Positions 1 to 64,000 of a DNA stretch of 64,000 nt are shown one piece after another. Both the position numbers and the translations under genes were made by a program. Under the pieces are notes generated by a model, which saw nothing but the letters and a program-made list of their open reading frames with translations, searched no databases and had not been told where the DNA came from. The stretch's first letter is position 1. Each line of letters opens with the position of its first letter. Source of the stretch: Ignavibacteria bacterium (lineage in GTDB: Bacteria; Bacteroidota; Ignavibacteria; Ignavibacteriales; Ignavibacteriaceae); assembly GCA_021286645.1 (NCBI GenBank), contig JAJTBZ010000097.1, positions 1 through 64,000 of the forward strand, read 5' to 3'.

Positions 1-2160
1 GAAGAGGAGGCGGTAGGTAAATTTGCGGCCGAACTTATAATTTCTCCGGAGCAAAAAAAATCATCAGAAGAGACCTGGGCACGACTGGTTGATGGTTCCG
101 GCGGTACCCGACGGACAACAGAAAATATAACCAGGGATGGAAGGCTTCGGATAATTGACTGGTATAACGCACCGTTGAGAGATGAAAATGGTGTAATACA
201 TGGTGTAGCTTCTCTTTGCCATGATATTACCGAAAATGTTACCGCTCAAAACGCGCTGAAGGCAAGTGAGGAACAATTCCGGGGGCTCTATGAAAATGTT
301 GATATTGGCCTGTACAGAAGCACTCCTCAGGGTGTAGTTCTCATGGCAAACAAGACCCTGGTTCATATGCTTGGTTACGGTTCATTTGAAGAGATTGCAA
401 TGATGAATCTGGAAACAGACGGCTATGATACTCCGGCTGACAGAAATACATTTAAGGCACTGATGGAGCGTGACGGTGTTGTAACCGGTTTTGAAGTGCG
501 GCTCCGCCGTAAAGATGGCTCTCTGATTTATGCCCGTGAAAACAGTAAAGCCATTCGGGATGAGGGTGGTACAGTACTATTCTATGATGGTTCAATTGAG
601 AATATATCCGACAGGAAAAAAGCAGAAGATCACGTGCAAAAATTGCTTAAAGCTGTTGAGCAGAGCCCCGTATCTATAGTTATAACCAATTTGCTTGGGC
701 AAATTGAATATGTTAATCCAAAGTTTACCGAGGTAACAGGTTATTCTTTCGAAGAAGCATTTAATCAAAATCCACGGATATTAAAATCCGGGTTGTTGCC
801 GGGTGAGGCGTATAAGGAAATGTGGGAAACTATCACTGCCGGTAATATCTGGCGTGGAGAATTGCCGAACAAGAAGAAAAACGGGGACATCTATTGGGAG
901 CTTGTTTCAATTTCGCCATTAAAAAATGATCATGGAGAAATAACCCATTTTATAGCAGTAAAAGAGGACATTACTGAACGAAAACAACTTATACATGAAT
1001 TAATTCAGGCAAAAGACCGCGCGGAAGAAATGAATAAGATAAAATCAAATTTCTTCTCGAATATGAGTCACGAGCTTCGAACGCCATTGATCGGGATATT
1101 GGGATATTCTGAGATTTTACAGGATTCATTGAGCAGCAGCAGTGAATACCATGAAATGGCGAGTATTATTAATTCGGCGGGGCGCAGGCTTCTGGAAACA
1201 CTGAATATGATATTAAGTATTTCGAAACTGGAGTCGGCTACTTTGGAAGCAAACAGGAAGCCACAAAATATTTGCGAAATAATTAAAGAAGTTTATAACC
1301 TGTATTTACAGGCGGCGAGTAATAAAGGGTTGATGCTCAACATGAACTTTGACCAGGACGAAATTTATTGTAATATTGATGGTAAGCTTTTCTTCGAAGT
1401 TATAAATAACCTGGTTAATAATGCCATCAAGTACACCGATTTTGGTGCAATATGGCTCGGGGTTGAAGTGAATGACGGAACTGTTACCATTGATGTCGGT
1501 GATACGGGAATCGGTATCCCCGAAGATAAACAACCTATAATATGGGAAGCGTTCAGGCAGGTGAGCGAAGGTTTCGGTCGCAGCTTTGAAGGAACAGGAC
1601 TGGGGCTGACTATTACGAAGAAATATGTTGAATTAATGGGCGGTGAGATTGCGCTCAACAGTAAGGTGAGCGTCGGAAGCGTATTCCATGTATCATTCCC
1701 CATTATTGATAAAACAACGGGGCATAAAATAGGTTCGGTTAAACATGCTGAGCCGAAACCGCCTATACAGGTGGAAAACAGGCCAGCAACGGCAAAGGTA
1801 CATTTACTCATCGTAGAAGATGATGAGGTAGTTATCAGTCTTATTGTAGCCATGCTTGCCGGAGAGTACTATGTAGAGTGTTGTACTACCGCTGCTGATG
1901 CACTGCAAAAGGTGCAGGAACGCGTATATGACGGTATTCTGATGGATATAAATTTACGCAAAGGTATGGATGGTGTTCAACTTACGCAGTTAATCAGGCA
2001 AATGCCCGCGTACAGGCATACCCCGATAATTGCCTGTACCGCGTATGCAATGGATCAGGATAAAGAAGATTTTTTGACGCAGGGTATGTCACATTATCTT
2101 TCGAAGCCTTTTGGCAGAAAAGAGTTATTGGATTTATTACAGGAAGTTTTTCATAAATAA
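1..2160 (+). CDS. Hybrid PAS sensor histidine kinase with C-terminal receiver (5' partial)
   Basis: The frame is open from base 1, so the start lies upstream of the window; 719 residues are visible. They form the end of one PAS/PAC domain, two further PAS domains (one with the motif EYVNPKFTEVTGYS), a HisKA domain with SNMSHELRTP (phosphorylatable His at bases 1069-1071), an HATPase with N box (NLVNNAIKY), G1 (DTGIGIP) and G2 (GTGLGL), and a receiver domain whose acceptor Asp is in LMDI (1945-1947), with the conserved Lys in SKPF. No membrane segment is visible in this part. The protein should autophosphorylate and pass phosphate to its own receiver or a partner. The acyl-CoA synthetase gene begins 8 bases downstream, so the two are probably co-transcribed. 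The signal sensed is unknown. Confidence 0.95.
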   Translation, partial: EEEAVGKFAAELIISPEQKKSSEETWARLVDGSGGTRRTTENITRDGRLRIIDWYNAPLRDENGVIHGVASLCHDITENVTAQNALKASEEQFRGLYENVDIGLYRSTPQGVVLMANKTLVHMLGYGSFEEIAMMNLETDGYDTPADRNTFKALMERDGVVTGFEVRLRRKDGSLIYARENSKAIRDEGGTVLFYDGSIENISDRKKAEDHVQKLLKAVEQSPVSIVITNLLGQIEYVNPKFTEVTGYSFEEAFNQNPRILKSGLLPGEAYKEMWETITAGNIWRGELPNKKKNGDIYWELVSISPLKNDHGEITHFIAVKEDITERKQLIHELIQAKDRAEEMNKIKSNFFSNMSHELRTPLIGILGYSEILQDSLSSSSEYHEMASIINSAGRRLLETLNMILSISKLESATLEANRKPQNICEIIKEVYNLYLQAASNKGLMLNMNFDQDEIYCNIDGKLFFEVINNLVNNAIKYTDFGAIWLGVEVNDGTVTIDVGDTGIGIPEDKQPIIWEAFRQVSEGFGRSFEGTGLGLTITKKYVELMGGEIALNSKVSVGSVFHVSFPIIDKTTGHKIGSVKHAEPKPPIQVENRPATAKVHLLIVEDDEVVISLIVAMLAGEYYVECCTTAADALQKVQERVYDGILMDINLRKGMDGVQLTQLIRQMPAYRHTPIIACTAYAMDQDKEDFLTQGMSHYLSKPFGRKELLDLLQEVFHK

Positions 2161-2168
2161 CGAGGTTT

Positions 2169-4241
2169 ATGTTTCATAAGTTTTTTTATTCCGAATCAAT
2201 TTGTATCCCCGGGGCTTCTACTAAAGAGAAGTCAATAGGGTACGAATTACTTAAAACAATTAAATCATATGGCTATACCGGGAAAATATTTCCCGTTAAT
2301 CCGAACGCGTCCGAAGTGCTGGGATATGCCTGCTACCAGTCGATTCAGTCAATAACAGAAAAAATTGATCTGGCTATTGTTGTTGTGCCCAAGAAATTTG
2401 TAGTGTCAACAATAGAAGATCTGCTTGCCAAAGATGTAAAGGCGATTGTATTAATAACGGCCGGATTCAAGGAGACAGGCGAGGAAGGAAGAAAGGCTGA
2501 AGAGTATTTACTTTCTTTGGTACACAAAGCCGGCGCGCGGATGGTTGGGCCAAACTGTATGGGTATTATCAACAGTATGCCTGAAATAATGCTTAATGCA
2601 ACTTTTGTAGCCGAGCATCCGAAGGAAAGCAGTGCAGCGTTTCTATCGCAAAGCGGAGCGCTTGGTGCGGCAGTATTAAATTCGTTGCGTGAAACTGAAA
2701 TATCTTTTGGCCATTTTATCAGCGTGGGTAATAAAGCAGACGTTAATGAGAATGACCTTCTTACTTATTGGCAAAACGATGAAAAAATTACCGCGATTTC
2801 CATGTATCTGGAAAGTTTTGTGGATGGTGAACAGCTTATCCGTTCATTGACAGGCGGGCTAAGTAAGCCGCTCATTATTGTTAAAGCCGGAAAAACGGCC
2901 GCGGGCATGAAAGCCGCTTCATCGCATACCGGAGCGCTTGGCAGCAGTGACAGAGTAGTCGATGCGGTAATGAGGCAGTTTGGTATTATAAGGGCTGTAA
3001 CAATTGAGGAAATGTTTAATACAATAAAAGGAATTGAGCGGTTCCCGTTACCCGCCGGAAGGCGTATTGGTGTGGTAACTAACGCGGGCGGCCCGGCAAT
3101 TCTTTGCGTGGACGCGCTGGAAAAAGCAGGTTTGCAACTTGCCGTTTTACAGGAAAAAACAAAAGATGCATTGAAAGAATTTGTTCACGCCGAGGGAAGT
3201 GTACACAATCCTGTGGATCTTTTGCCAGGCGGTAATGACGAACAATACCGGAGAGCGGTAGAAGAATTACTCGCAGATGATGCTGTTGACGCTGTGGTAT
3301 CAATTTTCGTTGAACCGGTAATGGTCTCGCCTATGCCGGTAGTTGAAGGTATTAACGGTATTGTTTCCAAGAAGCCGGTTTATCAGGTAGTATTACCTTT
3401 ACCGGAATTTTGGGAGAGATATCGAAATGAATCGGAAACACGCAAACCACTTTTCCGAAGGGTAGAAGATCCGGCGGATATTATCGCTAATTTGTGCACG
3501 CTACGTGAAAAGAAAGAATCTGTTAAAAGTGCTTCTCGTTTGCAGCCGGGAAAACCACGATATGATTTTGTACAAATGCCTGTACAGGATAACGCGTTCT
3601 GGCTTTCGGAAGATGAAACCCGGCATCTTTGTAAGGCGTATGAACTGCCCCTTATCGCGGCTCAGGTAGTAACTCCCGATACTATTAGCGCGTTTGTTCC
3701 GGTGGAAGGATACCCGGTGGTACTGAAAGGACTTGTAAGCGGGGTAACACATAAATCGGATCTGCAGCTTGTATCAGTAAATATTCCTGTTCACAGTGCA
3801 TTAATGGCCGAGGCTGGAGCGATGAACGACAGGCTGCGTGCCAAACAATACAATATTGACGGATACCTGATACAACCATATCTCGAGCCCCGGTTTGAGG
3901 TATTAATCGGTGGATTTAGAGATCCGTCGTTTGGGCCGATGATTATGTTCGGGACAGGCGGAAAATATGTCGAAGTATTTAATGATACTGCTATAAGGAG
4001 CGCTTATGCCACACTGGAGGATGTGCGTGAAATGGTAGAAGAAACCAGAATGGGCACATTGCTGCACGGAGTTCGTGGAGAGCAGGGAGTGGATCTGGAG
4101 AATATTTACCGGATACTTTTATCTGCTGCACAGATGATTTTGGACAATGAAAAAATTACCGAATTTGATATGAACCCCCTCATTGTAGCAAAAAATGGCA
4201 GAATGAGTTGCGTCGATATACGAATTAAAATGAGTAAGTAA
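2169..4241 (+). CDS. Acetate/acyl-CoA ligase, ADP-forming (fused alpha-beta)
   Basis: This 690-residue protein has the order of fused ADP-forming acyl-CoA synthetases: CoA-binding Rossmann domain (about 5-130), succinyl-CoA-ligase-like domains (about 145-440), then an ATP-grasp domain (about 470-690). The phosphorylated His of the alpha part is in SSHTGALG (His253), and the ATP-grasp region shows VVLKGL followed by THKSDL. The family converts acyl-CoA, ADP and phosphate to acid, CoA and ATP, conserving energy as ATP during acetate or acid production. It starts at ATG with an upstream CGAGG, 8 bases after the sensor kinase stop. Substrate range cannot be read from sequence. The gene converges on ppk and shares its terminator. 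Confidence 0.9.
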   Translation: MFHKFFYSESICIPGASTKEKSIGYELLKTIKSYGYTGKIFPVNPNASEVLGYACYQSIQSITEKIDLAIVVVPKKFVVSTIEDLLAKDVKAIVLITAGFKETGEEGRKAEEYLLSLVHKAGARMVGPNCMGIINSMPEIMLNATFVAEHPKESSAAFLSQSGALGAAVLNSLRETEISFGHFISVGNKADVNENDLLTYWQNDEKITAISMYLESFVDGEQLIRSLTGGLSKPLIIVKAGKTAAGMKAASSHTGALGSSDRVVDAVMRQFGIIRAVTIEEMFNTIKGIERFPLPAGRRIGVVTNAGGPAILCVDALEKAGLQLAVLQEKTKDALKEFVHAEGSVHNPVDLLPGGNDEQYRRAVEELLADDAVDAVVSIFVEPVMVSPMPVVEGINGIVSKKPVYQVVLPLPEFWERYRNESETRKPLFRRVEDPADIIANLCTLREKKESVKSASRLQPGKPRYDFVQMPVQDNAFWLSEDETRHLCKAYELPLIAAQVVTPDTISAFVPVEGYPVVLKGLVSGVTHKSDLQLVSVNIPVHSALMAEAGAMNDRLRAKQYNIDGYLIQPYLEPRFEVLIGGFRDPSFGPMIMFGTGGKYVEVFNDTAIRSAYATLEDVREMVEETRMGTLLHGVRGEQGVDLENIYRILLSAAQMILDNEKITEFDMNPLIVAKNGRMSCVDIRIKMSK

Positions 4242-4245
4242 AAGT

Positions 4246-4286
4246 AAAAAACAAACGGGGCACTTTACGTGCCCCGTTTGTTTTAT
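4246..4286. terminator. Bidirectional terminator between acyl-CoA ligase and ppk
   Basis: A perfect 13-bp inverted repeat (4251-4263 with 4269-4281), with loop TTTAC, is flanked by A-rich and T-rich runs, so it should work on both strands. It overlaps the ppk stop codon (4283-4285). Confidence 0.9.
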
Positions 4287-6400
4287 TTCAGTTTCAATTT
4301 CTTAAATACTTTATGGCAGTGACTCATAAACCATTCCTGCGAGTTTACCTGTTTGTTACCCTCGTCCGGGTGCTTAATAGTATAGGTGAAATCGGTATTA
4401 AGTGAACGGGCCTTTTCATTATCCGCGAGAAATATTTTAATTACTTTGTTAATGATCTGCTGTTTAAAATCAGCTTCCAGAACAGGGAAAGCTACTTCAA
4501 CTCTCCTGTCCAGATTCCGTTGCATCATATCCGCGCTCGAAAGGAAAACATCCTCCGCGCCATTATTGTAAAAGTATAAAATACGGCTATGCTCGAGATA
4601 TCTGCCAACAATGCTGGTTACCCGAATATTCTCGCTTAATCCCTCTTTCCCGGCAACCAAAGAACAAATGCCCCGGATGAGTAAATCTATTTGAACTCCG
4701 ACTGAGGATGCCTCGTAGAGCAGAGAGATAATCATCGGGTCTATCAGCGCATTAAGTTTCATGAAAATTTTACCGGGTTTACCTTCATTAACATTCCTGA
4801 TTTCCCGGTGAATTAACTCGCAGATCTGCTCGCGAAGGTTTATAGGAGCGACAAACAGCTTGTTAAAATCAGTTTGTTTCGAATAGCCGGTGAGAAAATT
4901 AAAAATATTTGAAACATCTTCACATATTTCGTCGTTCGAGGTGAAGAGTCCCATATCGGTATAAATTTTTGCAGTTGTCGCGTTGTAATTACCTGTAGAA
5001 AGATGGACATACCTGCGCAGCCCGTCAAGTTCGCGTCGAACTACCAGAGTCATTTTGCAGTGCGTTTTTAAGCCTACGAGTCCATAAACAACATGGGCGC
5101 CGACCTTTTCAAGTTCGCGTGCCCAAAAAATATTGTTTTCCTCATCAAAGCGTGCCTTAAGCTCAACGAGAACAGCAACCTGTTTACCTCTTTCCGCCGC
5201 TTCAATTAAGTATTTTACAACGGGAGAATTAGGTCCCACCCGATAGAGTGTTTGCTTTATGGCTAAAACATCGGGGTCCTGGGCTGCCTGTTTAATGAAA
5301 TCGATAACCGGCGAAAAAGAATCGTACGGGTGGTGTAATAAAACATCGCGCTCACGGATGAGCGAGAATAAATCATCGGCATTATCGAAAATTTTAGGAA
5401 TAATGGGAATGAACGGTTTTTCTTTTAGCTGGTGCAATGGCAGGCTATAAATAGAAATTACGTTTGATAATCCTAAGGGGCCATCGATAATATGAACATC
5501 CTCCCTGGTAATTTCAAGGTTTTCTATGAGGGTGTTAATCATAAACTCCGGCATGCTCTTTTCTACCTCAAGGCGTACTACATTGCCGAATTTTCGCTGC
5601 CGTATATTTTCTTCAATAACAGTTAATAAATCATCTGCTTCATCTTCCTGAATTTCTATATCTGTATCGCGGGTAATACGGAATCGGTGCGCTTCTTTAA
5701 TTTCCATTCGCGGGAACAGGAGATGCAGATTTGCTATAATCAGATCGCCCAGCCAGATATATTTAATTGGCCTGTTAGCGGACTTCTCACTTCCATCGGC
5801 AATAATAGTGTCAAAACGTAAAAGACGCGGGAGCGATGTGGGTACTTTTACACGCGCAAAATGATCTTCGCCTTTGGGACTTCTGATCTGGATTGCAAGG
5901 CTGAGACTCAGATTGGAAATATAGGGAAACGGCCTGCCCGGGTCGAAGGCAAGGGGAGTTAAAACCGGAAAAATTTCTTTTTTAAAGTACTGATTGAGTG
6001 ATTCTTGTTCCTCGGGTGATAAATCCGGGTACTGGCAAATATAAACATTATTGGTCGCGAGTTCAGGCACTATATGATTTTTCCATAAATCAATACACTC
6101 TTCAAGCATAGGCAGAAGTTTTTGTTCAATCTGGGCGAGTTGCTGAATAGGAGTAAGCCCGTCGATAGACGGTTCGGAGAAACCCGCGGTAATTAATTCT
6201 TTAAGTCCTGCCACGCGAATCATGTAGAATTCATCGAGGTTAGAAGAGAAAATCGAGACGAATTTTACTTTTTCCAACAGCGGTAAATCGGGGTTGAGGG
6301 CTTCTTCGAGCACGCGGCGGTTAAACTCAATCCAGCTAAGTTCGCGATTGATGAAATTCTGCGGTGTATTATATTTTTTTTGCAGTTCTTTAATTGACAT
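4283..6400 (-). CDS. ppk: Polyphosphate kinase 1
   Basis: PPK1 polymerises the gamma phosphate of ATP into polyphosphate, reversibly. The sequence begins with the family's N-terminal signature (FINRELSWIEFN) and carries the His phosphorylated during catalysis in VHLSTGNYN (His466), the second conserved His in LEHSRILYFYNNG (His604), and the RGICSL segment. The length of 705 residues is normal. The chosen ATG at 6400 has AAGGA just upstream; a TTG eight codons earlier (6424) is less likely. The gene is monocistronic and ends in the terminator shared with the acyl-CoA ligase. Confidence 0.96.
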   Translation of the reverse strand: MSIKELQKKYNTPQNFINRELSWIEFNRRVLEEALNPDLPLLEKVKFVSIFSSNLDEFYMIRVAGLKELITAGFSEPSIDGLTPIQQLAQIEQKLLPMLEECIDLWKNHIVPELATNNVYICQYPDLSPEEQESLNQYFKKEIFPVLTPLAFDPGRPFPYISNLSLSLAIQIRSPKGEDHFARVKVPTSLPRLLRFDTIIADGSEKSANRPIKYIWLGDLIIANLHLLFPRMEIKEAHRFRITRDTDIEIQEDEADDLLTVIEENIRQRKFGNVVRLEVEKSMPEFMINTLIENLEITREDVHIIDGPLGLSNVISIYSLPLHQLKEKPFIPIIPKIFDNADDLFSLIRERDVLLHHPYDSFSPVIDFIKQAAQDPDVLAIKQTLYRVGPNSPVVKYLIEAAERGKQVAVLVELKARFDEENNIFWARELEKVGAHVVYGLVGLKTHCKMTLVVRRELDGLRRYVHLSTGNYNATTAKIYTDMGLFTSNDEICEDVSNIFNFLTGYSKQTDFNKLFVAPINLREQICELIHREIRNVNEGKPGKIFMKLNALIDPMIISLLYEASSVGVQIDLLIRGICSLVAGKEGLSENIRVTSIVGRYLEHSRILYFYNNGAEDVFLSSADMMQRNLDRRVEVAFPVLEADFKQQIINKVIKIFLADNEKARSLNTDFTYTIKHPDEGNKQVNSQEWFMSHCHKVFKKLKLK

Positions 6401-6497
6401 AAATTCCTTGAAATCGAGAAACAAACCACGAATTTATTCAATTTTCAGTTCAGGAGCAATGTAAAATACGAGAAAAGTTAGGGTAACCGGGTGAGCG

Positions 6498-6537
6498 AAA
6501 AAACCCGCGTACCCCCTGTAAGGCCAGGAGGTACGCG
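6498..6537 (-). terminator. Flagellin terminator
   Basis: On the minus strand an 8-bp perfect stem (6530-6537 with 6506-6513), closed by a partly paired inner loop, is followed by a run of T. It lies just past the flagellin stop codon. Confidence 0.9.
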
Positions 6538-6554
6538 AGAAGGGGGTATATTAA

Positions 6555-7409
6555 TTATCTGAATAAGGAGAGAACTGCCTGAGGTGCAGAGTTCAGCTGA
6601 GAAACCATAGAGGTTGCTGCCTGACCCAGAATGCTGCCCCGTGTAGCATTCAACTGTTCTGCTGCCATATCTGCATCGAACAGGCGGCTGACGCTCGATT
6701 GAGCGTTCGAGATACTTGTATTCAGCGTTTCTTCTTTAATATCGAGGCGCTGTACAAAGTTACCAATCTTTCCTAATGCTGTAGCTACTTCGCTCTTGAG
6801 TGTCGACAGGTTAGCCTGCAATGAGGTAATAGTTGACGAAGTGGTGAGCGATGTCTGGGTAACACTTTCGAAGTTGCTCAATGAACCATTAAAGCTGGTT
6901 GAAGAACCGGAAAGAATTGATGAAGCAAAATCGAGTGTAATTTTATCGGTATACGAGTTACCAACCTGGAATGCAAACCCGGCTTTAGCATCGCCCGAAC
7001 CGGTTAACAATGATGTATTGTTAAATTTCGTTGTTTCCAGAATTGACTGAACTTCAGTAGCCAGAGATTTAATATCCGAAGCAATAGCGGAACGGTCCGC
7101 GGTCGGGTTGGTAGCGTCTGAGAGTTTACCTTCGACCTTAATAAGCAAATCATTAACTGATAGTAATGATCCTTCTGCGGTAGATAACAGATTTTTTGCG
7201 CCAGAAACGTTGTTCTGAGCAGCTTTCATAACGGCGATTTTACCTTCGAGAGACTTACCAATATTGAAGCCTGATGTGTCATCTGCGACGTTATTAATCC
7301 GTTTTCCTGAAGCGAGACGAAGTTGTGCGGTAGCTGTTTCTTTGTTAACTTTTGCTAATGCATAGTACGCATTGAGAGCGTCAACGTTGGTATTGATCCT
7401 GAAACCCAT
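6555..7409 (-). CDS. fliC: Flagellin
   Basis: Flagellin is the filament subunit exported by the flagellar type III apparatus. At 284 residues this is a short one. The N-terminal D0/D1 part has the family pattern (RINTNVDALNAY, RLASGKRINNVADD) and the C-terminal D0 part ends in ILGQAATSMVSQLN then LFR; the variable centre is only about 80 residues and rich in Ser/Thr, so it could carry O-glycans. There is a strong Shine-Dalgarno (AAGGAGGT) five bases before the ATG. It is transcribed alone from a sigma-28 promoter, and no other flagellar gene is in the window. The FkbH/ACP glycan operon lies about 3 kb away. Confidence 0.97.
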   Translation of the reverse strand: MGFRINTNVDALNAYYALAKVNKETATAQLRLASGKRINNVADDTSGFNIGKSLEGKIAVMKAAQNNVSGAKNLLSTAEGSLLSVNDLLIKVEGKLSDATNPTADRSAIASDIKSLATEVQSILETTKFNNTSLLTGSGDAKAGFAFQVGNSYTDKITLDFASSILSGSSTSFNGSLSNFESVTQTSLTTSSTITSLQANLSTLKSEVATALGKIGNFVQRLDIKEETLNTSISNAQSSVSRLFDADMAAEQLNATRGSILGQAATSMVSQLNSAPQAVLSLFR

Positions 7410-7474
7410 TTAATACCTCCTTGTATTAAAAATGTTTTGTGATAAGTTAGCCGGGTCGCATCCTTACTGCCCGG

Positions 7475-7504
7475 GGAAGCTTATTTCGATTTTTTTTTGC
7501 TTCC
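7475..7504 (-). other. 5' stem-loop in the flagellin leader
   Basis: A 6-bp inverted repeat (7475-7480 with 7499-7504) closes an A-rich loop. Measured from the -10 element at 7512-7519, it should sit at or within a few bases of the 5' end of the flagellin mRNA. Such 5' hairpins can stabilise abundant mRNAs; that role is inference. Confidence 0.45.
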
Positions 7505-7511
7505 ACTTGCA

Positions 7512-7538
7512 TTATCGGAAGTAGTTAAAAAAACTTTA
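7512..7538 (-). promoter_or_regulatory. Sigma-28 (FliA) promoter of flagellin
   Basis: On the minus strand TAAAGTTT (7538-7531) is followed by exactly 11 bases and TCCGATAA (7519-7512). The classical sigma-28 consensus is TAAAGTTT-N11-GCCGATAA, so only one base differs. It lies about 103 bases upstream of the flagellin ATG. This is strong evidence that late flagellar gene control uses FliA here. Confidence 0.93.
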
Positions 7539-7725
7539 GCCCCTTTTTAAATATTTTTTTTTGTACCGAAATTTTGCACTATTTGTGAAATGATTGTTAT
7601 GCCCTGAGAAAGATGGAATAAATACCTGATATTTTTTTGCGTGTAAAGGGAACTCTTTTATCCTCTCGGTCAATTTTCATAACTTTATACTTTCATTTTT
7701 TCTTACAATAAAGGGTGCGCTATTC

Positions 7726-9180
7726 ATGAGCGGTCAGCGGTCGGTATTATTTAATGTTCTGGAAGAATATCCTGATTACTGCATTATGCTGGATGAGGAT
7801 GGAATAATTCTGAGCGCGAACAAAGCCTATCTTGGTAAAGTGCAAAAAAAATCGGCCGATGTAATTGGGCAGCGGTTTGAAACAATGCTCTATGATGCCG
7901 CCATGCTTAATTTTGAACATGCTTTTATAGACTGCCTTGAAGAAATGATAACGAAAAGCTTTGATTGCATGTTTACCGATGATGATGGTGAGCGATTTGA
8001 TGTATCGGTTTTTATGTCGCCCCAAAAATCGAAAGTGAAGAACAGCGCAAAACAGGTTTTGATAATAGCAAAGGATATCACGAGTCAGAAGAAAAATGAA
8101 GTTGACCTGCTTCGGTTTTATTATGTAGCGGAAAATACCGTTAATCCGTTGCAAATAACTGATTTGAGCGGTAAAATGATATACGTGAATCCCGCGTTTG
8201 TAAAGGCAAGCGGTTACAGCAGGGAAGAGCTATTAGGTAAAGACCCGAAAGTATTTAGCAGCTTAAAACATTCTTCTGCTTTTTGGGATGATATGTGGCG
8301 CACTATTGCCAGTGGTAAGGTGTGGGTAGGGGAAGTTGAAAATACACGGAAAACAGGAGAAGCGTTTTATACTCAGCTGCTGATATCACCAATAGTGAAT
8401 TCTGAACAAAAGGTTATAGGGTATTTCGGAATACATAGAGATTTGCACGAAAAGCGGAATCTTGAAAAACAGCTTATGCACACGCAGAAAATGGAAAGTA
8501 TCGGTACGCTCGCGGCCGGTGTTGCCCATGAAGTGGGTAACCCGCTTGCTTCAATCTCGGCCCTCGTGCAGATTATCCAGAGGCAGACTCAGGATGATTT
8601 TATTAAAGAAAAAATGGAGTTGGTAAAAAAACAAATTACCCGCATTTCGAAAATTATTCGTGATCTGGTAGATTTTTCGCGCCCATCCAATTATGAGATG
8701 AAACTTACCGATATAAATGATAATGTACGCGAGTCTATAGAGATTGTAAAGGTAGGTAAAAAGGCAAAAGATATAGATTTTATTATGGATCTGGATCGCT
8801 CCTTAGTTCCTTTGCATTTGGTTTCCGATCAGATTCAGCAGGTATTTGTAAATATCCTGATTAACGCTGTCGATGCAATTCTCGAAAAGAAAGCAACCGT
8901 AGGGGGTGCTGAAAAGGGCAGGATCCGCAGCTCGACTATGTTCAAGGATAACCGGTATGTAATTATTTTCGAGGATAATGGCATCGGGTTAAAAGAAGAA
9001 AATGTTTCAAAAATATTCGAGCCGTTCTTTACCACAAAAACAGAAGGTAAAGGAACGGGATTGGGGTTGTGGGTGTCGTATGGCATTATTAAGAGTTTTC
9101 AGGGAGAAATCCAGGTAGATAGTAAGTATTATGAATGGACCCGGTTTACCATTTATTTACCGGTGAATCCGAGTTTTTAA
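7726..9180 (+). CDS. NtrB-like PAS sensor histidine kinase
   Basis: This 484-residue kinase has no visible membrane segment and is probably cytoplasmic. PAS 1 covers about residues 10-120 and PAS 2 about 130-240 (MIYVNPAFVKASGYS). The dimerisation/phosphotransfer box AAGVAHEVGNPLASI carries the His at 268, and an HATPase domain follows with NILINAVDAI, EDNGIGL and GKGTGLGLW. The AHEVGNPL style is that of NtrB/AtoS/ZraS kinases that pair with sigma-54 activators, and one is encoded 9 bases downstream. The ATG is preceded by AAGGGTG. The upstream intergenic region is shared, divergently, with the flagellin promoter. The signal is unknown. Confidence 0.93.
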   Translation: MSGQRSVLFNVLEEYPDYCIMLDEDGIILSANKAYLGKVQKKSADVIGQRFETMLYDAAMLNFEHAFIDCLEEMITKSFDCMFTDDDGERFDVSVFMSPQKSKVKNSAKQVLIIAKDITSQKKNEVDLLRFYYVAENTVNPLQITDLSGKMIYVNPAFVKASGYSREELLGKDPKVFSSLKHSSAFWDDMWRTIASGKVWVGEVENTRKTGEAFYTQLLISPIVNSEQKVIGYFGIHRDLHEKRNLEKQLMHTQKMESIGTLAAGVAHEVGNPLASISALVQIIQRQTQDDFIKEKMELVKKQITRISKIIRDLVDFSRPSNYEMKLTDINDNVRESIEIVKVGKKAKDIDFIMDLDRSLVPLHLVSDQIQQVFVNILINAVDAILEKKATVGGAEKGRIRSSTMFKDNRYVIIFEDNGIGLKEENVSKIFEPFFTTKTEGKGTGLGLWVSYGIIKSFQGEIQVDSKYYEWTRFTIYLPVNPSF

Positions 9181-9189
9181 GAGGAAAAG

Positions 9190-10545
9190 ATGGCAGAAAA
9201 AATTCTTGTTGTAGATGATGAAGATATTATACGGGAGTCGCTTTCGTATATTTTAGTGAATGAAGGATATGAAGTAGATCAGGCAGAGAACGGGAAAATA
9301 GCTTTTGAAAAAGCCCTCGAAAAGACCTATGATCTGATTATAACGGATATCGAAATGCCCCAGATGAAAGGGACAGAACTTTTGGAGAAGGTTTCTGGGG
9401 TTTCAACCAGTACTTCTTTTATTGTTATTACCGCGTATGGCTCACTCGATACAGCAATTAAAGCGCTGCGGTCAGGTGCCCAGGATTATATACTAAAACC
9501 GGTAGAGTTCGATGAGTTGACAATAAAGATTCGACGATTGTTTGATCTAAAACACCTTATGCAGGAAAATCAGCTGCTTCGTAAGGAATTACAGCGTAAT
9601 TATGATTTTTCGCGCATTATCGGCAAGAGCCCGGCGATGAAAAGTATTTTCGATATGGTTACTACAGTTGCGCAAACTGATTCTACCGTTTTAATTACCG
9701 GCAACAGTGGTACAGGCAAGGAACTTATCGCGCGGGCAATTCACTTTAACAGTAAGCGGAAAGGGAAACCTTTTATCGCGGTTAACTGTGGCGCAATATC
9801 GGAGAATCTGATTGAAAGTGAATTATTTGGACATAAAAAGGGCGCGTTTACCGGTGCTATATCCGATAAAGAAGGGTATATGAAAGCCGCTGAAGGCGGA
9901 ACGTTGTTTCTTGATGAAGTGAGTGAAATGCCCCTGCAATTGCAGGTGAAGTTATTGCGTGTATTACAGGAAAAAGAGTGCACACCAGTAGGCTCCGCAA
10001 TCCCTTTCCCTATCAATATCCGCTTCCTGGCTTCGACGAACCGTAACTTGCAGGAAGAGATCAGTAAGAGTAAATTCCGTGAAGATTTATACTATCGGTT
10101 GAATGTTGTTGAAATTAATCTGCCTTCACTTAAACAGCGGAGGGACGATATTCCTATTCTGGTTGATCATTTTATAAATAAGTACCGGCATGAAATCGGC
10201 AAGAATATCCGTGGTGTAGAACCGGGTACATTACGTGCAATTATGAATTATGATTGGCGCGGAGAGGTTCGCGAGCTTGAAAATGCTATAGAGCGCGCGG
10301 TAATTTTTGCAAAGGGTGAGTTGATTACAACCAATGATTTACCCGACACTCTTCGCAGTATGAAAGATATACCTTTACCCGAAAAAGTAGGCTCGCTGGA
10401 TGAGTTCATGAAAAGGGTTGAGAAGGAATTCATTATCCGCGCTCTGGAAACATGTAATTATGATAAAGAGAAAGCGGCAAGCGCGCTTAATCTCGGGCTT
10501 TCAACTCTGTATCGGAAAATAAAAGATCTGGAAATCGAAATTTAA
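9190..10545 (+). CDS. NtrC-family sigma-54-dependent response regulator
   Basis: The 451-residue protein has a receiver domain (acceptor Asp53 in ITDIEMP), a AAA+ sigma-54 activator domain with Walker A (GNSGTGKE), the sigma-54-contacting GAFTGA loop and Walker B (GGTLFLDEV), and a C-terminal Fis-type helix-turn-helix (EKAASALNLGLSTLYRKI). Phosphorylated by the upstream kinase, it should activate sigma-54 promoters by ATP hydrolysis. GAGGA precedes the ATG, 9 bases after the kinase stop. I saw no clear TGGC-N8-TGC promoter in nearby intergenic regions, so its targets are probably elsewhere. It converges with the ACP gene, leaving two bases between stop codons. Confidence 0.95.
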   Translation: MAEKILVVDDEDIIRESLSYILVNEGYEVDQAENGKIAFEKALEKTYDLIITDIEMPQMKGTELLEKVSGVSTSTSFIVITAYGSLDTAIKALRSGAQDYILKPVEFDELTIKIRRLFDLKHLMQENQLLRKELQRNYDFSRIIGKSPAMKSIFDMVTTVAQTDSTVLITGNSGTGKELIARAIHFNSKRKGKPFIAVNCGAISENLIESELFGHKKGAFTGAISDKEGYMKAAEGGTLFLDEVSEMPLQLQVKLLRVLQEKECTPVGSAIPFPINIRFLASTNRNLQEEISKSKFREDLYYRLNVVEINLPSLKQRRDDIPILVDHFINKYRHEIGKNIRGVEPGTLRAIMNYDWRGEVRELENAIERAVIFAKGELITTNDLPDTLRSMKDIPLPEKVGSLDEFMKRVEKEFIIRALETCNYDKEKAASALNLGLSTLYRKIKDLEIEI

Positions 10546-10547
10546 TT

Positions 10548-10769
10548 CTATTGTACCAGGCGTGCCTGCAGGTACGCCTGTATTTCTGTAACAGAATACA
10601 ACTTGTCAATATCTGCCGCCGGTATCTCTACCTGAAATTGCTCCTGTAATTCCATGATAATTCTGATATGATTAATGGAATCCCAGTTTGCTGTTGTGTC
10701 TTTGCTGGCATTTTCAGAAATGTCGGTATCTAATATTTCAAAAAGGATGTTTTTAATTGTTTCTTTCAT
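10548..10769 (-). CDS. Acyl carrier protein
   Basis: This 73-residue acidic protein has the ACP fold pattern. The 4'-phosphopantetheine attachment site is probably Ser31 in WDSINHI, followed by a helix with an acidic face (IIMELQEQF). It is too divergent to be the housekeeping fatty-acid ACP and resembles the dedicated ACPs encoded beside FkbH-like proteins. Its ATG lies inside the last codons of the FkbH-like gene (17-base overlap), so translation is probably coupled. It is the last gene of the four-gene minus-strand operon and would carry the acyl group made or loaded by the FkbH-like protein. Confidence 0.9.
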   Translation of the reverse strand: MKETIKNILFEILDTDISENASKDTTANWDSINHIRIIMELQEQFQVEIPAADIDKLYSVTEIQAYLQARLVQ

Positions 10770-12405
10770 GGAGTACTTTTATTATAGGGTGTTCGGGCAG
10801 TAAAACAGCGGCCGAATCGATGGAATATAATTTGCTTCCGTCATCAAATAACTTGGTGAACGTAAAACCATTCTCATCATAAAAATCTTTAACTAATTCA
10901 TTTTTAGGAGTCGGGATATAAACGCCTGTTACCGTAAGCGGGCCATTTGTGCCAAGCGCTGCGAGAGTATGTTGTACAAAATATGACTCAATTTTCCTCC
11001 CTATTGCCCGGCAGCTCATTAATAGTGTATCAATTTCGTAACCGGTTGCGTGCTGCGGGCGGAATATCGCCATGATGATAGTACCATAATCGCCAACCTT
11101 ATCCACGGCAGAGCCAATGAATATTCTGCAAGCTTCATCCTGAATCATGCGGTGTATATCGGTTTCCGTATATCTCCGTGTAGTAAGATTGAACTGATTT
11201 GTTTTTTGAGTCATCTGGGCGGCCCGGGGATAGTCGGTTTCCTCCACTTCGCGAATGGTAAGGGTTATCTGCAAATTAGCAATATATTGTTCAAGTGAGG
11301 TGCATGAAGAACGTACCTCATCACGAGCGAAATTCTCGCGGTATTGCTCGGCTTTTTTTAAGTCCTCGGTTGTAAAGGATAACCGCGAGAAATAATTTTC
11401 ATCAATATCCGCAAAGAAAAGGGGTAAAAGCTCTACCCGCGCAGGAAATTCAGGAACTATTGCAGAGGTGTTTAACTTTACCAGTTCACGCTCGAACGGG
11501 CTGTCATCGATGAAGACGAGGCTGTCCTCGCCAATGTTCAACTCTCTTGCTATAGCGTGGATATTTTCATCCTTGGGCTGCCAATTGATTTTTTTACTTA
11601 TAAAATCATTCCACTGAAGTATTGAATGCGGGTGCTTGTCAAAAACTTCTTTTGCATCTGCTTCGTTATTCTTTGAACAAACAGCCAGTAAAATACCTTT
11701 TTTCGCAATCTCTTTTACTGCCCGCTGCAGTGATTTATAAATTGCCCCGCTGCCGTTATCTGCCAATTGAATTTTGTCTATACCGTCTTCACCAATAACA
11801 CCGCCCCAGAGCGTATTATCGAGATCAAGGACGAGACATTTTTTGTTTTGCCCCAGTAATGCCCTGATAGTAGCAGCGATCCGGCCTGCAATAACTTGCT
11901 GTCCTTTTTTCGAGTAGCGAACTTTACCATATAGCCAGAGCGCCTCATCGTGGAGCGCCAGTGAGCCGTGGGTTGTGTACAGGTCGGCAACTGGAAGGAC
12001 GTGGCAGCCGGGAACAGAGGAACTGAGTTCCAGGAGGAAATTGTTAAATGCATTCTGCATATAAAAGCTGTTTTCCGTCCCGGGGATGGTAATTTTGTTC
12101 ACACCGGGGAGAAGCACTATAGAGCTAATGAGAATAGGGGCGGTGGAATTCTTTCTGAAGAAATTGACTAATGAATTAATTTCTTCATGAACGGAATTGG
12201 AATTCCGGTTCGCAAAAAGAGTATTGCCATCGAGAAGAATGCAAATAAGATCGGGTTGAGACTTATATAAAGCGCTTTGTGTGTTCAGTATCTCGGTGGA
12301 ATACGAATTATAGGGCGCTACATACCATTCACTGCCCGGCAAAGATTTTTGCAGGTCTGCAGCCAGCAGGGTAACGGTAAAATTACTGAGTAGCGCGCAT
12401 TTCAT
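10753..12405 (-). CDS. FkbH-like HAD-IIIC protein (glyceroyl-ACP type)
   Basis: This 550-residue protein has three parts: an N-terminal region resembling SGNH-type folds (about 1-170), a HAD-IIIC phosphatase domain with motif I DLDNTLWGG (nucleophile and acid Asp194/196) and a later motif with VFIDDSPFERE, and a C-terminal GNAT-like region (about 370-540; TQKTNQFNLTTRRYT is typical of FkbH). Characterised FkbH-family enzymes dephosphorylate 1,3-bisphosphoglycerate and load the glyceroyl group on an ACP; an ACP gene overlaps this one. No polyketide synthase is nearby, so the likely acceptor is a glycan or other surface molecule rather than a polyketide. It starts at ATG, 16 bases after the upstream stop. 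Confidence 0.9.
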   Translation of the reverse strand: MKCALLSNFTVTLLAADLQKSLPGSEWYVAPYNSYSTEILNTQSALYKSQPDLICILLDGNTLFANRNSNSVHEEINSLVNFFRKNSTAPILISSIVLLPGVNKITIPGTENSFYMQNAFNNFLLELSSSVPGCHVLPVADLYTTHGSLALHDEALWLYGKVRYSKKGQQVIAGRIAATIRALLGQNKKCLVLDLDNTLWGGVIGEDGIDKIQLADNGSGAIYKSLQRAVKEIAKKGILLAVCSKNNEADAKEVFDKHPHSILQWNDFISKKINWQPKDENIHAIARELNIGEDSLVFIDDSPFERELVKLNTSAIVPEFPARVELLPLFFADIDENYFSRLSFTTEDLKKAEQYRENFARDEVRSSCTSLEQYIANLQITLTIREVEETDYPRAAQMTQKTNQFNLTTRRYTETDIHRMIQDEACRIFIGSAVDKVGDYGTIIMAIFRPQHATGYEIDTLLMSCRAIGRKIESYFVQHTLAALGTNGPLTVTGVYIPTPKNELVKDFYDENGFTFTKLFDDGSKLYSIDSAAVLLPEHPIIKVLHERNN

Positions 12406-12421
12406 TCTATAACTACTTCCT

Positions 12422-13339
12422 TTACCAGGAGATTAATTCAGCAATACCGAAGCCTTCTTTCCCAAAGTCATTGCCGTTGTAAAACAGAAAATATTTTCCA
12501 TTAAGCTCTAAAAGGTTTGGGAAATAGAGCATTTGTGAATCGAAATCGCTTTCGGAGTGATTAAGGTTTAGCTGATCGTCGATACGAGTCCATGTGAGGC
12601 CGTCATCCGAAATTGAGCAGCCACAATGGTAGCGCATATCCATGGTGCGGCGTGTATAGAACAGCATATATTTATCATTAACCTTATTGATTTGCGGCCT
12701 GCCCAGGCCATGCTCATACGCCGGGTTGTACGTAACGCATAAATGCCCCTGCCTTCCGGTATTTATACCATCGGGGGTTTCTATATGATATACGTTATAG
12801 GTTGGACGCATTTTGCCGCCCACGGTTTCCCATTTTGTTCCGGCAGAATACCACATGCGAACGATACCGTTTTCCTTGAGTATAGTGGCGCCGGAACGGG
12901 TCGCCAGGCCTTCATCCGAACGATCTAATATCGGGGCGGAACTTGCACGGGTAAAGGTATTACCATTATCGGTACTGATTCCCAGTCCGCCAAACATAAA
13001 GTATGGCACTTTATGGCCGAGCTGAAAACCCGTATAGTATAAGTAAATTTTATCATCCAGCCGATAAACACTGGCTGGGAAAACACCATTCTCATCGAAT
13101 GTACCGGGTTCGCCCAAATCAATCAGTGGTTTTTCGGATATGCCAATAACCTGTGTAAGGTCATGCGCGTTCAGATCGACGTAAGCCATGCGAGATATTC
13201 CATTTGCATCGAGACCGCCAACGAATACCCTGACGATATCAGCAGATAGTTGAATAGGCGATGGCGCCATAGCGTGGCTTTGCCACCAGTCGTATTGTTG
13301 AGTGAACTGAAATACCAGGCCGAGTTTTTTCCATTTCAT
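12422..13339 (-). CDS. Five-bladed beta-propeller glycosidase-like protein
   Basis: The 305-residue protein has no signal peptide. It shows repeated strand motifs typical of GH43/GH32/GH130-like five-bladed propellers: DKIYLYYTG, GISTDNG, GIVRMWYSAG, DKYMLFYTRR, SISDDGLTW and GKYFLFYNGND. Cytoplasmic proteins of this type occur in glycan biosynthesis clusters and may act as sugar-modifying or transferase-like proteins rather than exported hydrolases. It lies between the NeuD-like and FkbH-like genes, with gaps of 8 and 16 bases, so a role in the same glycan modification is inferred. I cannot assign catalytic residues with certainty. Confidence 0.75.
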   Translation of the reverse strand: MKWKKLGLVFQFTQQYDWWQSHAMAPSPIQLSADIVRVFVGGLDANGISRMAYVDLNAHDLTQVIGISEKPLIDLGEPGTFDENGVFPASVYRLDDKIYLYYTGFQLGHKVPYFMFGGLGISTDNGNTFTRASSAPILDRSDEGLATRSGATILKENGIVRMWYSAGTKWETVGGKMRPTYNVYHIETPDGINTGRQGHLCVTYNPAYEHGLGRPQINKVNDKYMLFYTRRTMDMRYHCGCSISDDGLTWTRIDDQLNLNHSESDFDSQMLYFPNLLELNGKYFLFYNGNDFGKEGFGIAELISW

Positions 13340-13347
13340 TATAATAC

Positions 13348-14013
13348 CTATATGTATTTTATATAATCCATGGCTGCAAGCCCGGTATCTTTGGCCGGGT
13401 TGCCACGGAATACATTTGGTTTGTCAATATTAGTGCCGGCTACCGCTCCCGCAGCAAGAAAGGCACCGGATCCTACAGTAATTTTATCGGTAATAATTGC
13501 CCCCAGACCTATGAAACTGCCACTCCCGATCCGGGTAAAGCCGCCAATATTTGTCCCGGCTGCTAAAAAAACATTGTCTTCGATATTGGCAGAGTGAGCT
13601 ATAAGAGAACCTGAGCAGCATACGACATTATTTCCGATATGAACCATTGGTCCGATAGAACAATGGTCATAAATGAAAACATTTTCGCCTATATGTGCCG
13701 ATTTTGAAATATAAGCAGCGGGGCTAATGAGTGATGCAAAACGATAACCCATCAGTCGGCCGCGGGTATAGAGGGCGGTTCTATCGGCATTCATTCGGGT
13801 AAATGAAACAGCGGTAAACAGAACGTGTGCATCTGCCGGATATTGCTCGGGAAGAAGGTTAAAATCAATTACCGGTTTCCCCATAAAGAGCGGGTCGCTA
13901 ATAAACTCCGGATCAACGGCGAAAGCTGTAACGGAATATTCCGGAACCCGGGAGAAATAATCGAATGCTACCCGTGCCGTTTCGCCTACCCCTGCGATGA
14001 TAACTTTTTTCAC
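13348..14013 (-). CDS. NeuD/PglD-like sugar acyltransferase (left-handed beta-helix)
   Basis: This 221-residue protein has an N-terminal Rossmann-like PglD_N domain (KKVIIAGVGETARVAFD) and a C-terminal hexapeptide-repeat beta-helix (SKSAHIGENVFI, GNNVVCCSGSLIAHSANIEDNVFLAAG), with a likely catalytic His in LIAHSANI. Family members transfer acetyl or other acyl groups from CoA or ACP to amino- or hydroxy-sugars, such as sialic acid or UDP-bacillosamine precursors. It uses a GTG start. It is the first gene of the operon with the propeller, FkbH-like and ACP genes, so its donor could be the acyl-ACP rather than acetyl-CoA; this is inference. Confidence 0.88.
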   Translation of the reverse strand: MKKVIIAGVGETARVAFDYFSRVPEYSVTAFAVDPEFISDPLFMGKPVIDFNLLPEQYPADAHVLFTAVSFTRMNADRTALYTRGRLMGYRFASLISPAAYISKSAHIGENVFIYDHCSIGPMVHIGNNVVCCSGSLIAHSANIEDNVFLAAGTNIGGFTRIGSGSFIGLGAIITDKITVGSGAFLAAGAVAGTNIDKPNVFRGNPAKDTGLAAMDYIKYI

Positions 14014-14176
14014 AAAAAATTCCCGGAATAAGTTTATATGTAATTGCTTTGATAACGCAAATTAGCCGAAAGCAAATGAAAAAACAAATATCCGTATCAT
14101 ACGTGACAATGATGTATGCGAATTTATCAGTTCATGGTTATTTTTACAGGTGTTTTATTAATTATTTGGTTTCACG

Positions 14177-14539
14177 ATGCTTCAATTTTTTACCGGCCTC
14201 CCCGTTATTGTTCGTACTACATTTTTACTTATTCTCTCTAATGTTTTTATGACATTTGCCTGGTACGGGCACCTCAAAAACCTTGCTGATAAGAAATGGT
14301 ACATTGCTGCAATAGTCAGTTGGGGAATAGCACTGTTTGAGTATTTACTTCAGGTGCCTGCTAACCGTATCGGGTACACACAGCTGCAAATTTCACAATT
14401 AAAAATTCTACAGGAAGTTATTACACTTTCGGTTTTTGTACCATTTGCAATGATTTACATGAAACAGCCATTTAAGCTTGACTATGTGTGGGCGGGGTTA
14501 TGTCTGGTGGGAGCAGTGTATTTCATTTTCAGGTCATAA
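14177..14539 (+). CDS. DUF486 (DMT-like) small membrane protein
   Basis: The 120-residue protein has about four predicted membrane helices and the DUF486 signature: SNVFMTFAWYGHLKN near the N terminus and the LLQVPANRIGY loop. The family is related to drug/metabolite transporters of the EamA/SMR type, but its substrate is unknown. No good Shine-Dalgarno is seen before the ATG. The stop lies five bases before the end of the convergent U32 gene. It is divergent from the NeuD-like operon. Confidence 0.85.
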   Translation: MLQFFTGLPVIVRTTFLLILSNVFMTFAWYGHLKNLADKKWYIAAIVSWGIALFEYLLQVPANRIGYTQLQISQLKILQEVITLSVFVPFAMIYMKQPFKLDYVWAGLCLVGAVYFIFRS

Positions 14540-14544
14540 TACAG

Positions 14545-16371
14545 CTAATACATAATTTGCATAATACACTCGCTGCAATTGAAGGTCAATTTGAATTTAT
14601 GCTTTCCATCATCGATATAGAGCGGCTCCAGATAGCGTTCTGTCATTTCGGGATAATCAAAAGGACACATTTTAAGTTCTTTTTTTATACAGTACCTGGT
14701 GGTCATTATAACTTTACCGGCAAAATTATTTTGCAGCTCAAAGCCGGGTTCCATTTCCGTTACCCCGTGCTCGGTGTAAAACTGTTCCGCGAGGCTATTC
14801 GTGATATTTGCCCGGTAGTCTAAAGCTTTTAAAGGGGAGGAGAAAGTAGATGATTCCCGGGCTTTTCGCACGGGTGTGTAGTTGTTCAGACGATTATCCC
14901 GAAGCCGCGTAAGTAATTCTCTTCGAACTTCGTTCATTGACGAGATAGTCATAAACAAAACAGGTTCGGCCTGCATGTTTACACTATTAATAGTGAAAAT
15001 TGTATCACCGGATTTTCCGAGCTGAATACGAATCTGCTCCGCAAGCCGTGAAGGATTTTTGACTTCATCGCCGGTAAGAGAGCAGGTGATAGCTGCAGTA
15101 ATACCATCCTCATCCGCCACTGTCAACTTTATATTGTCATCGGCGAAACAAACATCAATAGAACATCGGATTTTTCGTTTTGTTTTATCATTGGCAAGCA
15201 ATGCTTCGAAAGTATGATCGTTATTGCGATACACCATTGTGCCCGTTATTAATCCGGATAGGTTAGCAGTGTAAATTGTGTTGGCAACTGCTCTATTGAC
15301 AAACATACCCTTTAGCTCATCATGTTCATCAAGGAAGCAAATGCCGTCACCCGGTACAATATCTTCTATCGTGTCAATGGTAAAGCAGTCTGCCAGAATA
15401 TTCGTTACTCTCCCGAGGGGTTTACCGAGCGATTTAGGTGTGTCGTGCGAGGCGATGCTCCCGGAAGAGCCGGAGATAAAATACGTGCTGTATCCCCGGT
15501 TAAAAGTTTTTTCCGGGTCGGGTGTGAAAGTAAAATGGGAATTTCCCGAAGAGCTTTTTTGATACTGCTCAGAGCCTGCAATAAGTGTATCAAGTTTTTG
15601 CCGGTAAAATGCGGTGATGTTTTTAACATAGTTAATATCTTTCAGGCGGCCTTCAATTTTGAAAGAACTTATGCCGGCCCCGAGCAGGTCGTTTAAATAT
15701 TCGGAAAGGTTTAAATCTTTCAGTGAAAGCAGATGCTTATCTTTGGCAATTATTTTTCCACTCGCATCGCTTAGCGTATAGGGCAGGCGGCAGCTTTGTG
15801 AACATGTCCCCCGGTTCGCGCTTCTTCCTGTAGTAGCATGGCTAAAATAGCACTGCCCGCTATAACTAACGCATAAAGCGCCGTGGATAAAAGCTTCAAG
15901 TTCCAGTGAGGTTGACGAGGATATATGACGAATTTGTTCGAGCGATAACTCCCTGGCAAGTATTGCCCGCTGAAAACCGGCATGCTGTAAAAACAGTACG
16001 CGTTCAGCAGTGTGATTATGTGCCTGCGTAGAGGCATATAAAGGAACAGGAGGGAGCTGCATTTGAAGAATACCCATATCCTGAATGATAAGCGCATCGA
16101 TACCGGCCTGGTCCAGTTCCATTATCACGGATTGCACTTCGTCCAGTTCATTATCATATAGCACAGTATTCAGGGTGATATACACTTTCGCGTGAAATAG
16201 GTGTGCATATTCGATAAGTCGGGAAATATCGTCGAGAGAATTGCCCGCGGCGACGCGTGCCCCGAAACGGGGTGCCCCGATATAGACTGCATCGGCGCCA
16301 TATTCAATAGCTGCGATTCCTGAGGCGCAATCACGCGCCGGCGCTAATAATTCAATATTTTTTTTCGGCAA
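14545..16371 (-). CDS. U32-family protein (RNA hydroxylase-type, iron-sulfur)
   Basis: The 608-residue protein begins with the U32 pattern (IELLAPARD, GADAVYIGAPRFGAR) and holds the Cys-rich segment with CVSYSGQCYFS and SCRLPY. A C-terminal pattern has four Cys (YCIKKELKMCPFD and NCSECIMQI) that fit the [4Fe-4S] site of TrhP/RlhA-type tRNA or rRNA hydroxylation enzymes. Although historically called peptidases, members such as E. coli TrhP and RlhA act in prephenate-dependent 5-hydroxycytidine/uridine formation. The middle region (about 380-500) resembles the extra domain of longer members. The start is TTG (16369-16371) with GAGAG upstream; no better in-frame start is seen. Confidence 0.88.
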   Translation of the reverse strand: MPKKNIELLAPARDCASGIAAIEYGADAVYIGAPRFGARVAAGNSLDDISRLIEYAHLFHAKVYITLNTVLYDNELDEVQSVIMELDQAGIDALIIQDMGILQMQLPPVPLYASTQAHNHTAERVLFLQHAGFQRAILARELSLEQIRHISSSTSLELEAFIHGALCVSYSGQCYFSHATTGRSANRGTCSQSCRLPYTLSDASGKIIAKDKHLLSLKDLNLSEYLNDLLGAGISSFKIEGRLKDINYVKNITAFYRQKLDTLIAGSEQYQKSSSGNSHFTFTPDPEKTFNRGYSTYFISGSSGSIASHDTPKSLGKPLGRVTNILADCFTIDTIEDIVPGDGICFLDEHDELKGMFVNRAVANTIYTANLSGLITGTMVYRNNDHTFEALLANDKTKRKIRCSIDVCFADDNIKLTVADEDGITAAITCSLTGDEVKNPSRLAEQIRIQLGKSGDTIFTINSVNMQAEPVLFMTISSMNEVRRELLTRLRDNRLNNYTPVRKARESSTFSSPLKALDYRANITNSLAEQFYTEHGVTEMEPGFELQNNFAGKVIMTTRYCIKKELKMCPFDYPEMTERYLEPLYIDDGKHKFKLTFNCSECIMQIMY

Positions 16372-16529
16372 AAAACTCTCAAACTAATAAAAAAACAATT
16401 TCCAAAGTACGATAAATGATATGATCAAAAAATACGGGTTCGGGTAATAATTAATACCAAAAAATGAGAGAATTTTTTATTAACATTGCGTGTTATAAAG
16501 AGAACAACTCAATCTTGAAAGGGAATGTT

Positions 16530-17501
16530 ATGGAATATACACATCTGGGTCGCAGCGGCCTGAAGGTTAGCAGATTATGTCTTGGAACAATGAATTTTGG
16601 CCCCTATACAACGGAATCGGATAGTTTTACAATAATGAATAAAGCGCTTGAATTGGGTATAAACTTCTTTGATACGGCCAATGTATATGGTTGGCAGTTG
16701 GGAGTGGGCGTTACTGAAGGTATTATCGGGAATTGGCTTCAGGAAGATACATCCCGCCGCGATTCGATTGTTTTAGCGACAAAGGTTTACGGAAAAATGG
16801 GCGAAGGAGTGAACGATGCGAAACTTTCAGCCTATCATATTAAGAAAGCCTGCGAAGACAGCCTGAAACGGTTAAAAACAGACCATATCGATTTATATCA
16901 AATGCATCACATTGACCGGGATACCCCTTGGGAAGAAGTATGGCAGGCGATGGAACAGTTGGTTCGCGAGGGTAAAGTTTTGTATATCGGCAGCAGTAAT
17001 TTTGCAGCGTGGAACTTAGTGCAGGCGCAATACGAGGCAAAGAACAGGCATTTTATGGGACTGGTATCCGAGCAGAGTATTTATAGTTTGCGAAACAGGA
17101 ATATCGAACTGGAAGTACTGCCAGCATGTAAAGCCATGGGAATTGGTGTTATTCCCTGGAGCCCAATGGCAGGTGGTTTGTTATGCGGGGTACTGGAAAA
17201 AGCAGAGACAGGCAGGAGAACCCGTGAACCCTTACAGCAATCAGTAGAGAAACTACGTCCGCAGATTGAGCAGTATGAAGCGTTATGTAAAACATTGGGA
17301 TACAAGCCGGCTGATGTAGCCCTTGCATGGGTATTGCAAAACCCTGTTGTTACCTCACCTATCGTTGGCCCCCGTACAGTTCAGCAATTAGAAGACAATG
17401 TTAAGGCATTGGAATTACAACTTGATTCAGAGACTGTAAAAGCGCTTGATACTATTTGGCCGGGCCCTGGCAACCAGGCACCCGAAGCCTACGCGTGGTA
17501 A
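16530..17501 (+). CDS. Aldo/keto reductase
   Basis: The 323-residue protein reads as an NADPH-dependent aldo/keto reductase with a TIM barrel. The catalytic tetrad is visible as Asp and Tyr in FFDTANVYG, Lys in VLATKVYGK and His in YQMHHID; nucleotide-binding segments near the C terminus include SPIVGPRTVQQLEDN. The chosen ATG (16530) follows GAAAGGGA; a start 22 codons earlier (16464) lacks support and would add a non-homologous tail. The substrate is unknown. It is monocistronic and converges with the next gene. Confidence 0.92.
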   Translation: MEYTHLGRSGLKVSRLCLGTMNFGPYTTESDSFTIMNKALELGINFFDTANVYGWQLGVGVTEGIIGNWLQEDTSRRDSIVLATKVYGKMGEGVNDAKLSAYHIKKACEDSLKRLKTDHIDLYQMHHIDRDTPWEEVWQAMEQLVREGKVLYIGSSNFAAWNLVQAQYEAKNRHFMGLVSEQSIYSLRNRNIELEVLPACKAMGIGVIPWSPMAGGLLCGVLEKAETGRRTREPLQQSVEKLRPQIEQYEALCKTLGYKPADVALAWVLQNPVVTSPIVGPRTVQQLEDNVKALELQLDSETVKALDTIWPGPGNQAPEAYAW

Positions 17502-17503
17502 TA

Positions 17504-17851
17504 TTATTCAATTTCTTCCTGTTTGGCGGCTGGTTTGGGCGACCAATCCAGCCCGTCGCAGGGCAGGTATTCTTTTGTAGGATGTTCATCGTGTTTCATG
17601 CATAGCACTGCCGTGTGCTCAAAATGTTCGCAGGATGAACAAAGTGTATCTTCAAAAACCGGCTTATTTTTATGCATAAAGATTTGATATTGAATTACAA
17701 TAGGGTGCAAAACAACGGCATAAATTAGCAGCATGCTCATCATCCACCATACGGAATAGTCCATATACGGCTCAACGCCCCAAATAAACAGAATTAATAC
17801 CGCTGTTCTTATCAAAGCCCAGAAAACAATTTCACCCATACCCGTTGTCAT
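17504..17851 (-). CDS. Small two-helix membrane protein with Cys-rich tail
   Basis: I do not recognise this 115-residue protein. It has two predicted membrane helices (about 8-27 and 34-58). The soluble C-terminal tail has four Cys spaced C-x2-C-x9-C-x13-C, with several His (CSSCEHFEHTAVLC, KHDEH), suggesting a zinc or iron-sulfur site. ATG start; a second Met four residues later is possible. The stop is two bases from the convergent aldo/keto reductase stop. Codon use looks like that of its neighbours. Confidence 0.7.
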   Translation of the reverse strand: MTTGMGEIVFWALIRTAVLILFIWGVEPYMDYSVWWMMSMLLIYAVVLHPIVIQYQIFMHKNKPVFEDTLCSSCEHFEHTAVLCMKHDEHPTKEYLPCDGLDWSPKPAAKQEEIE

Positions 17852-18219
17852 TTATTGTACGGTAAGATACTAATTTATTGTAAATATAAAAAGGAAGGGT
17901 ACACGGTATAGAATATGCCTAAGCGGGGTGGAATTAAATCAAACAAGGCCGGCCTGATTTTTCCCATATAATGATGTGAAGGGTTATATAGCAAAATTAT
18001 TTATTTCTTTTGGCTGATTTTTTTATTAAATTCAATTCCTGAATCAATAGACTAAAAAAATAACGATTCGGGTCGCGTGTCTGGTCATATGAGAGAACCA
18101 AATATCGGGTACATCCTTTTACCCGGCCACTCCGGTGCGCCGTTTCGTATTTCTATCCTTTTTCTACCAAATTACACTCACAGCAGTGAGCTATTTTTTC
18201 ATTTATATGGAGATCATCT
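17852..18219. other. Intergenic region upstream of the 929-residue T9SS cargo
   Basis: This is 368 bases between divergent genes. No convincing open frame, tRNA or consensus promoter was found. The only clear signal is the Shine-Dalgarno GGAGA seven bases before the downstream ATG. Confidence 0.5.
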
Positions 18220-21009
18220 ATGAAGGTTAGAGGACTAATTGTGCTTTTCCTTGCGATATCGTGCGTTGCATATTCGCAAATCAAGCTGCAATTTATCACG
18301 GTTAACCAGTACGGGAACAACCTGTACCTGGATAACATTGCCGCAGGCAAGCAGAAAACCATTGATGTTGGTATTCTGAATGTTGATAAAATATTCAAGG
18401 ATACGAACTATTCAGTTTCCGCCACGAATTTTTCGGCCGCGCCCATTGTAACGGTAATAAATATGGGCAGAAGTGCCATTACCACGCCATTTGATGTTAA
18501 GTTGAAAGTCACTCCCGGCAGCTATGTAAGTACAAAATCGGTAAGTGCACTCAACCCGGGGAAAGCAGTTGCTATTACGTTTGATAATTTAACCATGCCG
18601 CTGAATACGCAGTTTACTGTTGAAGCGAGTGTTAATGTACCCGGTGATGAAGAAACAGGCAATAACGTGTTAACTTTTAATTCGTATTACCTGCCAGGTG
18701 CTCCACGTAAAATAGTAATTGAAGAATTTACCAGCTCAACATGCGGCCCTTGCGCGGCTAACAACCCCACGCTTGACGCTTATATTTCAGCGAATTTTGA
18801 TAAGGTAGTTCCTATTAAATATCACATGAACTGGCCTTCGCCGGGTAATGACCCGATGTACGCGTACAATTCATCGCAAAATACTGACCGCCGTTCGTAT
18901 TATTCCATTAATGCTGTTCCTACGGGCGTAGTAGATGGAATTTTTGCACCGGGACTTCCGGTTGCAGCCGGGCTGCCCGGAATAGTTGATCCACGCTTAC
19001 AAACCGGTTCACCCATTGGTATTTCAGTTACCAATACCCGAATTGGCGATACATTACAGGCAGATGTTACCGTTAATATACTTGGTCCAATGAAAGCCGG
19101 TAATTATTACCTTCGCGTTGCTGCGGTTGAGCGTGCTATTCATTATGCTACAGCTCCCGGTTCAAACGGGGAAAAAGATTTTTATGATGTATTCCGTAAA
19201 GCGTTTCCCGGCAGCCTTGGCACAGTATTACCAACGGCAGCTGGTACATATAACTTCCAGTTTAAGTACAAAATTGATTCTCCGACCTGGCAGGATTCAA
19301 TGATGTATACTGCGGTTTTCGTACAGAATGATGTAACAAAAGAAATTATTAACGCTGCAAAATCACGTGCAGTTGTTGATAAAACTGAAAAAGTACTCGC
19401 TTCTGCATCCGTAGTTGTTGTCAGGCCGGAAATGGCAATAGACAGAATTGCAGGGCCGGCACCGATTCGATTCAGCAGCGCAGCTATGAAAACAACCTCG
19501 CCGTATTATACAACATTATTTGAAGGGGCATTCCCTCCCGCTGGCTATAAGTTGGTAAATCCGGATAACGGCCTCACTTTTGAACCTTCATCAGCAGCGA
19601 ATGGCCCGTCATTTGGTGGTTCTCAATCGGTAATTATGAAATTTTATGATTATAGCAGTGCAAATGCTTCCGATACATTAATTACCCCGTCATTTACTGA
19701 TCTTACTGCTAATGATACTGTTAAGTTCGATTACGCGTACACTTCGTATGACGCTGAAAATGACAGGTTGATTGTACGCCTCTCGAAAGATGGCGGTATA
19801 ACCTGGCCATATACGATTTTCGATAAAATGGGCAGCGCGCTGCAAACTGCTGCCGCGACCCATAACTCATTTGTTCCAACAGCAGATCAGTGGAAGACAT
19901 TCAGCTATTCATTAAGTGAGGTTTTAGGAACACAGATTACCCGTAATGTAACTACAAAACAGGGTTGGAATATGATTTCAGTTCCTGTTACCCCTGCAAC
20001 TCCGGCGATTGCAACATTATTTCCTGGTGCTACCTCGCAGTTCTATGCATTCAATGGTGCATATACGGTTGTACAGAACGGCGTGGCAGGACAGGGTTTC
20101 TGGGCCCGTTTTGATGCAGTGAATACATATCCCGTACTGGGTACTCCAATTGCAACTTCCAGCCTGCCGGTTGCCTCTGGCTGGAACCTGATAGGCCCTT
20201 ATGATAAGGCGGTAACCGTTTCTGCCGTTACTTCTACACCGGCCGGCATTGTAAATTCTGTTTTCTATGGCTATGATAATGGCTATAATACGGCAACGAC
20301 ACTCACTCCCGGTCAGGCATATTGGGTGCGTACCACTCAGTCAGGTCAGTTGAATTTTAACACTACCGTCGAAAAATCAACTCCGATAGCAGAAAAGGCT
20401 CCGGCTGGTATGCAGATTATATTTACCGATAACAGCGGTAAAACATCAGTGCTGTACCTGAGTGAAGAAAAGAACAGTCTGCAAAGATATGAGCTGCCTC
20501 CGCTGCCACCTTCAGGCATTTTTGATATCCGCTTTGGTTCTGACAGATATATTGAAAGTGCTGCAATTCAGCAGAATGTTAGGTTACAGGGTGTGCAGTT
20601 CCCCGTACACGTAAAAGTTACAGGCGGTGATGCACAACTTTCAGATAATGTTGGTTCATTCCGCGCAAGCATGAAAAATGGAGAAGAAGTTGTATTAACC
20701 AATCCGGCAATGACAACTTTAGCCATTAACGGTGTAAGTGCAGCAGTAACATTCTCGTTAAATCAAAATTATCCAAACCCGTTTAACCCGAGCACCAGTA
20801 TCAGTTATACTGTACCTGCTAACGGATTAGTTATACTGAAGGTATATGACGTTTTGGGCCGTGAATCGGCAATGCTGGTAAATACAGTACAAAATGCCGG
20901 CAGATATACCGTAAGCTTTAATGCTTCTTCCTTGCCAAGCGGCACATATTTCTATGAATTACGTGCGGGCGGAGCAACGCAGATTAAGAAAATGATGCTC
21001 ATCAAGTAA
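18220..21009 (+). CDS. T9SS cargo: Omp28/thioredoxin-like, jelly-roll and GWN modules
   Basis: This 929-residue protein has a Sec signal peptide (about 1-20, ending in AYSQ). A beta-sandwich N-terminal region (about 20-160) is followed by an Omp28/thioredoxin-like domain with a CGPC motif (about residue 180). Next come a choice-of-anchor-J-like jelly roll (about 425-570), two copies of a module starting GWNMISVPV and GWNLIGPYD (about 585-720), and a type A T9SS sorting domain (LNQNYPNPFNPSTSI, ending KMMLIK). It should be exported by Sec and T9SS and anchored or released at the surface. The CGPC motif suggests thiol chemistry or a degenerate redox fold; the function is otherwise unknown. GGAGA precedes the ATG, and a terminator follows. 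Confidence 0.88.
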   Translation: MKVRGLIVLFLAISCVAYSQIKLQFITVNQYGNNLYLDNIAAGKQKTIDVGILNVDKIFKDTNYSVSATNFSAAPIVTVINMGRSAITTPFDVKLKVTPGSYVSTKSVSALNPGKAVAITFDNLTMPLNTQFTVEASVNVPGDEETGNNVLTFNSYYLPGAPRKIVIEEFTSSTCGPCAANNPTLDAYISANFDKVVPIKYHMNWPSPGNDPMYAYNSSQNTDRRSYYSINAVPTGVVDGIFAPGLPVAAGLPGIVDPRLQTGSPIGISVTNTRIGDTLQADVTVNILGPMKAGNYYLRVAAVERAIHYATAPGSNGEKDFYDVFRKAFPGSLGTVLPTAAGTYNFQFKYKIDSPTWQDSMMYTAVFVQNDVTKEIINAAKSRAVVDKTEKVLASASVVVVRPEMAIDRIAGPAPIRFSSAAMKTTSPYYTTLFEGAFPPAGYKLVNPDNGLTFEPSSAANGPSFGGSQSVIMKFYDYSSANASDTLITPSFTDLTANDTVKFDYAYTSYDAENDRLIVRLSKDGGITWPYTIFDKMGSALQTAAATHNSFVPTADQWKTFSYSLSEVLGTQITRNVTTKQGWNMISVPVTPATPAIATLFPGATSQFYAFNGAYTVVQNGVAGQGFWARFDAVNTYPVLGTPIATSSLPVASGWNLIGPYDKAVTVSAVTSTPAGIVNSVFYGYDNGYNTATTLTPGQAYWVRTTQSGQLNFNTTVEKSTPIAEKAPAGMQIIFTDNSGKTSVLYLSEEKNSLQRYELPPLPPSGIFDIRFGSDRYIESAAIQQNVRLQGVQFPVHVKVTGGDAQLSDNVGSFRASMKNGEEVVLTNPAMTTLAINGVSAAVTFSLNQNYPNPFNPSTSISYTVPANGLVILKVYDVLGRESAMLVNTVQNAGRYTVSFNASSLPSGTYFYELRAGGATQIKKMMLIK

Positions 21010-21034
21010 TAATTATTCATGGTGAGTTAGTACG

Positions 21035-21062
21035 AACGGGCCTTCGGGCCCGTTTATGTTTT
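21035..21062 (+). terminator. Terminator of the 929-residue cargo gene
   Basis: An 8-bp perfect stem (21035-21042 with 21047-21054) closes a TTCG tetraloop and is followed by a T-rich tract. Confidence 0.9.
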
Positions 21063-21138
21063 AAAGGGTATAATCCGAAATGTTAAAGGTTTTATACATT
21101 TGGTGTAAGTAAATTTTCCTGCCCGCATAAACAGATTG

Positions 21139-21167
21139 TTGACATAGCGGATAAAAATGCGTACATT
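21139..21167 (+). promoter_or_regulatory. Sigma-70-type promoter for the PAS-proC pair
   Basis: TTGACA (21139-21144), a 17-base spacer and TACATT (21162-21167) lie about 90 bases before the PAS gene. The -35 is perfect and the -10 matches 4 of 6. Confidence 0.6.
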
Positions 21168-21257
21168 CAAAAAAGCTCCTGTTAATGGGCTTATCGTAAT
21201 TTTTCCTGAAATGGTAATTGAATTTGCCGGATACGTATTCCGGTATGAAAGGTTTCT

Positions 21258-21617
21258 ATGAGTGATTTTCAGAATATTCCCGATTGGGTTACAGAATTTC
21301 CCGGCGCGGTAACGGTTTGTGATACAGAAGGTATAATTTTATCAATGAATAAGCGTTCTATACAGACATTCGAATCTGATGGCGGCAGCCAACTTATCGG
21401 GACGAATGTACTCAATTGCCACCCGGAGCCGGCGCGTTCAACGCTGCAACAGATGTTAGCGCGAGGGGAGATGAATGCTTATACAATCGAGAAAAACGGG
21501 GTTAAGAAACTTATTTACCAGGCCCCCTGGTATAAGGACGGGGTTTACGCGGGATTTGTAGAAATATCTCTGGTTATACCGGATAATATGCCGCATTTTA
21601 TACGAAGTACAACATAA
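21258..21617 (+). CDS. Stand-alone PAS-domain protein
   Basis: The 119-residue protein consists of one PAS fold (AVTVCDTEGIILSMNKRSI near the start, then a strand pattern with KLIYQAPWYKDGVYAGFVEIS) and has no output domain. Such proteins may bind a small ligand or cofactor and act through a partner. A His in NCHPEP follows the central helix. GAAAGG precedes the ATG. proC begins 17 bases downstream, so the two are probably co-transcribed; a link with proline metabolism is only contextual. Confidence 0.8.
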   Translation: MSDFQNIPDWVTEFPGAVTVCDTEGIILSMNKRSIQTFESDGGSQLIGTNVLNCHPEPARSTLQQMLARGEMNAYTIEKNGVKKLIYQAPWYKDGVYAGFVEISLVIPDNMPHFIRSTT

Positions 21618-21634
21618 CAGAACACAGGTAAAGA

Positions 21635-22459
21635 ATGAAAAAGAATCAAACAATAGCAATTTTGGGCGCTGGTAATATTGGGGTATCAATAGCAAACGGA
21701 TTGGTAAAATCGGGTAAATATGCTGCAAAGAATATCTATCTCACCCGCCGTAAAGCAGAACTGTTAGGTAAATTTGCCGAGAAGGGATTCCAGACGACAA
21801 CGAATAACCGCGAGGCGGTTCAGGCGGCCCGACTGGTAATACTGGCTGTACAGCCACAACAACTCAATGAATTGTTAACAGAGATTAAGGATGTTCTAAA
21901 ACCGGGCAGGCATGTAGTTGTTTCAGTTGCCTCGGGCGCGACAGTTAAGGCATTAAAAAAGTATGCCGGCAGCGGGGTTGCTGTTGTTCGGGCAATGCCG
22001 AATACTGCAATAGCCATACAAGAATCCATGACATGTATTTCTGCAAATGAAGAAGATAAGGCAGTGCTTTCCGAAGTACAGGAAATGTTTAATCAATTAG
22101 GGCAAACACTTGTTATAAAAGAAGACTTAATGATTCCTGCCACGGCGCTTTGTGCGTGTGGTATTGCATTTTTCCTTCGTGCCATACGAGCAGCCTCGCA
22201 GGGAGGCATTGAAATAGGATTCCATGCCGATGAAGCTATTACAATGGCGGCGCAGACAGCAAAAGGTGCGGCCGCGCTGCTGTTGAGCATGGGAGACCAT
22301 CCGGAAAATGAAGTTGATAAAGTAACAACACCCCGTGGTTGTACAATCAGCGGGTTGAACCAGATGGAGCATCATGGTTTTAGTTCGTCTATGATCAGGG
22401 GAATTGTCACATCTGCCGATAAGGCTGCCAGACTGTACAGCGATCCTCAGGAAGCTTAA
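21635..22459 (+). CDS. proC: Pyrroline-5-carboxylate reductase
   Basis: ProC reduces 1-pyrroline-5-carboxylate to proline with NAD(P)H, the last step of proline synthesis. The 274-residue protein has the N-terminal Rossmann motif (AILGAGNIGVSIANGL), the RAMPNTAIAI segment, and the C-terminal dimerisation signature (VTTPRGCTISGLNQME, in place of the more usual VTSPGGTTIAGL). Length is normal. It lies 17 bases after the PAS gene. No proA or proB is in the window. Confidence 0.95.
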   Translation: MKKNQTIAILGAGNIGVSIANGLVKSGKYAAKNIYLTRRKAELLGKFAEKGFQTTTNNREAVQAARLVILAVQPQQLNELLTEIKDVLKPGRHVVVSVASGATVKALKKYAGSGVAVVRAMPNTAIAIQESMTCISANEEDKAVLSEVQEMFNQLGQTLVIKEDLMIPATALCACGIAFFLRAIRAASQGGIEIGFHADEAITMAAQTAKGAAALLLSMGDHPENEVDKVTTPRGCTISGLNQMEHHGFSSSMIRGIVTSADKAARLYSDPQEA

Positions 22460-22465
22460 ATTTAT

Positions 22466-22492
22466 TCCGGCCTGCCTGATACGCGGGCCGGA
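22466..22492 (+). terminator. Hairpin after proC
   Basis: A 7-bp perfect stem (22466-22472 with 22486-22492) lies just after the proC stop. It has no T tract, so termination may be weak or factor-assisted. Confidence 0.4.
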
Positions 22493-22605
22493 TACTACTC
22501 CACCGCACCGGCAAGGGTATGGTTCCAAAAAATGCATAATATCATATAGCTGATAATATTGAAAACCTTCGTATTTTGTATGTTTGTTTAACAGCGTTTT
22601 TATAG

Positions 22606-25600
22606 ATGGTTTATTCTCTACGTGAAATAGCATACGAAATATTCTCCGAATCGGTACGCCTGAAGGGCTATTCTTATTTCAGGGACCGGAGGGTGGGTGA
22701 TCTGGACCTCGCGGGCAATAAGGTTAAGGCCGTAGTGCATGGTACAAAAGACTATCATGTCTCTATTGTATTCGATGCCCTGTTATTTCCCTCCGAGAGA
22801 AGCTGTACCTGCCCAATTAACGGTGCGGGCGATTGTAAACATATTGCCTCAGTATTGTATTTATTGAATTCGATGGGTTTTTTTACTTCACAGTATTACG
22901 CACGCCAAATTTGGACTGCTCTGGGAATAGATGAAGAAGAAGTAGAGCAGTTGACATCGGACCAGAGCACGCACATTATTCCCGATACAACGCCGCAGCC
23001 CAAACGCCGCCGGAACCCCCAGGAGGCAGTAAAACGCCTGCTTCGGAAGATTGACGATGAAATTGAAAAAGAACACGTACCCGAAAAAACACGCACTCCC
23101 GAACAAATTGCATTTGAAGAACGCCGGATAGAGGAGCGCCGTAAGGAACTTGAAGAACAGAAGGAGCGTGAACAACTGCGTTTGTTCCGCGACAGGATGG
23201 ACCGCCTGATACTGCCCCCGCAGAAGACAGGTAAAACCCGGTATCGTAAAGAATTTACACTTTCTCTTTCGGTAATGAACAGTTATCGAAACGTGAGTCC
23301 TGTGGTTTGCCGGTATTCTGAGCAGGGAAATTTTATTTCGGAAAGAGAATTAACGGAAAAAGAATATCTGGAAGAGCGGGGGCTGCCCGATAACGTAGCT
23401 CTCGCCCTGGGATTTGCCTTCCGAATGAATGGGCGCGGTGTGTTTTTACCCGCGTTTGGTAATGAACTGGCTATGAAAGATGCCGCCGTTACCAATTCTC
23501 TCATGTGTCGTATTTTTCAGTTAATGGTAGGACAGGTCATCCGTCAGCATGAGGCTGCTCATGACAGCCCCCGCCGGTTTTATTCGCAGCCGGGCGAGGA
23601 AATCCGGATCATGGCAGAACGAGGAGAAGCCCGTACTTCGATTGTTAAGAATGATGATGCCGTTTTGGTTTCGCTTCATTTAACTCATCCGCAGTTCGGT
23701 AAACTCGATTTAAAAAAAGCTGTTCCGATTACAATGGATCCTATGTGGTTCTTGTATGAGCGCCACATGTTTCGTGTTGAACATCTTACCTATCAGCAAT
23801 ACATGGTGTTCATGGTTACCGATGGAGAAATCCGGGTAACAGGCAAGCACATAGAGTATCTGGAAAAACATTACATCCCGGGCCTGCCACGGCACATGCA
23901 GGTGGAATCGGCATATTATCAGTATCAGTATAAGGAAGTTACTCCCCGGAAAAAGTTATTTCTGGAAGAGCGTGAAGATACCATTTTCTGCAGGTTGGCA
24001 ATTCAGTACGACGACATAGAAGTGGAAGCCACCGGCGGAGAAGAGATTCAACAATATGTTGATGGCATTATTATTCGTATTGAACGAATTAAAGGTTTTG
24101 AAGAAGCCGCAGTGCAAAAATTACGCGAGCTGAAAATGAAAGAAAAACAGCCTTCGGTATTTATACCGAAAGAATCCCCGGTTGATTTTCTTATCGATAT
24201 CCTGCCGCAAATAGCTGCTGAGGGATATGAGATTTATGGTGAAGATAAACTGAAGTCATTCCAATTATATTTAGGAATGCCGCAGTTGCGCGTGTTCGTA
24301 AGTTCTGAAATTAACTGGCTTGATGTTGACGCGCAGATGGTGTTTGGCGAAGAGTCGGTCCCCCTGAGTAAATTGCTTGACGCGGGTAGAAACAGGAGAT
24401 ATGTACGGTTAAACAGCGGTAAGATTGCCCGCTTGACCGAATCATTTGTCGCAAAGATGCAAAAGCATCTTTCCCTGGCAACGGAAGAGGATGGCAAACT
24501 ACGCTTTTCTGTTGCACAGGCAGGCGCCGTACTCGCTATTATGGAAGAGGCAGATGAAGGTGACTCTGATGCGGCATTTAAGAAGAATATTGCCCGGCTG
24601 CGTGACTTTACCTCCATCGCGCGGCAAAAACTGCCCTCGGGGTTAAAAGCAAAACTCAGGACGTATCAGAAACATGGGCTTGACTGGTTCTACTTCCTGC
24701 AAGAGTTCCGGTTTGGCGGTATATTAGCCGATGATATGGGACTTGGTAAAACAATTCAGGTGTTAACCCTTCTGCTGAATGAGAAGGAAAGAAATGCCGG
24801 GGGGCCCAGCCTGGTAGTTGTTCCAACTTCGGTGGTATTTAACTGGCTGAAGGAAGCCGAACGCTTTACTCCCGAGCTGCGGATATTGAATCATACCGGC
24901 AGCGGCAGGGAAAACGAATCCACAGATCACTTTTCCGATTATGATATAATTCTTACCAGTTACAGTATCGTATTACGGGATTTTGAATTACTTGAGAAAG
25001 TAGATTTTCATTATATAATACTGGATGAATCGCAAAAAATTAAAAACCCGATAGCGAAATCCTCGCGACTGATCAGAAAGCTTCATAGTACATTCCGGTT
25101 ATGCCTTTCCGGTACACCTGTAGAGAATAACCTGCTTGAGCTTTGGTCGCAGATGACGTTTCTGAATCCCGGTATGCTGGGATCATTGCAACGCTTTCAG
25201 GATGCATTTGTTCGCACGATACAACGTGAGGGGTCTGATGATTCCACGGCCTATCTCCGGAAATTAGTGTATCCTTTCGTTTTACGGCGCACAAAAGAAA
25301 ATGTTGCCAAGGAATTGCCGCCGCGAACGGAAATAATTCATTATTGCGAAATGACCCCCGAGCAGGAAGAGTTGTACACGGCAGTCCGTGATTCCATACG
25401 GGTTGAATTAATGCAGTCGATACAGGAACATGGTTTGCAAAAATCGGGTATGAAAATCATTGAAGGCCTGCTTCGGTTGAGGCAGATATGCAATCATCCC
25501 AATCTTGTAAGTTCAACATATAATGGCTCCTGCGGCAAGTTCGAAGAATTTAAGGATATGGTGATCAATGTGGTTGAAGAAGACCATAAAGTTCTCATTT

Positions 25601-26037
25601 TCTCGCAATTTGTAAAAATGCTTGAACTGATGCAGAAGTATCTTAACCGGGTTTCTATTAAACATACCTATCTGGATGGATCAACAAAGGATCGGGAACA
25701 GATCATCACCCGATTTCAGGAAGACCCGGATATTAAAGCATTTTTGATCAGCCTGAAAGCGGGCGGTTTCGGATTGAACCTGACAGCTGCCGATATTGTG
25801 TTCCTATACGACCCGTGGTGGAACCCCGCAGTAGAAAAACAGGCCGCTGACCGCACTCATCGTATCGGACAGACAAAGAATATTTTTATCTACAAATTTA
25901 TTACAAAAGGCACTGTAGAAGAGAAAATTCTGGATTTGCAGGAGCGTAAAAGAAATCTTGTTGAAAAAATATTAACAACGGAAAGCGGGTTGTTTAAATC
26001 ATTAACCCAGGGGGATATAGAGCATCTGTTTAGCTAA
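22606..26037 (+). CDS. SWI2/SNF2-family helicase with SWIM zinc finger
   Basis: The 1143-residue protein has an N-terminal SWIM zinc finger (CTCPINGAGDCKH, about 67-80), an acidic/basic helical linker (about 120-210), a bacterial SNF2-associated region, and a C-terminal two-lobe SNF2 motor: Walker A DDMGLGKT, motif II LDESQ, LSGTPVENN, and the helicase-C part with SLKAGGFGLNL and QAADRTHRIGQ. Such enzymes translocate on double-stranded DNA and remodel protein-DNA complexes, and are often tied to transcription or genome stability. There are no neighbouring nuclease or methylase genes that would suggest a defence island. The start is ATG; no strong Shine-Dalgarno is seen. Confidence 0.93.
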   Translation: MVYSLREIAYEIFSESVRLKGYSYFRDRRVGDLDLAGNKVKAVVHGTKDYHVSIVFDALLFPSERSCTCPINGAGDCKHIASVLYLLNSMGFFTSQYYARQIWTALGIDEEEVEQLTSDQSTHIIPDTTPQPKRRRNPQEAVKRLLRKIDDEIEKEHVPEKTRTPEQIAFEERRIEERRKELEEQKEREQLRLFRDRMDRLILPPQKTGKTRYRKEFTLSLSVMNSYRNVSPVVCRYSEQGNFISERELTEKEYLEERGLPDNVALALGFAFRMNGRGVFLPAFGNELAMKDAAVTNSLMCRIFQLMVGQVIRQHEAAHDSPRRFYSQPGEEIRIMAERGEARTSIVKNDDAVLVSLHLTHPQFGKLDLKKAVPITMDPMWFLYERHMFRVEHLTYQQYMVFMVTDGEIRVTGKHIEYLEKHYIPGLPRHMQVESAYYQYQYKEVTPRKKLFLEEREDTIFCRLAIQYDDIEVEATGGEEIQQYVDGIIIRIERIKGFEEAAVQKLRELKMKEKQPSVFIPKESPVDFLIDILPQIAAEGYEIYGEDKLKSFQLYLGMPQLRVFVSSEINWLDVDAQMVFGEESVPLSKLLDAGRNRRYVRLNSGKIARLTESFVAKMQKHLSLATEEDGKLRFSVAQAGAVLAIMEEADEGDSDAAFKKNIARLRDFTSIARQKLPSGLKAKLRTYQKHGLDWFYFLQEFRFGGILADDMGLGKTIQVLTLLLNEKERNAGGPSLVVVPTSVVFNWLKEAERFTPELRILNHTGSGRENESTDHFSDYDIILTSYSIVLRDFELLEKVDFHYIILDESQKIKNPIAKSSRLIRKLHSTFRLCLSGTPVENNLLELWSQMTFLNPGMLGSLQRFQDAFVRTIQREGSDDSTAYLRKLVYPFVLRRTKENVAKELPPRTEIIHYCEMTPEQEELYTAVRDSIRVELMQSIQEHGLQKSGMKIIEGLLRLRQICNHPNLVSSTYNGSCGKFEEFKDMVINVVEEDHKVLIFSQFVKMLELMQKYLNRVSIKHTYLDGSTKDREQIITRFQEDPDIKAFLISLKAGGFGLNLTAADIVFLYDPWWNPAVEKQAADRTHRIGQTKNIFIYKFITKGTVEEKILDLQERKRNLVEKILTTESGLFKSLTQGDIEHLFS

Positions 26038-26048
26038 GCAGGCAGGTG

Positions 26049-26351
26049 TTATAGGTTTGAAGCGACTTCAAATTTCCTTACGTTAACATATTTCATGCTG
26101 TCTGCATCATCATAAGCAGCGAGTCTGCAAAAGTATGTTCCATGCGGGAGTTTCTTTTTCGAAGGCGTAAGATCAATTCTGTGCTGACCTGCTGATTTTT
26201 TTCCATCAACAAGCGTGATTATTCTTTTTCCGGCCAGATTATATACCTCAACAATAACCTTAGAGTCCACCGGTACAGCGTACTCAATCTCCGGCAAGCC
26301 TGTTGCCAGATGAGGAAAGTTATGTTTTAAGTAATAAGTAAAATGCACCAT
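26049..26351 (-). CDS. Solo divergent T9SS sorting-domain protein (possibly degraded)
   Basis: The 100-residue frame is almost entirely one C-terminal sorting/FlgD-Ig-like domain. It aligns with the sorting domains elsewhere in this window (LKHNFP in place of LNQNYP, then IEYAVP, VYNLAGKRIITLV, GQHRIDL, LPHGTYFCRL), but the NPFNP core is lost. The frame stays open upstream of the ATG and would encode a hydrophobic stretch ending VRA-ED, like a signal peptide, but no in-frame start codon is seen there (26352-26480). It is either a miniature protein starting at 26351, one with a non-standard start, or the remnant of a larger T9SS cargo. It converges on the SNF2 gene. Confidence 0.55.
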   Translation of the reverse strand: MVHFTYYLKHNFPHLATGLPEIEYAVPVDSKVIVEVYNLAGKRIITLVDGKKSAGQHRIDLTPSKKKLPHGTYFCRLAAYDDADSMKYVNVRKFEVASNL

Positions 26352-26435
26352 GTAATCTTCAGCCCGGACGAAATTTGTTATGCTAATGTATGGCAGAAAA
26401 AGAAAAAAAACAACGTGGAAATTATGGTATCTTAA

Positions 26436-26473
26436 GAAAAAAAGGTATGCCGTGTCAAAACGGCATACCTTTT
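26436..26473 (-). terminator. Terminator of the ygfK-like gene
   Basis: A 13-bp perfect inverted repeat (26440-26452 with 26461-26473) has a T-rich tail on the minus strand. It lies directly after the ygfK-like stop and overlaps the open frame upstream of the solo sorting-domain gene. Confidence 0.9.
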
Positions 26474-26483
26474 GAAGTAAATG

Positions 26484-29400
26484 CTATAAAGCAAACGAAG
26501 TAGTAGCAAGGCACTGAAGAATTACGGCATGGAGCGCGTTATCTTCGGCTGTAATTTCATTAAGGTTGGCTTCTACAATTTTACCATTTGTTCTGGCTGT
26601 TACTGTATTCGCCGCGCGATCAATGAAAAATCCTTCGTTTGTACTATCATTCATTGCTGCAATTGAGTTGAAGATAGTAATTTTCTGCTTGTACGGTTTT
26701 CCGTTGTACGGGCAGAAGGTTTCGCAATTGCCGCACTCGTTACACAAATCATCTATATGTATAACCTGCGAAATGTTTTTGAATGCTCCGCTGACGGGTA
26801 ATACCATATTTGCACGGTTAGGGCAAACATCAACGCATTTATTGCAAACAATATGACAGGAAAGGCAGCGACTGCTTTCAACAGCAATATCAGTCGAGTG
26901 AGGCACAATGTGCGATTTTATTGCGGTTACCGCATCAACGCGCGCTTTTGTATCAAATTCGGGATATTTTTCGAGAAGAGTTTTGAATTCAATTCCTGCT
27001 TTTTTGCAAATAGCAACTGCAGTTGTCCTGCCATCGGCTGCCGATGCAATTATTGTAGAAGGCCCGCGCAAAGCATCACCACCGATAAATACATTCTCTT
27101 TTGAAGTCTCGGTTTTGCCATCAGAAAGAACCGGTTTTTTGCGTGAGGTTAAACCGAGTTCATTTTGGGATAATAATTCATGTTCAACACGTTCGCCAAT
27201 TGCAGTAATAACAGTGTCAACGTCGAATGTTACAAATTCGCCTTCGAGCGGAACAACGTTTCTTCTGCCATCAGCCCCTTTTTCTGTTAACTGCATTTTT
27301 TGACATTTAAGCTTACCATCAACAAACGATACCGGTAATACCAGCTCTTTGAATTCAACGCCATCATGCAGTGCTTCATCATATTCTTCTTTATCGGCAG
27401 GCATCTGCTCTTTTGTGCGTCGATAAACAATATATACATTTTCAACACCCTGAGTACGTTTTGCAGCGCGTGCACCATCCATAGCGGAATTGCCGCCGCC
27501 GATTACCGCAACATTTTTACCAAGCTGAGAATCCACACCATTATTATAGCCTGTCAGGAAAGGTATAGCATCCAGAACTTTTCCATTGCATTCTTCCAAT
27601 TCGAATTCATTGGGAATGCCGGCTCCAATAGCGAGATAAACATAGGCATAGCCGGCTTTTTGTAATTCGGTAACAGAAAATTGCGGGGCGACACCAAACA
27701 TAAATGTAACGCCAAGTTGTTCGATCAGGTTAATATCTTTCTCTATAACTTCCTGCGGGATACGGAATTGCGGAATTACATTGCGTACAATACCACCGGC
27801 GTTTTGCTCTTTTTCGAACACGGTTACCTTGAAGCCATTAACAGCAAGGTAATAGGCAGCTGCAAGACCTGAAGGGCCTGCACCAATAATAGCAACTTTC
27901 TGCGCGTTTTCAGCTGGTTTTACCGTGCCGGCTATTTTTTGTAACAATACGTCGTAACCGGCTTCCGCGGCGGCTTTTTTAATATCGCGAATCATTACCG
28001 GCTCGTCATAATCCTGGCGGGTGCAATGAAACATACACTGATGATCGCAAATGTATCCGGTAATATGCGGTAGTGCATTTTTATCCATAATAACTTGCAG
28101 GGCCTCTACATGTCGGCCTTCTTTTACCAGATGAATATAGTCCGGTACATCCTGATGCACGGGGCAAGCAGCGGTACAGGGAGCCATATAACAGTCGGTT
28201 AACGGAAGTGAAAGAGGTACTTTAATAGTTTCAACTTCCTTTGCTTCCTTAGCGTACAATTTATCGGTTAAAGCAGCCTGCGCGAGCGAGCCGATGTTTT
28301 CTACATGCAGGCTATCCGAGGCAGGTACCTGTTCGGCTTTTTTTGCTATCTCGGCGAGACGTAAATATCCGCCCGGTTTTAATAAATCAGTTGCCATTGT
28401 TACAGGGGCAATACCGGTGGCTACAACATCGGCAACGTTATGTATGGTAATGCCGCCGGAATATGACATGCGAATGTTGCCGGCAAATTCTTTGGAAATT
28501 TTTGCCGCGAGGTTGATGGTAATGGGATACAAAGCACGACCGGAGAGATATTGCTCGGTACCGGCTAAAACTTCGCCGTTATTGGTTACACCCAGGGTGT
28601 TTGAGAGTTTCACGCCAAAGCTTACACCGGCTTCCAGTCCGGCAGCCTGCAGGCGTTTTATCATTGGAACAGCCATCGTGTACGATATGTCTTTCTCGAA
28701 CGCGTGCGGGTCAAGACCGGCCATAAATCCATGATTATGCAGCGTGTTTTTTACAAAGTCGAAGCCCATTAATGTGGGATTCATCTTCACGAACGTGTGA
28801 ATCTTCTTTTCCTGCATCAGGTACATTGCAATCGATTCAATTTCGTCTGCCGGGCAACCGTGCATTGTTGAGAGTGTAATGGAGCGGGAGATTACCGGTG
28901 AAACCTCATCGATCATCCTGGCAAAATTATCTGCCGGGAAAGAAGTTCCTAATTGCGCGGCGAGATTTTTTAAACGACCGTTCTGCAGCGCGTTCTTTAA
29001 TTCTGCCTTGTATTTTTCGAAATTGGAAGACAAAGCAGCATTTTTCAACTGTTCAATAAAATTGTTTACCCGTTCACTTTTAATGCCCTCAAGATTGTAG
29101 CCCACGCTCATGTTGAAAATAAATCCACGGGATTCATTTGTACTGCCGGAAACCATCGCGCCGATCACGTGCAGTAATAACCAGGCTTTCAGGTATTCAT
29201 CAAAAGCCTGTTCGAGTTTTAATTCCTGCGACCACTCAACGTTATAGCCTTCATCGCGCGCATCGATACATGGCTTATCTAAAACCAATTCATCGAGAAT
29301 CTGCACTGTCTTTAACTCAATAAACCGGCCGCCGGTTAAATACGCGGTGATAATATTATTGGCCATCTGGGTGTGCGGGCCGGCCGCCGGTCCCATGATA

Positions 29401-29558
29401 TTATCGAGCGATTCGCCAAATAATGAATAAGAATGTTTTTTTGCCGGGCGGTAAATTTGACTAACAGGAATGCCAAATACGGTTTTATGATTGATGGCTT
29501 CCTCATCAATCCATTGAATTAGTTTGGTGAACCCAAAAGGGTGCATGTGATCAGACAT
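26484..29558 (-). CDS. ygfK: YgfK-type iron-sulfur flavoprotein (putative selenate reductase subunit)
   Basis: The 1024-residue protein matches the YgfK architecture. An N-terminal dihydroorotate-dehydrogenase-like barrel (about 1-420) is followed by a GltD-like module with an Fe-S Cys cluster (PCTAACPVHQDVPDYI, CDHQCMFHC), an FAD-binding site (VAIIGAGPSGLAAAYYL) and an NAD(P)H site (VAVIGGGNSAMDGAR). A C-terminal two-cluster ferredoxin domain (CLSCHIVCNKCVDVCP, CNECGNCETFCPYNG) completes it. In E. coli ygfK lies with genes of selenium/purine catabolism; none of those are here, so the name describes similarity only. It probably moves electrons between NAD(P)H and an unidentified substrate. 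GGAGAA precedes the ATG. Confidence 0.88.
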   Translation of the reverse strand: MSDHMHPFGFTKLIQWIDEEAINHKTVFGIPVSQIYRPAKKHSYSLFGESLDNIMGPAAGPHTQMANNIITAYLTGGRFIELKTVQILDELVLDKPCIDARDEGYNVEWSQELKLEQAFDEYLKAWLLLHVIGAMVSGSTNESRGFIFNMSVGYNLEGIKSERVNNFIEQLKNAALSSNFEKYKAELKNALQNGRLKNLAAQLGTSFPADNFARMIDEVSPVISRSITLSTMHGCPADEIESIAMYLMQEKKIHTFVKMNPTLMGFDFVKNTLHNHGFMAGLDPHAFEKDISYTMAVPMIKRLQAAGLEAGVSFGVKLSNTLGVTNNGEVLAGTEQYLSGRALYPITINLAAKISKEFAGNIRMSYSGGITIHNVADVVATGIAPVTMATDLLKPGGYLRLAEIAKKAEQVPASDSLHVENIGSLAQAALTDKLYAKEAKEVETIKVPLSLPLTDCYMAPCTAACPVHQDVPDYIHLVKEGRHVEALQVIMDKNALPHITGYICDHQCMFHCTRQDYDEPVMIRDIKKAAAEAGYDVLLQKIAGTVKPAENAQKVAIIGAGPSGLAAAYYLAVNGFKVTVFEKEQNAGGIVRNVIPQFRIPQEVIEKDINLIEQLGVTFMFGVAPQFSVTELQKAGYAYVYLAIGAGIPNEFELEECNGKVLDAIPFLTGYNNGVDSQLGKNVAVIGGGNSAMDGARAAKRTQGVENVYIVYRRTKEQMPADKEEYDEALHDGVEFKELVLPVSFVDGKLKCQKMQLTEKGADGRRNVVPLEGEFVTFDVDTVITAIGERVEHELLSQNELGLTSRKKPVLSDGKTETSKENVFIGGDALRGPSTIIASAADGRTTAVAICKKAGIEFKTLLEKYPEFDTKARVDAVTAIKSHIVPHSTDIAVESSRCLSCHIVCNKCVDVCPNRANMVLPVSGAFKNISQVIHIDDLCNECGNCETFCPYNGKPYKQKITIFNSIAAMNDSTNEGFFIDRAANTVTARTNGKIVEANLNEITAEDNALHAVILQCLATTSFAL

Positions 29559-29790
29559 AATTTTCTCCGAAGAATGATCGTAATTAAATTTTTAGAAAAA
29601 AGTGTATTAAAATAGCCCCTATTGTCTAGAAATCCAATTAGATTAGAAGAATAAATCCTTTTCCGCGTGAGTTGAATACACGGTAATAAAGACCGGTCAG
29701 GTGCTTTTTTTGGGGGGTGGGGGAGCGCGCATACTGAATCCTTCACTAAATACAGTGTGTTATATGCAGCTCAATCTATTTGGATATCGG

Positions 29791-31251
29791 TCAGAATAGA
29801 TTCCCGCGGTTCAGTATATTGGCAGGGTCAAGGATACTCTTTACTATTTGCATTTGCGCGATAGCCCCGGGCCCGTACATTTTATGGAATAAATGTTTTT
29901 TTGCTTTACCCACACCGTGTTCAGCCGAAATAGTGCCCCCCATGGAAACCGCGAGCATACAAATTTTGTCATAAAGAGCCTGTGCCACTTCAAGCTCCCC
30001 CGTATTTTTCGGGAGGAAATTGAGATGAACATGGAAATCGCCAAAATGCCCGTACGCAACATAATACAAGCCCGCCTCTGCGGCCAGTTCGGTTATTTGA
30101 TGGTAATATCCAGCGAAATTCCGGTGGGGAACAGCGGTATCAGTGCCAATCTTGCGTAAACCACGCGAGGTAACAAATTCGTTTACTTTGGCTGAAATGG
30201 CATGACGGAAAGTATGGATATCCTGCATCGCGGCAGCATCTGCTGCGTACCATGTGTCATCTGCCAGCCCGTTAGTTGTAATTATTAAATCCATCCATAA
30301 ATCGAGTAGAGACTCTTCAGTATCAGAGGTGGCTTCCTGTTCGAACCATACCGCCGCACGTGCCGTTTCGGGTATGTTCGGAAAATCGGTGCGTAAAAAA
30401 TTAAGCGAGTGTTCGTCAAAAAATTCAAGTGCTCTGGGTTGCAGAGTCGTTTCTTCGATGTTGTTCACTGAATTCCCGCTCTGACGGGCAAAATCAATAA
30501 ACTCGAGAGCGGAATTACTATCCGGGAAAAAGGCAACGCAACTGATAAGACATTGCGGCCGGGGCAAAACGCCCAACACTGCTTCGGTAATTACACCCAA
30601 CGTACCTTCCGCCCCAATAAATAAATCAATCGCGTCCATACCGTAGTGGAGGTAATATCCCGCTGCATTCTTTACCGCCGGGTATGCAATTTCAGGAATT
30701 GGAATCTGCATGGTGCCGCCGGCGCGCGGCAGAATGAGTGTACCGGGCGAGGCCGTACGTTCACCGCGTTTCAGCGTTACCGGAGTGCCATCCGGTAGTA
30801 TAACAGAAAGCTCTTTGACAAATCTTCTCGTGGGTCCATACAGGAATGAGCGCGCCCCGGATGCATTCGTTGCAATAGTACCACCGATACAGCAATTTGT
30901 TTCGGTAGGGTCGGGCGGGTAGAATAGGCCCTGCTGATCCAACGCGCATTGCAGATCATGGAGAATGACGCCTGCCTGTACACGTGCAATCCCCTGTATA
31001 TTATCAATAGTAATAATTTTATTTAAGTGACCTGTAGAGAGTACAATGCCTTCATTCGGGCACCTGCCGCCGGTAATGCCGGTTCCGCCGCCGCTAATGG
31101 TAACAGGGATACCCTTCTCGTTTGCCCCGGTCAGCAGAGCAGGAATCTCATCGGGAGTTTGTGGAATATAGACAGCAGAGCAATTACCCGTGAAGTTCGA
31201 GGCATCGCGTATAAAATCTTGGAATTCATCGGGACTTGTTTTAACAATCAT
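29791..31251 (-). CDS. GlcD-like FAD-binding oxidoreductase
   Basis: The 486-residue protein has the FAD_binding_4 (PCMH) domain with SGGGTGITGG and TNASGARSFLYGP, and the FAD-linked oxidase C-terminal domain ending in SAEHGVGKAKK and ILDPANILNRGNLF. This is the D-lactate/glycolate (2-hydroxyacid) dehydrogenase type. It has no GlcE/GlcF partner and no Fe-S domain in the window, so the electron acceptor is unknown. The ATG at 31251 was preferred over a GTG at 31311, because the extra 20 residues are not conserved in type; neither has a clear Shine-Dalgarno. About 230 bases separate it from ygfK downstream. Confidence 0.88.
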   Translation of the reverse strand: MIVKTSPDEFQDFIRDASNFTGNCSAVYIPQTPDEIPALLTGANEKGIPVTISGGGTGITGGRCPNEGIVLSTGHLNKIITIDNIQGIARVQAGVILHDLQCALDQQGLFYPPDPTETNCCIGGTIATNASGARSFLYGPTRRFVKELSVILPDGTPVTLKRGERTASPGTLILPRAGGTMQIPIPEIAYPAVKNAAGYYLHYGMDAIDLFIGAEGTLGVITEAVLGVLPRPQCLISCVAFFPDSNSALEFIDFARQSGNSVNNIEETTLQPRALEFFDEHSLNFLRTDFPNIPETARAAVWFEQEATSDTEESLLDLWMDLIITTNGLADDTWYAADAAAMQDIHTFRHAISAKVNEFVTSRGLRKIGTDTAVPHRNFAGYYHQITELAAEAGLYYVAYGHFGDFHVHLNFLPKNTGELEVAQALYDKICMLAVSMGGTISAEHGVGKAKKHLFHKMYGPGAIAQMQIVKSILDPANILNRGNLF

Positions 31252-31328
31252 ATTCAGGCAGTAGAAATTAATCGACAGAAGAAATATAGGCGAAAAAAAG
31301 GAACAAAGCACATTTTGCCGGAACAGGC

Positions 31329-31357
31329 AAAAAAAAAGCCGGCGTAAACCGGCTTTT
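31329..31357 (-). terminator. Terminator of the 790-residue T9SS cargo gene
   Basis: A 9-bp perfect stem (31334-31342 with 31349-31357) is followed on the minus strand by a run of nine T. Confidence 0.93.
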
Positions 31358-31373
31358 CAGAAGGATTTATTGA

Positions 31374-33746
31374 TTATTTCATCAAAATCATTTTTTTGGA
31401 AATTGACATCCCGTTACCGCTTAACGTGTACACGTACATACCTGAAGTGAGAGTAGCGGCATCGAATAATACGGCATGTTGTCCGGCAGCCAGGGTTTCA
31501 TCTGCCAATGTTGCAACTAATTGGCCTAACAGGTTGTACACTTTAACTGAGTACGTTCCGGCTTTGGGTACCGAGAATTGTATTTTTGTTGAAGGGTTGA
31601 ACGGGTTAGGATAATTTTGCATTAGTGCAAAATTATTTACCGATAAACTTACAGGATCTTTGACCGCGAATGGCTTATTGGAAACCGCGATTTTACCATT
31701 CTTTGTACCAACGAATATCCTGCCATCGGCAGAAGGGAAAATTGTACTGATAGCGTAACCGCCCAGGCCAAGATAGCTGAAAGAGTTACCTAAATCGCCT
31801 GAAGCATAGATACCATTTTGCCAGGAAGAAACGAATAAATTATTATTACCATCGACACGGATGGCATAGATCGGTCCCTCGGGTACGCCGCTGAGTTTAT
31901 TCCATGTATTACCATTATCGTACGAGCGGTAAACACCATCGACCTGTGTGCCGGCGAATAAAATACCCTGACTCGATTTTGCCAGGCAAAGAACAAAGTC
32001 ACTAGGGAAGCCAATATCATTCCAACTTGCAGCTGAATTATATGAAGCTGATAAACCTGATAAAAATCCACCGGCGAAAAGGGTATGATTCGTGTTTTCA
32101 ACACGTTCCAGCAGAGTTTGAATAACTGTACTGCCGATATTCTGGTTCATGGCCTGCCAGGTAGCGCCGCCATCGGCGGAACGGTAAACGCCCGCGCCCC
32201 AGGTGCCTATGTAGGCATACCCGTCGGTAGCAAACAGGATTGCGCGAACGTCAGCAGACGGGCCGACTAAAGTCCAGGTAAGGCCGCCGTTTGCAGAGCG
32301 CATCAGGCCATTGGTAGTAGCCGCGTAAATAGCGCTGCCGTTAACTTTCATATCCCAAATTACTGCTGCAGGCAGCATGCTTGCGTTTATAACAGTATCA
32401 AGAACGCCAGTGTTGGAAACGCGGTAGATTTTTCCACCCCATGTACCCGCGAGTACTGTGTTAACGTCAAGGCGAGCGAAGCAGCTTACCATTTCATTAC
32501 CCGGCAGGCTATCACTCAATGACCACGAGCCATTACCTAATGAACCAAACGGGTTGGTGGTTTGTACATCTATTGGCCTGTTGGTTGAGTTGTTGGCCGG
32601 GACATTATCGAGAGAATCGGATAATGCTATGTAAGGATGAAAAACTATGTGCCGGTTAAGAGGAATAAAGCCAACGAAATTGTATAAATCATGGGTTGAA
32701 ATTGACGTGAGATTATTACCAAAAATCTGTCCTCGTGTAAGTGTGCCCGTTGTATTTACATCGGCAAAAGGAGCAAGGATTGTTCCTTCGAACTTTGAAC
32801 CGGTAACTGCCAAACTGACGGCTGCGGGAAAATTAAATAACACGTGGTTAATCAGCGAACCATTCAGATTAACGGTTCCCGTAAATTGCAGTGAAACTCC
32901 GGCGACATTAATAAGGGCAACAGAGCCATGTGGAACGTTAACAGAAATAGTAGAAGCGGCGTTAAAATCGGATGCGGAAACATTAAAAACATTCAGATAA
33001 ATATCGGTACCCGTTAAAGTTACTGTACCGGAATTCATTACAGTAGTGCCGGTAACCGGATAGACGGCTAAATCGGCGGTAAGTTGTATAGCATAAGCGC
33101 TAAATGAAGCAAAATTAAACGGTGTGGCATGCCGTAAAATACCCTGCGGGTAAGTTACCGCGCCCAAAGGCAATGTGGTAGTATTGCCATAAACTACGTT
33201 GCCGTGGTATGCAACGCCTGAATTGAAATTAAGATTATTTTGCGCAATTACAACATCAGGCACGGGATTAACTATTCTGAGCATATCGCCAAATACCGAG
33301 CCGGTTATATTCAGATCATGTCCTGCGCCTACTTTTCCATGTGCATTGGATCCGGTAAATGATCCGTCATGACGTATAAGCGCGTTATAATCCTTGAAAT
33401 CGCGCACGTCATACGCTGATTTGAAATATTCAACTTTTGCGGTTATGGTAAGGGTTTCGGTACCGGGATTTACTAGGGCGAGATCCCAGGCCCCGGTAAG
33501 GTTGTTGTATGTGCCATTTGAAGCGAGTGAAGATTGATACGTCAGTCCCCGGGGAAGGAAACAGGAGACCGTAACATTTGTCGTCAATGTCGGTCCGTTG
33601 TTCGTTAATGTAACAGTGTACGTAATAATATCATCGTTTTTGGGGATCGGGTTGCTCACTACAGCAGAAACAGCCAGATCTGCCTGTCCAAGAACAAGCA
33701 CAGAAAAGGCGGAAATAAAAAACACCAATTGTCTCAACGCTCTCAT
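31374..33746 (-). CDS. T9SS cargo: DUF11, choice-of-anchor-A and propeller domains
   Basis: The start was set at ATG 33746, preceded by GGAGGT and followed by a signal peptide ending VLVLGQ, giving 790 residues. A DUF11-like Ig domain (about 25-110; ITYTVTLTNNGP) is followed by a choice-of-anchor-A beta region (about 120-360), a BNR/sortilin-type propeller with repeated Asp-box-like motifs (SANGGLTW, SADGGATW, SYDNGNTW; about 410-690), and a type A sorting domain (MQNYPNPFNPSTKI, ending KKMILMK). It is probably an adhesive or structural surface protein. The propeller repeats resemble non-enzymatic photosystem-stability/sialidase-like repeats, so no hydrolase activity is claimed. Confidence 0.9.
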   Translation of the reverse strand: MRALRQLVFFISAFSVLVLGQADLAVSAVVSNPIPKNDDIITYTVTLTNNGPTLTTNVTVSCFLPRGLTYQSSLASNGTYNNLTGAWDLALVNPGTETLTITAKVEYFKSAYDVRDFKDYNALIRHDGSFTGSNAHGKVGAGHDLNITGSVFGDMLRIVNPVPDVVIAQNNLNFNSGVAYHGNVVYGNTTTLPLGAVTYPQGILRHATPFNFASFSAYAIQLTADLAVYPVTGTTVMNSGTVTLTGTDIYLNVFNVSASDFNAASTISVNVPHGSVALINVAGVSLQFTGTVNLNGSLINHVLFNFPAAVSLAVTGSKFEGTILAPFADVNTTGTLTRGQIFGNNLTSISTHDLYNFVGFIPLNRHIVFHPYIALSDSLDNVPANNSTNRPIDVQTTNPFGSLGNGSWSLSDSLPGNEMVSCFARLDVNTVLAGTWGGKIYRVSNTGVLDTVINASMLPAAVIWDMKVNGSAIYAATTNGLMRSANGGLTWTLVGPSADVRAILFATDGYAYIGTWGAGVYRSADGGATWQAMNQNIGSTVIQTLLERVENTNHTLFAGGFLSGLSASYNSAASWNDIGFPSDFVLCLAKSSQGILFAGTQVDGVYRSYDNGNTWNKLSGVPEGPIYAIRVDGNNNLFVSSWQNGIYASGDLGNSFSYLGLGGYAISTIFPSADGRIFVGTKNGKIAVSNKPFAVKDPVSLSVNNFALMQNYPNPFNPSTKIQFSVPKAGTYSVKVYNLLGQLVATLADETLAAGQHAVLFDAATLTSGMYVYTLSGNGMSISKKMILMK

Positions 33747-34052
33747 CAAACCTCCGTTACTAAGCAAATTAAAACTATCTATATATAAATACTCGTAAAA
33801 TTCAGGGTGAATTGAGTTAATATAGGCGATGGCAGGCATAAAAAGCAAGGGAATTTAGCTAAAGTGAGTGAAAAACTCGTTAAATACCTGGTACTGTGCG
33901 TCAGGGCAAAGACGGTGAACCCGTAGAATCCGGTGGAAATATGAATAATTATTGTTATAAAAGGCGGTAAATACGGCAATTTTTGGGAAATAATACAAAA
34001 TAGTGTAAATTATTCCCCCAATTTTTAGTAAAAAAAGGTTTAAGGAGAAAAA
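33747..34052. other. Divergent intergenic region with imperfect palindrome
   Basis: This 306-base region separates the T9SS cargo gene from the ATP-cone kinase gene. It contains an imperfect palindrome (33985-33997 with 34004-34017, GGGAAATAATACA against its near complement), ending about 35 bases before the kinase ATG, which could be an operator. AAGGAGA precedes that ATG. No gene was seen. Confidence 0.4.
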
Positions 34053-35396
34053 ATGGGAAAGTTTCAGTTTGTTATTAAGCGAACAGGCGCGATAGTTCCT
34101 TTTAATCCTGAGAGAATATCGAATGCAATTTACCGTGCAGCTGTTGCAGTAGGCGGGCGTGATAAAGACCGCGCGAACGAATTGGCTAAACAGGTAATTG
34201 AGCGGCTCGAAGCGACATATCCCGAAGGGTACAAACCAAGTATAGAAGAGATTCAGGATATCGTTGAAACCGTTCTCATTAAAAACGGGCACGATCAGGT
34301 GGCAAAAGAATATATCGTGTATCGCAAGGAAGCGGCAAGTAAGCGCGCGGCTGATTCCAACTATTTTTCCCAACCTTCCGAATTCATTCCCTGGGCCAAG
34401 ATGTGGCGTTCATTAGACTGGGCAGTTACCCATAACCTGCATAGTGTTGAAGCGATCAATGAGCGCATTCGCAAAGGCGATTTTCCCCAGATAGTGCACG
34501 AATCAGAAAGTGCCTATGAAACACAGTTGGATACCGCGGCTGAGCTAATTAAAGCGCGCTCGGCCGAATTGCGTATGGTTATGGTAAGCGGCCCTTCATC
34601 TTCCGGTAAAACAACAACGACTTTTAAATTAGAGCAGCGCCTTAATAAATTGGGAATGAAGTTCGTTCCTCTTATTGTCGACAATTATTTTTTCGATCTG
34701 GAATTCCATCCAAAAGATGAATTTGGCGACTATGATTTTGAAACTCCACAGGCGCTTGATCTGGAATTGATTAATCAGCATCTGGTAAAACTTGCGGCCG
34801 GCGAAGAGGTTTTGGTTCCGTATTATGATTTTAAATCCGGTAAACGGTATCTGGAACGCACACCGCTGCGACTTGGCGAAAACGAAGTATTACTCATTGA
34901 TAGTTTACACGGGCTGTATCCGGAATTTTCAAAACTCATTCCACCAAGCCAGAAATTTAAATTATATCTGGAACCGCTGCTGCAAATGAAGGGTACTGAC
35001 GGCCGTTACATACGGTGGACCGATATACGGCTTATTCGTCGTATGCTGCGCGATTCTGTACACCGCGCGTACAAACCCGAACAAACCCTGCTGCATTGGC
35101 ATTACGTGCGCTCTGCTGAAAAACGGACGATTTTACCGTATTGCTCATCCGCAGATTTTATTGTTAATACCTCCATGGCCTACGAAATTCCGCTATACGC
35201 CGCACGTTTGGCCAAAGAATTCGCCGAATGGATCCCTAAATATGCAGGCGATCCGTTGCGTGAGGATGCCTACACCCGCGCGGTACGCGTGAATGAACTG
35301 TTGTCATCCATCGTGGCAGTTTCGGATGATTCGCCGGTGCCGGGTGACTCTGTTCTGCGTGAATTTATTGGCGGCAGTATTTTAGAAGTACATTAA
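34053..35396 (+). CDS. ATP-cone domain fused to uridine-kinase-like kinase
   Basis: The 447-residue protein begins with an ATP-cone domain (about 1-95: FVIKRTGAIVPFNPERI, IEEIQDIVETVLIKNG, IVYRKEA), the allosteric nucleotide-sensing fold of ribonucleotide reductases and NrdR. A linker (about 100-165) leads to a uridine kinase/phosphoribulokinase-like P-loop kinase with Walker A GPSSSGKT (180-187), a DNYFFD segment typical of uridine kinases, and LLIDSLHGLYPEF. It probably phosphorylates a nucleoside or sugar, with activity tuned by ATP/dATP through the cone; the substrate is inferred. The gene is monocistronic, with a good ribosome binding site and a strong terminator. Confidence 0.88.
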   Translation: MGKFQFVIKRTGAIVPFNPERISNAIYRAAVAVGGRDKDRANELAKQVIERLEATYPEGYKPSIEEIQDIVETVLIKNGHDQVAKEYIVYRKEAASKRAADSNYFSQPSEFIPWAKMWRSLDWAVTHNLHSVEAINERIRKGDFPQIVHESESAYETQLDTAAELIKARSAELRMVMVSGPSSSGKTTTTFKLEQRLNKLGMKFVPLIVDNYFFDLEFHPKDEFGDYDFETPQALDLELINQHLVKLAAGEEVLVPYYDFKSGKRYLERTPLRLGENEVLLIDSLHGLYPEFSKLIPPSQKFKLYLEPLLQMKGTDGRYIRWTDIRLIRRMLRDSVHRAYKPEQTLLHWHYVRSAEKRTILPYCSSADFIVNTSMAYEIPLYAARLAKEFAEWIPKYAGDPLREDAYTRAVRVNELLSSIVAVSDDSPVPGDSVLREFIGGSILEVH

Positions 35397-35436
35397 AAAA
35401 ATATCTGTCACATAATTCGTGATAAAGAGTTTATTG

Positions 35437-35472
35437 AGCAGTAATATCTGAAAAGAGGTTACTGCTTTTTTT
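35437..35472 (+). terminator. Terminator of the ATP-cone kinase gene
   Basis: An 8-bp perfect stem (35437-35444 with 35459-35466) is followed by seven T. Confidence 0.92.
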
Positions 35473-35495
35473 ATGTATTTATGAAAACTGCGAGG

Positions 35496-35901
35496 TTGAG
35501 TATCTGTAGGCATATCGAAATCCGTTGGGCTGAGTGCCGGAGGCGAATCAAAGCCCGGTCATTTCGATACATCCGGCCCGGGTTTGCCACGGTGTAGGTA
35601 TTGCCGTAGTTGGCCGGACACTCAATGACCTTTCGTGGTTCGCTGTTTAGTATTTCAGAATTGGGTGATTGAGTAGCTGCTGGCATATCGAAATCCGTTG
35701 GACTGAGTGCCGCGGGCGAATCGAAGCCTGGTCATTTCGATACATCCGGCCCGGGTTTGCTACGGTGTAGGTATTGCTGTAGTTGGCCGGACACTCAATG
35801 ACCTTTCGTGGTTCGCTGTTTAGTATTTCAGAATTGGGTGATTGAGCAGCCGGAGGCATATCGAAATCCGTTGGACTGAGTGCCGCGGGCGAATCGAAGC
35901 C
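35496..35901. repeat. 173-bp tandem repeat, 2.35 copies
   Basis: Units start at 35496, 35669 and 35842 (the last is truncated after 60 bases), spaced exactly 173 bases. Copies differ at a handful of positions in the first half and are nearly identical in the second half. Each full unit contains a 9-bp inverted repeat (TATCGAAAT/ATTTCGATA, as at 35513-35521 and 35561-35569) and a second one (TCCGGCC/GGCCGGA), so two large stem-loops can form. Open frames through it are translations of the repeat and not credible genes. Confidence 0.92.
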
Positions 35902-35941
35902 ACACCGGCACCGGATGAAAATTATCAAGGATATTTCCTAA

Positions 35942-36007
35942 GTGCCATAGGCACGTAATATCTGTAGAAAACAGTCACCCAAAAATTATATAAAGATCCG
36001 TAGGATC
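35942..36007. repeat. Pair of 5-bp-stem, 3-base-loop palindromes
   Basis: GTGCC-ATA-GGCAC (35942-35954) and GATCC-GTA-GGATC (35995-36007) are perfect palindromes with the same stem length and a similar triloop but different stem sequences, separated by 40 bases with AT-rich flanks. The stem differences are compensatory, as expected for a degenerate repeat unit selected for structure. Confidence 0.7.
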
Positions 36008-36090
36008 GACACAGAATTTAGCAATGATTAATAATGCTTTTTCATTAGCGTTAATCGCTGTTGTAAGAGATTCCATCCCTCTGACTCCTT

Positions 36091-36131
36091 CCCCGCATGC
36101 GGGGCACGTCCTTTCGTTAAGAGAAGGAAAG
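36091..36131. repeat. GC-rich palindromic element
   Basis: A 14-base perfect palindrome CCCCGCATGCGGGG (36091-36104) is followed by CCTTTCGTTAAGAGAAGG, itself a short inverted repeat. It looks like one copy of an interspersed noncoding repeat; no second copy is in the window. Confidence 0.5.
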
Positions 36132-36347
36132 ATAGCCGCAGTAGTAGCGGGTAAAACGTATTTTTGCGATCACCCAATAATCTATTTTAGGTGTAAACAC
36201 TCTTCAGGACAACACAGATCAACCACCGGGGATTATTAAATCAGGCTATTCTTCATTTTGCCGCGGTAATTAAATCTATCCTTTTTTTTCTTGCAAAAAA
36301 AATCATGATAAATAAAGTAATTTACCATTTCATTCGTCTTAAAATTT

Positions 36348-36911
36348 ATGGAAGAACTAATGATTACACCGGAAAACCCCGGCAGACATAATTTGAAGCA
36401 GATTGTACTGGACTATAGCAGGCGACTGACTTCTTTTATCAGCCGCCGCGTCGATAATGACGAGGAAGTCCGGGATATTCTACAGGATGTCTGGTACCAG
36501 CTAAGCAATGCCGTTGATACCGGCCCGATTGAACAGATAGGATCGTGGTTGTACAGGGTAACCTCGAATAGGATAATCGACAGGTACCGCAGGAAAAAGC
36601 CGGAATCACTGGAGGATATGGCCTATGAAGACGAAGAGGGTGAATTGATTTTCCCCGAATCGCTTTTCGCGGTTACCGATACACCGGAAACAGAACTGGA
36701 AAGACAGGAATTAAAAGAACAGATATTTGTGGCAATCAGCCTTCTGCCCGGGAAACAGCGCGATGTTTTCATTAAAAATGAGATAGAAGGGCTTACCTTA
36801 CAGGAAATAGCTGACAAGACCGGAGAAAGTATAAAAACCATAATATCACGAAAGCGGTATGCTGTTCAGCAGCTGCGCGAGTTACTTGAAAATTTATCAG
36901 ATGAAGAATAA
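36348..36911 (+). CDS. ECF-type sigma factor
   Basis: The 187-residue protein has region 2 (LTSFISRRV, DILQDVWYQL, IGSWLYRVTSNRIIDRYRRKK) and region 4 (LLPGKQRDVFIKNEIEGLTLQEIAD, then SIKTIISRKRYAVQQLRE), with an acidic linker between. It should direct RNA polymerase to a small regulon. A small membrane protein starts 15 bases downstream, in the usual place of an anti-sigma factor, and an ABC exporter follows; the operon may regulate itself. Two nearby ATGs are possible as start (36348 or 36360). Confidence 0.93.
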   Translation: MEELMITPENPGRHNLKQIVLDYSRRLTSFISRRVDNDEEVRDILQDVWYQLSNAVDTGPIEQIGSWLYRVTSNRIIDRYRRKKPESLEDMAYEDEEGELIFPESLFAVTDTPETELERQELKEQIFVAISLLPGKQRDVFIKNEIEGLTLQEIADKTGESIKTIISRKRYAVQQLRELLENLSDEE

Positions 36912-36926
36912 AAAAAGGCACACAAA

Positions 36927-37268
36927 ATGGAAACAAATCACTTTCATGAATTTCATTCAAAACATTACTGGCTGAAGCGTACAGCGTATATGCTTCCTTT
37001 TATCATTGCAGGAATATTTGTTTTTGCTCTGATAGTTATGCTGTTGTGGAACGCGATTCTCCCAGAATTATTCGGTTTCAAACCCGTAACCTTTTGGCAG
37101 TCACTCGGGATACTCGTGCTGTCGAAAATTTTATTCGGAGGGTTTCACGGACGAAGACCCCACCGCGGTTTTCATCATCATCCTTTACGGGAAAAGATGA
37201 ACCAGCTAAGTCCCGAAGATCAGGAAAAATTAAAGAATGATCTGCGGGAGCATTTCGGAAAATTTTGA
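36927..37268 (+). CDS. Small His-rich two-helix membrane protein
   Basis: I do not recognise this 113-residue protein. Two predicted membrane helices (about 18-42 and 51-70) are followed by a basic, His-rich segment (FHGRRPHRGFHHHP) and a charged helical tail (LSPEDQEKLKNDLREHF). Its place directly after the ECF sigma gene suggests an anti-sigma or sensor role, but it has no zinc anti-sigma motif, so this is inference. The His cluster could bind metal ions. AAAAAGGCAC precedes the ATG. Confidence 0.75.
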   Translation: METNHFHEFHSKHYWLKRTAYMLPFIIAGIFVFALIVMLLWNAILPELFGFKPVTFWQSLGILVLSKILFGGFHGRRPHRGFHHHPLREKMNQLSPEDQEKLKNDLREHFGKF

Positions 37269-37323
37269 ATTGCAAACTAAACAGTTTGCAGTTTCAGGAA
37301 AATGTTACAAATCAGGAAATACA

Positions 37324-38241
37324 ATGACTCCACTAAGTATAGAAGTGAGAAATTTTACGAAAAAATTCGGGGAATTCACGGCGGTTGACAACATATCGTT
37401 CGCAGTTCCCCAGGGCTCCATTTTCGGTTTTCTGGGACCGAACGGGGCCGGGAAAAGTACAACCATAAGCGCGTTGTGCACAATTCAGCAAAGCATGCAT
37501 GGCGAGCTTTATATAAACGGGAAGAATGTTGATCGGAACAAGGATAAAGTCCGCGCGGATATTGGCGTAGTTTTTCAGGATTCTACGTTGGATAAAAACC
37601 TTACTGTAGAAGAGAATTTGAAGCTGCACTGTGATTTTTATAATGTGCCGAAGGCAGAGGTAAAAGAGAGAATTGCATTCGTGCTGGAACTTGTTGATCT
37701 GCAAGACTGGCGGAAAGCTCCGGTAGAAAGCCTTTCAGGCGGTATGAAAAGACGGGCTGAAATAGCGCGCGGTTTGGTCCATTACCCCAGGGTGCTGTTC
37801 CTGGATGAGCCGACAACGGGTCTCGATCCGCAGACGAGGGCCAATACATGGGATTACATCCATAAACTACAGCAGCAAAAAAATATAACAATATTTCTTA
37901 CCACGCACTACATGGAAGAAGCCGAGATATGCGATAAAGTAGCTATTATTGATCACGGAAAAATAGTGGCTCATGATACACCCGATAACCTGAAAAAACA
38001 ATATACATCCACCACTATGCGGATAAAATCCACGAACCCGGCCGGGCTTTTCAGGTATCTCGATAACGAGGGCATTATATATAAACCGGGGAATGACATG
38101 ATGACAATTTATACAACAGCAATTCATACGGCTATTGATATCGCTGCCATATTCAGGGATACTATTACGGATATGGAGATAAAGAAGGGCACTCTGAATG
38201 ATGTTTTTATCGCGATTACAGGAAAGGAAATTAGAGAATAA
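37324..38241 (+). CDS. ABC-2 type transporter ATP-binding protein
   Basis: The 305-residue ATPase has Walker A GPNGAGKST, Q loop VVFQD, signature LSGGMKRR, Walker B VLFLDEPTTGLDP and switch His in LTTHYMEEAE, with a C-terminal extension of about 80 residues typical of DrrA/NodI/CcmA-like exporters. The ATG at 37324 follows CAGGAAA and fits the family; an earlier start at 37237 would overlap the previous gene. The permease ATG overlaps its stop codon (TAATG). The exported substrate is unknown. Confidence 0.93.
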   Translation: MTPLSIEVRNFTKKFGEFTAVDNISFAVPQGSIFGFLGPNGAGKSTTISALCTIQQSMHGELYINGKNVDRNKDKVRADIGVVFQDSTLDKNLTVEENLKLHCDFYNVPKAEVKERIAFVLELVDLQDWRKAPVESLSGGMKRRAEIARGLVHYPRVLFLDEPTTGLDPQTRANTWDYIHKLQQQKNITIFLTTHYMEEAEICDKVAIIDHGKIVAHDTPDNLKKQYTSTTMRIKSTNPAGLFRYLDNEGIIYKPGNDMMTIYTTAIHTAIDIAAIFRDTITDMEIKKGTLNDVFIAITGKEIRE

Positions 38242-39065
38242 TGAGGGCAATACAGGCTATAATAGCGCGAAACCTGATTAAATTTTTCCGGAATAAAATG
38301 CGGCTGGCTCTATCAATCTTCATGTCCGGATTATTCCTTTTTATATTTTCATTCATATCCAACTCCGCTATATCTATGCTCTCGCATCCAATGAGCTATC
38401 TTATTTCGGGAATCATTATTATGACGGTGTTCCAGACCTCGATGAATAATTCGATGAACATTCTGGAAGATATAGCAAGTGGATTTATGAAGGAGATACT
38501 TGTCGCGCCGATTGCACGCTGGCAGATAGCTATTGGTCAGGTAGCCTCTTCAGCGATTGTATCCGTACTTCAGGGAATTATTATCGTCATAATCGGGATC
38601 TTTATGGGTCTCAGGCTTGATATTTATCATTCATTTTTAATGATTTGCATGATGCTGCTTGTAGGACTGACATTCAGTTCACTCGGCTTACTGCTGGCCG
38701 CCCTTACAAAAGAATCGACAAATTTTCAGATGCTCGTGTCAATTGTAACTATCCCGCTTACGTTTCTTTCGGGCGCGTATATACCGGCGATGAGTCTGCC
38801 TGATTTTCTATTGCCTATAGTATATCTTAACCCGTTAACTTACACCACGGCAGCATTCAGGTTTATAACATTGCGCATGGAAAATATGCCTGATATAACC
38901 CTTGTTCGCACTGGTATTTCGTTTAATATCAACGGGTTTATCATTTCGCCGCTGATCAGTGCCCTGATTACTGCTTTCATGTGCGCGATCTTCTTTTATT
39001 TATGTGTAAAACAGTTTACCAGTGCAGATTTTTCCAAAGTTAAGGCATTTAAACACAGGCATTGA
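38241..39065 (+). CDS. ABC-2 type transporter permease
   Basis: The 274-residue protein has six predicted membrane helices and the ABC-2 membrane signature near the C terminus (LTFLSGAYIPAMSLPDFLLPIVYLNP). It would form an exporter with the ATPase encoded just upstream (one-base overlap). DrrB/NodJ-like permeases export drugs, lipids or polysaccharides; the substrate is not determined. It is the last gene of the ECF sigma operon, and no terminator is obvious downstream. Confidence 0.92.
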   Translation: MRAIQAIIARNLIKFFRNKMRLALSIFMSGLFLFIFSFISNSAISMLSHPMSYLISGIIIMTVFQTSMNNSMNILEDIASGFMKEILVAPIARWQIAIGQVASSAIVSVLQGIIIVIIGIFMGLRLDIYHSFLMICMMLLVGLTFSSLGLLLAALTKESTNFQMLVSIVTIPLTFLSGAYIPAMSLPDFLLPIVYLNPLTYTTAAFRFITLRMENMPDITLVRTGISFNINGFIISPLISALITAFMCAIFFYLCVKQFTSADFSKVKAFKHRH

Positions 39066-39234
39066 TTACACGCGGTATATGTAATTGCGGCTGCAGGCCA
39101 AAGAAGGTAAAACCCCCCGCGCGAAAAATTCGGCATAAAATAGAAAATTTTACGTATCCCGATGCGGTGTTACTCGTACCGGAGGGTAATATTTAGTATT
39201 TTGCGGAAGTTTATAAAAAATTATCGAGTAGAAC

Positions 39235-40479
39235 ATGGAATCAATCCGGGAGTTGTATAGAATTGGTGTAGGCCCCTCATCGAGCCATACCATGGCGCCC
39301 AAGCGCGCGGCTGAATTGTTTTTGCAACGGCATCCCGATGGTGCGGCGTATCGCATTACCCTCTATGGCAGTTTAGCGGCAACAGGAAAAGGGCACCTTA
39401 CCGATAAGGCGATTCATGCCACATTTGAAGGCAGGGAACATGAAATTCTCTGGAAGCCGGAAAACAGGCTGCCATTGTATTCCAACGGCATGCTTTTCGA
39501 AGTTCTTTCGGATAAAGGCCGGTCATTGGATTCGTGGAAAGTGTACAGTACCGGCGGCGGGGCAATTTTAGAAGAAGGGCAGACCCCGGAAGATAAGAAG
39601 AAGACGTATAATTCACACCGGATGAGGGAAATACTGGAAGTATGTCAGAAATCGGGACTCTCGTTTTGGGAATATGTTGAGAACGCCGAAGGGAAAGAAA
39701 TTTGGGATTATCTGCGTGAAATTTGGCATGCCATGAAGGCGAGTATAGAACGCGGATTGCATGCAGAAGGTGTTATTGAGGGGGGACTGGGAATCAGGCG
39801 GCAGGCATGGGCCTATCATCAGAAGGCATTTAATTCGGCGGCCCATCTGAAGCGTCAGGGACTGATTGCCGCGTACGCCCTCGCGGTATCGGAAGAAAAC
39901 GCGACGGGTGGCACGATAGTTACCGCTCCCACGTGTGGTTCATGCGGAGTTTTACCCGCCTCGCTATACTACGCGCTGCATAATTTTAATTCATCAGAAA
40001 TGTCCATACTACGTGCCCTTGCAACTGCCGGACTGATTGGGAATCTGGTTAAGCATAATGCATCAATCTCCGGGGCCGAAGTTGGCTGTCAGGGTGAAGT
40101 TGGTACGGCGTGTTCAATGGCAGCGGCGGCAGCAACGCAGTTATTGGGTGGCACGATACGGCAAATTGAATATGCCGCGGAAATGGGGCTGGAACATAAC
40201 TTGGGGTTAACATGTGACCCGGTCGAAGGGTTAGTGCAGATTCCGTGTATAGAGCGAAATGTATTTGCCGCAACACAGGCATTAAATTCTGCCGATTACG
40301 CGATGCTATCTGATGGATCGCACCGTATATCATTTGATGATGTAGTTTCGGTAATGAAACAAACCGGTCAGGATTTGCCTTCGCTATATCGTGAAACTGC
40401 TTCGGGAGGGCTTGCAAAAGCCTACCGCCGCCGCAAGAATAAGGAAGCCGAGGCACAAGTACGAAAGCTAACACCGTAG
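39235..40479 (+). CDS. sdaA: L-serine ammonia-lyase, iron-sulfur type
   Basis: The enzyme deaminates L-serine to pyruvate and ammonia using a [4Fe-4S] cluster. The 414-residue protein is a single chain with the beta domain first (ELYRIGVGPSSSHTMAP) and the alpha domain after (about 145-400). Cluster Cys are seen in APTCGSCG and in LTCDPVEGLVQIPC. Length is slightly shorter than E. coli SdaA. It is flanked by intergenic regions and ends in its own terminator. Confidence 0.95.
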   Translation: MESIRELYRIGVGPSSSHTMAPKRAAELFLQRHPDGAAYRITLYGSLAATGKGHLTDKAIHATFEGREHEILWKPENRLPLYSNGMLFEVLSDKGRSLDSWKVYSTGGGAILEEGQTPEDKKKTYNSHRMREILEVCQKSGLSFWEYVENAEGKEIWDYLREIWHAMKASIERGLHAEGVIEGGLGIRRQAWAYHQKAFNSAAHLKRQGLIAAYALAVSEENATGGTIVTAPTCGSCGVLPASLYYALHNFNSSEMSILRALATAGLIGNLVKHNASISGAEVGCQGEVGTACSMAAAAATQLLGGTIRQIEYAAEMGLEHNLGLTCDPVEGLVQIPCIERNVFAATQALNSADYAMLSDGSHRISFDDVVSVMKQTGQDLPSLYRETASGGLAKAYRRRKNKEAEAQVRKLTP

Positions 40480-40496
40480 TGAAATATGTTTGAGAC

Positions 40497-40530
40497 AAAA
40501 TCCCTTCCGGATTGGCGGGGATTTTTTTTT
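40497..40530 (+). terminator. sdaA terminator
   Basis: An 8-bp stem (40497-40504 with 40518-40525) is followed by a run of T. Confidence 0.9.
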
Positions 40531-40692
40531 ACTCATTAATTGAACCATTCACCCGTCTTCTGTTGTTTTCATCTTATCTGAAAATTAGTATATTCCTGTC
40601 GTGTGTAATTCTTTCTGCCGGTAGAGGGCTTTTTACCGGTAGTCCTTTCCCTGGTAACCGAGTTCTGAATTTAATAATATTATGAGGGTGCT

Positions 40693-41844
40693 ATGCAATT
40701 TGAATTGACCGAAGATCAATTAATGGTACAGCAGGCGGCAAAAGAGTTCGCCGAAAAAGAGATTGCCCCGGGTTCTATTGAGCGGGATATCAAGGCAGAA
40801 TTTCCGACAGACATTATAAAAAAGCTGGGAGAGCTTGGCTTTATGGGCATGATGGTCTCGCCGGAATATGGCGGGGCGGGTTACGATACGGTAAGTTATG
40901 TACTGGCTATGATGGAAATTTCAAAGGCCGACGCGAGTGTTGGCGTAATACTTTCGGTAAATAATTCTCTTGTCTGCTGGGGTTTAGAACAGTATGGATC
41001 AGAGTATCTAAAGAAAAAGTATCTGGTGCCGCTGGCCAGCGGTGAAAAACTTGGGGCTTTCGCGCTCTCTGAGCCGGAGGCGGGCAGCGATGCAACCAAC
41101 CAGCATACAACCGCGGAAAAAGACGGCGATTTCTATGTGCTGAATGGAACAAAAAACTGGATTACCAATGGGCTTTCTGCCGATTATTTTCTGGTAATGG
41201 CGCAAACCGACCGGCCAAAAGCACATAAAGGCATTACTACTTTCCTCGTTGAAAAAGGCACTCCCGGATTTGAACATGGCAAAAAAGAAGACAAACTGGG
41301 AATTCGTGGTTCGGATACCTGCTCGCTGTTATTTACGAATTGCAGAGTGCCGGCGGAGAACATTGTTTGGGAAGAAGGTAAAGGATTTAATTTCGCCATG
41401 AATACTTTAAATGGCGGGCGGATAGGTATTGCTTCCCAGGCTCTGGGTATAGCCCTTGCCTCATTGGAGGCCTCTGTTAAATACGCGAAACAACGAAAAG
41501 CATTCGGAACGGTTATCGCGAACCACCAGGCAATTCAGTTTAAGCTTGCGGATATGGATATGCATTTTGAGGCGGCGAAAGCGTTAACATTACAGGCAGC
41601 GGCTTTGAAGGATGCCCATAAACCATACGCGAAAGAGGCAGCTATGGCAAAACTCTATGCCTCTAAAACAGCAGTTGATTGCGCGCTTGAAGCCATCCAG
41701 ATTCATGGCGGCTATGGCTACGTTCGCGAGTACCTGGTTGAAAGGTATCTGAGGGATTCCAAAATAACAGAAATTTATGAGGGTACGTCGGAAATTCAGC
41801 GTATGGTAATAGCCCGTGCATTATTAAATGAAACCGGTGGTTAG
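40693..41844 (+). CDS. Acyl-CoA dehydrogenase (short-chain type)
   Basis: The 383-residue flavoprotein shows the family signatures: GAFALSEPEAGSDA, WITNGL, the helix with HQAIQFKLADM, and the catalytic Glu363 in ITEIYEGTSEIQR. The position of the base in IYEGT fits short-chain/butyryl-CoA dehydrogenases. It removes two hydrogens from acyl-CoA to give trans-2-enoyl-CoA, passing electrons to ETF. No ETF genes lie nearby. GAGGGTG precedes the ATG, and an inverted repeat (CCGGTA-N10-TACCGG, about 40620-40641) lies in the leader region. The porin gene follows after 59 bases. Confidence 0.95.
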   Translation: MQFELTEDQLMVQQAAKEFAEKEIAPGSIERDIKAEFPTDIIKKLGELGFMGMMVSPEYGGAGYDTVSYVLAMMEISKADASVGVILSVNNSLVCWGLEQYGSEYLKKKYLVPLASGEKLGAFALSEPEAGSDATNQHTTAEKDGDFYVLNGTKNWITNGLSADYFLVMAQTDRPKAHKGITTFLVEKGTPGFEHGKKEDKLGIRGSDTCSLLFTNCRVPAENIVWEEGKGFNFAMNTLNGGRIGIASQALGIALASLEASVKYAKQRKAFGTVIANHQAIQFKLADMDMHFEAAKALTLQAAALKDAHKPYAKEAAMAKLYASKTAVDCALEAIQIHGGYGYVREYLVERYLRDSKITEIYEGTSEIQRMVIARALLNETGG

Positions 41845-41903
41845 CAGCAGTTAACTTTTCCGCGGGAATTTTCGATTATTCACGTGAAATATCCTGAGGA
41901 TTA

Positions 41904-43124
41904 ATGGAACGGGTACTTTTACTACTGCTGCTATTCGTGGGCGCGGGCTTTTTACAAGCCGAGGGCGATGATACTTCATCTGTACAGTACGATGATTGTC
42001 TTACCGGCAATTGGAACGGCTCGCGCGGGTTGCTTTCAGCTAAAGGGCTGGATTTTTCTACAATGTTGATAAATGATTTTTTTCTCGTGAAGTCGTTTAC
42101 CGGTTCGGGTTATTTGCTGAATTATGCAAATGTGAATCTCGATATCGATTTCGAAAAAGCCGGGATAGCAAACGGGCTTGAGGGGAAAATACAATGTATT
42201 GGTGTGCACAGTAATCACGCGGTGTTTGACGGTGGAACAGCGCAGGGGCTGAGTAATATAGCGGCAGAAAATCTTTTTAAAATTTATCAGCTTTGGCTGC
42301 AATACGAACTCGTTCCGGATATACTGGATACTAAATTGGGCATTTATGACCTGAATTCAGAATTCGATTCCCGTCCTGCCTCCGGAATGTTCCTCAATCC
42401 CTCGCATGGCATCGGGGTGGATATTTCACAAAGCGGCGAAGCCGGCCCTTCTATCTTTCCCTATACAGCCTATACTCTGCGTGTAAAGTATCGCCCCTGG
42501 AAAAATGTAAAAATACTTGGGGCGGTAACTGATGCCGTGCCCGGTACCGGCAGTAGTTATTCCACACCGGTCCCGAGATTTTCGCGCGCTGATGGTTACC
42601 TGTTGATAAGCGAAGCGATGTATTCTACATCCGATGAGCGATTGACCGAAGCATATCAAAAATATTCGGTAGGCGGCTGGTATTATACAGCGCCTGTAGA
42701 ATCAATCAACTCAGAAACAAATTTTTGTAATAAGGGTATATATTTATTCATGGAGCGGTACCTGGGGAAACCTCCGCTGAATATTGCCGATGAAATATAT
42801 TGTACTGCACGCCTGGGTGCAGCAAATGCCAGGGTTAATGATATAGCTCATTTTTGCACGCTGTGTTTTACATTCCACGGGCTTGGTAATAATACAGAAG
42901 ACTGGCTGGGAGTGGGGTTCGCGTATGCACATATTGGCTCCGATTATCTGAATTCCAATCCGGGATTAACCGGCGATCATGAATTAATATTTGAATGCAC
43001 CTATTCTGCCCCGGTGTGGCATGGAATTACCCTGCAACCGGATGTGCAATATATTCAATTTCCTGTAGAAGACCCGGGTCCTCATTTCCTTGCAGCGGGC
43101 ATGCGGTTAATTCTGCAATTGTAA
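41904..43124 (+). CDS. OprB-family carbohydrate-selective porin
   Basis: The 406-residue protein has a signal peptide (about 1-19), then the OprB-type start (LTGNWNGSRGLLSAKGLDFS) and alternating beta-strand pattern to a C-terminal aromatic/hydrophobic strand (MRLILQL). Motifs such as LWLQYELVPDILDTKLGIYDLNSEF, FLNPSHGIGV and YTLRVKY fit the family. It probably forms an outer-membrane channel for sugars or other small solutes. GAGGA precedes the ATG. Its link to the acyl-CoA dehydrogenase just upstream is unexplained. Confidence 0.88.
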   Translation: MERVLLLLLLFVGAGFLQAEGDDTSSVQYDDCLTGNWNGSRGLLSAKGLDFSTMLINDFFLVKSFTGSGYLLNYANVNLDIDFEKAGIANGLEGKIQCIGVHSNHAVFDGGTAQGLSNIAAENLFKIYQLWLQYELVPDILDTKLGIYDLNSEFDSRPASGMFLNPSHGIGVDISQSGEAGPSIFPYTAYTLRVKYRPWKNVKILGAVTDAVPGTGSSYSTPVPRFSRADGYLLISEAMYSTSDERLTEAYQKYSVGGWYYTAPVESINSETNFCNKGIYLFMERYLGKPPLNIADEIYCTARLGAANARVNDIAHFCTLCFTFHGLGNNTEDWLGVGFAYAHIGSDYLNSNPGLTGDHELIFECTYSAPVWHGITLQPDVQYIQFPVEDPGPHFLAAGMRLILQL

Positions 43125-43218
43125 ACTGATGCACGGATATTGAACATTTCGGGGCGAAAATTAATCACTTCAGTATGAATTGAATGATTTTATTCCGGGG
43201 AACCCGTATTTTAGCTGT

Positions 43219-43557
43219 ATGAAAAAAATGAATTGGGATTCTACAAAATCTGTAGCCCTCGCGTTAATAGCTGTATTTATGGTATTGTTTGCGCATTCTG
43301 AAATTAATCATGTTTCAGAATCGTGCGGTACGCACGAGTTACATGACTATTGCAGGGTAGTTGATGGTGCCGCACCGGAAGTAAAGAAACCGGTGCAGAT
43401 TAGCATTTTGAAGCTAATTGCACTGCAGCCCGATTTCATTTTTCATACATCCCCAACAAATTTAGCTTTTTCTTTAAACAGGTACGCCGGTGCATTCGCG
43501 CTGCAGGCAACTTACCCCATTCCATTTTTTAAATTGCATAGTGCATTCCTGATTTAG
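43219..43557 (+). CDS. Small membrane-anchored protein with Cys pair
   Basis: I do not recognise this 112-residue protein. One N-terminal hydrophobic segment (about 10-25) acts as signal or anchor and is followed by a short extracytoplasmic part with two Cys and His residues (SCGTHELHDYC) and hydrophobic patches. The start at 43219 (MKKMNWD) is preferred to 43180. It lies 53 bases upstream of the tolC-like gene of the metal efflux operon, so a role in metal binding or sensing is plausible but inferred. Confidence 0.65.
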   Translation: MKKMNWDSTKSVALALIAVFMVLFAHSEINHVSESCGTHELHDYCRVVDGAAPEVKKPVQISILKLIALQPDFIFHTSPTNLAFSLNRYAGAFALQATYPIPFFKLHSAFLI

Positions 43558-43610
43558 AATAGAACGATACTTCCTCATCGTTTTATTAACATAAATTTTA
43601 GGAGTTCACT

Positions 43611-44861
43611 ATGGTGAAGGTTTTAACCGTAACCCTGTGTATTGTTCTGGTATTGACAATAACAGGGCAGGAATTGCGGCATACAATAAATTTGCAGCAG
43701 GCTGTTGCATTAGCACATCAGTTACATGAAGAAATTGCTATTGCGAAAAATACTACCGGCGCGGCACAGGCACGCGTACTAACATCTCTCGGGCTTTCCC
43801 AACCAGCGATGTCTCTTTCCTATGAGTTTATTCCCCGAAAATCTGCATTAAACTCGTTTGGCGAACGGACTTTCTCGATTACCCAGGCTTTCGAATTCCC
43901 CTCGGTTTATTATTTACGATACAATAAGAGCAGGGCTGAAGTCGAATTAGCCGGGCAGGGCACCCGACAGAGTATTCTGAATGTTACAGCCAAAGTTAAA
44001 TCGGCTTATTACGATGTTCTTGAAAAACAATATCTATCGCTTATAGCGGATGAGAATCTCGCGATAACAGAAGATTTTGCACACAAAGCAGAATTACGAC
44101 ATGAATTAGGCGAGGCAGCGAATATAGAATTACTTACTGCCCGCGTGCAGTTTACCGAAGCCGTGCTGAAAAAGCAGATAGTGCAAAATGAGCTGCTAGC
44201 CGCAAGAGGGCAACTGGCTTATGCGATTGGTATGGTACAGAGCGATACGAATGAATATTTAAACGTAATCGATTCGCTGGTGTTTGTTAACCATGAATTA
44301 CAATTGCAGGTATTACTTGATGCAGCACGTTCAAACAACCCCGTTTTGCAAATTACAGAGATGAATACCCGGGCATTGCACGCCGAGCATAGTATAGCAT
44401 GGTCATCACTCCTTCCATCCTTCTCGGTATCGTACGCTCTGCAAACGAATGAGAACTCCGGGAATTTGTATGGAGTTACATTCGGCATGAATGTTCCGTT
44501 ATGGTTCATGTTTGACAACAGGGGGAAGATTGAGGAATCGGCTGCCCGTCTGGATGCAGCACGACTTGAAGCGCAATTGGCAAATCGCTCCATTAAGAAA
44601 CGGATTGAAACCGGTTATACCGAATATCAAAACGCAATTCGGCAGGCCCGCTTTTACAGGAACGATTTGCTGCCACAGTCTGAAAAAATCTTTGAGATTG
44701 CCGCGAAAAGTTACGACGCCGGCGAGATGACATATCTTGAATTTTTACAGGCAAAGCAGACCCTGAACCAATCGAGGGTAACATATGCTGCCGCATTATC
44801 GGCCTACTACCAGGCAATCATTGCCCTGGAAGAATTAACAGGTTTAACAGTTTTGGAATAA
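43611..44861 (+). CDS. TolC-family outer membrane efflux protein
   Basis: The 416-residue protein has a signal peptide and the long coiled-coil and strand pattern of TolC/CzcC proteins (AVALAHQLHEEIAIAKN, TAKVKSAYYDVLEK, ELLTARVQFTEAVL, YLEFLQAKQTLNQSRVTY). It forms the outer-membrane duct of the three-component efflux system encoded next. AGGAG precedes the ATG by a few bases. Confidence 0.93.
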   Translation: MVKVLTVTLCIVLVLTITGQELRHTINLQQAVALAHQLHEEIAIAKNTTGAAQARVLTSLGLSQPAMSLSYEFIPRKSALNSFGERTFSITQAFEFPSVYYLRYNKSRAEVELAGQGTRQSILNVTAKVKSAYYDVLEKQYLSLIADENLAITEDFAHKAELRHELGEAANIELLTARVQFTEAVLKKQIVQNELLAARGQLAYAIGMVQSDTNEYLNVIDSLVFVNHELQLQVLLDAARSNNPVLQITEMNTRALHAEHSIAWSSLLPSFSVSYALQTNENSGNLYGVTFGMNVPLWFMFDNRGKIEESAARLDAARLEAQLANRSIKKRIETGYTEYQNAIRQARFYRNDLLPQSEKIFEIAAKSYDAGEMTYLEFLQAKQTLNQSRVTYAAALSAYYQAIIALEELTGLTVLE

Positions 44862-44873
44862 GTGAGAAATACC

Positions 44874-46040
44874 ATGAAAAATATATCAGCTTTAGCAACA
44901 GCATTAATAGCAAGTTTAGTACTATTGAACGCTTGTGGAACAAAACAGGAAAAGAAGGAAGACGCAAAGGCTCCGGCAAAAAAAGAACAAGTAATATTGA
45001 GGAAACAGGCAAGGGCCGAAATACAATTGCAAACAGAAGTAATTTCCTACAAGGCATTTGCAGCCCCAATAATAATACCTGCAAAGGTTGTTGCAAACCA
45101 GGATAATGAGGCCCTGATAGGTACGCTTGTCGCCGGCCGGGTACGGAAGGTGTTTTGCAAACTCGGTGATTTTGTTAAGGCGGGACAGGTGCTTATGACC
45201 GTTGAAGGATTGGATATCGGCGAGATAAAATCTGCATACTGGAAAGCCAAAGCCGTGCTCGATTATACCAAATCGAATTATGAAAGACAAAGCAGATTAT
45301 TCGATGAAAAAATAGGTTCCAAAAAAATGGTACTGGAATCACAGGCCGAGTATCAAAAAGCCCTGGCAGAATTTAAAGCGGCAGATAAAAAACTGCATGC
45401 AGCAGGTATGGATGATGAGGCGGTTGCAGAAAATACAACCGAGGAGCATACATCGGGCACGTTGAGTATAAAATCGCCAATCAGTGGAATTGTTGTAGAA
45501 CGGAATATTGTACTGGGGCAGTTGGTAGAACCTGCTACTAACGCGTTTCGGGTAATAAATACCAGTACCGTATGGGTCGATGGCAGTATATATGAAAAAG
45601 ACCTGAACAAAATACCCGCCGGTACAACGGTCAGGTTTACTTCAGCAGCATCGCCGGGTGAAGAGTTCACGGGGCAGTTGATCTATATCGGTCAGACAGT
45701 AGATGAAGAAACGCGCACCATAAAGGTAAGGGCTTCGTTTAATAACTCGGGCAATAAACTACGACCGCAAATATTCGGTGAAATGATAATTCAAAGCGCA
45801 GCGGGTTCCAAAGCACTGGTAGTGCCCACGGATGCAATAGCACGTGAGGCGGCAGGCCCCTTTGTATTTATACAGTTAAATGATTCACTCTTTGAAAAAC
45901 GGGATGTTGTTACCGGTGGTACTGCGGGAAACGTAACCGAGATCAGGCAGGGAGTAAAAGATGGTGAGCGGGTTGTAATTAATGGTGTTTTTTCATTGAA
46001 GAGTGAGATGAAAAAAGAATCCTTCGCGGAAGGAGAATAA
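44874..46040 (+). CDS. RND efflux periplasmic adaptor (lipoprotein)
   Basis: The 388-residue protein has a lipoprotein signal with lipobox LLNAC, a barrel-sandwich hybrid split by an alpha hairpin, and a C-terminal beta-barrel part (GTLVAGRVRKVFCKLGDFVKAGQVLMTV, SPISGIVVERNIVLGQLVEP, EDGERV-type end KDGERVVINGVF). It is CzcB/CusB-like and links the inner-membrane pump to the TolC protein. ATG at 44874 is preferred to a GTG at 44862. It lies 12 bases after the tolC gene and two bases before the pump gene. Confidence 0.93.
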   Translation: MKNISALATALIASLVLLNACGTKQEKKEDAKAPAKKEQVILRKQARAEIQLQTEVISYKAFAAPIIIPAKVVANQDNEALIGTLVAGRVRKVFCKLGDFVKAGQVLMTVEGLDIGEIKSAYWKAKAVLDYTKSNYERQSRLFDEKIGSKKMVLESQAEYQKALAEFKAADKKLHAAGMDDEAVAENTTEEHTSGTLSIKSPISGIVVERNIVLGQLVEPATNAFRVINTSTVWVDGSIYEKDLNKIPAGTTVRFTSAASPGEEFTGQLIYIGQTVDEETRTIKVRASFNNSGNKLRPQIFGEMIIQSAAGSKALVVPTDAIAREAAGPFVFIQLNDSLFEKRDVVTGGTAGNVTEIRQGVKDGERVVINGVFSLKSEMKKESFAEGE

Positions 46041-46042
46041 TA

Positions 46043-49000
46043 ATGCTCGAAAAAATTATTAACTCGACACTTCGGCAAAAGGGTTTTGTATTGGCTATAT
46101 CTGTTATACTGGTTATTGCCGGGACCTATACATATTTGAATTTACCGGTGGATGCGTTCCCCGATGTAACGAATAACCAGGTTGAAATTGTGTGCCATGC
46201 AGACGGCCTGTCTGCTGTTGAGATAGAAAGGAATGTTACCTATCCAATCGAAATGGCTATGAGAGGGTTGCCTCGTGTAACGCAGATGCGCTCAGTTACG
46301 AAATTTGGAATCGCAATTGTTACATTGATTTTTGAAGATAACGCTGACATATATTTTGCCAGGCAGCAGGTGTTTGAACGAATGGCAGAAGCACGGGAGA
46401 ATGTTCCGCGTGGTGTGGAAATAGCGCTCGGCCCCGTGGCGACCGCTATGGGAGAGATATATCAGTACACATTACAGACTAAACTGCCCGATGATTCTGC
46501 CGGGAGAGTACATAAATTAATGGAGCTTAGGTCCCTTGAAGAATGGGTTATCGCGCCATTGTTAAAAGGTGTTGCCGGGGTAAACGAAATTAATTCATTC
46601 GGCGGTTACCTGAAAGAGTATCAGGTAATTGTAAAACCGGAGCAACTGGTAAAATTCGGACTTTCAATTGATGATGTGTACTCTGCAATCGAAAGTAATA
46701 ATCAGAACGCGGGGGGCAACGTGTTGGAACGCGGGGCAGATCAGTACATAGTGCGGGGCGTGGGATTAATACGCGGTATTGAGGATATAGAAAAAACTGT
46801 ACTGAAGTCGGTTAAAGGCATTCCGGTACTGGTAAATGAAGTAGCTGACGTGAAGATAGGCTCTTCAGTCCGTATGGGGGCTGCAACATTGAATGGCAAA
46901 GAAGAGGTAGTGGGCGGGATAGTAATGATGCTGCGCGGTGAGAATGGACGTGAAGTTACCCGTCGTGTTAAAGAAAAAGTTGATGAAATAAACTCCGGCT
47001 CAATATTGCCACAAGATGTGAAACTGGTTCCCTATTATGACCGAAGTGATATTGTAAATGCCAGTATGAAAACAGTAAACAGGGCATTGCTTGAGGGCGG
47101 TATCCTGGTATTAATTGTACTTTATGTGCTTTTGCGGAGTTTCAGGAGCAGTCTGGTTGTGCTGTTGGCCCTGCCTCTTTCGCTGTTCATTACATTTATT
47201 TTGATGAGAGCTATTGGACTCGGTGCTAATTTGATGTCGTTGGGAGGGCTGGCGATAACTATCGGAATGATTATAGACGCGACGATAATTCAGGTTGAAA
47301 ACGTACAAAGGCATTTAAGCTTAAGTGGTGTAAACAATAAGGATGCACGAATAATACTACGCGCAGTTTTGGAGGTGCGTAAGCCAAGTATATTGGGCGA
47401 AATAATAATAGCAATAGCATTTATTCCAATACTTTCATTGGAGGGGATTGAAGGGAAAATGTTCGGGCCTTTGGCAGAAACAGTGGCGCTTGCTTTATTT
47501 GCTTCGCTCATTCTTTCTATTTTTATTGTGCCTGTCTTGTGCTATATATTTCTCAAACCCGAACCCGAAAAGGAAAGCGCGGTAATGCACGTGCTTTCCC
47601 GTGTATACGCGAATGTATTACACGTGGTTACCGAAAAAAGAAAATGGCTTATGGGCGGGTTGACGGCGCTGCTCCTGACCGCGGCAATTCTTGCCTCACG
47701 ACTGGGAACTGAATTTATTCCGATAATGGATGAGGGGGCATTCGATATGGATGTTTCTCTTCTTCCAGGTGTTTCGTTATCGAAAGCTCTGGAGATAAAT
47801 GACAAAATAGTGCAAAAGTTGAAGCAATTTCCCGAATTGGAAACAGTAGTGGGCAGAACCGGGCAAACCGGTATAGCGCTCGATACCCGCGGTCCGGAAA
47901 AGACAGGATACGTTGGTATTTTACGGCCACGCAGTGAGTGGAAACGCGACATTTCCCGGGATGAATTGATGAACGAGATGCGCGATTCGTTGGCCGGAAT
48001 CCCGGGTATCGGGTTTGGATTCAGCCAGCCGATTCAATGTCGTATAGATGAACTTGTTGCAGGAACGCGGGCACAGTTAATCATTAAGCTGTTTGGGGCG
48101 GATATAAATGTGCTTGCTGCTAAAGCCTCTGAAATAGCAGCGGTTCTGAGTACTATTGAAGGTACCGCCGACCTTATGGCTGAAAAAACTACCGGGCAGC
48201 CATACCTCACTGTTACAATAGATCGCGCACGTATAGCGCGGTACGGTCTTACAATTAGTGACGTGCAAAAAGTAATTGAAATTGCTATTGCCGGAAAAGC
48301 AGCTTCGAAATTTTATGAAGAGGACAGGAATTATAATATTACCGTTCGCCTGCCGGAAGCCAGGAGAAACTCCGTTGAGACAATCGAGAATATTTTGGTG
48401 CCGGTTAAAAATGGCCCCGCTATACCACTGGCACAGCTCGCTACTATTGCATTTGTAGAGGGGCCTGTGCAAATCAGCAGGGAAGACGGGATGCGCCGGG
48501 TAGGCATTGAATTGAACATTACCGGTCGGGATATAGGTACGTATGTAACTGAGGCGAAATCAAAAATAACAAAAGAAGTTAACCTGCCGCAGGGCTATTA
48601 CCTTAAGTGGGGAGGTCAATTTGAAAACCAGCAGCGAGCAATGCATAAGCTAATGATAATTGGTCCGGTTGTGATCTTGATAATTCTCTTCTTATTGTTC
48701 ATCACGTTCCGTTCAATGAGTATGTCGCTGCTTATACTATGCAATCTACCATTCGCTCTTGTCGGAGGGGTGATCTCGTTATATATTTCCGGTTTATACC
48801 TTTCCGTACCTGCCTCGGTGGGATTTATAGTACTTTTCGGCGTGGCTGTATTAAACGGGGTTGTTTTAGTTTCGCATATCTTACATTTACGCGCGCAGGG
48901 CCTTTCGGTACAGGATGCAGTTGCCAGGGGCAGTGCCGACCGGCTGAGACCGGTAATTATGACGGCACTTATTGCAATTTTTAGTTTAATCCCGATGATC

Positions 49001-49153
49001 TTTGCCAGTGGCACAGGAAGCGAAATTCAAAAGCCACTTGCTATAGTAGTATGCGGCGGGCTGATTACTTCTACGATTCTGACATTGCTTGTTATACCGG
49101 TAGTTTACCCGCTATTTGAGCGTTTGCAAAATTCGGGGCAGGCGCTTAAATAG
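46043..49153 (+). CDS. Heavy-metal efflux RND transporter (CzcA/CusA type)
   Basis: The 1036-residue pump has the RND layout: 12 predicted membrane helices and two large periplasmic loops. HME-RND signatures include LPVDAFPDVTNNQVEI, FIPIMDEGAFDMDVSLLPG and PIQCRIDELVAGTRAQL. Helix 4 reads GGLAITIGMIIDATIIQVEN: the first Asp of the CzcA-type DFG motif is replaced (AITIG), as in CusA-like monovalent-metal pumps, while the second Asp and the Glu are kept. The operon therefore exports a metal ion whose identity is uncertain (Cu/Ag-like by helix 4, CzcA-like in the periplasmic part). It uses proton motive force. A strong hairpin follows. Confidence 0.93.
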   Translation: MLEKIINSTLRQKGFVLAISVILVIAGTYTYLNLPVDAFPDVTNNQVEIVCHADGLSAVEIERNVTYPIEMAMRGLPRVTQMRSVTKFGIAIVTLIFEDNADIYFARQQVFERMAEARENVPRGVEIALGPVATAMGEIYQYTLQTKLPDDSAGRVHKLMELRSLEEWVIAPLLKGVAGVNEINSFGGYLKEYQVIVKPEQLVKFGLSIDDVYSAIESNNQNAGGNVLERGADQYIVRGVGLIRGIEDIEKTVLKSVKGIPVLVNEVADVKIGSSVRMGAATLNGKEEVVGGIVMMLRGENGREVTRRVKEKVDEINSGSILPQDVKLVPYYDRSDIVNASMKTVNRALLEGGILVLIVLYVLLRSFRSSLVVLLALPLSLFITFILMRAIGLGANLMSLGGLAITIGMIIDATIIQVENVQRHLSLSGVNNKDARIILRAVLEVRKPSILGEIIIAIAFIPILSLEGIEGKMFGPLAETVALALFASLILSIFIVPVLCYIFLKPEPEKESAVMHVLSRVYANVLHVVTEKRKWLMGGLTALLLTAAILASRLGTEFIPIMDEGAFDMDVSLLPGVSLSKALEINDKIVQKLKQFPELETVVGRTGQTGIALDTRGPEKTGYVGILRPRSEWKRDISRDELMNEMRDSLAGIPGIGFGFSQPIQCRIDELVAGTRAQLIIKLFGADINVLAAKASEIAAVLSTIEGTADLMAEKTTGQPYLTVTIDRARIARYGLTISDVQKVIEIAIAGKAASKFYEEDRNYNITVRLPEARRNSVETIENILVPVKNGPAIPLAQLATIAFVEGPVQISREDGMRRVGIELNITGRDIGTYVTEAKSKITKEVNLPQGYYLKWGGQFENQQRAMHKLMIIGPVVILIILFLLFITFRSMSMSLLILCNLPFALVGGVISLYISGLYLSVPASVGFIVLFGVAVLNGVVLVSHILHLRAQGLSVQDAVARGSADRLRPVIMTALIAIFSLIPMIFASGTGSEIQKPLAIVVCGGLITSTILTLLVIPVVYPLFERLQNSGQALK

Positions 49154-49173
49154 TCGTATGCCAGAATAATTCC

Positions 49174-49216
49174 CCCTGCCGGTGCTGATGTTATTCAGGC
49201 TGCACCGGCAGGGTTT
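49174..49216 (+). terminator. Terminator of the metal efflux operon
   Basis: A 12-bp perfect stem (49174-49185 with 49202-49213), 16-base loop, then TTT. The T tract is short, but the stem is very stable and it is placed just after the pump stop. Confidence 0.75.
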
Positions 49217-49397
49217 AAGAATATATTCGTAGCCGGCCCGGAGTGCGGAAAAAATATTTCGGTTGTTTTGATTATCCACGGAATAGTAGTAAATTCCGGC
49301 CGGGATAAGAATGTATCTGCTATGCAGAACGAAGCGTGTGTGGATTGGTGAGGGTTTGATTATTGCTTGATGGTTTTATTTATTTGGGTTACGAAAC
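49217..49397. other. Intergenic remnant-like open frame on the minus strand
   Basis: On the minus strand the frame covering about 49160-49365 is open and protein-like (LIPAGIYYYSVDN in the middle) but has no start codon before a stop. It may be a relict of a T9SS-type C terminus or part of a repeat. No other feature was seen here. Confidence 0.3.
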
Positions 49398-50429
49398 ATG
49401 AATTTGGTAAAAGTCCGCGGAATAGCCGATCACTTACGATTGGCGGGTAAATATGAAGATGCCTTGCATCTGTATGATACCGTCAGGGAGCAGATATGGG
49501 GTGCCCTCGGCTCGGTTCAGAATGAATTGGCTACATTCTCTCAAACATTTCTCGGCGATTCGCTTCGTACCTCCGTTCAATTTAAGAATTCATACTCGCA
49601 GCAAGCGGTAAGTAATACTTTTCATAAATGGTTCAGCCTCGATTTGGACCAAACCTGCAACGAATTCATTTTTTCTACTTATGGCAGGCTGCAATGCTAC
49701 AGCCAGTCACTCTATCTTTGCGCGGCGGTAACAACTGACATCATACTTAGTGAATTTTTAATTCTACAAACGCTGGTGTTAAATGCCGGAACAGACAATT
49801 GGGTTAACAGTGTTTATAAACTTGCCACGCCAAATATTGAAGGGGAGCGGATGAAGAAAATCCGGTTTACACTTCCTGAAGTGGCGGTGCGGAAAATAAT
49901 TGTGGAGAACGCGGAGAAAATTAAAAAAACCGATTGGTACAATATAAACATCGCCATACTGGAATATATGACGAATATCGGCGATTCCACATCCGAATTC
50001 TATAATAGTATTTCCCGTGTTGTTGGGCCATATTCCCATAAATACCGTGGTAATCCCCGTTCGCAGGATAGCGCAGGAGCCGATAAGCAGGGCGCGAAAA
50101 AAGAAAAGTTCAGTTATGAACAATATGAGCGTTACGAAAAATATGAGAGATTTGAACGGTTTGAAAAAAGGACTCAACCACAGGTGGAAGAAGAGTTCGA
50201 TTACGCGAAAGCCACAGAATATGAACGGGCTAAGCATTTTGGCAGAGTGCTGGGTTTAAGCGGTAAGGTAACCAAATCGACAATAAAGAAACGGTATCTT
50301 GAATTGATCGCGAAATATCATCCTGACAGAGTTGATGATCTGGGTGATGAATTAAAAGTTCTCGCGGAAAAGAAAACAAAAGAATTGAATGCTGCTTACG
50401 AGTGGATGAAGAAAAAATATGATTTATAA
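49398..50429 (+). CDS. Protein with C-terminal J domain
   Basis: The 343-residue protein ends in a DnaJ J domain (about 275-343) with the HPD motif at 308-310 (KYHPDRVDDLG) between helices KSTIKKRYLELIA and LNAAYEWMKKK, so it should stimulate an Hsp70 ATPase. The N-terminal 215 residues are helical and not recognised; no membrane segment is certain. Between them a low-complexity stretch (about 239-257) repeats aromatic-Glu-charged triplets (YEQYERYEKYERFERFEK). This J-domain-last arrangement resembles DjlA rather than DnaJ. It is monocistronic, and a terminator lies downstream. Confidence 0.85.
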   Translation: MNLVKVRGIADHLRLAGKYEDALHLYDTVREQIWGALGSVQNELATFSQTFLGDSLRTSVQFKNSYSQQAVSNTFHKWFSLDLDQTCNEFIFSTYGRLQCYSQSLYLCAAVTTDIILSEFLILQTLVLNAGTDNWVNSVYKLATPNIEGERMKKIRFTLPEVAVRKIIVENAEKIKKTDWYNINIAILEYMTNIGDSTSEFYNSISRVVGPYSHKYRGNPRSQDSAGADKQGAKKEKFSYEQYERYEKYERFERFEKRTQPQVEEEFDYAKATEYERAKHFGRVLGLSGKVTKSTIKKRYLELIAKYHPDRVDDLGDELKVLAEKKTKELNAAYEWMKKKYDL

Positions 50430-50522
50430 CCCTGTGATGAAAAGCAGGCACAAATTTTCTTCACTCCCGCTAAATTGAGTTCGGTAAGCCCCCTTTCCAT
50501 ACAAATTTCATTTAAAAAGTCC

Positions 50523-50549
50523 AAATGAGCTTCACGCTCATTTTTTTTT
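50523..50549 (+). terminator. Terminator after the J-domain gene
   Basis: An 8-bp perfect stem (50523-50530 with 50536-50543), loop TTCAC, followed by a T run. Confidence 0.92.
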
Positions 50550-50639
50550 GAATATCGGGGATAATACTTTATTTTTCTTTGCTGAATTGCAACAGAATGT
50601 TCAAGTCGTAACTATTTATTCACAATACCGGGGCATTTT

Positions 50640-50993
50640 ATGTCGTTTGATATTGAGGAAATAAACGGAATAACGATAATCGTTATTCATCAAAAGCGGG
50701 CCACAGCTGAGATAGCCCGTGACTTTAAGGATTTTCTATTTGACTTAATTGAGCGGAAGCAATGTCGAAAGATGCTGTTAAACCTTCAGGAGGTTCAATT
50801 TATGGACAGTTTCTTTTTAGGTGCAATTGTTTCCGGGCTAAAGAAAATGAAAAATCTGGATGGTGATATCCGGATTGCCCGGCTGCAAAAATCATTGGTT
50901 CCGGTATTTGAACTAATGCATCTTGATGAAGTATTCGTTTTTTATGACTCAATAGAAACCGCGTTAGAACAGTATTCTGGCAGCGTTAAATAG
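50640..50993 (+). CDS. STAS-domain protein (anti-sigma factor antagonist type)
   Basis: The 117-residue protein is a single STAS domain. The strand and loop VQFMDSFFLGAIVSGL corresponds to the DSSGLG region of SpoIIAA-like proteins; the Ser in this segment is the likely phosphorylation site. Such proteins bind anti-sigma kinases in partner-switching circuits. No anti-sigma kinase gene is nearby. rfbA starts 21 bases downstream, making it the first gene of a sugar operon, which is an unusual setting. Confidence 0.85.
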   Translation: MSFDIEEINGITIIVIHQKRATAEIARDFKDFLFDLIERKQCRKMLLNLQEVQFMDSFFLGAIVSGLKKMKNLDGDIRIARLQKSLVPVFELMHLDEVFVFYDSIETALEQYSGSVK

Positions 50994-51014
50994 AAATACA
51001 GAAGGAAAAAGAGA

Positions 51015-51884
51015 ATGAAGGGTATAATCTTAGCAGGTGGTTCAGGTTCCCGCCTCTATCCGCTAACCAAGTTATATAGTAAACAATTAACAATTATTTA
51101 CGATAAACCACTGATATATTATCCGCTTTCCGTGTTAATGCTTGGCGGAATACAGGATATTTTAATCATTTCGAATGCAGAAACAATTCCTTTATATCAG
51201 AAACTTTTTGGTGATGGTTCGCATCTGGGAATTACAATTAGTTATAAAGAGCAGGCTGCCCCGAATGGCATAGCCGAATCTTTTATACTTGGTGAAGAAT
51301 TTATCGGTAACGAAGGGGTTACCCTGATATTAGGCGATAATATTTTTTATGGCAATCTTGATTTTCTGTACTCTGCCATTCAGAAGAAGAAAGAGGGAGC
51401 GACAATATTTGGTTACCGGGTAACAGATCCTGAAAGATATGGTATCGTTGAGTTTGATCGGAGTGGTTCAGTGCTCAGTATTGAAGAGAAGCCGCGAGAA
51501 CCGAAATCTGATTTCGCCGTGCCGGGGTTATATATTTATGATAATCAGGTGGTGGAGATTTCCAAGAATCTGAAACCTTCGCCCAGAGGCGAATTGGAAA
51601 TTACCGATGTAAATGTCGAATACCTGAAACGCAGGCAGTTATCTGTAGAAAAAATTGGGCGCGGGGTTGCATGGCTCGATACCGGTACGCCGGAAGCTTT
51701 GTTGCAGGCCGCTAACTTCTTTGGTGTAATTGAGCAGCGGCAGGGCCTGAAAATTGCCTGCATTGAAGAGGTTGCATTTAATATGAAATTTATTAACAAA
51801 CAACAGTTCGCCGATCTGATTAATTCTATACCGAAAAGTATCTATCGGGCGTATCTGGAAAAAGTTTTGGAAGATGCGGAGTAG
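51015..51884 (+). CDS. rfbA: Glucose-1-phosphate thymidylyltransferase
   Basis: RfbA makes dTDP-glucose from dTTP and glucose 1-phosphate, the first step to dTDP-rhamnose and other dTDP sugars. The 289-residue protein has the N-terminal nucleotidyltransferase signature (GIILAGGSGSRLYPLT, SKQLTIIYDKPLIYYPL) and the later LILGDNIFYG and GRGVAWLDTGTPEALLQAA segments. Length is typical. AGGAAAAAGAGA precedes the ATG. rfbC follows after 6 bases; rfbB and rfbD are not in the window. Confidence 0.97.
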   Translation: MKGIILAGGSGSRLYPLTKLYSKQLTIIYDKPLIYYPLSVLMLGGIQDILIISNAETIPLYQKLFGDGSHLGITISYKEQAAPNGIAESFILGEEFIGNEGVTLILGDNIFYGNLDFLYSAIQKKKEGATIFGYRVTDPERYGIVEFDRSGSVLSIEEKPREPKSDFAVPGLYIYDNQVVEISKNLKPSPRGELEITDVNVEYLKRRQLSVEKIGRGVAWLDTGTPEALLQAANFFGVIEQRQGLKIACIEEVAFNMKFINKQQFADLINSIPKSIYRAYLEKVLEDAE

Positions 51885-51890
51885 TTTCTG

Positions 51891-52448
51891 ATGACTATAT
51901 TGGAAAGGAAATACAACGGGCTACTGTTAATTGAACCCCGTGTATTTAGCGATGACCGGGGGTTTTTCTTTGAATCGTATCATAATGATAAATATAAAGC
52001 AGCAGGAATTGAATTTGCATTCCTGCAGGATAATCTTTCATTTTCGAAAAAGGACACTATTCGCGGGCTGCATTACCAGATTGGCGATTTTGCTCAAGGG
52101 AAATTGTGCCAGGTATTGCAGGGTGAAGTTTTAGATGTTGCTGTAGATATTCGTGCCGGTTCGCCGACGTATGGCAAGCACTATGCTGTTCGGCTCTCGG
52201 GCGATAATCATTACCAACTTTGGATTCCCGCAGGGTTTGCACACGGTTTTTCGGTGCTTTCGGAAACCGTGTTGTTTAGTTATAAATGCACACAACTGTA
52301 CAGTAAGGCTCATGAACGGTCAATTCTCTATAATGACCCTGATCTGGGGATAGACTGGCAGGTTAACGATCCGATTGTATCGGAAAAAGATTTGGAAGCT
52401 GCAGCATTTGGCTCGATTGCAGCTGATTTTCAATACTCACTTAAATAG
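51891..52448 (+). CDS. rfbC: dTDP-4-dehydrorhamnose 3,5-epimerase
   Basis: RfbC epimerises dTDP-4-keto-6-deoxyglucose at C3 and C5. The 185-residue cupin protein shows LIEPRVFSDDRGFFFESY, IRGLHYQ (catalytic His), GEVLDVAVDIR and IPAGFAHGF. Length is normal. It lies 6 bases after rfbA and 10 bases before the glycogen phosphorylase gene, in the same operon. Confidence 0.97.
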   Translation: MTILERKYNGLLLIEPRVFSDDRGFFFESYHNDKYKAAGIEFAFLQDNLSFSKKDTIRGLHYQIGDFAQGKLCQVLQGEVLDVAVDIRAGSPTYGKHYAVRLSGDNHYQLWIPAGFAHGFSVLSETVLFSYKCTQLYSKAHERSILYNDPDLGIDWQVNDPIVSEKDLEAAAFGSIAADFQYSLK

Positions 52449-52458
52449 TAGGGATACT

Positions 52459-54942
52459 ATGGCTAAGAAAAATGACACTTCAATGTTCTTTACTGATCGC
52501 GAGGATCTCGAAAGTTACTCGCTTTCCAATCAGTATTCGGAACATCTGGAATTCTTTTTGGTAAAGGATAAATTTACTGTTACCCCCAATGATATCTATT
52601 ACGCGCTTTCTATGTCAGTTCGTGACAGGCTGATTCGTAAATGGCTGCGTACACAGCACTCACATATGCAAAAAGACGCAAAACGCGTTTACTATCTCTC
52701 GCTTGAGTTCCTGATGGGAAGACTGTTGGGAGATGCGCTTATTAATATGGATTATTATGAAGAGTGCCGTAAGATTCTCTTAAATGACGGGTATCATTTG
52801 GAAGACATTAAGGAAGAAGAGCACGATATGGGGCTTGGAAATGGCGGCTTGGGCCGTTTAGCTTCATGTTTCCTTGATTCAATGGCAACTCTTGATTTAC
52901 CTGCCTACGGATATGGTATCCGCTATGAATATGGTATTTTTAAACAAGAAATTGAAAATGGCCATCAGGTAGAGCAACCCGATCATTGGCTCGCTTCCGG
53001 TAACCCGTGGGAAATACAACGCCGTGAATTGCAATATCGCGTTAAATTTAACGGACGGCTGGAAGTAGTGAACGAAGGTAAAGGGAAACTGAAATTCCTT
53101 TGGGTAGATACCGATGATGTACTTGCAACAGCTTATGACGTTCCAATTCCGGGTTACAAGACCGATACGGTGAATAACCTGCGCCTCTGGTCTGCCAAGG
53201 CAACTCAGGAATTCAGTTTTAAAGATTTTAACGCGGGCAATTACGTTGCGGCTGTTGAAAGAAAAAATCAGAGCGAAAATATTTCCAAAGTGCTGTATCC
53301 GAACGATACATATATCGAAGGGAAGTTCCTGCGCCTGAAACAACAGTATTTCTTCGTTTCGGCTTCTTTACAGGATATTATCCGTAAGTATAAAATTAAT
53401 CATGATTCGTATGATGATTTCGCGAAGAAAACGGCAATTCAGCTTAATGATACACACCCGGTTATTGCAATACCCGAACTTATGCGCATCCTGATTGACG
53501 AAGAAGAATTAACATGGGAAGCAGCCTGGGCAATTACCAATCAAACTTTTGCATATACAAACCATACCATTGTTCCGGAAGCCCTGGAAGAATGGCCCGT
53601 TCGTATTTTACAGGAACTCTTGCCGCGCCATTTACAAATAATTTACGAAATTAATCAGCGGTTTCTCGATAATCTCCGAGCCAAATATAACCCGTCGGAT
53701 GAAATTATTTCAAAACTTTCGATTATCCGTGAAGGTGATGAAAAACGGATTCGTATGGCGCACCTGGCAATTATTGGCTGCCATGCAGTTAATGGAGTTG
53801 CCGCACTGCATACCGAAATCCTTAAAGAGCACATATTCCCGCACTTCCATAAGATTTACCCCGATAAATTCTTTAATGTAACAAACGGTATTACGCCACG
53901 TAGGTGGCTGCGCGCGGCGAACCCCTCGCTTTCTGAACTGATTACCGAGACAATTGGTGAACAATGGATTAAAAATCTTGATCATCTAAGGAATCTGGAA
54001 AAGCACACGGGTGATTCTTCATTCAGGGAAAGCTGGCGTACATTTAAATGGACTGCCAAAAAGGAACTGATTAAATGCATTCAGGCTGAACATGGCATCA
54101 GCGTTGACCCCGATTCAATTTTTGATATTCAGGTTAAACGCTTCCACGAATATAAACGTCAATTGTTGAACGTATTTCATGTAATCCGGTTATACCAGAG
54201 ACTGAAAGACAACCCTAATCTTGAAGTTGCTCCTCGTACTGTTATCTTCTCGGGAAAAGCAGCACCGGCATACCTGCAGGCCAAATTGATAATTAAGTTA
54301 ATCAATAACGTGGCACATGTTATTAACCATGACCCTGCAGTAAAAGATAAACTGAAAGTTTTCTTCCTGAAGAATTATTCAGTTTCTCTGGCTGAAGAGA
54401 TAATTCCGGCGGCTGATCTTTCGGAACAGATTTCAACTGCCGGCTTTGAAGCTTCGGGGACCGGTAATATGAAATTTGCCCTCAATGGCGCGCTTACCAT
54501 TGGTACAATGGATGGTGCCAATGTTGAAATTCTCGAAGAAGTAGGCGCGGATAATATTTTTATCTTTGGATTACTGGCCGATGAGGTCTTAAAACTGAAA
54601 CAAACCGGCTATGATCCGCGTATGTATTACGAAACCAATGCGGAACTGCGACGGGTAGTTGACTCGATAGCGAATAATGAATTCAGCAGATTTGAGCATG
54701 GCATATTCCAGTTGTTGATTGACGGACTTTTGAACGTGGACTACTATTGTCTGTTCGCGGATTTTGATTCGTATATGAAAACGCAGGAACAGGTTTCTGA
54801 TTTATATATGAACAAAGACGAGTGGACAAAGAAATCAATATTGAATGTTGCACGGATAGGTAAATTCTCAAGCGACCGTTCAATTAGAGATTATGCCCAG
54901 CTGATCTGGAAAGTTAAACCCGTACGAGTTAAAATCGATTAA
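52459..54942 (+). CDS. glgP: Glycogen/alpha-glucan phosphorylase
   Basis: GlgP releases glucose 1-phosphate from alpha-1,4-glucans using phosphate and PLP. The 827-residue protein has GNGGLGRLASCF near the N terminus, QLNDTHPVIAIPELMR, VKRFHEYKRQLLN, and the PLP site EASGTGNMKFALNG with Lys672. The ATG at 52459 follows AGGGATACT; a start 28 codons earlier would overlap rfbC. In this operon the product glucose 1-phosphate is the substrate of RfbA. Confidence 0.97.
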   Translation: MAKKNDTSMFFTDREDLESYSLSNQYSEHLEFFLVKDKFTVTPNDIYYALSMSVRDRLIRKWLRTQHSHMQKDAKRVYYLSLEFLMGRLLGDALINMDYYEECRKILLNDGYHLEDIKEEEHDMGLGNGGLGRLASCFLDSMATLDLPAYGYGIRYEYGIFKQEIENGHQVEQPDHWLASGNPWEIQRRELQYRVKFNGRLEVVNEGKGKLKFLWVDTDDVLATAYDVPIPGYKTDTVNNLRLWSAKATQEFSFKDFNAGNYVAAVERKNQSENISKVLYPNDTYIEGKFLRLKQQYFFVSASLQDIIRKYKINHDSYDDFAKKTAIQLNDTHPVIAIPELMRILIDEEELTWEAAWAITNQTFAYTNHTIVPEALEEWPVRILQELLPRHLQIIYEINQRFLDNLRAKYNPSDEIISKLSIIREGDEKRIRMAHLAIIGCHAVNGVAALHTEILKEHIFPHFHKIYPDKFFNVTNGITPRRWLRAANPSLSELITETIGEQWIKNLDHLRNLEKHTGDSSFRESWRTFKWTAKKELIKCIQAEHGISVDPDSIFDIQVKRFHEYKRQLLNVFHVIRLYQRLKDNPNLEVAPRTVIFSGKAAPAYLQAKLIIKLINNVAHVINHDPAVKDKLKVFFLKNYSVSLAEEIIPAADLSEQISTAGFEASGTGNMKFALNGALTIGTMDGANVEILEEVGADNIFIFGLLADEVLKLKQTGYDPRMYYETNAELRRVVDSIANNEFSRFEHGIFQLLIDGLLNVDYYCLFADFDSYMKTQEQVSDLYMNKDEWTKKSILNVARIGKFSSDRSIRDYAQLIWKVKPVRVKID

Positions 54943-54958
54943 AAGCAATGAGGAATAC

Positions 54959-56284
54959 ATGAATATTGCAGTAATTGGAACCGGGTATGTGGGATTGGTA
55001 TCCGGTACATGTTTTGCCGAGATTGGATCACAGGTAATCTGTGTCGATAACGATCCTGTAAAATTGAAAAAGATGCAAAATGCAGAAGTGCCGATCTATG
55101 AACCCGGCTTGGAGGTATTATTCCTTAGGAATATAGAAAAGAAACGGCTTATTTTTACCGATAACCTGAAAGAAGCAGTTCTGAAGTCGGAAGTTATTTT
55201 TCTTTGCCTGCCAACTCCCCAGGGCGGCGATGGAGCGGCTGATTTGCAGTATGTAATGAAAGCAGCAGCCGATATAGCGGACATTTTACTTGCAGAAGGC
55301 AGTAAAGACTATAAAATTCTGGTAAATAAAAGTACGGTTCCGGTTGGGACATCACGTAAAGTAGAAAAAATACTTTCCGATAAAGGCGTAACGAATTTTG
55401 ATATCGTGTCCAATCCTGAATTCCTCCGCGAAGGATTCGCCGTGGAAGATTTTATGAAGCCAGACAGGATTGTTATTGGAGCCCGCTCGGAAAAAGCCTT
55501 ACAGATTATGCGTAACCTGTACGAGCCATTCGTTCGGCAGGGCAACCCTATTCTTGATATGGATAACGAGAGCTCTGAGGTTACGAAATACGCGGCAAAC
55601 TCATATTTGGCAATGCGTATTACATTTATGAATGAACTCGCGAACTTTTGCGAAAAGGCCGGCGCGGATGTTGACTTAATACGCAAAGGTATGGGAAGCG
55701 ATTCCCGTATCGGTAAGCGTTTTCTGTTCCCGGGTATAGGTTACGGCGGATCGTGTTTCCCAAAGGATGTGAACGCACTTATTAAAACCGCCAGGGATTT
55801 TGATTCGGAATTAAATATCCTGACTGTTGTAGATAAAGTGAATAAGGCACAAAAACAGGTACTGGTTAAAAAAGTTCAGAAGATGTTCGGCGAAGTTCTT
55901 AAAGGCCGCCATTTTGCAATTTGGGGACTTGCATTTAAACCCAATACCGATGACATGCGCGATGCTCCTTCAATTACGATTATCAATATGTTATTGGACG
56001 CGGGGGCTACGGTAGCTGCATACGATCCGGCAGCGGCAGAGACTTCGAAGTATTTCTTCGGTGACCGTATTCGGTATGCTGTAGATGAATATGATGCGTT
56101 GACAGGTGCCGATGCACTTCTGGTGCTAACCGAGTGGAATGAATTCAGGAATCCTGATTTTACCCGAATTAAAGCCGCGTTAAAGAATAATGTAATCTTC
56201 GATGGCAGGAATGTATTTTCTGTAGAAAAGATGCAGGAAGTTGGTATGGTTTATCATTCGATTGGCAGAAAGCCCATTGAATAG
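54959..56284 (+). CDS. ugd: UDP-glucose 6-dehydrogenase
   Basis: Ugd oxidises UDP-glucose twice to UDP-glucuronate with NAD. The 441-residue protein has an N-terminal Rossmann site (IAVIGTGYVGLVSGTCFAEIG), STVPVGTS, SNPEFLREG, and the catalytic Cys266 in GIGYGGSCFPKD. A C-terminal NAD domain follows (GLAFKPNTDDMRDAPS). AGGA lies a few bases before the ATG. It is the last gene of the STAS-rfbA-rfbC-glgP-ugd operon and ends at a strong terminator. Confidence 0.97.
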   Translation: MNIAVIGTGYVGLVSGTCFAEIGSQVICVDNDPVKLKKMQNAEVPIYEPGLEVLFLRNIEKKRLIFTDNLKEAVLKSEVIFLCLPTPQGGDGAADLQYVMKAAADIADILLAEGSKDYKILVNKSTVPVGTSRKVEKILSDKGVTNFDIVSNPEFLREGFAVEDFMKPDRIVIGARSEKALQIMRNLYEPFVRQGNPILDMDNESSEVTKYAANSYLAMRITFMNELANFCEKAGADVDLIRKGMGSDSRIGKRFLFPGIGYGGSCFPKDVNALIKTARDFDSELNILTVVDKVNKAQKQVLVKKVQKMFGEVLKGRHFAIWGLAFKPNTDDMRDAPSITIINMLLDAGATVAAYDPAAAETSKYFFGDRIRYAVDEYDALTGADALLVLTEWNEFRNPDFTRIKAALKNNVIFDGRNVFSVEKMQEVGMVYHSIGRKPIE

Positions 56285-56304
56285 AAGAAGCTAACCTGAT
56301 TTTC

Positions 56305-56342
56305 GGCTGCTTATCCTGTATTGGGTAAGCAGCCTTTTTTTT
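56305..56342 (+). terminator. Terminator of the rfbA-ugd operon
   Basis: A 9-bp perfect stem (56305-56313 with 56326-56334) is followed by eight T. Confidence 0.95.
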
Positions 56343-56344
56343 GT

Positions 56345-56375
56345 AAAAAAAAGCTGTCCTTATTGAAGGGACAGC
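56345..56375 (-). terminator. Terminator of the unknown-protein operon
   Basis: On the minus strand a 7-bp perfect stem (56369-56375 with 56353-56359) is followed by eight T. It lies back to back with the ugd terminator. Confidence 0.93.
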
Positions 56376-56380
56376 AAAAT

Positions 56381-57316
56381 TCACTTAAAAATCACTGCTT
56401 TGAGGTCTCGTTTTTCAATCAGCAGTTTTTTTCTTTCGTATTTTTCCTCCTGTTCATATTCTTTCAGAAGTACACCGATTGAAACAAGATTTATCATTTC
56501 TTCAATAATGGCAGTTTTAAGTTTCGCAGCAGTTTCGGCATCCAAAACTCCATTTTTCTCGTGGCGTGCTATGTGCTGAATAATGTTAAGGTTTTTCATC
56601 ATTCCGTCAGAATGCCGGTCAATTTCGTCGGGGGCCTTAAACCTGATCTTTTGCCAGAATTGTTGGAAGAGGGTTTTTAGAATCTCCGCCACTTTAAATC
56701 CGACCTGGAGGCCCAGAATAAAATCCGGGCCTGAATCCAGGTAAGCAATATGTAATTTGGAGATTTTATCTTCTACCACTTTGGCAATAAGCGCGTGAAG
56801 GCGGTGAAGCGATTCCAGTACAGCCGCCAGGCGGGCAGGTTGCAGCCCTGAGGCATCGTATTCACAAACTTCAACCTCCAGAATCCTGTCGGAATCGGTT
56901 AAAGCCGATTGTTTATGTTTCCAGATTTGCTGCTCAAGCGCCGAGATATAGAGCCGGAGCGTGTGCAGATTAGCAAATAAGGACTGGAATAGCGCGTAAT
57001 CTGCGGGAGAGGAGAAAATTTCCGCAGTTGACTCAACCGAATGGAGTTTTGCCACCATTTTGGCGATCTGCCGTGGTTGTAATAACTCCATAATACCTAA
57101 AAGTTCGGTTACCTGCAATGCCTCGGGGTTTGCAATACAGGAGGCGAGACCATCGCGGGCTTCGAAGATTGTATCGGTAAAAGCGCCGCGGATCGTATCG
57201 GATACCGCTACCGGTTGCGAATAATCCAGAAGTGGCGAAAGCACTTCGCACAATTCATCGATTTTGCATTTTTTAGCAATATCCTGTAATTGCTTAATAA
57301 AGGCATTTGTTTGCAT
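56381..57316 (-). CDS. Helical protein of unknown function
   Basis: I do not recognise this 311-residue soluble protein. It is mostly helical, with no signal peptide and no membrane segment. It has an N-terminal half with many hydrophobic heptad-like stretches (LLGIMELLQPRQIAKMVAKL) and a C-terminal charged coiled-coil-like end (LLKEYEQEEKYERKKLLIEKRDLKAVIFK). It follows the HGSNAT-like gene by 7 bases, with AGGTGC before the ATG, so the two are probably co-transcribed. Confidence 0.75.
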   Translation of the reverse strand: MQTNAFIKQLQDIAKKCKIDELCEVLSPLLDYSQPVAVSDTIRGAFTDTIFEARDGLASCIANPEALQVTELLGIMELLQPRQIAKMVAKLHSVESTAEIFSSPADYALFQSLFANLHTLRLYISALEQQIWKHKQSALTDSDRILEVEVCEYDASGLQPARLAAVLESLHRLHALIAKVVEDKISKLHIAYLDSGPDFILGLQVGFKVAEILKTLFQQFWQKIRFKAPDEIDRHSDGMMKNLNIIQHIARHEKNGVLDAETAAKLKTAIIEEMINLVSIGVLLKEYEQEEKYERKKLLIEKRDLKAVIFK

Positions 57317-57323
57317 TATGCAC

Positions 57324-58472
57324 CTATACTTTTAAGAAAATTCCTTTTTTATAGAAAATCCACATTATACCCAGCCAGAATAACACATAAGTAAGCGCGT
57401 AGGCGAGGGATGCGTTAATTGGGCTGAAAAAAGGCACGAAAAGGTGGTCGTAGATGATTCCTTTGAGTGAAACCAGCTCGCCCAGGGAGCCGACAGGCAA
57501 TTTTATCTGTACAAGCAGGCGCCCTACAAGGCCGGATAATACATATACGGTAATTGCATTTGTGCCATAGACTACAAACGGGGTTATCCATTTTTTATAG
57601 CCCTTAATATCTACCAGCCAATAGCACATACCAAAAACGTGCAGCGCGAGACCGGCAGTATATAAAACATATGAACTGGTCCAGATACTTTTGTTAAGCG
57701 GAAAATTAAGGCTCCATAACCAACCCAGTAAGAGGGCCAAATTTCCGAAAACGAAAATCCAGACAACTTTCGTGATTGGTTCGTTTTTCGAACGAAGCCA
57801 ATGGCCGAGCATCATGCCGCAGATGGCGGTTGAGATAGCCGGGATAGTAGAAAGCAGGCCTTCAGGGTCCCAGACCTTTGTAGATGCCCACATGTGTCCA
57901 TGGAGGATGATATTATCGATATAGGCAGCCAGGTTGGTTGCGGGTTCCAAATTAGCATATCCTACCCCGGGAACCGGGATGAACATCATGAGGAACCAAT
58001 AGATAACCAGTAATGAAACGCCAACTATTGCCTGCCAGCGGATATTTGCCTTTAGGAAAATAATGGAGGCTATAATATATACGATGCCAATGCGTTGCAA
58101 TACTCCGGGGATTCGGAGACTGGAAAGATCGATAAAGTGGAAGTTTGTTAAATCGAAGAAGGGGAATGCAGCCAACAGAATACCCAGCATGAATATGGTG
58201 AATCCACGGCGGATGATCTGGAGAATAAGCTGATTTTGGTTATCCCCGCGTTCCTTCCTTTTTGTTAGGGATATGGTTATTGCCACACCGACTATGAATA
58301 AAAAGAAGGGAAAGATGAGATCTGTAGGGGTGCAGCCATTCCATTTAGCATGCTCCAGCGGCGGGTAGATAGTAGCCCAGGTGCCGGGGTTGTTTACTAA
58401 AATCATGGCGGCAATGGTTAATCCCCTGAATATATCGAGTGATAATATACGGTTTTCTAATTTAGAAGACAT
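57324..58472 (-). CDS. HGSNAT-like (DUF5009) membrane acyltransferase
   Basis: The 382-residue protein has about ten predicted membrane helices. It begins with the family signature LSLDIFRGLTIAAMILVN and carries LEHAKWNGCTPTDLIFPFFLFIVG, which matches heparan-alpha-glucosaminide N-acetyltransferase-like/DUF5009 proteins (related to acyltransferase_3 and YeiB). These are thought to acetylate or transport amino sugars across the membrane. Activity and substrate are inferred. The ATG has only a weak ribosome binding site. It is the first gene of a two-gene operon. Confidence 0.87.
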   Translation of the reverse strand: MSSKLENRILSLDIFRGLTIAAMILVNNPGTWATIYPPLEHAKWNGCTPTDLIFPFFLFIVGVAITISLTKRKERGDNQNQLILQIIRRGFTIFMLGILLAAFPFFDLTNFHFIDLSSLRIPGVLQRIGIVYIIASIIFLKANIRWQAIVGVSLLVIYWFLMMFIPVPGVGYANLEPATNLAAYIDNIILHGHMWASTKVWDPEGLLSTIPAISTAICGMMLGHWLRSKNEPITKVVWIFVFGNLALLLGWLWSLNFPLNKSIWTSSYVLYTAGLALHVFGMCYWLVDIKGYKKWITPFVVYGTNAITVYVLSGLVGRLLVQIKLPVGSLGELVSLKGIIYDHLFVPFFSPINASLAYALTYVLFWLGIMWIFYKKGIFLKV

Positions 58473-58922
58473 AGAGAACTATTCCATTATTAGTTAGTGG
58501 TACACAAAGATAAGCAATAAAATGTAATGGCAAACACGCCATTGAAAAAAAACAATAAGTATAAGGCGGCAGAAAGGTTGAAAAAAATACATAGGCCTGC
58601 ATATTTATGCGGGGCATAAAATATGGTTTGATGGGCTGAAAATGAATTCGTAATATAGAGCAGGCAGGTTATAGAGGCATTAGACGCGGGCGGAGCCATA
58701 TTGGTTCCGTGAAAAATATACAAATGCCTGATGTTAATTACAAAGGAAATATTAGTTAAATAAATAAAAAATATCTTGACATTGTGTAAAAAAATAAGTA
58801 AATCATTCTTTCGAATTTAGAATTTTTGTTATCCGGCGAAATGGAAGGATAACCGGACGTATAAATCTTCTAACGGTAGTGCTTTTACTTATTTCATCAT
58901 TAACCATATAAAGGAGAGCGAC
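58473..58922. other. Intergenic region upstream of the 611-residue cargo
   Basis: These 450 bases contain no credible gene. A small hairpin (58526-58531 with 58538-58543) lies in the left part and a promoter-like site at 58776-58804. The leader ahead of the cargo gene is about 110 bases long, and AAGGAGAG precedes the ATG. Confidence 0.5.
58776..58804 (+). promoter_or_regulatory. Sigma-70-type promoter of the 611-residue T9SS cargo
   Basis: A perfect TTGACA (58776-58781) with a 17-base spacer and TAAATC (58799-58804, weak -10) lies about 120 bases before the ATG, within A/T-rich DNA that could act as an UP element. Confidence 0.5.
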
Positions 58923-60758
58923 ATGTTGAAAAAGATGTCTACAGTGTTCTTTGTGATTCTCTTTGCTACTTTTGTATTTGGCCAGGCCAAATTGCAGAAG
59001 GCTCCTGGTTTACGTATGGATGATCCTGCTCAAACGAGTATCTCGATGCAGCAGATGAACAATACATACGTTCATAAAGCAGGTTTAGCAAACTGGGTAT
59101 TAGTTGATACAATGCCCAACTTATTAGGTTCTGCAAGCTTTGGTATTCACCCGATAGCTTATGATCCATATTCAAAGACTATCGCCGTTATTCACCGTAA
59201 CAGAGGTCAGGTAGGCGGCAGCGGTGCTTTGTATTATAACTATTCAACCGATAATGGTGCTACATGGAAACGTGTTACCCCGGCTGTTAACAATGCACAG
59301 CAGTCAAGCTTAACTGCCCGCTATCCCAGTATGACAATCAGCAATGGTGAAAGATCAGCTACTCCTGGTGACGCTATTGGTGCTTTTGCATACCCGGTAT
59401 TGGCAAGTTCTTTTGATTATTGCGGTTTCGCATTCGATCAGATTGGCGGCGGCAGCCCTTCTGGTTCTGTTATGGATCATGATGGTGCTTATTCATCATC
59501 AGCTCCGGTATGGGCCTCAGATAAATTGCACTCTACCACGATTCTTTGGCAGATGGACTATGGTACAGCTCCTACAGCTCACCCGGATTGGCAAGGACGT
59601 TTATTCAGAACAAGTGATTTCGGGTCAACAGTAGATTCATTAGTTCCTACTGCTTTTGACGGTGTAAAAGTTACATCAATGATCGTTGGTAACGGTTCAT
59701 CGAATAATGGCGTTATGTACATGGGCGGTCTCGTTCGTCCTGATACCTCAGTTGCCCCGAAACCGAACATGGGCTGGTATGCCGGTGTTATGAAATCAAC
59801 CGATGAAGGTGCAACATGGACCGAATGGGAAATCATCGATTTCAGAACCATTACTGCTTTGAAAAACTATCATGAATTATTTGATTATGTACTTGGCGAT
59901 ACCTATGTATCATACGCAGCAAACGTTGTAGTAGATGCAGCCGGTTATCCTCACTTAGCTACCTGTTTAGCTGATACCGTTAACAATAAAGTTGCACTCG
60001 TTGAATTATACAAAGATGCAACAGGCTGGAAAGGTAACGTAATTTCCGATAAAATTAATCCATGGTGCTATACCATTTGGAAAAACAATACACAGTCACC
60101 AAGTATCGGTCAGATGGGACCTTCACCGTTCTTAGCAATCGATAAATTTGGAACTTATATTGCATGTTCATACGTATCAGCTATAACCACTGCAACAACA
60201 GATTCTGTAATTGACGGTTATGTAGCTGTTCGCAAAGTAAATGGCGGTACATGGTCCACTGCCAATATTACACAGACTCCGAACAGAAATGAAGACTGTT
60301 TCCATTTGGCTCCTTATCTTGAGCTCCCAACAGCAACTTCACCACTTAGCCAGTGCTATGCTTACTTATTCTACTCATACGAAAAAGGATTAGACGGAGT
60401 AGCTAACGTAGCCGGTGGTGGAAATCCTGCTAACTTCTGGGTTGCTGCTTTATCGCTTGATAAAGTTGGTGTAACTGATAAAGTTACAGCAGCACAATCA
60501 TTTGACTTAAATCAGAACTATCCTAACCCGTTCAACCCTGTAACAAAGATCAGCTTTAATTTAAGCAAAGCTGGCAGCGCTTCATTACGCGTATACGATG
60601 TACTCGGAAGAGAAGTTGCAACATTGGTTAACGGACAGTTAACAAGCGGTACCCATGAATATATGTTCAACGGTGCAAAATTAGCATCGGGCATGTATAT
60701 CTATAAGCTTGAAGCTAATGGTGTTACAGCTCAAAAGAAAATGATGCTCTTAAAGTAA
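58923..60758 (+). CDS. T9SS cargo with sialidase/BNR-like fold
   Basis: The 611-residue protein has a signal peptide ending FVFGQ, a long beta-propeller-like region with Asp-box-type motifs (NYSTDNGATWKR, KSTDEGATWTEW), and a type A sorting domain (LNQNYPNPFNPVTKI, ending KKMMLLK). It should be secreted by Sec/T9SS and surface-attached. Codons are strongly biased (TTA for Leu, GTT and GGT frequent), unlike most of the window, which suggests a high expression level. The function is unknown; sialidase-like motifs alone do not show glycosidase activity. AAGGAGAG precedes the ATG, and a terminator follows. Confidence 0.9.
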   Translation: MLKKMSTVFFVILFATFVFGQAKLQKAPGLRMDDPAQTSISMQQMNNTYVHKAGLANWVLVDTMPNLLGSASFGIHPIAYDPYSKTIAVIHRNRGQVGGSGALYYNYSTDNGATWKRVTPAVNNAQQSSLTARYPSMTISNGERSATPGDAIGAFAYPVLASSFDYCGFAFDQIGGGSPSGSVMDHDGAYSSSAPVWASDKLHSTTILWQMDYGTAPTAHPDWQGRLFRTSDFGSTVDSLVPTAFDGVKVTSMIVGNGSSNNGVMYMGGLVRPDTSVAPKPNMGWYAGVMKSTDEGATWTEWEIIDFRTITALKNYHELFDYVLGDTYVSYAANVVVDAAGYPHLATCLADTVNNKVALVELYKDATGWKGNVISDKINPWCYTIWKNNTQSPSIGQMGPSPFLAIDKFGTYIACSYVSAITTATTDSVIDGYVAVRKVNGGTWSTANITQTPNRNEDCFHLAPYLELPTATSPLSQCYAYLFYSYEKGLDGVANVAGGGNPANFWVAALSLDKVGVTDKVTAAQSFDLNQNYPNPFNPVTKISFNLSKAGSASLRVYDVLGREVATLVNGQLTSGTHEYMFNGAKLASGMYIYKLEANGVTAQKKMMLLK

Positions 60759-60779
60759 TTTGGTGTGTTTTATACAGCG

Positions 60780-60811
60780 AAGCGGGTCCCCTGAAAAGGG
60801 GCCCGCTTTAA
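60780..60811 (+). terminator. Terminator of the 611-residue cargo gene
   Basis: An 11-bp stem with one bulged base (60780-60791 with 60798-60808) and loop TGAAAA is followed by a short T-rich stretch. Confidence 0.85.
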
Positions 60812-60907
60812 TTAATATACCTCAACATAGCGAATGGAATACGTTATACCATACATTTCTTTTGATCATCGTGTAAATTAATTAACTAACTATAAAGTGG
60901 AGAAGAG

Positions 60908-63778
60908 ATGGTAATAAAATACTCTCTTAAAATGATTGCTGCCATAGTTCTTATGGTACTTACAACTTCCCTGTATGGGCAATCGGGCGTTGGTAAGCTG
61001 GCCGGTAAAGTTGTTGATGAAGCAACAAAAGAACCCCTTATCGGAGCGAACATCGTACTGGTAAATACCGAACTTGGTGCTGCATCAGACGTAAACGGAA
61101 ACTATTACGTGCTGAATATCACCCCCGGTACATATACTGTACAGATAAGCTATATCGGATACGGCAAGAAGATTTTTAAGGATGTCCGTATTGTAGCCGG
61201 TATTACTTATGAACTGAACGTTGAGTTAAGTTCAAACTATCAGTTAGACCAGGTTGTTGTAACAGCGAAAAAACTGTTTGAAGAAAAAGCAACAAACACC
61301 GTAAAAGTTCTCGATGCTGACCAGATTAATAAACTGCCGGTGAAAGGCGTTGAAAAATTAGTTGGTATGACAGCAGGTGTTGTTATGCTTGAAGGTAGCG
61401 GCGGAGCTTCCGGTAACGCGGTAGTGAACGTACGCGGCGGTCGTGGTGGCGAAGTTGTTTATATCGTTGACGGTGTTCCGCAGAACGATATTTATAACGG
61501 CGCAAATACCGCGCAGGTTAGTAACGGTGCAATCGACCAGATTTCTTTTCAGGTTGGTGGTTATGAAGCAAAATATGGGCAAGCCCAATCCGGTATTGTT
61601 AACGTAACAACAAAATCGGGGACGAACAAATACACATTCTTTACTGACCTTATGACATCATCGTTTACCGATGATTACGGATACAATTTGTATTCGGCTA
61701 ACTTTGGTGGCCCGTTTGTTCCGGGTAATGCTCATCATACGTTCTTTTTATCTGCTGAACGTGGATACTTCCTTGATGGACGTCCATCGGCACGCGGAGT
61801 TGTTATTCCGAGCGCGAACATAAATTCTAAAACGCTGCCGGGAAATGATCAGGATGTTTGGCGCTTTACCGGAAAAACGTATCATAATTTTGAAGCGCTT
61901 CAGGTTCGTTTAGGTGCTAATGTTAACTTCAGAAATTATCGCACCTATGTACAATCGTACGCGAAGAGTAACTCAGACCATAACCCTCGTATTAAGGATG
62001 AGAACTATTCATATAACGCTCGTTTAAGCCAGAGTCTCTCGAATAGCGCAGCCTGGAACCTTAACTTAGGTTACACTTTATTCAACCGTAAACGCGGTGA
62101 TGGTGTTTTCTTTGATAATATTGATGCTTATGGCGATACAATTGCCAATAAAGCATTGACCTTACAGGGCAGTTATGTTGGTCAGGACGCAAATAAGTTA
62201 TTCTTTGCTCATGGTTCAACCTATAGCTCAGGCTTCTATGAAAGAACCAGAAACTCTAAATTATCTGCTGATTTCGATTTTACGAATCAGTTCGGTAAAC
62301 ATCTGGTAGAATTTGGTGCCGGCGTTGCTTATCATACAATTCGTTATTATTTAATGAATCCCGCCAGAGCGGTTGCAATTGATAATGCCGGTCCGAACAG
62401 TAAATCATTGTTAGTCCGTTCTGCTTTAGCATTACCTACCATGATAGGTTTTGACGCTACCGGACAGACCATGACAGATTCAGACGTTGATCAATTTATC
62501 TCTACAGATACCTATACCATGCAGGCTGCACCAAAGCATCCGCTGGTTGGTTATGGCTATATTCAGGATAAATATGAATTAAATGACCTCGTTATTAACG
62601 TTGGTTTACGTTTCGACTATTTTGCTTCAAAAGCAGATGTATTGAAAAATGAATCAATGCCGATTTACGGTGGTTTAGATTCTACCCGTCTTGATAAAGG
62701 CGATTTGAAAATTAAAGATCCCGAAGTGCACTTCTCACCACGTATTGGTGTTGGTTTCCCTGTTACCACCTCAACAGTATTCCATGCTATGTATGGCCGG
62801 TTCATTCAGGAACCTTCGTTACAGGATATCTACACGAATTACGATGCTTTGAAGGGTTTCGAAACTGCCGGATCGCAGTTACAGGGTGTTAACACCGGTA
62901 ACTTGAGCAGTGAAGTTACAACACAGTATGAAATCGGTTTCAGACAGTTAATTGCAAACGGCTCGGGAATGATTAACTTAACCGCGTTCTATAAAAATAC
63001 TGTTGGTTTAGTAAATGACGATAACATTTTCTGGTATACCATGCCGGGTAGTGCCCGCGGCCAGTCATACGGCCCGGAAAACACTGACTTTGGTACAGTA
63101 AAAGGTATTGCGCTTGCATTAAGTGTAAACAAGATCAGTTATTTCTCGTTTAACTTAGACTATACGTATTCGTTAGCGGAAGGTACCGGTTCATCAACCA
63201 CATCTTCACAAACAGCTGCTTTCCGTAACTCATCGGGTGAAACACCAAAAGTAATTGCTCCGCTGGATTTCGATCAGCGTCATACCGGTGTGTTAAACAT
63301 CGATTTCACGATTCCTGAAAATGAAAATAACTCAATTTTACGTGCAATCTCTGCAAACCTGATATTCTCGTTCCAGAGCGGTCGCCCGTATACTCCGTTA
63401 CTTCAACAGGATATTACCCCTGGTGGCGCGAGCAACCTGGGTGAAACAAAAGGATATGTAAACTCTTCATATATGCCAGGTTCTTCACGTATCGATCTTC
63501 GTGTAGAGAAACGCATCTTTGCAGATAACTTTACTATTACTCCTTATGTAGTAGTTGAAAACCTGTTAAACAGTGAAAATATTGTTAACGTATTCCGTTC
63601 TACCGGAAGCGCGACAACAACAGGCTATCTGAATACAACAGAAGGTGCCGCTAAGGCAGCAAGTAATCCGAACTATGCTTCCGATTATATGGCTTTAGAG
63701 CACACGCCAATAAATTTTGGTATTCCCCGTTTAATTAAACTGGGTATCAAAGTTAATTTCACCGGCAGCTCAATGTAA
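60908..63778 (+). CDS. TonB-dependent receptor with carboxypeptidase-regulatory-like domain
   Basis: The 956-residue outer-membrane protein has a signal peptide (ending LYGQ), a CarboxypepD_reg-like domain (about 27-115: AGKVVDEATKEPLIGANIVLV, SDVNGNYYVLNI), a plug domain (about 125-240: VVNVRGGRGGEVVYIVDGVPQNDIY, GYEAKYGQAQSGIVNVTTKSG) and a beta barrel to the C terminus (PRLIKLGIKVNF). It should import or bind a ligand using TonB energy; the ligand is not evident and no SusD-like gene follows directly. It shares the biased, TTA-rich codon use of the preceding cargo gene. GGAGAAGAG precedes the ATG. Confidence 0.95.
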   Translation: MVIKYSLKMIAAIVLMVLTTSLYGQSGVGKLAGKVVDEATKEPLIGANIVLVNTELGAASDVNGNYYVLNITPGTYTVQISYIGYGKKIFKDVRIVAGITYELNVELSSNYQLDQVVVTAKKLFEEKATNTVKVLDADQINKLPVKGVEKLVGMTAGVVMLEGSGGASGNAVVNVRGGRGGEVVYIVDGVPQNDIYNGANTAQVSNGAIDQISFQVGGYEAKYGQAQSGIVNVTTKSGTNKYTFFTDLMTSSFTDDYGYNLYSANFGGPFVPGNAHHTFFLSAERGYFLDGRPSARGVVIPSANINSKTLPGNDQDVWRFTGKTYHNFEALQVRLGANVNFRNYRTYVQSYAKSNSDHNPRIKDENYSYNARLSQSLSNSAAWNLNLGYTLFNRKRGDGVFFDNIDAYGDTIANKALTLQGSYVGQDANKLFFAHGSTYSSGFYERTRNSKLSADFDFTNQFGKHLVEFGAGVAYHTIRYYLMNPARAVAIDNAGPNSKSLLVRSALALPTMIGFDATGQTMTDSDVDQFISTDTYTMQAAPKHPLVGYGYIQDKYELNDLVINVGLRFDYFASKADVLKNESMPIYGGLDSTRLDKGDLKIKDPEVHFSPRIGVGFPVTTSTVFHAMYGRFIQEPSLQDIYTNYDALKGFETAGSQLQGVNTGNLSSEVTTQYEIGFRQLIANGSGMINLTAFYKNTVGLVNDDNIFWYTMPGSARGQSYGPENTDFGTVKGIALALSVNKISYFSFNLDYTYSLAEGTGSSTTSSQTAAFRNSSGETPKVIAPLDFDQRHTGVLNIDFTIPENENNSILRAISANLIFSFQSGRPYTPLLQQDITPGGASNLGETKGYVNSSYMPGSSRIDLRVEKRIFADNFTITPYVVVENLLNSENIVNVFRSTGSATTTGYLNTTEGAAKAASNPNYASDYMALEHTPINFGIPRLIKLGIKVNFTGSSM

Positions 63779-63808
63779 TATTAACTGCATAAGAAGGAAC
63801 GATTTTAT

Positions 63809-64000
63809 ATGAAAAAAACACAATTAATAACAAAATCAACACTCCTGTTGGTGCTGGGCTTGTTTTTTGTTCTGGTCTTTGTAACCTCACGCGTTCTGGC
63901 AGAAGGTGATAAATCGAAGACTGTACCAAACAGCCTGCTAAAAACTAATACAACAGGTTCTGTTTTTACATTTGACATTAATAACATGGTTCTTCCCCTG
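63809..64000 (+). CDS. Exported protein (3' partial)
   Basis: An ATG at 63809, with AAGGA upstream and 30 bases after the TonB receptor stop, opens a frame that runs off the window end (64 residues). It has a clear signal peptide (KKTQLITKSTLLLVLG, then a cleavage region near LAEG). The rest is too short to classify. It probably belongs to the receptor operon. Confidence 0.75.
   Translation, partial: MKKTQLITKSTLLLVLGLFFVLVFVTSRVLAEGDKSKTVPNSLLKTNTTGSVFTFDINNMVLPL

Follow-up and report, generated by a model that had tools for sequence, protein, structure and literature searches.

An operon of four genes in an Ignavibacteria bacterium encodes a NeuD-like acyltransferase, a five-bladed propeller protein, an FkbH protein and an acyl carrier protein (ACP), and it seems slightly more probable than the opposite that their products activate a C3 acid and attach it to an amino sugar. 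Gene neighbourhood comparisons show the operon as an apparent union of two modules, NeuD plus propeller and FkbH plus ACP. Judged from sequence, the component enzyme families are known, and their four-gene combination is new among the loci searched. The ORF coordinates in the window (the whole 64,000-nucleotide stretch of DNA analysed) bear out the gene order and strand of the preliminary description (Table 1), as well as the spacing, with gaps of 8 bases (NeuD-like/propeller) and 16 bases (propeller/FkbH) and an overlap of 17 bases (FkbH/ACP). This close packing argues for co-expression of the four genes.

Table 1. Position of the operon genes, their key residues and the nearby flagellin gene in the window.
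Feature	Position	Strand	Remarks
NeuD-like gene	13348-14013	minus	221 aa, GTG start; operon gene 1
Invariant His140, left-handed beta-helix of NeuD-like protein	13594-13596	minus	alignment A3, n=29 sequences
Propeller gene	12422-13339	minus	305 aa; operon gene 2
FDENG motif of propeller (Asp82, Gly85 invariant)	13085-13099	minus	-
FkbH gene	10753-12405	minus	550 aa; operon gene 3
HAD motif I DLDNTLWGG (D194, D196)	11800-11826	minus	FkbH residues 194-202
Cys465, invariant SCR triplet, GNAT-like domain of FkbH	11011-11013	minus	alignment A2, n=17
ACP gene	10548-10769	minus	73 aa; operon gene 4, last
Ser31 codon, phosphopantetheine attachment site (W-D-S)	10677-10679	minus	sequence and alignment with ACPs of related FkbH loci
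Flagellin gene	6555-7409	minus	separate transcription unit, ~3.1 kb from operon; candidate acceptor

The FkbH protein, the only one found in the whole genome, scores well above the curated cut-off of TIGR01686 (313.7 vs. 146.65 bits) and is composed of an N-terminal alpha/beta domain, a HAD-IIIC phosphatase and a C-terminal GNAT-like acyltransferase, in line with the three domains of its structure model (mean pLDDT 84). Its N-terminal and HAD part matches 3slr, and a profile search for the FkbH_N domain (PF21211) gave no match anywhere in the genome. The HAD motif noticed earlier is present, and a check for lost catalytic residues by alignment and structure model found them intact, D194, D196, T198, S244, K245, D300, and D301 being invariant in alignment A2. 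Cys465 of the GNAT-like domain is invariant in the same alignment, whereas Cys243 of the CSKN motif varies, and the former is proposed as a candidate acyl-enzyme nucleophile. The FkbH tree gives the window protein no resolved placement; by path it is closest to VOC-linked FkbHs. The ACP passes the gathering cut-off of PF00550 (23.1 vs. 20.8 bits), carries the serine reported before (W-D-S31) and falls below the curated cut-off of the fatty-acid ACP model TIGR00517 (28.6 vs. 70.45 bits). It is one of four PP-binding matches in the genome and a predicted specialised carrier, while the housekeeping ACP is likely encoded on contig C90.

Classically, FkbH and OzmB load glyceroyl onto an ACP in polyketide (methoxymalonyl, tetronate) biosynthesis. 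The window operon shares with these systems the FkbH family, the paired ACP and the intact HAD and GNAT-like residues, but it is accompanied by a sugar acyltransferase and not by PKS, extender-tailoring or tetronate genes. A polyketide or tetronate remnant, in which FkbH and ACP would load an extender or glyceroyl unit, would agree with this classical role and with Methylosinus pOB3b3, where FkbH-ACP adjoins KASIII, an E2-like protein and a type I PKS. Nevertheless, it is very improbable: the operon contains no KASIII or Agg-like gene, and the role was rejected since the genome lacks a multidomain ketosynthase or PKS (just two stand-alone FabF-size proteins are encoded) and no FabF-like ketosynthase occurs in any of 15 FkbH loci of the same phylum. 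These are surface-glycan loci, 14 of which also contain an ACP. They support the earlier suggestion that FkbH and ACP can make acyl-ACP outside polyketide synthesis. Nearly all of them have a hexapeptide (LbH), GNAT or MBOAT acyltransferase near FkbH-ACP, which lends support to a transferase role of the beta-helix enzyme.

This raises the tentative view, held with somewhat less than even confidence, that FkbH-ACP may act generally as an exchangeable module that donates acyl groups to surface glycans through NeuD-type, GNAT, MBOAT, and WcbI acyltransferases, parallel to DltA-DltC but fed by 1,3-bisphosphoglycerate, an intermediate of glycolysis, instead of ATP activation, with the window operon as its NeuD-propeller version. 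The Dlt system (DltA ligase, DltC carrier, DltB MBOAT) likewise has a dedicated carrier feeding surface-polymer acylation and is mirrored by the FkbH-ACP-MBOAT loci of relatives; in the window operon, FkbH would take the place of the AMP-forming ligase, and a soluble NeuD that of the MBOAT transferase. If true, this would account for the FkbH and ACP genes in many surface-polysaccharide loci that lack polyketide synthases, and would point to a wider, little-described route of bacterial sugar decoration.

The product of the first gene scores 147.6 bits (E 3.5e-43) against TIGR03570, and because this is slightly short of the curated cut-off (160.8) it is described as NeuD-like and not classed as a member. 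It shares the left-handed beta-helix and the conserved catalytic His with N- or O-acetyltransferases of the NeuD/PglD/FdtC type, but differs in being ACP-linked and part of a distinct, propeller-linked subfamily, where it clusters as the most divergent member of the clade (support 91/94). Of 25 ACP-less members, 23 have the SSH His of the GNH...SSH motif, against none of the six ACP-linked members, the window protein included. The ACP-linked NeuDs form one clade, outside which the window NeuD falls, and the motif correlation may therefore stem from descent, not function. Since the NeuD-like enzyme is linked to an ACP, acyl-ACP rather than acetyl-CoA is proposed as its donor. Beta-helix enzymes that use acyl-ACP on nucleotide sugars are known in LpxA/LpxD, from which the window NeuD differs by its family, its dedicated ACP and the short polar acyl group predicted.

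The structure model of the propeller has five blades (pLDDT 96), with GH130/GH43 as nearest folds and a TM of 0.75 to GH130 phosphorylases. The likeness is in fold alone, as the GH130 profile is not reached (21.4 bits, gathering cut-off 26); the GH32 N-terminal profile PF00251 gives 26.7 bits (cut-off 22.1), yet no single stretch passes alone. The family is widespread and mostly annotated as hypothetical protein. NeuD and propeller share 35 of 48 propeller loci and are directly adjacent in 24 of these 48. Such pairs belong to amino-sugar loci of many phyla, typically in company of methyltransferase, GNAT, FdtA, and DegT genes, which again favours a sugar-acting transferase. FkbH is absent from all 48, so that its pairing with NeuD is known from one operon alone, and the expectation that the four-gene order is a recurring unit did not hold: the check in related genomes yielded no second case among all loci searched.

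This separation gives some weight to another reading, in which the two modules have unrelated functions and share one operon by chance. NeuD would then acetylate a sugar from acetyl-CoA together with the propeller, while FkbH-ACP feeds a GNAT/MBOAT-type acyltransferase elsewhere. In every other locus with close homologues each pair stands without the other, and contig C41 holds a further cluster of MBOAT-like, ACP and ligase genes. However, this cluster already has its own ACP, the small gaps and the overlap suggest shared expression, and the window NeuD motif deviates from the ACP-less members like that of the ACP-linked ones. In addition, ACP is found with NeuD and propeller in five further loci, where a FabG-like reductase and a DltA-like ligase, the latter as alternative ACP loader, represent what is apparently an independent acyl-ACP supply. 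We consider chance association unlikely.

In the favoured reading, acyl transfer to an amino sugar, we infer glyceroyl as the simplest option for the acyl group. FkbH would draw this unit from 1,3-bisphosphoglycerate and bind it as a thioester through Cys465 of the GNAT-like domain, its HAD domain would remove the phosphate, and the unit would be handed to the phosphopantetheine arm of the ACP at Ser31. The NeuD-like enzyme would then use glyceroyl-ACP to N-acylate a nucleotide-activated amino-deoxysugar; the operon has no acceptor-sugar genes, and the acceptor would be made elsewhere in the genome, e.g., by the LegB/LegC-type locus on contig C80. The propeller, a long-standing partner of this NeuD subfamily, is probably a sugar-binding or glycosidase-like helper, and the sugar would become part of a glycan at the cell surface, with flagellin as a possible carrier. 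Two loci agree with this reading: L080 has pseudaminic-acid genes, VOC, FkbH, ACP, and a distant propeller, and plasmid pHL2708Y3 clusters pseB, FkbH, NeuB, and DUF4910, the protein of which we take to be of the Cj1295 family. An FdtA-type 3-amino sugar was rejected for this genome, which has no proper FdtA and one weak match (contig C69). Points against the favoured reading are the single operon that pairs FkbH with NeuD, the NeuD score short of its cut-off, the missing VOC protein, and an acceptor sugar and FdtA that the operon does not supply. If true, the mechanism defines which genes to test for the glyceroyl decoration of sugars and places the propeller family for the first time in a functional context: the transfer of acyl groups to amino sugars, in several phyla close to flagellar genes.

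Rather doubtful is processing of the acyl group beyond glyceroyl (O-methylated or oxidised; di-O-methylglyceroyl, lactoyl, methoxymalonyl), a step that could precede or follow transfer and would depend on genes outside the operon. Methyltransferase, VOC, SDR, or KASIII genes accompany either module in many relatives, among them several with a VOC protein alongside FkbH-ACP, but the operon itself lacks methyltransferase, dehydrogenase and VOC genes. Further processing has a precedent in Campylobacter, where pseudaminic acid on flagellin carries di-O-methylglyceroyl (PMC3068675).

The same Campylobacter system also supports the favoured reading, which would work in a like manner: the two strains without this group have a broken cj1302 (fkbH) or miss cj1301 (PMC7099621). 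The Campylobacter parallel is thus stronger than first stated, extending to a glyceroyl-type group on a flagellin sugar. No assay of the FkbH-dependent step in Campylobacter was found in the literature, as far as searched. Like the window operon, C. jejuni NCTC 11168 has an FkbH-domain protein in a sugar locus (Cj1295, Cj1301, Cj1302), and its glyceric-acid-type group is amide-linked to a flagellin amino sugar; the operon differs by its NeuD-like enzyme and propeller and contains neither a VOC gene nor a Cj1295 (DUF4910) homologue. Pseudaminic or legionaminic acid was rejected for this genome, the sole NeuB-family match being a DAHP-synthase-like gene of a trp cluster; without NeuB there is no pseudaminic acid. 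Maf/MptE flagellin transferase likewise has no match in the genome, which leaves room for other flagellin glycosyltransferase types. With neither NeuB nor Maf, this is not the Campylobacter glyceroyl-pseudaminic acid pathway.

Flagellin as the final acceptor, in a glycosylation island, instead of LPS or another surface polysaccharide, is possible but somewhat less than evenly probable. Besides the flagellin gene 3 kb away, the nearest propeller homologue (54%, L021) lies within a flgI-flgM-flgK-flgL cluster, and flagellar genes occur within ~10 kb in L034, L035, L044, L058, and L109. Most propeller loci, on the other hand, have no flagellar gene, NeuB and Maf/MptE are lacking, no convincing sigma-28 site precedes the operon, and no homologue of the window flagellin occurs near the two-component pair neighbouring the operon in 13 relatives inspected, so that flagellin stays a candidate target, as in the preliminary description, rather than a demonstrated one. 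An empty-site test gave no clean insertion site: of 41 relatives, 31 have the neighbouring two-component regulator, and the sequence on either side of it differs in the 13 that were inspected. Control of the operon by sigma-54 or sigma-28 was rejected, as no site upstream of NeuD is better than chance; ahead of the flagellin gene lies a sigma-28-like site with 1 mismatch (7512-7538, minus strand).

As the preliminary description had it, the four minus-strand genes lie 8 and 16 bases apart, with one overlap of 17 bases, and, judged by the families to which their products belong, they could plausibly form an intact operon for glyceroyl-ACP-dependent sugar acylation. In FkbH-type loading, glyceroyl is taken from 1,3-bisphosphoglycerate. 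In the family scan, the FkbH protein scores far above its curated cut-off, the ACP exceeds the Pfam gathering score yet stays far below the fatty-acid ACP cut-off, and the NeuD-like protein falls slightly below the NeuD cut-off. The second product, weakly resembling GH32, GH130, and GH43, scanned as a non-member of GH130; it is indeed a five-bladed propeller, its structure model (pLDDT 96) most resembling GH43 enzymes and GH130 phosphorylases, with TM values of up to 0.75. The N-terminal alpha/beta part and HAD domain of the FkbH model match 3slr, and its C-terminal part has a GNAT fold; the HAD catalytic residues are invariant in 17 aligned sequences, as is a Cys in the GNAT part.

Features of the window and of the loci discussed
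Feature	Location	Coordinates	Strand	Remarks
NeuD-like gene	window	13348-14013	minus	first operon gene
Propeller gene	window	12422-13339	minus	second operon gene
FkbH gene	window	10753-12405	minus	third operon gene
ACP gene	window	10548-10769	minus	last operon gene
PAS histidine kinase and sigma-54 response regulator	window	7726-10545		adjoining operon
Sigma-28-like promoter	window	7512-7538	minus	1 mismatch; ~100 bases upstream of flagellin start
Large secreted protein	window	18220-21009
Acyl-AMP ligase, ACP, MBOAT-size membrane protein	L121 (own genome, C41)	3305-6759		consecutive genes
pseB, FkbH, SDR, DUF4910/DUF2172 protein, NeuB	L172 (Maritalea plasmid pHL2708Y3)	3351-13664		one cluster
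Two FdtA-like genes and DegT-like gene	L154 (relative G013)	1915-3909		beside response regulator, on the flank that holds the operon in the window

The exact four-gene set is unique among the genomes searched; the operon is assembled from two recurrent modules, NeuD-propeller and FkbH-ACP. When 84,980 species genomes were scanned with the window propeller, 38 loci spread over many phyla came up; searching 395 same-phylum genomes with a profile added 11 that matched, of which 10 have a full-length family member. Among the 48 loci used for neighbourhood counts, 24 have a NeuD-like gene immediately upstream of the propeller, co-directional and 0-61 bases away, and 35 have one within the same stretch. 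The genes usually nearby encode a methyltransferase, an isomerase like FdtA, a DegT aminotransferase, and a protein resembling GNAT/FemAB, a pathway of the 3-amino-3,6-dideoxyhexose type; in Ruegeria TM1040 a very similar group of genes is visible from the plain annotation. FkbH was found at 0/48 propeller loci, many on short contigs that make this absence incomplete evidence.

Five further loci (L047, L049, L050, L053, L113) have, joined to NeuD-propeller, an ACP together with a DltA-like ligase and a FabG-like reductase, an independent acyl-ACP supply for this pair. In the NeuD alignment, ACP-less proteins keep the GNH...SSH motif (GNH 25/25, His of SSH 23/25), whereas the ACP-linked ones, including that of the window, have largely lost it (1/6 and 0/6). 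This loss may accompany ACP linkage and favour joined modules, but is suggestive only, because the five ACP-linked proteins form a single clade and the window NeuD falls outside it.

FkbH matches occur in 15 same-phylum genomes besides the window's own, with an ACP nearby in 14 of the loci. The proposed setting outside polyketide synthesis is supported: a FabF-like ketosynthase, detected in the positive control, was seen in the flanks of 0/15, and the window's genome has no PKS, its two ketosynthases being stand-alone and FabF-size. Nearly all 15 carry an acyltransferase near FkbH, either hexapeptide/NeuD (L079, L086, L088, L089, L090, L092), GNAT (L080, L082, L085), or MBOAT (L083, L084, L087, L091); in the remaining two the sole candidates are a GNAT-looking gene unconfirmed by Pfam in L078 and a partial NeuD-like match in L081. 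At L080, VOC, FkbH, and ACP belong to a pseudaminic-acid locus whose propeller is distant.

The four MBOAT loci hold FkbH-ACP-MBOAT sets, arranged like Dlt except that FkbH replaces the ligase; no published description was found in the literature searched. L086 and L088 contain NeuD, ACP, KASIII, SDR, FkbH-ACP, DegT, and an AcpS-like gene (Pfam-confirmed in L086, which carries its own phosphopantetheinyl transferase), and are apparently self-contained acyl-sugar clusters. Plasmids of Niveispirillum and Methylosinus bear FkbH-ACP-WcbI and FkbH-ACP in a classical PKS setting, respectively. The Maritalea cluster, with a DUF4910 protein that we take to be of the Cj1295 family, is likely a Campylobacter-type glyceroyl-nonulosonate cluster.

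The flagellin of C. jejuni 11168 bears 5-(2,3-di-O-methylglyceroyl)amino pseudaminic acid, a modification that depends on Cj1295 (PMC3068675). The di-O-methylglyceroyl modification is missing in strains 12661 and 12664, one without cj1301 (annotated epimerase), the other with a pseudogene of cj1302 (FkbH domain) (PMC7099621); that these defects may explain the loss is our link, not the authors', and the strains differ in further genes. Genes for an ACP, a reductase, and a ligase are likewise present in the flagellin islands of Aeromonas (PMC7874193) and of enterobacteria (PMC4875605).

Flagellin is a possible target of the operon. The nearest propeller relative (L021, 54%) adjoins flgI, flgM, flgK, and a flgL-like gene, and with L034, L035, L044, L058, and L109 at least 6/48 propeller loci lie near flagellar genes, against one or two expected by chance (~3% per locus, our rough estimate). 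Against this, a separate sigma-28-like promoter precedes the window flagellin, with none of this kind seen upstream of the operon, and the two-component pair is kept without flagellin: the response regulator is present in 31/41 relatives (E < 1e-150) and beside the kinase, among differing neighbours, in 13/13 inspected, with no homologue of the window flagellin found near the pair in these 13.

As to acceptor sugars, contig C80 of the window's genome carries genes for LegB, which scores above its cut-off, for a NeuD-like enzyme, and for an aminotransferase resembling LegC/PseC, making a UDP-4-amino-4,6-dideoxysugar a plausible product. Maf had no match in this genome; the sole NeuB match was rejected as DAHP-synthase-like. 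The genome has one FkbH and four PP-binding matches, one in the independent acylation cluster on C41. Among the relatives, G013 has the full-length response regulator most similar to that of the window; its FdtA-like and DegT-like genes, on the flank where the operon lies in the window, suggest that this spot takes up sugar genes. The C-terminus of the large secreted protein (NYPNPFNPSTSISY...) resembles a T9SS sorting domain.
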